A DNA stretch of 31,356 nucleotides, from the IMG/VR virus record IMGVR_UViG_3300046354_000026, positions 1-31,356 of that record. One strand, written 5' to 3'. The stretch comes from a virus. The notes under the pieces are model-generated. The model made no database searches. It was not told the origin of the DNA and worked only from the letters and a program-made list of their open reading frames with translations. Made by a program: the position numbers and the translations under genes. This document shows positions 1 to 31,356 of this stretch, in pieces; positions within the stretch are counted from its first letter, which is position 1, and each line of letters begins with the position of its first letter.

Positions 1-1
1 C

Positions 2-523
2 GCGAGATGCGAAAACCTTAAAGAGATCACTATTCCGAAGGGGGTGACTAGAATAGGAATTGACGCGTTTGAGGGATGCATAAACCTTGCCAACATAACT
101 ATCCCTGAAGGCGTCACGGAAATAGGATCGAATGCGTTCTATAGGTGCTCAAGCCTTAACAGTATCACTATCCCTGAAGGCGTGACTAAAATAGGAAACA
201 CCGCGTTCTATAGGTGCTCAAATCTTACTCATATCTCTATCCCTGAAGGCGTGACTGAAATAGGAATGGGCGCGTTCGCGCAATGCGAAAACCTTAAAGA
301 GATCACTATTCCGAAGGGGGTGACGGAAATAGGAGAGTGGACATTCGCGGGATGCGAAAACCTCACTATTATCTCTATCCCTGAAGGGGTAAAAAAAATA
401 GGGGATCGGGCGTTCGCGGGATGCTCAAATCTTACTCATATCTCTATTCCTGAGAGTATAACTGAAATAGGAGATGCAGCGTTTGATGGATGCGAAAACC
501 TTGCCGTACCAAATCTTGATTAG
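2..523 (+). CDS. BspA-type leucine-rich-repeat protein, 3' part (5' end outside window)
   Basis: The frame is open from base 2 to the TAG at 521-523 and reads straight into repeats at the left edge, so the gene begins outside the window; the GTG at 44 lies inside a repeat and is not a convincing start. The protein is built of about seven 23-residue units of the form LTxISIPEGVTEIGxxAFxGCxN, the LRR_5/BspA pattern. Proteins of this family are usually surface or secreted and bind other proteins; many come from host-associated bacteria and protists. No signal peptide, anchor or sorting motif is visible because the N-terminus is missing and the repeats run to within a few residues of the stop. 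Base composition is richer in G and C than the genes that follow. It could be host DNA flanking a prophage or a phage cargo gene. The LRR class is certain; the role is unknown. Confidence 0.85.
   Translation, partial: ARCENLKEITIPKGVTRIGIDAFEGCINLANITIPEGVTEIGSNAFYRCSSLNSITIPEGVTKIGNTAFYRCSNLTHISIPEGVTEIGMGAFAQCENLKEITIPKGVTEIGEWTFAGCENLTIISIPEGVKKIGDRAFAGCSNLTHISIPESITEIGDAAFDGCENLAVPNLD
8..324 (+). repeat. 69-bp tandem repeats of the LRR gene, with a 41-bp exact copy pair
   Basis: The LRR units are also repeated at DNA level with a 69-bp period. Bases 8-48 and 284-324 are identical over 41 bp and lie exactly four units (276 bp) apart, which points to recent duplication or gene conversion within the array. 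Unit number may vary between strains. Confidence 0.8.
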
Positions 524-559
524 GGGTGCCCGAAACCGAACGATCTTGACCACACTTTA

Positions 560-610
560 AATTAGTGCCCGTATATTATATCATTCTATATATGGGCATT
601 AATTACTTTT
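560..610 (+). terminator. 17-bp hairpin, likely terminator or recombination site
   Basis: Bases 560-576 pair with 588-604 over 17 bp, with two G-U wobbles (565/599 and 571/593) and an 11-nt loop. A short T-run (607-610) follows. It lies 36 bp past the LRR stop and 35 bp before the recombinase start, so it probably ends LRR transcription. The length and near-symmetry of the dyad, and its place right before a serine recombinase gene, also fit a recombinase binding site. Confidence 0.5.
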
Positions 611-638
611 CGTCCACCCATTTTGAAACACATAGACA

Positions 639-1229
639 ATGTCCAGAACTTTTTCTTACGCTCGCGTATCGACACTTGAACAAAATACAGATAATCAGAT
701 AAAACAAATCACAGATGCTGGATTTGCCATTCAAGAACATAGAATAGTTGTTGAAACTATTTCTGGATCTGTTCCAATTCTAAACCGTCCTGAATTTGTT
801 CGCCTCATGGATAAGATGGAACGTGACGATGTTTTAGTTGTAACTAAATTAGATCGCCTTGGAAGAGATGCTATAGATGTTAGTATTACTGTTGGTAAAT
901 TAGAAAAGTCTGGAATAAAAGTTCATTGCCTCGCTCTTGGCGGCGTTGACCTTACAAGTCCAGCTGGGAAAATGACAATGCATATTATCAATGCTGTTGC
1001 TCAATTCGAGCGGGAATTACTAATAGAGAGAACTCAAGCAGGATTAGCGGTTGCACGATCAAAAGGGATTAGATTAGGCAGGTCCCCTTCATTGACAAAA
1101 GAACAAGAAGAAAATGTCATTGAACGAATTGAAAACGGAGAAACAATTTCTGCTATAGCTAAATTCCACAAAACATCACGGCAAACCGTGAACAGAACAA
1201 AAGATAAATTTAACCCAACAAAACTTTAA
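639..1229 (+). CDS. Serine recombinase, small resolvase/DNA-invertase family
   Basis: This 196-residue protein has the size and layout of Hin/Gin/Tn3-resolvase enzymes, which cut and rejoin DNA through a phosphoserine intermediate. The N-terminal motif YARVST (7-12) supplies Arg9 and the nucleophile Ser11. The active-site arginines are in DRLGR (72-76). FERELLIERT (123-132) begins the long E helix that forms the dimer and synaptic interface. Residues about 150-190 form a C-terminal helix-turn-helix of the Hin type (ISAIAKFHKTSRQTVNR). The gene stands alone; a 45-bp dyad (560-604) lies just upstream. No clear Shine-Dalgarno precedes the ATG. It might invert a segment, resolve multimers or mobilise an element; no inverted copies of a crossover site were recognised within the window, so its target is unknown. 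Confidence 0.92.
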   Translation: MSRTFSYARVSTLEQNTDNQIKQITDAGFAIQEHRIVVETISGSVPILNRPEFVRLMDKMERDDVLVVTKLDRLGRDAIDVSITVGKLEKSGIKVHCLALGGVDLTSPAGKMTMHIINAVAQFERELLIERTQAGLAVARSKGIRLGRSPSLTKEQEENVIERIENGETISAIAKFHKTSRQTVNRTKDKFNPTKL

Positions 1230-1382
1230 TCAATCCCTTGTGAAGATAACAGCGAGTCCGCAAAGTAAGATAAAGAAGGTTGCGGCATCATCAATCATTG
1301 CATCTGTATATTTATATTGAATTGAAGCAAAGAAGGCACTTAATCCAATATAGGTGCTTTTTTCCTTAAACCTTTCAATCAT
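1230..1382 (-). CDS. Holin-like small membrane protein (50 aa)
   Basis: The minus strand encodes 50 residues beginning MIERFKEKSTYIGLSAFF and ending GLAVIFTRD. This matches the look of a common small phage holin family, whose members begin with a motif like MIERLKEPSTW, have one or two hydrophobic stretches, and end in a GL-x-V-F-T-K/R-D tail. Hydrophobic segments are about 11-21 and 33-47. AAGAGGG lies just upstream of the ATG. A second in-frame ATG at 1403, preceded by AAAAGG, would add seven residues; two starts are a known holin control device, but here this is only a possibility. The stop abuts the stop of the recombinase on the other strand. Holins permeabilise the inner membrane so an endolysin can reach the cell wall; the GH108 enzyme at 15673-16170 is the likely partner. 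Confidence 0.68.
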   Translation of the reverse strand: MIERFKEKSTYIGLSAFFASIQYKYTDAMIDDAATFFILLCGLAVIFTRD

Positions 1383-1484
1383 ATACCCTCTTAATATATT
1401 CATATGTGTACCTTTTTTTATCCTTTCCTATATTAATCATAGCAAGATTCTTTTTAAAAAAAACAATATCGTTTAATATTATTA

Positions 1485-1523
1485 TGTATGGTGGCCCTCT
1501 CTTCCTTTCTCAGCCACCATACA
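1485..1523. repeat. 11-bp perfect inverted repeat in an intergenic region
   Basis: TGTATGGTGGC (1485-1495) is the exact reverse complement of 1513-1523, with a 17-nt pyrimidine-rich loop. It lies between the holin start and the helix-turn-helix gene at 1595. No T-run follows on either strand, so a simple terminator is unlikely. It could be an operator or an RNA hairpin in the leader of the 1595 gene. The rest of 1383-1594 is AT-rich with no gene I can support. Confidence 0.6.
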
Positions 1524-1594
1524 CACTTATTTAGTATTGATAATTTTTTATTAATAAAAGAAGATTAAATAGGAGTTACTTTTATTTTTTTCAA

Positions 1595-2074
1595 ATGACA
1601 CTTTCTCAAAAACTTAGTGCTAAGGATATTTTTATATCTGAAGGACAACTCATAAATAGCAAAGAAGCTTCACATATCCTTGGGATATCAACCATTTGGT
1701 TTTATACAAAAATACGAACAAGCCAACTTATACTTCCCCATATAAAACTTAACGACAACAGAACAACAAGATTTAGAAAGTCTGATGTTTTAAAACTTAA
1801 AGAATCAATGAAACATGGAGGGAATAGATTTGATGAGGAATCCTCTGAAGAGAAAGCTTACCTAACGATAAGACAAACAGCAGATATGATTGGTGTTGTT
1901 GAAGGCACACTTTATGTTTGGCGTGCTAAAAAGAGATTCGCAGTTAAAAGTAAAAGAATTAATGGGCGAATTAGGTACAAAATGTGCGATATAAAAAAAT
2001 ATCTTGATTCAAAATCTACATTAAATGTTAAAAAAAGGGATATTCTCACGCCATTGAGCAAAACTACCCAATAA
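1595..2074 (+). CDS. Tandem MerR/excisionase-type helix-turn-helix protein
   Basis: The 159-residue protein contains two similar winged-helix modules of the excisionase/MerR (HTH_17) type. Module one is about residues 18-70 (INSKEASHILGIS then an RFRKSDVLKL wing end). Module two is about 88-138 (LTIRQTADMIGVVEGTLYVW then RIRYKMCDIKKYL). Each follows the usual order: recognition helices, basic turn, then a beta wing with R-x-R/K-x-x-D-I/V. Proteins with one such module are phage excisionases or small transcription regulators; two in one chain suggest binding to paired sites. The only Shine-Dalgarno-like sequence, AGGAG at 1571-1575, is too far upstream to be ideal, and no other in-frame start fits. 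The 3' end overlaps the convergent nuclease gene by 11 bp. A regulator of this module is my best guess. Confidence 0.7.
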   Translation: MTLSQKLSAKDIFISEGQLINSKEASHILGISTIWFYTKIRTSQLILPHIKLNDNRTTRFRKSDVLKLKESMKHGGNRFDEESSEEKAYLTIRQTADMIGVVEGTLYVWRAKKRFAVKSKRINGRIRYKMCDIKKYLDSKSTLNVKKRDILTPLSKTTQ

Positions 2075-2462
2075 TACCACATTCCTTTAAAACACTAAGT
2101 GCATCATCATATGAATAAGCTACTCTAAAGGGAACATTGGTATCGTCACACCACCTTTTAAATACTTCTTGGGATTCCTCTAATTTCTTTTTGCCAGCTT
2201 TTATCTCTAGGGCTAAGCATGTATCCCCCATAAATATATAATCAGCTACCCCTGCGAACTTACCTATGTTGCGCTGTCTAGCACCCCATATATGCTTTCC
2301 CGGTGCACTTCCTTCATTGGATACATGAAACCACACATGTTTGCACTTGCCCGTAATACTCATTTCTCTAAGATAAGCAGCAAGCTTTAAACAAATAAAC
2401 TCTTCAGGTTTAGGTGAGTGCGTGACTTTGCAGGTTTTCATAAAATTTATAAGGTAGATCAT
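2064..2462 (-). CDS. VRR-NUC domain nuclease (stand-alone)
   Basis: The 132-residue protein shows the stand-alone VRR-NUC pattern, a small PD-(D/E)XK-type nuclease fold common in phages. Visible motifs are HVSNEG (46-51), a glycine-rich stretch ending in Asp74 (GVADYIF), the E-I-K catalytic triplet (Glu86, Lys88) and Gln98 in the following helix (LEESQEVF). The family cuts DNA, probably branched structures such as replication or recombination intermediates, using divalent metal. The length is normal for phage members. The ATG at 2462 is the longest start; Met8 (ATG at 2441) is an alternative, and neither has a strong ribosome binding site. It is convergent with, and overlaps by 11 bp, the helix-turn-helix gene. 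Its neighbourhood next to replication-type genes fits a DNA-metabolism role. Confidence 0.8.
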   Translation of the reverse strand: MIYLINFMKTCKVTHSPKPEEFICLKLAAYLREMSITGKCKHVWFHVSNEGSAPGKHIWGARQRNIGKFAGVADYIFMGDTCLALEIKAGKKKLEESQEVFKRWCDDTNVPFRVAYSYDDALSVLKECGIIG

Positions 2463-2618
2463 GCTTATCTTAGTTGCGATGTTGCGATATCATTCTCCAG
2501 GTTACCACGAATTTGCTTTGGAATTATGAAAACCAGATATATCCATAGTGAATCGTTGTCTATATACAACAAATCGGCCATTTATAAGGATATTACCAAG
2601 GATCAACCCTCTATTTTG

Positions 2619-2647
2619 TTTATTTTCATTAAAAAATGACGTATAAT
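2619..2647 (+). promoter_or_regulatory. Candidate sigma70-type promoter for the 2682 gene
   Basis: A perfect -10 box TATAAT is at 2642-2647. The hexamer 17 bp upstream (TTTATT, 2619-2624) is a poor -35. Transcription would start near 2654, 28 bp before the ATG at 2682. A short inverted repeat, GTTGT(6 nt)ACAAC, lies upstream near 2556-2571 and could be an operator. Otherwise 2463-2618 shows no gene I would support. Confidence 0.4.
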
Positions 2648-2681
2648 CGTTAAGAAATTATATAACAAAAGGCAATTCAAT

Positions 2682-3161
2682 ATGGAAACACAACTCACTA
2701 ATGAGGTGATAAACGACCCATTTTATCAGGGCGATTTGGCACTCATACCAAGGAGGCTTTCATCAAGGCTTGGGTTCTCAGCAGCAGTCCTTTTGTCTGA
2801 ACTACATGCAGATATAAAACATGATCTAGGATCTGTACATGAGGGCCGTATGTGGATCGGTAGATCTGCGGCAGCTTGGGGTAAAGCTATAGATTTTTCT
2901 GGACGGTCAATTGCGCGCATAACTAAATCTATGCTGGAGCTGGGCATTATCTCTGTTGAAAAGCTAGCCCCGCATAAAGGCAATCGAACAAACTATCTTA
3001 CAATAAATTACGATGCGTTAAATTTTGTTTTACAACAGCCACACAACCTCGTAAGAGGTAAACCAAGCTCTTATACTATAAATTACGATGCGTTAGATTT
3101 GGCCGAAAAAGAGCGCCCCGCAAAACAGCTACTCGAATGCGGATGCGAACACGAACACTAA
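2682..3161 (+). CDS. Winged-helix protein, truncated paralogue of the replication initiator
   Basis: Residues 53-110 of this 159-residue protein align without gaps to residues 48-105 of the initiator at 3327-4478, with at least 26 of 58 identical, including HEGR, SAxAWG, and NRTNYxxINY. This region looks like the winged-helix domain of phage and plasmid replication proteins. The C-terminal DnaA-I-like domain of the larger protein is absent. The tail carries an in-frame duplication: INYDAL occurs at 108-113 and 133-138, encoded by an 18-bp exact direct repeat 75 bp apart. AAAGG lies 9 bp before the ATG. It could compete with or regulate the initiator by binding the same DNA, or be an independent transcription factor. 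The paralogy is firm; the role is inferred. Confidence 0.65.
   Translation: METQLTNEVINDPFYQGDLALIPRRLSSRLGFSAAVLLSELHADIKHDLGSVHEGRMWIGRSAAAWGKAIDFSGRSIARITKSMLELGIISVEKLAPHKGNRTNYLTINYDALNFVLQQPHNLVRGKPSSYTINYDALDLAEKERPAKQLLECGCEHEH
3003..3095 (+). repeat. 18-bp exact in-frame direct repeat
   Basis: ATAAATTACGATGCGTTA occurs at 3003-3020 and again at 3078-3095. The 75-bp spacing keeps the reading frame, so the end of the winged-helix domain (TINYDAL) is repeated in the protein. Confidence 0.85.
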
Positions 3162-3292
3162 CACGAAATAAGTATACCAAGCGATGGTGGTATGACTTAC
3201 GGTGAGTATAAATTGCTTTTTCCCACGTCATAAAACGCGCACACAGCAAAACGACTGTGATACACTAAATATATTATTCATCACATCGTTTG

Positions 3293-3328
3293 ATGGTGTA
3301 ACCCTTAATTGGAGTACACCATTTTTTT
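3293..3328 (+). terminator. Rho-independent terminator of the 2682 gene
   Basis: ATGGTGTA (3293-3300) pairs with TACACCAT (3315-3322), followed by a run of seven T (3322-3328). It is a good terminator on the plus strand, 130 bp after the 3161 stop, and it just touches the stop codon of the opposing initiator gene. The stretch 3162-3292 contains no gene I recognise. Confidence 0.75.
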
Positions 3329-4478
3329 ATGATAATATTTTGTTTAATAAATGACCAAATCTAACATTAATTTCATGTTCGATAAATTTATTATTTGCGT
3401 TCATATGCAAAAACCCGTCTATTTCCTCAAACTGAACCTGAGTAAACCAAGAAACATATGCGCAATTCCCTAGAATCTTTCGAATTAGATTTCTATCTTC
3501 CTTACATCTTTCACTTTCTTGAACATTAACTATGTGATCTAGTGCTTTTTTCTCAAATTGCTGTTCAGATGGAACCGCATTTGCTTTCATACTCTCAGAT
3601 ATCCCCATGACTGCGTCTATTTTCTTAAAATTAACTGCATCTTCAAGAGATGCAATGATTGACTCACCTATCTTATATGCTATTGATGGTAATTTCTTGC
3701 AATAATCCCTGAACTTTTCAAGGTTTTTGTCAAATTTGTGATTATACGCTGCCCAAAGGTATCTTTCCCTGTTCTCTTTCATCGTTAAAACAAGGTCTGT
3801 GCATTCTTCTTTAACAATATCCATCATCTGCATAGGAATAGTCTTATTTGATCGTGTAGGGTACGATTTAGACCTGTTTATAGCTAAACCAGTAGAACAT
3901 GCAGCTGTCTTTACGGGTTCAACTCGGTTTTGTGTTGTTGGTTTAACCTCTGGAATGAATTCTTTGATCTCTCCTTCCTCCTTGTTTTCAATTAAAACAG
4001 GAAGGGAACGCGGTGGAACATCCAGACTACCTTCTTCTTTTTCTTTGTATGTATTCCTTGTATAACCATCGAGACATTGCGTCTCGATGTCCGAGACGTT
4101 TTCTAGCGAGTTGGCTGACGAATCAATACCTTTACGCGATCCATCTAATTTACAAAGCCTTTCGTAGTTAATGGCGTAATAGTTTGTCCTGTTGGACTTA
4201 TTCTTTGCTAGGGTTTTCACTATCAGTACCCCATCTTTGATTAGATCCTGAACAATGCGGCTTGTCTGACGTTCAGAGAGACAAATTTGTTCGCCCCAAG
4301 CTCTCGCACTATTACTAACGAACCGTCTGCCTTCATGCATTACACCCATTCCTTTCCCAGCCCAGTACTCGATTTTATTAATTAATCTTGCCTTGCTTTG
4401 TCCAAACACTTTTACGTGGCTTGTTAGTGCAATCTGGACATATCCTGTATTTGTTAGGGGGAAATTTCTAGTAGCCAT
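3327..4478 (-). CDS. Replication initiator-like protein: winged helix plus DnaA domain I-like C-terminus
   Basis: The 383-residue protein has an N-terminal winged-helix domain (about 29-108), a polar linker (about 110-210), a helical middle, and a C-terminal domain (about 325-382). That last domain has the DnaA_N pattern: a helix with IRKILG, a YVSWF motif, two short strands around IDGFLHM, then NNKFIEHEI and a closing helix. DnaA domain I binds helicase and other DnaA molecules. Similar combinations occur in replication proteins of phages and of some alphaproteobacterial plasmids. No AAA+ domain is present, so it is not DnaA itself. TTAGGAG precedes the ATG at good spacing. The upstream region is full of palindromes and iteron-like repeats (4518-4675), fitting an origin or autoregulated promoter. 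I infer origin binding and helicase recruitment; a transcription regulator is the alternative. Confidence 0.65.
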   Translation of the reverse strand: MATRNFPLTNTGYVQIALTSHVKVFGQSKARLINKIEYWAGKGMGVMHEGRRFVSNSARAWGEQICLSERQTSRIVQDLIKDGVLIVKTLAKNKSNRTNYYAINYERLCKLDGSRKGIDSSANSLENVSDIETQCLDGYTRNTYKEKEEGSLDVPPRSLPVLIENKEEGEIKEFIPEVKPTTQNRVEPVKTAACSTGLAINRSKSYPTRSNKTIPMQMMDIVKEECTDLVLTMKENRERYLWAAYNHKFDKNLEKFRDYCKKLPSIAYKIGESIIASLEDAVNFKKIDAVMGISESMKANAVPSEQQFEKKALDHIVNVQESERCKEDRNLIRKILGNCAYVSWFTQVQFEEIDGFLHMNANNKFIEHEINVRFGHLLNKILS

Positions 4479-4517
4479 TTTTTATACTCCTAAGGTGTTA
4501 ATTAATAACTTGACTTG

Positions 4518-4590
4518 ACCCGGAGAAAGAGAGAAAATGTACTTATTCGTTAAGAGTTATTTCTCTGTTTTTTCTCCGTTTTCTCCGGGT
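4518..4590. repeat. Inverted repeat with iteron-like GGAGAAA motifs upstream of the initiator
   Basis: ACCCGGAGAAA (4518-4528) is the exact reverse complement of 4580-4590. Read on the minus strand, the distal arm continues as three related purine motifs, GGAGAAAA, CGGAGAAAA and CAGAGAAA (about 4588-4562); the proximal arm carries the same motif in inverse orientation. Iterons of this sort are bound by replication initiators. The structure would also form in the 5' leader of the initiator mRNA. Confidence 0.6.
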
Positions 4591-4599
4591 TAAAACTTT

Positions 4600-4631
4600 C
4601 ATTCTTAAGTAGTTTGTATATCTTAAGAATG
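4600..4631. repeat. 10-bp inverted repeat (CATTCTTAAG / CTTAAGAATG)
   Basis: CATTCTTAAG (4600-4609) and CTTAAGAATG (4622-4631) are perfect reverse complements, 12 bp apart, and each contains the palindrome CTTAAG. It lies in the same 337-bp intergenic region upstream of the initiator gene and suits a dimeric DNA-binding protein. Confidence 0.65.
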
Positions 4632-4633
4632 GA

Positions 4634-4650
4634 CCATCTAAGTTAGATGG
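4634..4650. repeat. 17-bp palindrome (CCATCTAA-G-TTAGATGG)
   Basis: Two perfect 8-bp arms flank one central base. It follows the previous inverted repeat by 2 bp. Further short palindromes, AACTATAGTT (4666-4675) and CGTACG (4676-4681), come next, followed by very AT-rich DNA to 4815. The cluster looks like an operator or origin. Confidence 0.65.
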
Positions 4651-4780
4651 ATATTAAAATTATTAAACTATAGTTCGTACGGTTGCAATAGAAATATTCT
4701 CCTACGGACTATTTTTTTATTCATTTTCTGAAAATAATCTATTCCACAGACTTTTATTTCTTCGCTACGATAATGTTTTT

Positions 4781-4786
4781 TATAAT
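4781..4786 (+). promoter_or_regulatory. Candidate -10 box for the 4870 gene
   Basis: A perfect TATAAT in the AT-rich stretch upstream of the secreted coiled-coil gene. No convincing -35 box is present at 16-18 bp, so this is weak support for a promoter. Confidence 0.3.
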
Positions 4787-4869
4787 CCATTAAAAAAGTG
4801 TTTGCATAAATTAAAATGTGTGCTAATGTTCAATCATTAATGTTACATAAAGACCTAGGAAGAGAGCCA

Positions 4870-5142
4870 ATGAGAGCAGTAACAATATTATTATCTATAC
4901 CTGTAATTGCAAGCGCGTACACGTACCAACCAGCATATAAACTAGATGATAATTTAGATGTCCAAAAAATGAATAGGGATATGGAAGAGCTTAAGGAGCA
5001 ATCTGATAAGCAACGCCGTGAAATGAAAAAGCTCAAAGAAAAGATTGAGGAAGACAAAAGAGAGATGGAATTTCAACAGTCAATTCAACAATCTGAATAT
5101 GAACATCAAAAGCTTATGAATGAATTACAATCAGTCCATTGA
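4870..5142 (+). CDS. Small secreted coiled-coil protein (90 aa)
   Basis: I prefer the ATG at 4870 because AGGAAGAG lies about 7 bp upstream and the resulting protein begins with a clear signal peptide (MRAVTILLSIPVIASA, probable cleavage after ASA). A longer in-frame start at 4816 exists but would bury this signal. After the signal come about 15 polar residues and then a highly charged helix rich in E, K, Q and M (about 35-85), a typical coiled coil. No cysteine, lipobox or enzyme motif is present. The protein should sit in the periplasm or, if the signal is not cut, stick out from the inner membrane. A role like that of a spanin subunit or a superinfection-exclusion factor is possible, given the phage setting, but nothing in the sequence proves either. 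Confidence 0.65.
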   Translation: MRAVTILLSIPVIASAYTYQPAYKLDDNLDVQKMNRDMEELKEQSDKQRREMKKLKEKIEEDKREMEFQQSIQQSEYEHQKLMNELQSVH

Positions 5143-5171
5143 TATGATTCACATCGCTTGGTACCATATAT

Positions 5172-5243
5172 CTATAGAAAGCATCTGATCTGCATGTCAT
5201 TTTGTGGGTCGTGGATCAAAGCTCCACAGTTGTCTTTCTATGG
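5172..5243 (+). ncRNA. Structured RNA, possible decayed tRNA-Asp-like element
   Basis: Bases 5172-5181 pair with 5234-5243 over 10 bp (one G-U). Inside lies a T-arm-like hairpin, GTGGA-TCAAAGC-TCCAC (5211-5227), and upstream of it the string ATGTCAT (5194-5200), which looks like a tRNA-Asp(GTC) anticodon loop and is followed by GTGGGTC like a variable region. A shifted pairing CTGCA/TGTGG gives an 8-nt loop. A D-arm and a proper acceptor stem are not found. It may be a broken tRNA copy next to the better one at 5242 or part of a longer folded leader. Confidence 0.35.
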
Positions 5244-5312
5244 ATGATTTAGTTCAAGGGAGAACCTCAGTGTCTATGCTGGGCAACGCGGGTTAGAACC
5301 CCGCAATCATCC
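5242..5312 (+). tRNA. tRNA-like element (Asp-like; unusual 8-nt anticodon loop)
   Basis: The 71-nt element folds into a full cloverleaf. Acceptor: 5242-5249 with 5305-5312, 8 bp. Linker TA (5250-5251). D-arm: GTTC/GAAC (5252-5255, 5262-5265) with loop AAGGGA keeping A14, R15, GG and A21. Anticodon arm: CTCAG/CTGGG (5266-5270, 5279-5283, one G-U) with loop TGTCTATG. Variable: CAAC. T-arm: GCGGG/CCCGC (5288-5292, 5300-5304) with loop TTAGAAC, keeping T54, T55, R57 and A58. Oddities: the anticodon loop has 8 instead of 7 bases, there is no base 26, C56 is A, and CCA is not encoded. Counting by standard position gives anticodon CTA, while likeness to tRNA-Asp suggests GTC. It may be a degenerate or non-standard phage tRNA, or a tRNA mimic. 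Confidence 0.5.
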
Positions 5313-5328
5313 CCTCAGGATGAGTTTT
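5307..5328 (+). promoter_or_regulatory. Alternative hairpin competing with the tRNA-like acceptor stem
   Basis: TCATCC (5307-5312), the 3' strand of the acceptor stem, can instead pair with GGATGA (5318-5323) across a 5-nt loop, followed by GTTTT. The two folds exclude each other. The second one lies 21 bp before the small membrane-protein gene at 5345. It is too short to be a strong terminator, so a switch is only a suggestion. Confidence 0.3.
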
Positions 5329-5344
5329 AATTAGGAAAATTATT

Positions 5345-5485
5345 ATGAAATCAGTTTATATATTGGCCTTTTCAATTGGGCTTCTTTTTAATTCCAATAA
5401 TTTTCAAACATATGAAATTATATTATGTATTATTGGGTGGTGGGCACTTCTAACATTTGGGTTTGATGATGATTATTGGACATGA
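5345..5485 (+). CDS. Small membrane protein, two hydrophobic segments (46 aa)
   Basis: The 46-residue frame begins MKSVYILAFSIGLLFNS and ends FDDDYWT. AGGA (5333-5336) lies 8 bp before the ATG. Two hydrophobic segments (about 3-15 and 24-40, the latter with GWWALLTFGF) suggest a hairpin in the inner membrane with an acidic C-terminal end. It is the last plus-strand gene before the convergent late operon, whose stop is 20 bp away. Size and topology fit small phage membrane proteins such as holins, antiholins or superinfection-exclusion proteins, but there is no family match I recognise. The ribosome binding site and hydrophobic pattern support it as a real gene. Confidence 0.5.
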   Translation: MKSVYILAFSIGLLFNSNNFQTYEIILCIIGWWALLTFGFDDDYWT

Positions 5486-5504
5486 TAATCTTTCTAATTT
5501 ATGT

Positions 5505-7718
5505 CTATTCACCGTCATCTTTTCTTGCTTGATTCTTAAAAGATCTATATGCATTGCTTGACATTAGCTCCATAACAGATGGAGTTCTCATAAGAAGGTT
5601 AAAATGATTTGCTTGTGCTTTTGGGCTATTGGCTGTCATAACTTTATTTATGCGCGCTAAAAATGTTTGGTCGGTCATCAATTTTGCTGCTACTTTAGCA
5701 CCACCTAATGTTATTGCCATTGGTATAAATGCCTTAGCCCCTGCTATATATGCACCTGTAGCTAAATGTCCTCCAATAGCTCCCGATTTTTTAAGGTAAT
5801 CTATATAGCTAGCTGTATGTGCTGTTTTAGATGTATTGGCCATTGATTCCATAACCTTTTTATTATGACTCAAAAGATTTATTACCTTTTCAACACCCGC
5901 AGCAGCGTCTGGATTCTTGTATAGCTTTCTAAATTCTGCTCCATTGGTAACCTTAAATTTGTTAAAATTAGTAACCATTGAGGACAAGTTAAATTCTCCC
6001 CTACCCTTACTTCCCATCTCACCTAAAAGAGATTGTCTTAAATCCTCTAATCTATCTTGTGGGAGTCCCTTGCGGACGGTCTCTAGGTATTTTGGGTTTT
6101 TAGATAATAATCTTGCGAATGCCGATGAATCATCTTTCTTGTCAAGAAGTTCCTGTGCAAATTGTTTTTCGCCTAAATCTTTTTTAGATAGATTAGAAAC
6201 GTCTGTGCGACTATAGTCTGTCCAATCTTTACGTGCTTTCTTCGATGCGGCACTTTCTAACTTAGAACCGTTCATTTCTATGAAATCATGCCTTTTACTT
6301 GATAAATCTTTATATATTTTAGATGCTTCCCTGCGTTCATTGGATCCCGTAGGTAAACTATCTCTTATGTCTAGCATCTTGCCTCTGAATCGTTCTAATG
6401 ACCCATAAGGTATTTCTATATTTCTTGACCCGCTATCTTGTAAATATCCCTCTAATGTACTTAATGCTTTCCCCCGTATAGATGAGGCTGCTTCTTTAGT
6501 TTCAAATGCACCGCTTACCCCTAACCGTGATTCGTTTAATTTGTTATGTAAATCTGATACATCAACCATTTGTCTTGTTTCTGTAGCGTGTTTTTCAAAT
6601 GGCTCAAAATGTTCTTTAAGCTTTCCGTATTCCCTAGATTTTTTAGCTTTGAACCCTTGAGCGCCTTCATGTGCTAATTCATGTTGAATGCCTTTAGGAA
6701 TATCGTCTATTTGTATCTTTTCAAATCCCATCTTATCTAAGAACGCTCTTGTTCTATCTTGATAAAATGCCTTCATATGGCCACCTGCACCAGGTGTGTG
6801 ATATAAAATACTTTCTGTTGGACTTATTATCGGGTTCTTAGAAACAGATGCAAGACTTGCTGGTATCCCTGCTTCTACATGTTGCTTGTATAGTTCAGGA
6901 TTAAATCCAGACAATTTTCCAACGATCCTACTCCCAACATCTTTCGTTGTCTCCAGGGGTGCTTTAATAAACTTCGGGGCACCCTTTATAGCTCCGATTC
7001 CTGCACGGGAAAGGTAGTTAGCCCCCACGCCTCCGGCTGCACCTGCTAACAATGCACTTACGGTTGATGGATTTTCGTTGCCTTCTAAATAGTGATGAAC
7101 AGCACCAGTTCCACCTGCGGTACCCAAAAGATTTGCTTTGGATGGGGAGTACATTCCAGCTACAAAGTTTTGGGCTTTACCAAATTTTGTTGCTTTGTTT
7201 ATCAAATGCGGCGCCTTAATTAATGCCCCTCCAATTGGAATACTTGCAACTTCCTGTGTAATTGCAGATTTGAACCGTTCATGTCGTGATTTTGGCTTTG
7301 TATATCCGCCTGTTAATTCATCTACTCCTTCACTCACAATCTCTTGTGCGGGGCGCATCTGATATTCTGGATATCCTGATCTTCTTAAAGCAAAGTTTGC
7401 GCCTTCCCGAAGGGGCATTGTAAGCAAATCACCTAGCCCCATCGCTCCTGCTGTTATATCTTTTGCACCTCTTGCATAGCCTCTTGCTTCCCGTGCTAAG
7501 TACCCTTCATTTTCAAGATATCGTCCATCATCAGATTTCTTTTTTGATTTAGAAAGTTGTTTTAATTCTTCTGTGGCATCGCCTTTTGAATATTTTGACA
7601 ACTGCCTTTCTAAGTCTTTTATTTCATCATCAATTGGATCAGATTTGCGAGGTGATTTATTTCCTAATTGCGCCAATTCTCTTTCTAAATCTTCTATTTC
7701 TTTATCAATAGCATCCAT
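5505..7718 (-). CDS. Large internal virion (ejection) protein candidate, last gene of the late operon
   Basis: The 737-residue protein begins with two copies of an acidic/basic helical motif, IDKEIEDLERELAQL (4-18) and IDDEIKDLERQLSKY (29-43). It then has a long region of glycine- and alanine-rich hydrophobic helices (about 85-270), charged helical stretches, and another hydrophobic segment near 650-685. No enzyme motif is seen. Proteins of this size and make-up at the end of the tail module of P22-like phages are ejected with the DNA and help it cross the cell envelope (P22 has gp7, gp16 and gp20). The Shine-Dalgarno GAGGGG overlaps the stop of the preceding gene, 5 bp away, so the two are probably translated together. 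Assignment rests on position and composition, not on recognised homology. Confidence 0.5.
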   Translation of the reverse strand: MDAIDKEIEDLERELAQLGNKSPRKSDPIDDEIKDLERQLSKYSKGDATEELKQLSKSKKKSDDGRYLENEGYLAREARGYARGAKDITAGAMGLGDLLTMPLREGANFALRRSGYPEYQMRPAQEIVSEGVDELTGGYTKPKSRHERFKSAITQEVASIPIGGALIKAPHLINKATKFGKAQNFVAGMYSPSKANLLGTAGGTGAVHHYLEGNENPSTVSALLAGAAGGVGANYLSRAGIGAIKGAPKFIKAPLETTKDVGSRIVGKLSGFNPELYKQHVEAGIPASLASVSKNPIISPTESILYHTPGAGGHMKAFYQDRTRAFLDKMGFEKIQIDDIPKGIQHELAHEGAQGFKAKKSREYGKLKEHFEPFEKHATETRQMVDVSDLHNKLNESRLGVSGAFETKEAASSIRGKALSTLEGYLQDSGSRNIEIPYGSLERFRGKMLDIRDSLPTGSNERREASKIYKDLSSKRHDFIEMNGSKLESAASKKARKDWTDYSRTDVSNLSKKDLGEKQFAQELLDKKDDSSAFARLLSKNPKYLETVRKGLPQDRLEDLRQSLLGEMGSKGRGEFNLSSMVTNFNKFKVTNGAEFRKLYKNPDAAAGVEKVINLLSHNKKVMESMANTSKTAHTASYIDYLKKSGAIGGHLATGAYIAGAKAFIPMAITLGGAKVAAKLMTDQTFLARINKVMTANSPKAQANHFNLLMRTPSVMELMSSNAYRSFKNQARKDDGE

Positions 7719-7723
7719 TTATA

Positions 7724-10700
7724 TTACCCCTCACCCATTTGTTTTCTAGCATTAGCAACAGCAATCCTAAGGGAATCTCTCTTAGCTATACGCGAATCAT
7801 CTATTTGGTCATACTTTCCTACCGGTGAGATTTCATCTTTATATTTAGGGGCTGATGCGCCTTCTAGAATAGTTTGTACATATTCAGATATATCACCTTC
7901 TTTGCCATTTTTTTTCCATTGATCATATGCTGCAAAGCTTACACGTGGCGGGATATTATACGCAGCAAAATCTGTTGCAACTTGATCTCGCTCAATAAGG
8001 TCTCCGTAATGCTCTTTCCCAACTTTAGCAAACTTTTCTACTACTTCTGGAGAATCAAGTTCTGTTGGCTTTAATCCTTTTGCAAAGGCAAGCTTAGCAT
8101 TTGTCAGAACACCCGATGGCAATTCGCCAGAAACCATTTTTTCAAGACGCCGTTCATATTCTTTTGAAAGATCACTAACATTTGGTGAATATTTTGCAAG
8201 TGTACCAGTAGAGGGCAATTCCCCTATCTCCCTTTGATTCTTCAGGAAATCGACCATTTCTTTATATCCGTACTTCTTGCTTTCGTTCAATTCTTTGTTC
8301 TTTTCGATTGTCTTTAGCTGGGATAGATCTTGTGGTGACAATCCTGTCTTGTTTCTTGGCTTTATAGTCTTCTCACCAATTTGTATCTCTTCAGGAATAT
8401 TTTTACCCCTTAAAGCATCTATTTGAGCTTTCTTGTATTCAAGATCTAAAATATCTCCCTCAGACATCGGAGCATTATCTTTAGCATAATTTGCACCCTC
8501 AGTCGCTCTATGATGACGCGCTTGTTCAGATCTTTGTTCCTCAGCATCATGGAAATTTGCAAGAAGTTTCTCTTGAGAGTGTCTGCTGTTATCTAGAGCT
8601 TGGTAAACATTAGCGGCCTTTAACTTTGCGTCAATTTGCCTATTTCTATGAAGATTCATATGATCCTCTGCAGTTTGAGCCCCTCTCCCAATGTTCTCCA
8701 TCGGGTTCCCTCTGGTATTTGAGAGCATTTGCGATGACACATGCTGTAGCCAATTTGTTAGAGGATCTACGCGCTCATTCCTAAGTTCTGACGCTATACC
8801 TGCCTGTTGTGATTCATATTTGCTGTCTGGCAACCCTTGCATCATTTGCGCATATCTTTGTGCCGGTGATTGGACAAGTCCACCTGGGGCTAACTTCCTT
8901 TTGATTAGTCCGCCAGCTTTAGCATTTTGATTCTGCAATCTATTCATAGCTACCATTTGTCCTAGCATCCCACCTGCTGCATTATATGGGTTAGGTGGTG
9001 TTGGTGGAGCACCAAGTTGAGATCTTGCACCTTCATATTTTTGTATGGTTGGCGCCTCAATACCAGCTGCAATGTTTGCATATGTAGCTAGTCTGTCTCT
9101 TTCTTCATTCTGCATTTCATTATAGGCAGCGCGTCTTTGGTTAATTTCTTGCTGCGCTTGATGTTGCTGTTGGTGTGCAAACTGGCTGACTGCTGAAACG
9201 TCTTCTTTGTTTGTTTCCTTTTGTAGGAGTGCTGTATCTCTCGCCTCATGAGCTGCCTTTAGGTTAGCCTCATGCTGCATCTTTTCAGCTTGGGCAACGA
9301 GTGGTGAGGCTTGTAATGTCATAGCATTTTGTTGCTCTGCTCTCTTATACGCATCTTCAAGACCAGTATGTCTTAGCTTCATGATATCTCTATTAAGCTG
9401 TTCTTGAGCTTTCAACGCATGCTTATGCAGTGTATTTTGTCTTGCTCCTGTATGGAACCCACCACTAGCCGCAAAATTACCTGTAATTGATGGCAGTACC
9501 TCTTCCAAGAAGTTTTTTTGTGCGTCCCCTCTCATCGCTTCAATAACATCTTCATTATGTCTATTTACATACGGATCAAGCATTTGATGTGTTGGAGTTA
9601 GTCCCCTTGCAATGAGTGCTTTTGCTTCTCCTGCAATATCTCTATTCCTAGCCGCTTCTATTTCTTCCTTTGAGAGTTTAAACGATTCATCTTGGCTACC
9701 AATGTTTCGTTGAACCATGCGTCGTGCTTGTTCATGCAGTTGGTTCATTGGTGCAACACGACCAAATTGAGATAGAACGTGTTCTGTTGCTGAGGGAACA
9801 TTTAGTCTTTGGAATAGGTTCTCGTCGCTATCCCTTTTGATATTCAATGGATCATTCAAAAATTGATAGTTTTGAGCTGTAATATCGTCTTCAAATGCAG
9901 AAATAGCGTTAGCTGCGGCATTTATATCTGCAGGATTGCTGTCTGGCACTGAGGCTGGATGTAATGTAGAAATCTTTCTTAAGTACGAATCGCCTTCAGG
10001 ATGCCCTTGGGCGTGGTAAGCAGAATTTTCTGCAACCTGAATTGCATTGTTATATGGAATTGATGCCTCCTGAACATCATTTTTTGCGGCCTGAATTTTC
10101 GAATCATATATACTTTTGGCTTTTTCATACTTATCATAAGCATTCAAGCTGTCAAAGAAACCCGAAAAATATGAAGGGCTCAATTCCCCAGTATTTATCA
10201 TAGATTGAGCCTGAGCGCGGTTAACCCTAGAGCCACCTTGCAAGGGAAAAGTATCCGAAGGCTTGGCTACGTATGCTGGCGCCTCTTGAGCCACTTGTTC
10301 ATATTTATTAAGAGACTCCTTATATAAACCTTGGGAGGATCTAAGTTTCTTTTCGGCTTCGTGAAGGTTAATAATCTCTGGAGCTGTGCCACTTTGTGCT
10401 TCATATGCTTCTTGCTTGTCCAACATGTCATCAAGTTGTGGGATTTGATAAACTATTCGATTTCTAAATTCAGCAATATCGTTTTCTGGTGTTCCATGAA
10501 TACCCGTGGATTTTTCATAAACACGCTTTGCAAAAGTTTCATCTTCTGAGGCACGCTTTAGCTGAGCTGGCGTAAAGAATACTGGTTCGTCCGAACCAGT
10601 TATAGAAAATGGGATAGCAAAGGGCGAATTAATAAGATTAGCTTGTGCCTTTAGTCTTTGAATTTCACCCGATAAGGCCCTTTGTGCTTGTGGATCAAGA

Positions 10701-10966
10701 CCATAAGGGCTATCTTCCTGACGTGAAAGTGCTTCTGCTCTTTGCAAAAGCTTTTCTTTCATTTGAGCATACCAAAGGGGTGCCCCTGTAAATGTTACTC
10801 CATCGCCCGGCGCTGCTGATGCATAGCCAGATGATTGAGCTGCTGCAAGTGGGGTTGGTGCTGGTGCAGCCCTAGGTGCCCGCTGCAACAAGTTTGCGCC
10901 GGGCATGTTCATACTTTGCGCAGAACCCGGGACATTACCAGTTAATAAATCCATTAATCCAGGCAT
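7724..10966 (-). CDS. Very large internal virion (ejection) protein candidate
   Basis: The 1080-residue protein has a Pro/Ala/Ser-rich start (about 30-55), then mostly polar helices, with a Gln/Ala/Glu-rich coiled-coil zone (about 540-640, for example AHQQQHQAQQEINQRR). A Gly/Pro hinge follows (about 660-700, AGGLIKRKLAPGGLVQ) and then a charged second half. No transmembrane segment or catalytic motif is apparent. It is encoded between two other candidate ejection proteins, 3 bp after one stop and 5 bp before the next start. Long, mainly helical proteins at this place are typical of the internal core or ejection machinery of short-tailed phages. A tape-measure role is unlikely because the tail parts are P22-like. 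Function is inferred from context. Confidence 0.5.
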   Translation of the reverse strand: MPGLMDLLTGNVPGSAQSMNMPGANLLQRAPRAAPAPTPLAAAQSSGYASAAPGDGVTFTGAPLWYAQMKEKLLQRAEALSRQEDSPYGLDPQAQRALSGEIQRLKAQANLINSPFAIPFSITGSDEPVFFTPAQLKRASEDETFAKRVYEKSTGIHGTPENDIAEFRNRIVYQIPQLDDMLDKQEAYEAQSGTAPEIINLHEAEKKLRSSQGLYKESLNKYEQVAQEAPAYVAKPSDTFPLQGGSRVNRAQAQSMINTGELSPSYFSGFFDSLNAYDKYEKAKSIYDSKIQAAKNDVQEASIPYNNAIQVAENSAYHAQGHPEGDSYLRKISTLHPASVPDSNPADINAAANAISAFEDDITAQNYQFLNDPLNIKRDSDENLFQRLNVPSATEHVLSQFGRVAPMNQLHEQARRMVQRNIGSQDESFKLSKEEIEAARNRDIAGEAKALIARGLTPTHQMLDPYVNRHNEDVIEAMRGDAQKNFLEEVLPSITGNFAASGGFHTGARQNTLHKHALKAQEQLNRDIMKLRHTGLEDAYKRAEQQNAMTLQASPLVAQAEKMQHEANLKAAHEARDTALLQKETNKEDVSAVSQFAHQQQHQAQQEINQRRAAYNEMQNEERDRLATYANIAAGIEAPTIQKYEGARSQLGAPPTPPNPYNAAGGMLGQMVAMNRLQNQNAKAGGLIKRKLAPGGLVQSPAQRYAQMMQGLPDSKYESQQAGIASELRNERVDPLTNWLQHVSSQMLSNTRGNPMENIGRGAQTAEDHMNLHRNRQIDAKLKAANVYQALDNSRHSQEKLLANFHDAEEQRSEQARHHRATEGANYAKDNAPMSEGDILDLEYKKAQIDALRGKNIPEEIQIGEKTIKPRNKTGLSPQDLSQLKTIEKNKELNESKKYGYKEMVDFLKNQREIGELPSTGTLAKYSPNVSDLSKEYERRLEKMVSGELPSGVLTNAKLAFAKGLKPTELDSPEVVEKFAKVGKEHYGDLIERDQVATDFAAYNIPPRVSFAAYDQWKKNGKEGDISEYVQTILEGASAPKYKDEISPVGKYDQIDDSRIAKRDSLRIAVANARKQMGEG

Positions 10967-10969
10967 TGT

Positions 10970-12679
10970 CTATTTCCCCTTCATGTAAAATTCTGGGTTT
11001 TTTGACTTTGGAGGTAGTCTATTCCCATTACTATTTTTATGTGATCGTAAGCTATTCACCATCTGCTTAAGCATCTTAGAGCCCTTAGCATTTGATCCAC
11101 CCCCTAAAATAGAGACGGTAACGGGATCAAATTTATATTCATCATTTGATAGCCAAACGGGAAGCTGCGGAGATCTTGAAACAACATGTTCTTCAATTTT
11201 AACATATTTGTTTTTAGGAATGCTCCGTCTAAGTTTTTCTTCAAAACTCTTTAAGATCTTTCCTCCAGCATCACTAGATCCATCGCCAAACATAGATGTT
11301 GAGGATGCATCAATAATATACGATCCTTCTGGAACATGTGTTTTAATAAGGTCTTGTTGCCCTTTACCAGGACCTTTTACCAACGTTCCCTTGTTGTATG
11401 ATTTAACGTTACCACCCCTATAATGTGCCGTAGCTCCATCTTCTAAAAATGGAGAGGCTGTATAAACACCATGTTTAGAAAGAGATTTGTTTTGTTGGTT
11501 AAAGAAATCTCTATTAACTGTTTTGGGTTTAGCCTCAATTGTTGTCCATGGTCGAGCAAGACCCATAGAGTCTCTGTATGCTGCACCTTTTGCCGATTCT
11601 TCATCATGTGCTTTCTTCTGTGCTTCATACATTTCTTTTTCATGCTTGTGTTGCTTTTGCTCCCCCATCATTCCAAGAGCAGAAATACCACCTTGTACGA
11701 GCATTGGATTATTCATTAAATTTGAAAAGAATCCAGCTTTTGCAGCAGCTGGTGCGGCAGCCGCTGGTGCTGCGGACATGGCCCCTGTTCCTATTTTCCC
11801 TGCAGCACCTGCTGCAAGTGACGGTGCACCTGATGCTGCTGTACCGGCTACGCTTCCAGTTCCAGCACCTGCAGCCCCAGCTGCGGTTGACCCCATGCCA
11901 AGCATGCCAGAAAGTCCAGCAAATCCCCCACCGGGAGCGGCGGCACCATTGGCGCCTAGCATTCCATTCATCATTCCCATTTTCGAACCAGCTGCAGCGC
12001 CTTGACCAACGCCCATACCTCCCAGAGCTGCTCCACCTAGATAGGCCATCCCACCCATTTTTGCACCTGCCATTGCAGCATCTCCTGGCTTTTGACCTGT
12101 GATCATACCTGCAGCTGCACGGCCTAGACCTGCTCCAATTGGGCCGCCAAAGTATGCACCAACGACTGTTCCAACACCACGGATGATTTCATGGAACCAC
12201 CCAAACTCTAAAAGTCCACTATGTGGGTTAATGCTTGCAGTCGGTATTAACTGCAAAAAGAACTCAGCTAAATCATATGGGATAAGAGCAAGCCTTGTAT
12301 CTGGATGCCTACCGAGCTTTTCTAGTTTCTCAATTTCTGTGCTCGATCTTTCAATTGGCGTTTCTCTAAATGGAGTCATCTTATCTTCGATTTTGGTTAG
12401 CTTATTAATTGATGCTGGCAATTTACCAGTTTTTTCAACTTGTCGTGTAATGCCTTCAAAGATCTGTCTAACCTCTGGTATTTTTATAAGTTCTGAAAGG
12501 GAAGAATATTCTCTTAATCCTGTTGCTGGATCAATTGATACTCCCCCTTGCAGTTTATCAAGGCCTTGCAATTCACCATTAGCAAAATGGCATAAAAGCA
12601 TTGGTTGTTGTTTGGGCTTTCTTGCTTTCTTTTGTCTTTCCCTTTCAAAGGGAGCTATTGGTAAATTGTTATTAGCCAT
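10970..12679 (-). CDS. Ejection protein candidate with glycine/alanine-rich membrane region
   Basis: This 569-residue protein starts with a basic stretch (RERQKKARKPKQQ, 13-25). Residues 31-68 align without gaps to residues 61-98 of the next upstream protein (12694-13851), 18 of 38 identical (HFxxxELxxLDxLQG, then PxxGxRxYxxLxELxKxP). Residues about 165-330 are an extreme Gly/Ala/Met-rich hydrophobic region (GTVVGAYFGGPIGAG onward), as expected for a protein that inserts into membranes. The last part has a hydrophilic domain including VKGPGKGQQDLIKTHVPEGS and a basic C-terminus. I infer a role in making the DNA passage through the inner membrane. A partial overlap in function with its paralogue is likely. 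Confidence 0.55.
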   Translation of the reverse strand: MANNNLPIAPFERERQKKARKPKQQPMLLCHFANGELQGLDKLQGGVSIDPATGLREYSSLSELIKIPEVRQIFEGITRQVEKTGKLPASINKLTKIEDKMTPFRETPIERSSTEIEKLEKLGRHPDTRLALIPYDLAEFFLQLIPTASINPHSGLLEFGWFHEIIRGVGTVVGAYFGGPIGAGLGRAAAGMITGQKPGDAAMAGAKMGGMAYLGGAALGGMGVGQGAAAGSKMGMMNGMLGANGAAAPGGGFAGLSGMLGMGSTAAGAAGAGTGSVAGTAASGAPSLAAGAAGKIGTGAMSAAPAAAAPAAAKAGFFSNLMNNPMLVQGGISALGMMGEQKQHKHEKEMYEAQKKAHDEESAKGAAYRDSMGLARPWTTIEAKPKTVNRDFFNQQNKSLSKHGVYTASPFLEDGATAHYRGGNVKSYNKGTLVKGPGKGQQDLIKTHVPEGSYIIDASSTSMFGDGSSDAGGKILKSFEEKLRRSIPKNKYVKIEEHVVSRSPQLPVWLSNDEYKFDPVTVSILGGGSNAKGSKMLKQMVNSLRSHKNSNGNRLPPKSKNPEFYMKGK

Positions 12680-12693
12680 GATGATATCTTTCT

Positions 12694-13851
12694 TTATTGG
12701 TAGCTAGGCTGGAAACCTGGTTGAGCGAGTTGTTCTTGTTCTGGCTGTTGCTGTTGTTGCTGGCCCATCATTGCGTTATAAGCAGCTCTACCCGCATTTT
12801 GTGCAATCCCTTTTGGAGCCGTTCCAGCGGAATAATCAGAGGCAGCGCCTCTTGCTATATTTTGTAAAGCTGGTGTACCGCCTGCCCCTTGATACATACC
12901 CATTGCTGTGTTTTTAGCCGTGTCTAGTAGTCCGCGTCCTTGTTGAACTGACCCACCAAGGCTTTGCAGACCACCACCAAAGGCGCCGGGCAACATAGAC
13001 CCAACCTTTGATACGCCCGCACCAGCACTTTGAATTGGGCTCATGCCAGCTTGTCTAGCTGCAACTCCTGCTTGCAATCCTTGACCCAAGCCACTAGCAA
13101 TTGCTTGATTCTGGTCCGATCCCATCCCTTGCAGATAGTCCAAACCTTGGTTAGCAAGGCCTCCAAGACCTTCAGCAGCTTTTGCCCCAAGATCTCCACC
13201 ATATCGAGACGCAAGACCTTGTATTGCTGGCATGGCGGCAGGAAGAATAGCTTTACCGAAGGCTCCGATATAAGGAGCAGCTTGTTGAGCACCACTTTTA
13301 ATTGTGTTCCAAAGACCGCCTAATGTACCGCCTAAAGACCAATACTGAGGGCGTCCGTCAATATGGTTCGTAAGCGTTCCGGGTGCTGCTAGGCTACTAA
13401 GAACATGGTTTGTATGTGGACCAATAAGAGCTAATTCACTGTCTCCATGAACGCCATGTCCAGCCATAGCATTTAAACTAGGATTTCCATATCCGCCTGC
13501 TGATCCACCGGATGCATGATGAGCTCGAGCATGTTGGTGAACAGATGATAGAATATGTGGGTTCTTTAAAAGTTCTTCTAGATGGGTATAAGATCTCATA
13601 CCGGAGCGAGGACACTTTTCTATCTTCCCTTGGAGGTGATCTAGGACATCTAGTTCTTTAGGGTTGAAGTGAGCCATAACAAGCTTCCCTCGCTTCGTTC
13701 TTCCGCCATGAGCGTAAGCATTTGGCATAGTTGCCATTGATGAAGCGGGGGCAAATTGTTGGCGTGGTTCCATTGCGTTTTGTGGTTGTGATAGGCCAGC
13801 AGATGACGGCATGGAATTCATGCTGCCTGGTGTTGCGTTTAGTGGATACAT
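12694..13851 (-). CDS. Ejection protein candidate, paralogue of the 10970-12679 product
   Basis: The 385-residue protein has a Met/Pro/Ser-rich N-terminus, then the shared domain (61-98; see the downstream paralogue) and a second shared stretch with DSELALI, paralleling DTRLALI in the paralogue. From about 170 on it is Gly/Ala-rich and hydrophobic (LGGTLGGLWNTIKSGAQQAAPYIG), ending in a Gln-rich tail (MGQQQQQQPEQEQ). A clear Shine-Dalgarno (GGAGAACCCC before the ATG) is present. The gene sits 14 bp after the 84-aa gene and 14 bp before the paralogue. The same overall build, recognition-like N-terminal domain plus membrane-active region, suggests that both came from one duplicated gene and act together during DNA injection. 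Confidence 0.55.
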   Translation of the reverse strand: MYPLNATPGSMNSMPSSAGLSQPQNAMEPRQQFAPASSMATMPNAYAHGGRTKRGKLVMAHFNPKELDVLDHLQGKIEKCPRSGMRSYTHLEELLKNPHILSSVHQHARAHHASGGSAGGYGNPSLNAMAGHGVHGDSELALIGPHTNHVLSSLAAPGTLTNHIDGRPQYWSLGGTLGGLWNTIKSGAQQAAPYIGAFGKAILPAAMPAIQGLASRYGGDLGAKAAEGLGGLANQGLDYLQGMGSDQNQAIASGLGQGLQAGVAARQAGMSPIQSAGAGVSKVGSMLPGAFGGGLQSLGGSVQQGRGLLDTAKNTAMGMYQGAGGTPALQNIARGAASDYSAGTAPKGIAQNAGRAAYNAMMGQQQQQQPEQEQLAQPGFQPSYQ

Positions 13852-13865
13852 GGGGTTCTCCTTGT

Positions 13866-14120
13866 TTATGTATTTGTTAAATTGTTGACGCTATCAATAA
13901 AGTACGATGCCCAGATCTTCCAGTCGTCCTCGTTTGGGTAACAAAGAGCGGTAGGGACAGGGACAAATGATAGCGCGTTATCGTTCACGACCTGAGATGC
14001 CCATTCTCTCCAGTTGCGAACATTGCCCGCAATAGGGAGGGTTATATTGGGCATATCTTGTCTTAGTTGGTCGCTCCAATTTTTGAAATTAATGCCAATG
14101 GGCAGGACTACATTTGACAT
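13866..14120 (-). CDS. Small protein with three Trp-containing repeats (84 aa), function unknown
   Basis: The protein is made of three imperfect units of about 25-28 residues: VVLPIGINFKNWSDQL, ITLPIAGNVRNWREWASQVV, and VPVPTALCYPNEDDWKIWASYF. Each ends in W-x-x-W-A or a similar helix. The start codon shares one base with the stop of the tail-hub gene (TAATG), a sign of coupled translation. Position between the hub and the ejection proteins suggests a virion or assembly role, perhaps at the tail tip; no family is recognised. Confidence 0.6.
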   Translation of the reverse strand: MSNVVLPIGINFKNWSDQLRQDMPNITLPIAGNVRNWREWASQVVNDNALSFVPVPTALCYPNEDDWKIWASYFIDSVNNLTNT

Positions 14121-15676
14121 TATTTAAATGTGTCTCCTTTCTCAAAGAAATAAAGACTCTTGCCCTCTTGATAGAATCCGCCAGCTTCATTGCTTCTGAA
14201 CAAAAAGCTAATAATCCCACCTTGAGACGCAAAATCTATCTTTTCAGTTGATGTTGTAAAAGGGTAAGGACCATCACTAACAATTGGACTATTAGGATAT
14301 TTTTGAGTGTTAATGGTCACGTACATTGTCCCTACTTGGACAAAATCTGGAGCTATACGACGGTTTCTAAGAAGGACACTGCCTTCAGGATTAGAAGCCC
14401 ACATATCCATCTGGCTTGTCTCAAAGTAAGAATCGATCGCGTATATATTCTCACCTTGAACCCTATTTGTTCCAATCTCATGTGTCCAAAGAGGGAACGT
14501 ATCAAGTGCCCCACGTGTTGTTATCGTGCTTACTGGAATAGATGAAGCAAAAATAGGATACGGGTATATAGACGTTGGAACTCCTGCAGATCTATCTATA
14601 AGTGTGTCATACCAAATTTCTTCTTCCAAATTGTAAATAATAGCTGCATTACATTCTGTCGAATTACCACGAGGATAAAACCACCAGATCTCTTTATAGC
14701 GCGGCATAGCAACGCCCCAAATCTTTTGGCGAAAGTTCAAGTTAACGTTTTCAAAGAACCAGTCATTGTTCATGGTATTTTGAAGCTTTTGAACGATTCC
14801 ATTGAAAAAATAGAATTGATCAACACCGATCCAAAAAAACATTTGGTTGTATTTAACAATGCAATTGGACGACATAATTGAAATGTCATCTTCAATTGTT
14901 GTACTCGTAAACGTATTTTCAGTTCCAATTATCCCGTATGTTGCCCTGCTTAAGCTATTAAGCGACCATAACAAGAGACTTGGTGCTGCTCCGCCTCTGT
15001 TTCTATACGCTTTTACAATCTTTGTATTTGCAACAACAAGGAATTTCGCATTCGTTAGTGAATCGAGTGGTTCCCATGTAGCTATATCACCTTCATTTGA
15101 CCATCTAATGACGCCATCGTTTCCGTAAGCCACCATAACAGGCGATGAAAATACGACACCTCCGCTTGCAACAACTGGATCAGAGTTTGTATCTAATATT
15201 TGTACGAGAGGGACATCATTAGAAATATTCCCATAAAATATAGGCCCTTGATGTGTGCTGCTTATATCTTGTCCGCTTTGGGATACCTGACCAACGATAT
15301 AAGAGGTAATAACACCACTTTCAGAGTTTGTAAAAAGATCAAAACACCAGATATTATCATCATTTGGAACAAATCCCGTCGTTGGTGTTCTATCTACTTC
15401 AACACCTGTCCCACCGTGAACATCTATATTTAGATAATTTAAAGAATTATCACGCCCCATATACAGGTCAATAGATCCAGTACGAGGAACAACAAATAGG
15501 CTTCTGACTATTTCTTCATTTCCTACGTCGGTTATCTCATATCCACCCATTTTACGGGCACATCCTTCATAGAAACGACACCATTGACCATTAATACAGC
15601 TCACACTATTATACGGCGTTCCATCGCGCTGTATGCCGTTTTTGAACTTTATGGGTACGATGTTGTAATTTTTCAT
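14120..15676 (-). CDS. P22 gp10-like tail hub / packaged-DNA stabilisation protein
   Basis: The 518-residue protein has the pattern of the Phage_stabilise (P22 gp10) family: an N-terminal IVPIKFKNGIQRDGTPYNSV segment, the CINGQWCRFYEGCARKMGGY motif, repeated beta strands with many Trp, Phe and Tyr (blade-like repeats such as PVMVAYGNDGVIRWSNEGD and CIVKYNQMFFWIGVDQFYFF), and NLEEEIWYDT near 345. P22 gp10 is about 470 residues and forms the hexameric hub that closes the portal and holds the packaged DNA; this protein is slightly longer. The start overlaps the lysozyme stop (ATGA). The gp4-like factor at 24421 is its expected partner. Confidence 0.78.
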   Translation of the reverse strand: MKNYNIVPIKFKNGIQRDGTPYNSVSCINGQWCRFYEGCARKMGGYEITDVGNEEIVRSLFVVPRTGSIDLYMGRDNSLNYLNIDVHGGTGVEVDRTPTTGFVPNDDNIWCFDLFTNSESGVITSYIVGQVSQSGQDISSTHQGPIFYGNISNDVPLVQILDTNSDPVVASGGVVFSSPVMVAYGNDGVIRWSNEGDIATWEPLDSLTNAKFLVVANTKIVKAYRNRGGAAPSLLLWSLNSLSRATYGIIGTENTFTSTTIEDDISIMSSNCIVKYNQMFFWIGVDQFYFFNGIVQKLQNTMNNDWFFENVNLNFRQKIWGVAMPRYKEIWWFYPRGNSTECNAAIIYNLEEEIWYDTLIDRSAGVPTSIYPYPIFASSIPVSTITTRGALDTFPLWTHEIGTNRVQGENIYAIDSYFETSQMDMWASNPEGSVLLRNRRIAPDFVQVGTMYVTINTQKYPNSPIVSDGPYPFTTSTEKIDFASQGGIISFLFRSNEAGGFYQEGKSLYFFEKGDTFK

Positions 15677-16170
15677 TGAGCAGCCCTTTTAAGCCAACCC
15701 TTAAGAAATACGGCATTCTTAGGATTACGAACCACAAGTTCCCTATAAAAATTAGCTATTTTCTCTCTAAACTTTTCAAGCAATTGTTCCGGTCTTCCTT
15801 GATTAATTTCCCCAAATGTTATTGTTCCCATAATCCCGTCAACATGAAGCCCGCCATGCGCTTGTTGTAGTAGTTTTACAGCTTGCTTGTGACCCATGTT
15901 TACAGACATATCAAAAAGCTTTTGGGCTACATCGAAGTTTCTAATTTTATCAAAATTGTACTTATCCCAGAAATCCTTCTTATAGATACCGACAGCTTCG
16001 CTACGCGTTAGGTTCTCAATATCCAAATTAGGATATGTTCTCTTTGTGATACCAAAATTAGTTTCCCCACCGGAATCATTAGGGTTATTTACATATCCGC
16101 CTTCATTGTTAATGACATGATTTATGATCTTTATGTGGCGCTCTATTTTATCTTCTTTATTTGGTTCCAT
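15673..16170 (-). CDS. GH108 lysozyme (endolysin)
   Basis: The 165-residue protein matches the ZliS/GH108 peptidoglycan hydrolase family: EGGYVNNPNDSGGETNFGIT (23-42), with Glu23 as the expected catalytic acid, then TRSEAVGIYKKDFWDKY, FDMSVNMG, and a C-terminal PG_binding_3-type part with VDGIMGTITFGEIN (113-126). It cleaves the glycan strands of the cell wall. No signal peptide or membrane anchor is present, so release needs a holin; the candidate is at 1230-1382. The gene directly abuts the second tail fibre stop and overlaps the tail hub by 4 bp. Its place within the tail genes leaves open whether it lyses the host at the end, or is also a virion part that opens the wall at entry. Confidence 0.88.
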   Translation of the reverse strand: MEPNKEDKIERHIKIINHVINNEGGYVNNPNDSGGETNFGITKRTYPNLDIENLTRSEAVGIYKKDFWDKYNFDKIRNFDVAQKLFDMSVNMGHKQAVKLLQQAHGGLHVDGIMGTITFGEINQGRPEQLLEKFREKIANFYRELVVRNPKNAVFLKGWLKRAAQ

Positions 16171-18348
16171 TTAGATACCCCCTAATTCTGTGGCTGATAT
16201 ATAGGATGTTAACCCTGTCACGCTTCCAGCACTGTCAGCATTGATGTATAAAGTTCCAACACCTGCTTCTGTGGCTACTCTTAATGAATATGTATGCGGC
16301 CCGACTGATCCTGGCGTATCCATCCATTCAAAACTACCGTATTTAATTACCGTTGTTGTCCCCTGATATATAGAAAAAACACGGACAAGTTCCGTTGCAC
16401 CTCTAAAAAACGCAAAATATGAATCGTTCGTAGCCACTGCCCCTGCAAAATTCATTTTAAGAAGGACCTTTGATGACGCAGATGCAAGCGTTATATTGAG
16501 AGTTAATGTATTAACTGTTGCAAATACTGTTGTTAAAGCCTGAGTCGTTACAACGTTTGAGCTCGCCACAAGATATTGGATTGTGCTTCCAGCTGTCCAT
16601 GTAGGCGATCCAGACGTCATCTTTAATGTCTTACCTTCAGTCCCTGCAGCTAATGTTACCCAGTTAGTACCATTGTAAGACGTGAGGGCTCCAGCTGCAG
16701 ACACGGGCATAAGTGCATTTATCGCATTGGGGGCAGTTGTTGCACTGGTTCCCCCACTTCCTATTGAAAGTGGTGTTGTTGTTAAAGTTAGAGATGGAGC
16801 CCTCAAATCATTTAAAAACGTACTTGATATAGGAAGAATCGTTAGTCTAGCAGTGCCATCAACGGAAATAGACAATTCGCCTGGGGCTGTCTGATATATC
16901 CCTGTATCGGAATCCCCACTAAATGAAAATGATGGGATAGCTGCAGTTGAGGTACTAACGCGAACAGGATTTGCGATATTAATAGCTGTGCTAGATACAG
17001 TAATCTTTTGAGCACCTGCAGCAGATATTCCTAATGTTCCTGTGGATGAAAGATATAAACCCGTGGATAAATCATTATTAAAAGTTAGAGATGGTAATAA
17101 GGCGGTGCCATTTTCCCCCTGTATTTTAGTCCCACTCACTGTTTGTGCAAATAAGTTTGGCGTTAAAATATTTACTGCGGCACTTGTAATATTTACTCTC
17201 TCTGCACCAGCCGCCGACAGACCTAATTGCCCTAAAGCAGGTCTATAAACACCTGTTGTTGAATCTGTTGTAAATGAAATTGATGGAGCGCCCGCAGTTC
17301 CATTTGCGAACGACATTGTGGAACCCGTAAAGATAGAGGGTGCAACACGCATTGTTGTGCCGTCACTATAGTAGATCTGTGTATTAGATTGAGGAATTAT
17401 ATTTGAAGATCCCGTGGGTCCAGCAAGTTGAACAGAAAGCGTAAAAGCCCCCGTTGTATTATTATATATAGTCCATTCATTGGCTTCTACAGGAAAGAAA
17501 ACAGTAATGTTTCCTGTAAGAACACCTGAATATTGTTGTATGTTCCTAGTCGCCTCACTAGCACTTAAAGTGACGTTTGTATTTCCACCTACGTTTTTGT
17601 TCAATACACTAATAGCAAAGAATGTTTGTTGTCCAAAACCTATTGTCCACCAGTTATTTGACGCTTTTACAAATGTGAGAGACTGACTTAATCCAACAAT
17701 AAAGCTTGTTTGATTATCAATAGTCCTGTCACCTGATACAACTATTTCACCACTTCCTTCATTGTTAAGTGAAAAATAAAACCCATCATCAACGGTTGCT
17801 ACGTTTGGAAGTGTTATTGTTCCTGATCCTCCCTGCCATACAACCAATCCTGCATTTTGTGCAGATGTAACCGTATAGGCTGGACCGACAGTAGAAAATA
17901 CAGGAACACTTGTGTTCAGCTTCCCAGCTACAGCATCAAGTCCAAGACCTGCAAGTTCGGCTGCGTCAACGTCCGAATTTCCCGCTCCATATGTTACTCT
18001 TCGCCATGTTCCACCGGCTGTAGAGTTATCCTCAAGGACATAATAGTAAGAGATGCCAATATCAATAGACCCTAGGTCAGCACCTGTACTGCTATAAATA
18101 CTAAAGGCATTTAAGGATGTATTTACAATAATGAAGTTCTGACCAACTGAGACTTGTGTTGCATTTGGTAAAGTCAGGATAAGACCAGCACTAGATGTTG
18201 CTGTAACGCGCATAAAGGCCGCTACCGTGTCTGTTGTATCTTGATAGGCATTAGGCCAATACAACGTAGTATTAGCAGCCATCGTAAAATCTCTATAGCC
18301 TACGTAAGCCGTTTGTACGGCACCTTCACCAAAAACATTAATAGGCAT
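16171..18348 (-). CDS. Tail fibre/receptor-binding protein with triple repeat
   Basis: The 725-residue protein is almost wholly beta, Ser/Thr/Gly-rich. Three units at about 346-385, 408-447 and 463-503 share the pattern PSxxFxxDxxTGxYxxxxGxLxxSxxG, a repeat common in phage fibres. A GGTSATTAPNAINAL motif (about 540-555) and a beta-jelly-roll-like end (about 590-725, ending with a NADSAGSVTGLTSYISATEL motif) resemble receptor-binding ends. A 36-residue segment near 273-308 (GVLTG, NTTG, TLSVQL) is shared with the 184-residue protein at 23859-24413, 16 of 36 identical. Start and stop overlap neighbours by 1 bp or abut. It probably binds the host surface; how it attaches to the virion is not visible. 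Confidence 0.7.
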   Translation of the reverse strand: MPINVFGEGAVQTAYVGYRDFTMAANTTLYWPNAYQDTTDTVAAFMRVTATSSAGLILTLPNATQVSVGQNFIIVNTSLNAFSIYSSTGADLGSIDIGISYYYVLEDNSTAGGTWRRVTYGAGNSDVDAAELAGLGLDAVAGKLNTSVPVFSTVGPAYTVTSAQNAGLVVWQGGSGTITLPNVATVDDGFYFSLNNEGSGEIVVSGDRTIDNQTSFIVGLSQSLTFVKASNNWWTIGFGQQTFFAISVLNKNVGGNTNVTLSASEATRNIQQYSGVLTGNITVFFPVEANEWTIYNNTTGAFTLSVQLAGPTGSSNIIPQSNTQIYYSDGTTMRVAPSIFTGSTMSFANGTAGAPSISFTTDSTTGVYRPALGQLGLSAAGAERVNITSAAVNILTPNLFAQTVSGTKIQGENGTALLPSLTFNNDLSTGLYLSSTGTLGISAAGAQKITVSSTAINIANPVRVSTSTAAIPSFSFSGDSDTGIYQTAPGELSISVDGTARLTILPISSTFLNDLRAPSLTLTTTPLSIGSGGTSATTAPNAINALMPVSAAGALTSYNGTNWVTLAAGTEGKTLKMTSGSPTWTAGSTIQYLVASSNVVTTQALTTVFATVNTLTLNITLASASSKVLLKMNFAGAVATNDSYFAFFRGATELVRVFSIYQGTTTVIKYGSFEWMDTPGSVGPHTYSLRVATEAGVGTLYINADSAGSVTGLTSYISATELGGI

Positions 18349-18983
18349 TATCCACCCCTTTTACTAAATCCGTCGTATATTCGACGCATGTCTTCTTCAC
18401 TTAATGCCTTCTTGGCAACTTCATAATATTGGGTCCAAACGGCTACTCGGTCATCATCTTTTAGATAAGATGCCGTCTCTAAAAGCGTTGCATAAAGCAA
18501 GATATCTGGTGCATTTTCAGTTAGCCAGTTTGTTGAAACAGTACTATCAATCAATTGTGGGACTTGGTAATAAGCAATTTCATATGGATAGGCTAAATCA
18601 GGTGTAGGGGTAATCAACCAGTGATTGAAATCATAATCACTGTAATATTTTGGTTGTGCTGTTTGCGTTGGGTCGGGCCAGTACATACGACAATATTCAT
18701 ATGACCTTTGAAGGACTTGGACACGGGTATTAAATCCCGTGCCTGTTCCAATGTTAAATGATGACGAGTTCAACCAACGGTTAGGTTTTTGCAATGTCTC
18801 TTGCCCTACAAGGAGGGTATCCGTAATGAAAACCTTGAGTCCTAAGATTTTCAAATCACGTGATACTCTTCTTTCCCCAAGCATAATAAACAAGGGGATT
18901 TCTGAAACAAACGGTGAGTCTATGCGTTCGAGGTAATTCTCAATCGCTGTTACAAGGTTTGTGTAGGTTAAGACATATGCCAT
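18348..18983 (-). CDS. Phage adaptor-like protein (SU10-adaptor type)
   Basis: The 211-residue protein begins with a helical part (TNLVTAIENYLERID, then EIPLFIMLGERRVSRDLKIL), has a beta-rich middle with PTPDLAYPYEIAYYQVPQ, and ends with a helical NAPDILLYATLLETASYLKDDD stretch. This is the usual pattern of the small head-to-tail adaptor proteins that sit below the portal in podoviruses and siphoviruses. A second, different gp4-like factor is encoded at 24421-25506. The ATG lies 4 bp after the stop of the large fibre and the stop overlaps the start of the second fibre. Placement between two fibre genes is unusual for an adaptor, so a fibre-attachment role is also possible. Confidence 0.55.
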   Translation of the reverse strand: MAYVLTYTNLVTAIENYLERIDSPFVSEIPLFIMLGERRVSRDLKILGLKVFITDTLLVGQETLQKPNRWLNSSSFNIGTGTGFNTRVQVLQRSYEYCRMYWPDPTQTAQPKYYSDYDFNHWLITPTPDLAYPYEIAYYQVPQLIDSTVSTNWLTENAPDILLYATLLETASYLKDDDRVAVWTQYYEVAKKALSEEDMRRIYDGFSKRGG

Positions 18984-18987
18984 CTAG

Positions 18988-21900
18988 TTATTTACCTTCT
19001 ATTGTTTCTTCAGGTGCAACGTCAGGTGCAACTTCAGGAGCAACATCTTCTATGGGATTTATAACTTCTGAAGGAACTGCAACGCGTTCAGGGTCTGGCT
19101 GATTCCCTTCCAAAATATCTATACGCTTCATAAGAGATTCAATTTGAGATGCTAATACATCGATAGATTTATACATCAACGCAGTAGCTGAACCCATGTT
19201 GATCATCTTAAGGTTTTCAACCTTACCTGAGCTTGACTCGCTTACTGTGACACATTCAGGCATAACGGTTTCGACTTCGTCTGCTACAAACCCATACTCT
19301 GGAGTATCAGGACATAGGCACCCTTTCTCGCCCTCCTTTAGCCCAACTTTCATAGCTTCGACGTGCTCTGGTGTATAGTTATACTTCCTAGGTCTTAGAG
19401 ATCTAATCGTCGAAAGGGCTAACTCACCATCGATGTCTTCAATGTTTCTTTTGATGCGCATATCGGATGCAATAGTCCAAAGTCCACCAGCACCTGGCTT
19501 TACAGCATTATCTGTGCTGAGCTCTAATGCGTTTGTTGGGGATGTAGCAGATCCTATTTTTATTCTTCCAATGTTCATGAATGAGTTAGAAATACCACCA
19601 CCAACGTTAGTAATTAGAGCTTGTCCGCCAGCGGCTGATCCGATTAATACGGTTGAGTTATTGCTTAGATTTAAAACACCAGAGGCACCATTACCAATTT
19701 GTAAAGCTACATTATTGTTTACAATTAATGTTTTGCCATCTATTCCATCGCCAATCGTTACGGTTCCAGTACCACGGATTCCAAAGTCTTGGTTCACACC
19801 GTTTGCGCCGATTGTAACCGTACCTGTACCGATAAGTGATATGTTTTTAGCTACACCCGTTGCACCAACTGTTAGTGTTCCGGTACCTGCAAGTGTTAAT
19901 GCTGACGTCCCTGTTGCTGTTCCTGAAATTGTAGAGCCTGATACAAAATCTAAAATACCCCCAGATGCAATAGACAATGTAGTGCCACTGCTAAATGATG
20001 CAGTGCCAGCAGTGACCGTATAAGCATTAGGGAACACACATTTTTGATCTTGGCCAATTCTGAAACCTAGCGTATTTAGCGTGCTTCCATTTGGAGTAGT
20101 AAGGAAATCAATTGCAGATCCGCGCGCCGCTCCTGTAAATGCTTGTGTTGCGTAAACAATAATAGAACCGCCAGTAGCAAAAGCCGACCCGTCAAATCCC
20201 CTACCTATAAATTGTGCTAAATAGTCTGATCCTTGGGTTGCTGTTAAACTTCCCGTACTTCCACGAGCCTGTGATAGTTGGATCGCTGGACCGATAAAAC
20301 CAACACCAGTGTAGGTCGTCAGATTTATGTTTCCACCACCACCAATTAAGTTGTTGTCAGTAATTGCAGTAAATGGATTTCCATTTACTAAAGTTTGTGA
20401 TATACCAGTAACACCCGATCCACTGCTTGTTAGAATTTGCCGTAGTCCGACACTTCCGCTTCCTGTAACAGTTTGAGTAAATATGTTTGAGTTAGACGTT
20501 AGTGATTGTGTTAAAAGCCCAGTTAATGCTGTCGTTCCAGCAAACGAAACCGCAACCGCAGCAGTTGTTGATAGTGTTCCCCCAGTAGTAAATGACGCTC
20601 CAGATCTAAATTCAGGAACGCTTGATGTAACAATTAATCCACCAGTTAATGTTGGCGTCCCGCTAAATGTTAAGTTTCCACTGAATATCGGTGTTCCGCT
20701 GAATGTACCAGCAAGGGATCCTCCATTTGTGAATGATGGTGCATTGTTAAATGTTAAGGGAGATGCTGAACCAAATGTATTGCCACCTGTGTTGTTAAAT
20801 GTCCCAGTTCCGCCACCAGCCGATATGTTAAATCCACCACCAGTTAAACTGAACCCTCCAGTTGCGCCAATTTGTCCTGTAAAAGTAGCTAATTGGTCTT
20901 GAGTAAGCGTCAATGCAAGGATAGGAGCAGTAGTTGAGTTAGGAACTGTGTAGAATTTAATATCAGATCCGCGCGCAGTTCCAGACCAAGTTTCTGTAGC
21001 ACTAAAAGTTAAGTTCGGTCCATTTTGCATAGTAGTTCCATCACCACCACGAGCAACCAAGAACCCGATACGATCAGAAGTTGTAACGGGAGTAGGTGAC
21101 GCAACTGTCCCACGAGACATGCCCATCTTAATGGATGGCCCAAGGTTCCCAGCTGAAGTATACATGGTATATGAAACATCACCACCAGACGTATTTTCCA
21201 ATGTTGAAGCGTAGAAGTTACCTGTTGTAAGTGTCTGATTTATTACATTGTTCATATTGATCGTGCCCGAAGCAGTCAATGTAGACCCAGACGCATATGT
21301 CGTTGTCACGCCTGATGTAAAGCTAACTGACTTAGCATCAGAACTATTTCCAAAAGTGACTGTGCCGGTTCCTAATATGTTAAGTCCTTTGCTAACTGTG
21401 TTAGCACCAATTGTAAGTGCGCCTGTTCCATCAATCGTATTTGTCCATTGTGGAATTCCACCAGAGCTTACTGCAGATAGCTGACCTTGTGTTCCAATTG
21501 CTAGCTTAGAAAGTGTGTTTGAAGCGCTTGCATACAGCGTATCGCCAGTTGTGTACGTTGTTTGTGCAGTACCACCTTTTGTTGCAGGCAAGGTGTTTAT
21601 AGTTAGGGCAATTGTTCCAGATGTTGTGACAGGGCTCCCACTTACGGTAATAAAGGCGTCTGATGATGATACCCCAACGGACGTTACCGTCCCCCCAACT
21701 GCTGGAGCAGACCATACTACATTTGTACCATTGTATGTTAGAACATTGCCTGATGCTGGAGCACCATTTGCATTTAAGATAGACCCAGCAGAAAGGGTTA
21801 GGTTCGCCCCTGATTGAATTGTTGTAGTTGTCCCTGATGTAAGGTTAATAGCCTTTACATCTGTTGCGTTACCAATAGTTACAGTCCCTGTTCCCAAGAT

Positions 21901-23847
21901 GTTAAATAGTTTATTTACGCCATTTTCCCCAACAGTTAGTGTTCCGGTCCCTGCAAGTGTTAATGCTGACGTTCCTGTTGCTGTTCCTGAAATCGTGGAG
22001 CCACTCACAAGTGCTAGTGTTGATCCAGATGAATAGGTTGTTGTTGATCCGCTGTTAAGAGTAAAAGGACCAGAAAATGAGACACTTGTAGAAGAACTAG
22101 TTATAAGACCAGTACCAACTGTAGCAATTGCAATGCTGTTTGATGTAACCGTTAGTCCGTTGTTAAATGTCGGCGTGCTATTGAAGTTAATAATAGATCC
22201 AACTGCAGCCGTCGTAATTGTTCCAGAGGCTAAAGTTACCGATCCTGCATTAACAGATAAGCCATTCCCAAATGATGGGGTGTTATTAAATGATGTCGTA
22301 GAACCGCTATTGCACGTAAATGTACCACCAGACAGGACGGTCAAAAATGTTCCTGTCCTTACCTGTGCCGTGCCTGTCTGAAGTCCCCAACCGTTGTTAA
22401 ATGTGGTACCTTGTAATTCTGTTCCGCCGCCAGAAACTGTTAATCCGCTAAAGAATGTAGGCGTCGTCGAGATATTAAACACAGTGCTTGCAATTGTTAA
22501 ATTCGCATCAGCTGCAAAGCTTGTTGTTCCCCCTAAAACAGCTGCACCAAGCTTTAAAACAGATTGCTGTTCAAAAGTAACCGTTTGGTTTGGGTTAATT
22601 GTCATAGAAAGTGTTGGATTGGTTGACCCGATATTAGATGCATAAAACTGAATAGCGCCAGGTGCCGATGAATCTGTAAACGGGCCTTTTGCAACAAATC
22701 TTATGTTTGATGAATCCCTAAATCCAGTCGCGCCACGGCCACGAGCATATAAAGCAAATAATGTGTCGCCATCATCACAAGCCGTTGGTGATGCGATAGT
22801 CCCACGTGCGTTTTCAAATTGGAAATAGGCACTTGATATAGGATCGCCAGTGTATGTTTCATAATGTGTGAAAAGATTTGAGCCAGTAAATGTACCTTGG
22901 GATATGGCTCTAATGGTTGCATTAGAACTCGTAGATAAGATATCAACAGAAGCCGATGGCGTTGGTGTCCCAATTCCAAGAACAGCATTTGTAGCACCAA
23001 GATTTACACCATTATTCGGCAAGTTTGCACTCGTTTGGCATAAATATGTGGAGTTTGCAGGTGCCCCAGATGCACTAGAAGTTACCCACGCAACTGTTCC
23101 ACCACCTGTAATACCAAGAATTTGACCAACAGACCCTGCTGTTAATGAAGTCCATGCGCTCGCATTGCTTACGATAATGTTTCCAATACCTGGAGTGAGC
23201 GCCCTAAGTTGTAACAACCCAGTTGTAGGCGTTACATAATCAGTATTTGCTACAGCTGTTGATGGCGTAGCAATCGCACCAGCGACGGTTATTTTTAAAA
23301 GACCAGTCGTTAATGCACCCGCATTTGCAGCATTTCCATTAGCAGATGATAATAAAAGCACGGATGTGTCGGAATCCAAGCCTGTTGCAGCATTTACTGT
23401 AACATCAATTCTATTGCTTCCTGAGTTATCAGATGCAGCAACAGTCGTATTTAACCCGCTAATGAAGTTTATATTGGAGCGTGTCCCAGCTATTGACGCC
23501 CCATCTACAGAGACGGAAACTTTTTGCTTAGATGTATCGTCAATAACATCAAGAACCGGATTCCCAACTATTCCATTACCATTTGTAATTTGTATTGTAT
23601 CAACCGATATAAGTGTACGTGGTGTTACTACGCTTGTTCCATTAAAGCTCATGAATCCAGGGGAAGACATGTTGACGACTGAAGCTAACGTAAGAGTTGG
23701 GGCAAGAGATAAAGACCCACCTGGGCCACTATCTGAGAATTGCAAGTTAGATGCAACTGCATCTGCTGTAAGTGTCCTGCTGTTAGGCAAGTCGCCTGAA
23801 TCTGGTGAAACTAATAGGTATTCTGAGGTATCTGGTGCGTCTGCCAT
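18988..23847 (-). CDS. Giant tail fibre with C-terminal S74 intramolecular chaperone
   Basis: The 1619-residue protein is a Ser/Thr/Gly-rich beta fibre. Landmarks: a GTVTSVGVSSSDAF motif followed by GGTAQTTYTTGDTLYAS and TLSKLAIGTQGQL, typical of phage fibres; many TLAGTGTLTVG and GTGTVTIG repeats; and three copies of a domain of about 110 residues (near 330-440, 880-990 and 1165-1270) containing RGTxASPT, a short hydrophobic strand and xARGxxG. The C-terminal peptidase S74 domain starts at Ser1461 in SDMRIKRNIED, with Lys1466 as the expected partner, and includes YGFVADEVE. Domains of this family help the trimer fold and then cut themselves off. A leucine-rich helix (about 1565-1590) and an acidic, Val/Ala/Pro-rich tail follow. 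Expected role: long fibre for adsorption. Confidence 0.82.
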   Translation of the reverse strand: MADAPDTSEYLLVSPDSGDLPNSRTLTADAVASNLQFSDSGPGGSLSLAPTLTLASVVNMSSPGFMSFNGTSVVTPRTLISVDTIQITNGNGIVGNPVLDVIDDTSKQKVSVSVDGASIAGTRSNINFISGLNTTVAASDNSGSNRIDVTVNAATGLDSDTSVLLLSSANGNAANAGALTTGLLKITVAGAIATPSTAVANTDYVTPTTGLLQLRALTPGIGNIIVSNASAWTSLTAGSVGQILGITGGGTVAWVTSSASGAPANSTYLCQTSANLPNNGVNLGATNAVLGIGTPTPSASVDILSTSSNATIRAISQGTFTGSNLFTHYETYTGDPISSAYFQFENARGTIASPTACDDGDTLFALYARGRGATGFRDSSNIRFVAKGPFTDSSAPGAIQFYASNIGSTNPTLSMTINPNQTVTFEQQSVLKLGAAVLGGTTSFAADANLTIASTVFNISTTPTFFSGLTVSGGGTELQGTTFNNGWGLQTGTAQVRTGTFLTVLSGGTFTCNSGSTTSFNNTPSFGNGLSVNAGSVTLASGTITTAAVGSIINFNSTPTFNNGLTVTSNSIAIATVGTGLITSSSTSVSFSGPFTLNSGSTTTYSSGSTLALVSGSTISGTATGTSALTLAGTGTLTVGENGVNKLFNILGTGTVTIGNATDVKAINLTSGTTTTIQSGANLTLSAGSILNANGAPASGNVLTYNGTNVVWSAPAVGGTVTSVGVSSSDAFITVSGSPVTTSGTIALTINTLPATKGGTAQTTYTTGDTLYASASNTLSKLAIGTQGQLSAVSSGGIPQWTNTIDGTGALTIGANTVSKGLNILGTGTVTFGNSSDAKSVSFTSGVTTTYASGSTLTASGTINMNNVINQTLTTGNFYASTLENTSGGDVSYTMYTSAGNLGPSIKMGMSRGTVASPTPVTTSDRIGFLVARGGDGTTMQNGPNLTFSATETWSGTARGSDIKFYTVPNSTTAPILALTLTQDQLATFTGQIGATGGFSLTGGGFNISAGGGTGTFNNTGGNTFGSASPLTFNNAPSFTNGGSLAGTFSGTPIFSGNLTFSGTPTLTGGLIVTSSVPEFRSGASFTTGGTLSTTAAVAVSFAGTTALTGLLTQSLTSNSNIFTQTVTGSGSVGLRQILTSSGSGVTGISQTLVNGNPFTAITDNNLIGGGGNINLTTYTGVGFIGPAIQLSQARGSTGSLTATQGSDYLAQFIGRGFDGSAFATGGSIIVYATQAFTGAARGSAIDFLTTPNGSTLNTLGFRIGQDQKCVFPNAYTVTAGTASFSSGTTLSIASGGILDFVSGSTISGTATGTSALTLAGTGTLTVGATGVAKNISLIGTGTVTIGANGVNQDFGIRGTGTVTIGDGIDGKTLIVNNNVALQIGNGASGVLNLSNNSTVLIGSAAGGQALITNVGGGISNSFMNIGRIKIGSATSPTNALELSTDNAVKPGAGGLWTIASDMRIKRNIEDIDGELALSTIRSLRPRKYNYTPEHVEAMKVGLKEGEKGCLCPDTPEYGFVADEVETVMPECVTVSESSSGKVENLKMINMGSATALMYKSIDVLASQIESLMKRIDILEGNQPDPERVAVPSEVINPIEDVAPEVAPDVAPEETIEGK
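19867..22002. repeat. Pair of 72-bp direct repeats inside the giant fibre gene
   Basis: Bases 19867-19938 and 21931-22002 match at 67 of 72 positions without gaps. They encode the repeated peptide GTATGTSALTLAGTGTLTVG. Several weaker relatives are scattered through the gene. Recombination between the copies would remove about 2.06 kb in frame, shortening the fibre by 688 residues. Confidence 0.8.
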
Positions 23848-23858
23848 TGTGGGCTCCT

Positions 23859-24413
23859 TTAATTTGGGTGAATTATTTTAAGTGACATTGAGTCATTTGC
23901 TATCAACGTTTGAACATCTCGCGCAAGAACAATCCGAGTTGGGTAGTTATTGATAAGCTGCATGCTAAGAGTATGAGGACCAGTTGTTTGGTTGATAACA
24001 AAGAAGTCATTAAATGTTGCAGGAACAGAGATAATCACATCACCTGTTAAAACACCATTGAATATAAAATTTATGTTTGAAAATTGTGTTGGTGTAAGAG
24101 TTACATCACTACTGCCGCCGACATTTAAAATAAGAAGCTGAGGCTGAATTGTATCGATTTGGCTATCAGGGCGGGCATTGATGATAGGCACAGGATCTAA
24201 TTTGATCAATGGCGTTAGATCTTGTGCATTAGGTTGATCATAAAACTTAGGATTAACTTTATACCCCGTCTTAACTAGGCCTTGTCCACGATAAACGTAT
24301 TGATCAACCATCTGCGCTTGTTGAACCATTAACCCGCTGTAATCGCATGTCCCAATACCTCTTGGGTTTGTCATGCTCATTTTTGTGTATTTTCCATGGT
24401 TTCTAACTCTCAT
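23859..24413 (-). CDS. Structural protein with C-terminal beta module shared with a tail fibre
   Basis: The 184-residue protein has an N-terminal half with a loop-rich sequence (YVYRGQGLVKTGYKVNPKFY) and a C-terminal beta region. Residues 118-153 (GVLTG, NQTTG, TLSMQL) match the tail fibre at 16171-18348 with 16 of 36 identical. GAGGGAT precedes the ATG and the gene follows the gp4-like factor by 7 bp. It ends 11 bp before the giant fibre. A role in attaching or baseplating fibres is likely from the shared module and position; no family is recognised. Confidence 0.55.
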   Translation of the reverse strand: MRVRNHGKYTKMSMTNPRGIGTCDYSGLMVQQAQMVDQYVYRGQGLVKTGYKVNPKFYDQPNAQDLTPLIKLDPVPIINARPDSQIDTIQPQLLILNVGGSSDVTLTPTQFSNINFIFNGVLTGDVIISVPATFNDFFVINQTTGPHTLSMQLINNYPTRIVLARDVQTLIANDSMSLKIIHPN

Positions 24414-24420
24414 TTATCCC

Positions 24421-25506
24421 TCACGACATATAAGTGGAAAAATCAGGTTGGAATCGAAGCGTTACACTTTGAAACTCTGTAAGGGCTGCCAATTGGAAAG
24501 CTTCAGATGATTCTGCCTTAAGAAGGGCTGCTTTATCAGGAGAGAACTTAACCGCTAATCTATAAGCTATACCTGCAACAAGGGCATCATAGAACCTTTG
24601 CGGGAGATCAAATTGCTGGAATAGTAGCGTAACATCTTGTGAGTACTGATATGCCGTATACAAAATAGATGTGAATTGATTCGCAAGTGCTGATGGTCCA
24701 ACGATAGGCCATAGAGTAAGCGTTGGTTGAATCTGTGAGTTAAAGAAATAACTGCTTGGGAACCCTTGATTATTCTTTGTTGGGATCTGCATCCATTCCG
24801 TATAAGAAAGGGGTGTTAAGTACCTGTCACCCGTTCCAGTTGTTGTAGCTTGGCTAAAATAGATCTGCTGGATAGCAAGAGTAGCGCCACCAGTTTCACG
24901 AATACGCCAAACACGCGCATTAATTGCATTTTCAATCACAAACCAAACAACTTGATTGGCAAAATATAGCTGTTTAGGCGCCGTGTATACTGGGAACCAG
25001 TTCACATTATCAAATGAATAATCTACTGATAAGGTATATTCTGTTTGAGACGGAAGGGGTGTAATGCCAACATATTGAACGGATTGCGATGCACCAACAC
25101 CGTAATCATAGGATATATACCCACCTGCTGAAACTTGCGTGCATCCTGTCGTACTTGTTGAATCGAAGCAGTTAGAAGCACTTCCTCCAGCTGATGAAAA
25201 AGCTGTTCCACCTTGATTTAATCGTGTAGGTTGTGATGCCGTAACGTCTAAAATACGTGTAATAGATTTAGGTAACAAATAGGTTGGTTGGCCTACATAA
25301 ACGCTGAACATGAACCGTTTTCTTGTCCATGACAAAGGGACTTTCCCTTGCCATGACGTTAGCTCAAGATTAGCGGACATAATAGCAGATTGAATATGTA
25401 GGCCTGTCAGGTCGTTACCAATAATCCCTATACGCTCAAAGCTCTCTCTGATGAGAGCATCTATTTGAGTGTCTGTACCAAAGACGTAGGAATTACTAGT
25501 TGTCAT
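24421..25506 (-). CDS. P22 gp4-like tail accessory factor with an inserted beta domain
   Basis: The outer parts look like P22 gp4, the first factor to join the portal: residues about 12-90 (IDALIRESFERIGIIGNDLT, then ANLELTSWQGK and VGQPTYLLPKSITRILDV) and about 228-361 (YLTPLSYTEWMQIP, a QPTLTLWPIVGP strand, and the QRFYDALVAGIAYRLAVKFS helix). P22 gp4 is 166 residues; this protein has 361. The excess is residues about 95-222, a beta-rich region with a FDSTSTTGCTQVSAGGYISY start, DYSFDNVNWFPV and a RVWRIRET strand. That pattern resembles discoidin (F5/8 type C) domains, which often bind sugars. The core would link portal and tail hub (14120-15676); the insert could decorate the tail. Core call is good; insert identity is tentative. 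Confidence 0.72.
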   Translation of the reverse strand: MTTSNSYVFGTDTQIDALIRESFERIGIIGNDLTGLHIQSAIMSANLELTSWQGKVPLSWTRKRFMFSVYVGQPTYLLPKSITRILDVTASQPTRLNQGGTAFSSAGGSASNCFDSTSTTGCTQVSAGGYISYDYGVGASQSVQYVGITPLPSQTEYTLSVDYSFDNVNWFPVYTAPKQLYFANQVVWFVIENAINARVWRIRETGGATLAIQQIYFSQATTTGTGDRYLTPLSYTEWMQIPTKNNQGFPSSYFFNSQIQPTLTLWPIVGPSALANQFTSILYTAYQYSQDVTLLFQQFDLPQRFYDALVAGIAYRLAVKFSPDKAALLKAESSEAFQLAALTEFQSVTLRFQPDFSTYMS

Positions 25507-25539
25507 GACTTATAAAAGCCTATCTTGGGTTAAACCCTT

Positions 25540-25932
25540 TTAATGTTTCTTTAGTGTGTTGTTTGACCACATGTCAGACTCAACAGCCCCACCATTCTTA
25601 AAGTAATCACCCTTACGAGCTGATCTATCGCAATTAGGGCCAAATGTATGTGGATCATGAAAAGGGTCTGGATCTTTTCGTGTTCTAACTAGGCGAGCAT
25701 TCTTTGCTACGCCATCATCTGATTTATGCTTAGGATCTCTACCGGCTTCATGGGGTAATCCATACTCAATATCTTTTTTGGATGCACCTAAAGCTTTAAG
25801 TGAGGGCTCATTCACTAATGATCCATGTGTTAAACTTCCTGAGTTTGGCCCTACGCCATTTCTAGATTTATTCTTTTTAACGCCACCACCACGAGCTCTA
25901 AGTAAAGATGGTTCAGATGATCTCGTAATCAT
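25540..25932 (-). CDS. Small basic phage protein (130 aa), function unknown
   Basis: A strongly charged protein with many Lys, Arg, Asp, Gly and Asn and little hydrophobic content (for example RARGGGVKKNKSRNGVG and GRDPKHKSDDGVAKN). It looks largely unstructured. Its start overlaps the stop of the preceding gene by 4 bp (ATGA). The gap to the gp4-like gene is 33 bp. A virion-associated or DNA-contacting role is conceivable; no family is recognised. Confidence 0.6.
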   Translation of the reverse strand: MITRSSEPSLLRARGGGVKKNKSRNGVGPNSGSLTHGSLVNEPSLKALGASKKDIEYGLPHEAGRDPKHKSDDGVAKNARLVRTRKDPDPFHDPHTFGPNCDRSARKGDYFKNGGAVESDMWSNNTLKKH

Positions 25933-26645
25933 GATCGGATTCCTTGTTGTAGAACTGTAAAATACATGCTGTCACCAGCTGTAGCTTTAACATTGACCCA
26001 AGCCAAAACAACGGGAATTGATATAGCCAGCAATTGGCTAACAGCAGAATCAACTGCTCCAAGGGGGAATGTTGGTATTGCTTGAGGATAGGCGACTAAG
26101 TTTCCATACTTGTAATCAATTGTTTCTGGTTTTGTTAAAGACAGATACACGGTATGTGTCAATGTTGTACGGTTATAAACTGCTGTTTGGCATGATGCGT
26201 ACCAAGCTGTTCTGTCGTAATCACTATAAGTAAATGTCCCTATGCCTGAGGCTCCAAAGCCAACAGATAAAGCATTTGCCGCACCGTTAATTGAGATGCT
26301 ATCTATTTGTTTGTAAATTTTCGCTGAATTCACGGTGTTTGCATTAGGTCCAGATAGTGTTTCTGTAATAACTGTACCTAGACTCTGTGTAGGGTTACCG
26401 TTTGCATCAACTGCACTTCCGATACCTGTTATCGTAATAGTTCTTGCACTAAGGTTGTTAGCACTTGTGAATGATACAGTGCGCGCTACACCATCATATA
26501 CATAAGGTCCATTGTTACTTATAGGGCTGTTTGGAACATTTGAATTAAGGGTTAAGTTCCCCGCCCCAGAATAGTTCTGGAGCGAAGAAATTACTGCCGT
26601 ATTGCCTGTTACTGGAGCCCAATATATTACGGTAGGTTGACTCAT
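25929..26645 (-). CDS. Beta-rich structural protein (238 aa)
   Basis: The protein is rich in Ser, Thr, Asn, Gly and Val with alternating hydrophobic residues, typical of a beta-sandwich virion protein. The ARTITITGIGSAVDANGNP and TQSLGTVITETLSGPNANTV stretches look like strands of an Ig-like fold. It follows the 378-residue protein by 1 bp and overlaps the next gene by 4 bp, so it is firmly part of the head operon. Both proteins lie right after the capsid gene, where head decoration or completion proteins are often found. Function is inferred from position only. Confidence 0.6.
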   Translation of the reverse strand: MSQPTVIYWAPVTGNTAVISSLQNYSGAGNLTLNSNVPNSPISNNGPYVYDGVARTVSFTSANNLSARTITITGIGSAVDANGNPTQSLGTVITETLSGPNANTVNSAKIYKQIDSISINGAANALSVGFGASGIGTFTYSDYDRTAWYASCQTAVYNRTTLTHTVYLSLTKPETIDYKYGNLVAYPQAIPTFPLGAVDSAVSQLLAISIPVVLAWVNVKATAGDSMYFTVLQQGIRS

Positions 26646-26646
26646 T

Positions 26647-27783
26647 TTATAGTGATCCTGTGTAGTATTGTGCTTTCCCGTATAGGTCGGCTGATGTTAG
26701 GTTAGGTACTGTATTTGTAGCAGGAGGAACAGCGCCAGTTCCTTGAGGTTGTTTACCTGCAGCTAATTGATTTTGGAATTGATCCGCACCAAAAACATAC
26801 GGTGTATAAACCAACCTGCGCGCAGCATTAGGGGCAGATGCAGCAGGAATTTGAACCAAACCACGTACATCACCTGTTGTTGCTGTAGCTGTAGACGTAT
26901 CGGCTACGGCAATTAGGTTTTGTCCGCTGTTTGGAATCATCCAGCTTACAATCGTTGCATCTTGAGCATCAGTTGAAGCAATCGCAAATGATGTTCGCGT
27001 TGCAACAGCGCTTACGTATAAATTTCCAACATCAGTTGTCGCTGTTCCATTAAGGCCCTGGTGAGACAAAAAGATAGGTGATGCAGTACGAACAGCAGGC
27101 GTTAGAACAGTAGCAGCACCAGCAGCGAGTGTAGCAGTCCCGTATTGGTGAGCCATACCTTGTCCATCCCAAGAGAAATTAGCAGCATAGCTCGCTTCCT
27201 TAATAACATAAGGGAGGCCAAATATATTACTTGTCTCAACAGCTAACGTTCCACCAGCACCCGTTGAATTATTTACATAAACAGATGTAATCCTATAAAA
27301 CGCTTTTGCAGGGGTCGCTAGGTTAGCAGGATATGATCCTGTTGCTTCCACAGTGTATGCATGCTGTAGAGGGAACCCATACCAATCGGTACCAAATATG
27401 GTCACAATTGTTGGACCTGTCATTGCAGCACCTGCAACGACAACAGATGGAACACGTGGCCAATCTAATTGGACATAGTTTGCCCCATTATTTCCCTGAA
27501 CAATAGTTGTTGCTGCATTATCCCCGAAAAGCGTCCTGTAACCAGGTGCCGCTACTATTGCTGCTGCAACAATGTTTCCAGCTGTAGACGCATAAGGGAC
27601 GATATCCCATGTATTAAACGGTGTATAAAGGACTGATGGTCCGTACCGATCGTAGTAGCCAGCAATTAGCTGGCCGTTACTATCTGTTGCAGTCGAGTTC
27701 AAGTTGCTATATTTAGGACCTGATCGTACCCCATCATTTACATATGTACCAAGTGGGATGTTAGTAGGTGGTGTATAAACCAT
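26647..27783 (-). CDS. Beta-rich structural protein downstream of the capsid gene (378 aa)
   Basis: The protein is rich in Ala, Thr, Gly, Val and Asn, with many strand-like stretches such as VPSVVVAGAAMTGPTIVTIF and TDWYGFPLQHAYTVEATGSY. It has no signal peptide, membrane segment or enzyme motif. The C-terminus is Pro/Gln/Thr-rich (KQPQGTGAVPPATNTVP) and probably flexible. GGAG lies 7 bp before the ATG. It is encoded 22 bp after the major capsid gene and 1 bp before the next structural gene. A decoration or minor head protein is the most likely role. Confidence 0.6.
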   Translation of the reverse strand: MVYTPPTNIPLGTYVNDGVRSGPKYSNLNSTATDSNGQLIAGYYDRYGPSVLYTPFNTWDIVPYASTAGNIVAAAIVAAPGYRTLFGDNAATTIVQGNNGANYVQLDWPRVPSVVVAGAAMTGPTIVTIFGTDWYGFPLQHAYTVEATGSYPANLATPAKAFYRITSVYVNNSTGAGGTLAVETSNIFGLPYVIKEASYAANFSWDGQGMAHQYGTATLAAGAATVLTPAVRTASPIFLSHQGLNGTATTDVGNLYVSAVATRTSFAIASTDAQDATIVSWMIPNSGQNLIAVADTSTATATTGDVRGLVQIPAASAPNAARRLVYTPYVFGADQFQNQLAAGKQPQGTGAVPPATNTVPNLTSADLYGKAQYYTGSL

Positions 27784-27805
27784 CTTTAGTCTCCATTCCT
27801 ATATG

Positions 27806-28711
27806 TTAAGCGCCGCTTGACCCGAATACTGCACGCCAGTTAGAACAACCAAAGCTATAACGCTCGATCGCACGAACTGTAACGTTATCCGTTACAACAT
27901 CGGTGATGAAGTCGATGTCTAAGTTTTCACGGAGATAGTATTTAAATCCATTTGGTTCGTCCGTTAGAATAAACCAGGCGTTTGGATCAGTAAGGAATTG
28001 GTTGACTAAATATCCACCGGGCATGTATTTGTCATGCACTAGAGCATTGATATCATTGTTAGCTGTTCCAGTTTGGTATTCAGACTTGAAAATACGTGCA
28101 GCTTGGAAAGCCAATTTCTGAGGGACCAAAGCTTTTACGGATTTTAGATCAATTTGAAGACCAGCGACGTTCTGCCAGCTACGAATCAAGCTAATTGCAT
28201 CTTCAACAGCCGCTTCAGTAAAACCAACGGAGTTTGTGAATTTGTTAGCCAGAACACCTGTAGCGATTGGATGATCAGTAGCACACAAAGCTTTTCCGTC
28301 ACTTACCGTTGAGTTTTTATGAAACGCATTGTTAAAAATGTATGCTGCGTTGATGTTCTTCAATGTTTCTAAAGAATTGCGCAACTGCATAGATTGTTGT
28401 GGGAACTGTGACTTATACAAGTTATCCATAATCGCAGCACGTGTGATTTGGAATGAAAGACCATAGTACTGGTGTACATACGATGTTTGGTACGCTTGCT
28501 GGAAAGAAGAACTTGCTACTGGAGAACCATCTGTCTTTAGTTCAGCAAGTCCAAGGCCTTGCATTTCCATTTCATATTCAACTGCTTTATCAGATCTGTG
28601 AATCTTATAAATGTCTTTCCATAGTGCTGGGAAAACGTTCCAGTCTCCGAATACATCCGCCAAGTCTGGCCTGAGCAAACTTGGTATATTAGAGCGATTA
28701 ACTAATGCCAT
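27806..28711 (-). CDS. Major capsid protein (HK97 fold, Mu gpT-like family)
   Basis: The 301-residue protein has the motifs of the Mu gpT-like major head subunits: LRPDLADVFGDWNVFPALWK (13-32), EYEMEMQGLGLAELKTDGSP (45-64), VHQYYGLSFQITRAAIMDNL (79-98), NNAF (127-130), DGKALCATDHP (138-148), NDINALVHDKYMPGGYLVNQ, and a C-terminal ERYSFGCSNWRAVFGSSGA (283-301). Length fits the family (about 300). It forms the icosahedral shell. A decoration-like gene lies upstream and a scaffold-like coiled-coil gene further upstream, as expected for head genes. No separate prohead protease is seen in the window. Confidence 0.9.
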   Translation of the reverse strand: MALVNRSNIPSLLRPDLADVFGDWNVFPALWKDIYKIHRSDKAVEYEMEMQGLGLAELKTDGSPVASSSFQQAYQTSYVHQYYGLSFQITRAAIMDNLYKSQFPQQSMQLRNSLETLKNINAAYIFNNAFHKNSTVSDGKALCATDHPIATGVLANKFTNSVGFTEAAVEDAISLIRSWQNVAGLQIDLKSVKALVPQKLAFQAARIFKSEYQTGTANNDINALVHDKYMPGGYLVNQFLTDPNAWFILTDEPNGFKYYLRENLDIDFITDVVTDNVTVRAIERYSFGCSNWRAVFGSSGA

Positions 28712-28725
28712 TTTTTATTCCTTTC

Positions 28726-29376
28726 CTAAACGCCAGCTGGGCGTGAACAGTAGAAATGATTTTGAATCAAAACTTCTGCATTGTTATATTCAAGACCTGC
28801 TGTGTTCCCTACACGTGCAACAAGACGAATTATCTTCAAGTTGAGAGTCGCACCAGTTCCGGCAGCCGTTTGGTCTAGTGTAACCAATGAAATACCTGTA
28901 TTTGTGTTACCCTGAACTGTTGTAACAGCAAGGTTAAATGCAACTGGGGCCGTATTTCCCATCTGTGTTTGTGTCAAACCTGGTGAGGCGTTGGTTTGAA
29001 CATTAAATATTGTGCTTGGATCATCAATAACAAATGCCGTCACAGGCGTATTGTTTAGTGTCAGTGTTCCTGCAGGCCAATATGGGCGTCCAGGACTTGC
29101 TGGGTCAATTGGGTTAGCAGATGTTGGTGTTATATAGGAACAACCATCAAATACACCTAAAACTGCTGTTGTTTGGAATGCTGGTGATCCTGCTTCATAA
29201 AGGGATACGACATATCCATTTGTATTTATGATTACTGGGTCGCCTCTGAAAATACTTTGTACTGTAGCACCGGCTGTTGCATCGATGAAATAAGGGTTAA
29301 CTTGCCCGTTCCATGTTGATGCATTCAGGGATTTTGTAGCCTGTAAGCCCCATGCTAGATTTTGTCCATAAGACAT
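28726..29376 (-). CDS. Head decoration/cement-like structural protein
   Basis: The 216-residue beta-rich protein has a pattern that often occurs just upstream of capsid genes in short-tailed phages: LNASTWNGQVNPYFIDA near the start, IFRGDPVIINTNGYV (42-56), VLGVFDGCSYITPTS (72-86), then PGRPYWPAGTL and VTAFVIDDPSTIFNVQT. The ARVGNTAGLEYNNAEVLIQN end fits the same family. AGGAG lies 7 bp before the ATG, and the capsid gene follows after 14 bp. Such proteins probably coat or stabilise the shell. I am fairly sure it is a virion protein; the exact role is inferred. Confidence 0.68.
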   Translation of the reverse strand: MSYGQNLAWGLQATKSLNASTWNGQVNPYFIDATAGATVQSIFRGDPVIINTNGYVVSLYEAGSPAFQTTAVLGVFDGCSYITPTSANPIDPASPGRPYWPAGTLTLNNTPVTAFVIDDPSTIFNVQTNASPGLTQTQMGNTAPVAFNLAVTTVQGNTNTGISLVTLDQTAAGTGATLNLKIIRLVARVGNTAGLEYNNAEVLIQNHFYCSRPAGV

Positions 29377-29594
29377 AACTATGCTCCTAAAATTGGTTAT
29401 AAAATTTTTATTGGGAAAAAGGGACGCTGGTTCAGCGCTGCCAAAATCACAGATCCAAGTGATATGGGAGGAGATAGAAATTTACATGACTAAGGTCAAG
29501 ATTAGGTTTATGAACTCTCCGTGCTCATCCTAATTTGGTAATTTTGTATTCTATACTTATAGTATACATATATTTTTTGAATATCCTAATCCAT
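29377..29594 (-). promoter_or_regulatory. Intergenic region likely holding the capsid-operon promoter
   Basis: This 218-bp region follows a terminator and precedes the decoration-capsid genes, so a promoter is expected. On the minus strand a TATACT box is at 29566-29561; it is one arm of a TATACT-TAT-AGTATA dyad (29552-29566). A TTGACC hexamer lies near 29489 but lacks a good -10 partner at 17 bp. No gene is seen in it. The promoter itself is not identified with confidence. Confidence 0.3.
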
Positions 29595-29620
29595 AAAATA
29601 AAAAAGAGGCCTAAACCTCC
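29595..29620 (-). terminator. Rho-independent terminator after the 29651 gene
   Basis: Read on the minus strand, GGGAGG-TTTAGG-CCTC is followed by TTTTTTATTTT. The stem is short (4 bp plus a possible G-U) but the T-tract is strong. It lies 30 bp after the stop of the 167-residue gene and would separate the scaffold pair from the capsid genes, or attenuate read-through. Confidence 0.55.
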
Positions 29621-29650
29621 CTTTCGTTAATTTTATTCGTATTTGCCTTA

Positions 29651-30154
29651 TTATCTCATGCCTGGAGAATACTTTCTTTCATCCTGAAATATCTTTGGTG
29701 ATCCTGGATTCGAATTAGAATGTAATTCACGAATGTAGTTTTGACGCGCGTTTCTCTCATTGTAAAAATTATCTTCTGATTCTTTATCTTCCAACGTACG
29801 CTTCATTAAGATTTGTCCTCCGTATTTAATCAAATCATCTTCTTCTTGGCGAGCGAATGGACTATCAATTTGATTGCGCTTTAACAAAGGGTGTGAAGAT
29901 CTCTTAACTGGCATGAACCCACGCCTGTAAATAGCATCATCATATTCTTGTGTAAGGTCTTTACCGCCACTGTGATAGGGAATATAAGCGTAGGAGTGCT
30001 CAGGATCACTTAATCTAACGGATTCTGGCACATTAAAAGCGCTTCCTTCACTATATCGTATAGGCTTCCTTCCACCTTCTTCACCAGATCTACTGTCGTG
30101 AACTCTGCCCTCAGATGCCCTTGGTGATCTTCCAGATAATTTATTGTCTGTCAT
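29651..30154 (-). CDS. Conserved-looking phage protein between scaffold and capsid (167 aa)
   Basis: A hydrophilic protein with a Ser/Arg/Gly-rich, probably disordered N-terminus (SGRSPRASEGRVHDSRSGEE), a central AYIPYHSGGKDLTQEYDDAI and RGFMPVKRSSHPLL (about 75-95), and a charged helical end. The central part resembles small proteins found between scaffold and coat genes in many phages, in which a Tyr/Trp-rich motif is followed by a GW/GF-x-P-V turn. AAGGA lies 8 bp before the ATG, and the gene starts 10 bp after the scaffold-like stop. Function unknown. Confidence 0.6.
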   Translation of the reverse strand: MTDNKLSGRSPRASEGRVHDSRSGEEGGRKPIRYSEGSAFNVPESVRLSDPEHSYAYIPYHSGGKDLTQEYDDAIYRRGFMPVKRSSHPLLKRNQIDSPFARQEEDDLIKYGGQILMKRTLEDKESEDNFYNERNARQNYIRELHSNSNPGSPKIFQDERKYSPGMR

Positions 30155-30164
30155 TTCTTTATCC

Positions 30165-31268
30165 TTACAAAATAGTTAAACGGTTAGGACTTCCACCTTG
30201 AAGGGGAGACCGTGGGTATGCTTTACCCTTTTGATAGCGCTTTATTAAATCGACTTCACTTTCATTGCGCCTTGGTTGAAGATGGCGGGCTAAATCATAT
30301 TCTTCTTTTGTCAAAGACGCGCCAGGACGTTGAGTAGACCTTTGCGACATGTAGTTCTGAGCCATAGTTGGAGCACTTCTACGTGTAACAGGCGCTACAG
30401 CTGGCCTAGATTGATATGAACTGTATCCCTGTGGCTCTTCTTCCTCATAATCGTGCTGTTGCTGGTGCTGCTGTACAGGCATACCAATTCCATACTTTTC
30501 ACTCATAACGTTTGTGACGCTTTCTCTAAATTCTGGTGTCCCAATCATGTGCCCTTGATTATTGAACAACAAAACATTTGAAAGTTCAGATGCTATAGAA
30601 TCAGCTTCAGCTTTCAAATTTGGGTTAGAATACCATTGATTTTGATTAGCCCATGACTGGAACTCAATATCTTGTGGCGATTGATTTTGATAAGGCATAT
30701 TAGGCAAGTGCGTACTATATGGTTCATAGTCTTCCTCATATAGTTCTTTTTGTTTCCTTGCTTCTTCTTGTACTTTCCAAGCAGCATGAGACGCTTTAGT
30801 TGCCTTTATTTCTGCTATTTGGTCTATTATATGAAGCTCATCTTCGATGTCTCCATCTTCTTTTGCTTTTCTAAACTTATCTTTTAATGAGCGCTCATGG
30901 ACATCTAAGCTGTTTTCAAAGTACTCATTGGCATTATCGTTTTTTTCATTTATTTGCTCTTCAAATTGATGCAATCTAGCTTGCTGCTGAGATAAGTAAG
31001 CATCTTTTTCGGCTAATTGCTGCGCTAAAAATGTATTGTTTTGTTCAACAGCACCTTTTTCATACATCAATTGATCTATGCGCTTTTGAAAAGCATTCTT
31101 TTTCTTTTTAGGGCGGTTGGAATAAGACTCATCTAGTGCATCATGCGTCGACTCTTCATGAGCTTCTACATCGGGTTGCTCAACAGCTTCATTGCTCAAA
31201 TCAGCAGAGTACCCCTGCTCAGATGGCGCTGTCCAACCGTCTTCTACTCCTGGTGAATATCCGCTCAT
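30165..31268 (-). CDS. Scaffold-like coiled-coil protein
   Basis: The 367-residue acidic protein has a Lys-rich KKKKNAFQKRIDQLMYEKGA start of a long coiled coil (about 52-175), rich in Glu, Gln and Lys, then an Asn/Gln/Tyr/Pro-rich stretch, a His/Gln-rich QQHQQQHDYEEEEPQGY (about 265-281), and a basic C-terminus with KEEYDLARHLQPRRN. This plan, acidic front, long coil and basic tail, is typical of phage scaffolding proteins, in which the basic tail binds the capsid protein. Its place two genes before the capsid operon agrees. AAGGAG is 5 bp before the ATG. A direct family match is not visible, so the call rests on plan and place. Confidence 0.62.
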   Translation of the reverse strand: MSGYSPGVEDGWTAPSEQGYSADLSNEAVEQPDVEAHEESTHDALDESYSNRPKKKKNAFQKRIDQLMYEKGAVEQNNTFLAQQLAEKDAYLSQQQARLHQFEEQINEKNDNANEYFENSLDVHERSLKDKFRKAKEDGDIEDELHIIDQIAEIKATKASHAAWKVQEEARKQKELYEEDYEPYSTHLPNMPYQNQSPQDIEFQSWANQNQWYSNPNLKAEADSIASELSNVLLFNNQGHMIGTPEFRESVTNVMSEKYGIGMPVQQHQQQHDYEEEEPQGYSSYQSRPAVAPVTRRSAPTMAQNYMSQRSTQRPGASLTKEEYDLARHLQPRRNESEVDLIKRYQKGKAYPRSPLQGGSPNRLTIL

Positions 31269-31287
31269 TCCTACTCCTTGTGATTAA

Positions 31288-31356
31288 TTATTTTCGCGCG
31301 TCTAAGTACATATGGACCTCTTCAGGTTTTAAAACAGCAAACAATTTATCATCATT
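31288..31356 (-). CDS. C-terminal end of an unknown gene, cut by the window edge
   Basis: Reading the minus strand from the right edge, one frame is open for 22 codons, ending KPEEVHMYLDARK and a TAA at 31290-31288. The scaffold-like gene starts 19 bp further on with its own Shine-Dalgarno, so this is very probably the end of the preceding late gene. In similar phages that gene is often the portal protein or a close neighbour, but the piece is too short to decide. Confidence 0.55.
   Translation of the reverse strand, partial: NDDKLFAVLKPEEVHMYLDARK

What the first reader, a model, noticed from the sequence alone, without database searches (positions are those of the whole stretch)
3327..4815. 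Replication initiator with a DnaA domain I-like end and a palindrome-rich upstream region: possible phage-plasmid replicon
Seen: a winged helix at the N-terminus, a C-terminal region with the DnaA_N pattern (IRKILG, YVSWF, NNKFIEHEI), no AAA+ domain, and a 337-bp upstream region with three inverted repeats. Known: DnaA domain I recruits helicase, and initiators often sit beside their origin. Inference: the phage replicates from its own origin next to this gene, possibly as a plasmid in a lysogenic state.
Basis: partly seen in the sequence, partly recalled or inferred. Interest (0 to 1): 0.65.

Follow-up and report, generated by a model that had tools for sequence, protein, structure and literature searches.

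The report
Phage replication initiator borrowing a DnaA domain
This virus of a probable intracellular alphaproteobacterium carries a replication-starter protein that ends in a copy of the piece bacteria use (in DnaA) to call in their DNA-unwinding enzyme, and close relatives of the protein run plasmids of microbes living inside protists, which suggests how some viruses and plasmids hijack the host's copying machinery.

Summary
The 383-aa ORF (3327-4478, minus) has an N-terminal winged helix of the phage O-like/DnaD-like kind, no AAA+ domain, and a C-terminal 55-75 aa DnaA domain I. Pfam alone scores that domain below its cut-off (21.1 vs 24.6 bits), but family evidence is strong. Four relatives score above the cut-off. 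A profile built without the window retrieves both the window and genuine DnaA. The helicase-contact residue Phe46 is conserved in 6 of 7 members. The upstream 337 bp contains real inverted repeats and a short repeat cluster.

The protein belongs to an unnamed family shared by phages and plasmids of Rickettsiales/Holosporales. Its best full-length match is the initiator of a 15-kb Paracaedibacter plasmid, next to parA. A serine recombinase 65% identical to alphaproteobacterial plasmid recombinases lies 2 kb away. The window's capsid protein matches only three of 72,556 plasmids, all circular plasmids of protist endosymbionts. No DnaB, family A polymerase or tyrosine integrase was found in the window.

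Best reading: a theta-type initiator that binds a nearby origin and recruits host DnaB through a borrowed DnaA domain I. A plasmid prophage state is plausible but unproven; origin function is untested.

The parts
3327..4478 (-). Replication initiator, 383 aa: winged helix + (degenerate) central domain + DnaA domain I
4128..4424 (-). Winged-helix DNA-binding domain (residues 19-117)
   Evidence: PHROG matches; AF2 pLDDT about 90; Foldseek neighbours RepA_N Rep N-domains 4pql/5kbj/4pt7 and DnaD-N 2v79 (none below E 1e-3)
3609..3839 (-). Central domain (about residues 214-290), related to the C-terminal part of phage O-like/DnaD-like loaders; motif degenerate in this copy
   Evidence: alignments; PHROG 19658/345/10469 matches to the same part of relatives
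3330..3566 (-). C-terminal DnaA domain I (residues 305-383)
4479..4815 (.). Intergenic region, 28% GC, with three inverted repeats: candidate origin and/or operator
4521..4587 (.). Repeat cluster TTTCTCCG: 4521-4528 (-), 4571-4578 (+), 4580-4587 (+) exact, 4560-4567 (+) with one mismatch; candidate initiator binding sites
   Evidence: an 8-mer seen at least 3 times in 30 of 2000 shuffles
2682..3161 (+). Second winged-helix ORF, 159 aa, 39-40% identical to the initiator's winged helix, no DnaA_N: possible truncated regulator of replication
639..1229 (+). Serine recombinase, 196 aa (resolvase/invertase type), 64-66% identical to recombinases on alphaproteobacterial plasmids
1595..2074 (+). DNA-binding protein with two HTH_17-type domains (excisionase/MerR-like)
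2064..2462 (-). Small nuclease-like protein (phrog_824; weak matches to endonuclease and Holliday-junction-resolvase families)
   Evidence: homologues in relatives G005 and G013
5505..31268 (-). Virion module (major capsid protein 27806-28711, head/tail and tail-fibre genes, lysozyme-like ORF 15673-16170); terminase and portal lie outside the record

Best explanation
The ORF is a theta-type replication initiator of a phage of a (probably intracellular) alphaproteobacterium. Its winged helix binds the phage origin, most likely the repeat-rich 4479-4815 region next to the gene. Its C-terminal DnaA domain I then recruits the host DnaB helicase directly, so the phage, which appears to bring no helicase or family A polymerase, can enter the host replisome without a full DnaA. 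The same initiator type drives plasmids of Rickettsiales/Holosporales. With a plasmid-type serine recombinase nearby and no tyrosine integrase seen, the phage may persist as a plasmid prophage. Shown: domain make-up, family, distribution, related virion genes on circular plasmids. Inferred: origin position, DnaB contact, plasmid state.
For: Winged helix of phage initiator families (AF2). DnaA domain I; relatives above the Pfam cut-off are G010 28.4, G021 25.2 and Ac37b 38.0 and G359 40.7. A scan of 398 Pseudomonadota genomes with the family profile gave one full match (G359: ParA, RHH protein, initiator); the other 88 matching genomes matched essentially the DnaA_N half, nearly all in ORFs of 448-644 aa, which I take to be chromosomal dnaA. 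Phe46 equivalent kept in 6 of 7; Glu21 and Phe46 contact DnaB in E. coli (PMC5448010). Plasmid homologues beside parA: Paracaedibacter, full length, 29%, 3e-27; Bandiella x2. Initiator-type gene and resolvase together in the window, G021 and G012 (in G012 a winged-helix protein without DnaA_N); G012 also has two ParA-type ATPases. No DnaB, no family A polymerase, integrase only in G013. Capsid, head and tail homologues on circular plasmids of Bealeia and Megaera; terminase and portal of relatives G001/G004 match there too.
Against: The window's own Pfam DnaA_N score is below the curated cut-off, and Foldseek finds no hit below E 1e-3 (2e0g has the best probability, 0.66, but rank 4 by E-value). 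The central-domain motif is degenerate in this copy. Glu21 is not conserved (3 of 7), though the two alphaproteobacterial DnaA examined also have Val there. No parA in the 31 kb. No upstream repeat shared with relatives was seen. Direct DnaB contact is inferred only.
Confidence: 0.72

Rival explanations
1. An ordinary lambda-O-like lytic origin-binding protein in a phage with no plasmid stage; the extra DnaA domain I only improves helicase recruitment during lytic growth.
For: Relative G004 (47 kb, with terminal repeat) has the same architecture without resolvase, ParA or integrase; the winged helix and central domain match phage O-like/DnaD-like families.
Against: The window also carries a plasmid-type recombinase; the best full-length homologue is a plasmid initiator; virion homologues lie on circular plasmids.
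Confidence: 0.4
2. The domain binds host DnaA (domain I to domain I) rather than DnaB, loading or titrating DnaA at the phage origin or on the host's.
For: DnaA domain I also dimerises (Trp6 in E. coli) and is a docking site for regulators (PMC5448010).
Against: The Trp6 position is Cys in the window and aromatic in only 2 of 7 members; no TTWTNCACA box anywhere in the window.
Confidence: 0.15
3. The serine recombinase is a tail-fibre invertase or transposon resolvase and tells nothing about plasmid maintenance.
For: phrog_125 'DNA invertase' and NCBIfam invertase-like matches below cut-off; long tail-fibre genes are present.
Against: No convincing long inverted repeats flanking a segment (best 24 nt at 83%); nearest relatives are recombinases on alphaproteobacterial plasmids; recombinases also sit on plasmids with related initiators.
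Confidence: 0.4
4. The gene is a decaying or regulatory relic: a transcriptional repressor with a leftover DnaA-like tail.
For: Central motif degenerate; a shorter winged-helix paralogue lies beside it.
Against: Intact 383-codon frame; the DnaA_N core residues are kept; the full architecture is kept at only 22-30% identity across phages and plasmids.
Confidence: 0.08

Closest known systems
Initiator of the Candidatus Paracaedibacter acanthamoebae plasmid NZ_CP008942.1 (and Bandiella, Rickettsiales Ac37b plasmids, genome G359)
   Same: Winged helix and central domain; DnaA_N in Paracaedibacter (16.3 bits), Ac37b (38.0) and G359 (40.7); close to parA in Paracaedibacter, Bandiella and G359
   Different: Plasmid-borne; 29% identity; Bandiella proteins show no DnaA_N match; in Ac37b the two halves are separate overlapping ORFs
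Phage O-like / DnaD-like initiators (phrog_6493, 428, 678, 345)
   Same: Winged helix; central domain in relatives of the window protein
   Different: No DnaA domain I was seen by eye in those read; none of the 31 matching GenBank phage records covers 80% of the query
RepA_N plasmid initiators (pSK41, pTZ2162, PLE RepA)
   Same: Similar winged-helix N-domain by fold and the same logic: DNA-binding N-domain plus a host-specific C-domain (PMC5703833, PMC7145576)
   Different: No PF06970 match; the C-domain is DnaA domain I instead of the five-helix CTD that binds DnaG
DnaA, domain I (2e0g, 4tps)
   Same: C-terminal domain homologous; Trp25 and Phe46 equivalents kept
   Different: No AAA+ domain, no domain IV; the domain sits at the opposite end of the protein
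Rickettsia plasmid 'DnaA-like' initiators (pRF, pRAM18)
   Same: Plasmid initiators named after DnaA, paired with parA, enough for replication in vectors (PMC3244465, PMC1800911)
   Different: Their sequences were not obtained here (pRF record not held), so homology to this family was not tested

Membership tests
DnaA (chromosomal initiator) | AAA+ ATPase domain and domain IV (Bac_DnaA_C) | tested here: not met
   No match in the window protein, while the control E. coli DnaA shows both
DnaA (chromosomal initiator) | Domain I (DnaA_N) present | tested here: met
   (below cut-off)
Phage O-like / DnaD-like initiator | N-terminal winged helix of this family | tested here: met
   phrog_6493 1.6e-14, phrog_428 1.3e-13
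Phage O-like / DnaD-like initiator | Conserved C-terminal/central domain | tested here: inconclusive
   Clear in relatives; aligned but degenerate in the window
RepA_N plasmid initiator | PF06970 RepA_N domain | tested here: not met
   No Pfam match; weak fold similarity only
Phage-plasmid | Virion genes plus plasmid-type replication gene on one element | tested here: met
Phage-plasmid | Partition genes (parA/parB) | tested here: inconclusive
   None in the 31-kb fragment; present in relative G012 and on related circular plasmids
Phage-plasmid | Extrachromosomal circular prophage | not testable with these tools
   No reads; the related virion module does occur on circular plasmids
Phage-plasmid | No integrase | tested here: inconclusive
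   No Phage_integrase match in the record, but the record is a fragment
Replication origin at 4479-4815 | Repeats bound by the initiator, autonomous replication | tested here: inconclusive
   Repeats exceed shuffles; binding and replication not testable here

The most novel reading that the evidence does not exclude
DnaA domain I is a portable helicase-docking module. Phages and plasmids of intracellular alphaproteobacteria have appended it to O-like/DnaD-like initiators, in some lineages as a separate small gene, making a DnaA-bypass replicon shared by conjugative plasmids and a lineage of phage-plasmids of protist endosymbionts.
Probability: 0.5. Interest if true: 0.65.

Novelty: new variant of a known kind. 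Interest (0 to 1): 0.55.

Why it matters
How initiators of the RepA_N/DnaD-like type bring in the replisome is stated to be unknown, with C-domains thought to be host-specific (PMC7145576). Here the C-domain is recognisable: it is the host's own helicase-recruiting module. That turns the question into a direct protein-interaction test and gives a sequence handle (winged helix + DnaA_N) for finding replicons in endosymbionts whose plasmid genes are mostly annotated 'hypothetical'. It also ties a phage lineage to circular plasmids of Bealeia and Megaera, one of which carries R-body genes of the kind behind the Paramecium killer trait.

Tried and rejected
Single-sequence PDB search with the full protein: nothing. 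A C-terminal model searched by Foldseek: no hit below 1e-3; the DnaA domain I structure 2e0g has the best probability but is rank 4 by E-value. Cumulative GC skew: minima lie far from the initiator in linear records, uninformative. DnaA boxes: none in the window. Tail-protein query in viral contigs: no relatives. Invertible segment for the serine recombinase: none convincing. Res-like sites around the recombinase: nothing above A/T-rich background except an 18-nt inverted repeat 1478-1495/1513-1530. Tree of initiators: unresolved, only shows that the plasmid rows do not form one clade. Megaera plasmids' 350-356 aa protein tested as a homologous initiator: no similarity. DnaA_N part against GenBank phages: no match. 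Rickettsia pRF record: not in the collection. Window capsid protein in genome G359: no match. PADLOC scan of the left-end genes: only a weak HTH match.

Full report
Observation. The ORF at 3327-4478 (minus, 383 aa) is real. Its N-terminal third matches phage replication-initiation and DnaD-like loader families and folds as a winged helix with high confidence (residues 19-117, pLDDT about 90). Nearest solved structures by Foldseek are RepA_N initiator N-domains (4pql, 5kbj, 4pt7) and DnaD-N (2v79), though none passes E 1e-3. There is no AAA+ match. The C-terminus gives Pfam DnaA_N at E 2.6e-4 but under the curated cut-off (21.1 vs 24.6 bits), so I tested it further.

DnaA domain I. Relatives with the same layout give the same hit at or near the C-terminal end, some above the cut-off: phages G010 28.4 and G021 25.2, plasmid Ac37b 38.0, genome G359 40.7; G004 20.4 and Paracaedibacter 16.3 are below it. 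A profile of six relatives without the window scores the window 36.9 bits, Rhizobium DnaA 48.0, Shinella DnaA 37.9 and E. coli DnaA 22.9; the best of 2000 shuffled tails scores 10.1. hhalign of the family tail (window included) against three DnaA domain I sequences: 97.8%, E 8e-13. The top three PDB matches of the family profile are DnaA (2e0g 5.7e-4, 4tps 0.008, 8btg 0.073). Searching 398 Pseudomonadota genomes with the central + tail profile gave one full-length match and 88 other genomes that matched essentially the tail half, nearly all in ORFs of 448-644 aa; from size and the part matched I take these to be dnaA, they were not annotated. The predicted fold is a-a-a-b-b-a, pLDDT 80. In the alignment Trp25 is kept in 7 of 7 members, Phe46 in 6 of 7 (Tyr in Paracaedibacter), Glu21 in 3 of 7 and Trp6 in 2 of 7. 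In E. coli, Glu21 and Phe46 contact DnaB and Trp6 serves dimerisation (PMC5448010). The pattern fits helicase docking better than DnaA-DnaA dimerisation; this step is inference.

Central domain. Relatives match the C-terminal part of O-like/DnaD-like loaders (phrog_19658, 345, 10469). In the window this stretch aligns but its motif is degenerate. So the family is a common phage-type initiator with an extra DnaA domain I. In G005 the tail is a separate ORF overlapping by 4 bases, and in Ac37b the winged helix and central+tail parts are separate overlapping ORFs, so the parts behave as modules, or these are frameshifts.

Who has it. By BLAST the window protein's best full-length match is the Paracaedibacter plasmid initiator (22-378, 29%, 3e-27), then phage G004. 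In Paracaedibacter, Bandiella numerosa, Bandiella woodruffii and G359 a parA gene is a close neighbour. The Paracaedibacter and B. woodruffii plasmids also carry a serine recombinase. The G359 contig carries genes that look like a conjugative type IV secretion system (my reading of the ORFs). No GenBank phage record covers 80% of the query.

The phage. The record is a linear IMG/VR fragment of 31356 bp. Virion genes are syntenic with relatives; six of the relatives fetched show terminal repeats and are 47-54 kb (G003, G004, G010, G013, G016, G019). The proteomes of relatives show terminase, portal, SSB and an ERF-like protein (read by eye). DnaB was found in none of 16 records and family A polymerase in none of 11; other polymerase families were not searched. 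Tyrosine integrase was found only in G013. The window, G021 and G012 carry a resolvase-type recombinase; G012 also has two ParA-type ATPases. The window's recombinase is 64-66% identical to recombinases on Roseobacter-group and Megaera plasmids.

Phage-plasmid question. The window's capsid protein hits only 3 of 72,556 plasmid records: Bealeia paramacronuclearis pBealeia1 (57.5 kb, 45.6%), and two Megaera polyxenophila plasmids (64 and 109 kb, 36%), all circular (topology). Several head and tail proteins of the window match the same plasmids, and the terminase and portal of relatives G001 and G004 do so too. pBealeia1 has a ParA-type ATPase beside a protein with the family's central domain only (no winged-helix or DnaA_N match), and R-body genes; the Megaera NDG2 plasmid has ParA and a terminase but a non-homologous candidate initiator. 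R-bodies being linked to plasmids and phages is known (PMC11909080). So the virion lineage does live on plasmids; whether this phage does is not shown. G004 warns that the initiator also occurs without any plasmid gene.

Upstream region. 4479-4815 (28% GC) has three inverted repeats, folds far better than shuffles (z -4.9), holds two perfect hairpins (23 of 2000 shuffles reach this) and one 8-mer, TTTCTCCG, three times (30 of 2000). This is more than chance but modest, and promoters or operators would look alike. Of 621 overlapping 337-bp placements along the record, 12 reach two hairpins, so the feature is uncommon but not clearly unique.

Verdict. Observation confirmed; interpretation partly supported. 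Novelty: a new variant (a known initiator type with a DnaA domain I added), not a new kind. I found no description of this layout in the papers searched, a library limited to open-licence articles.

Noticed in passing
window 5243-5314 (+): ARAGORN calls a tRNA with a four-base anticodon TCTA (would read UAGA; 8-base anticodon loop by my reading); Rfam's tRNA model does not reach its threshold. Possible suppressor or degenerate tRNA.
   Followed up: partly
window 1-523: BspA-type leucine-rich repeats run off the left end; the nearest phage relative G001 also starts with a leucine-rich-repeat gene (33% identity) and has ankyrin-like repeat proteins, as in symbionts of eukaryotes.
   Followed up: partly
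L171 2344-4635 (pBealeia1): Six RebB-family R-body genes on a circular plasmid that also carries virion genes related to the window's phage; the terminase match there is only partial (134 aa), so the phage part may be decayed.
   Followed up: partly
L172, L173 (Megaera polyxenophila NDG2 plasmid unnamed2): A 64-kb circular plasmid with terminase, portal, capsid and tail homologues plus ParA: looks like a phage-plasmid.
   Followed up: partly
L014 4992-5291: Dense repeats (ACATTTGT / ACAAATGT) between parA and the RHH gene next to the Paracaedibacter initiator, possibly an operator or partition site.
   Followed up: no
G012 34774-57141: Relative with two ParA genes, a resolvase and duplicated accessory blocks; may hold two fused plasmid-like replicons in one phage.
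   Followed up: no
window 1478-1530: 18-nt inverted repeat (83%, 17-nt loop) between the recombinase and the HTH gene; could be a terminator or a recombinase site.
   Followed up: no
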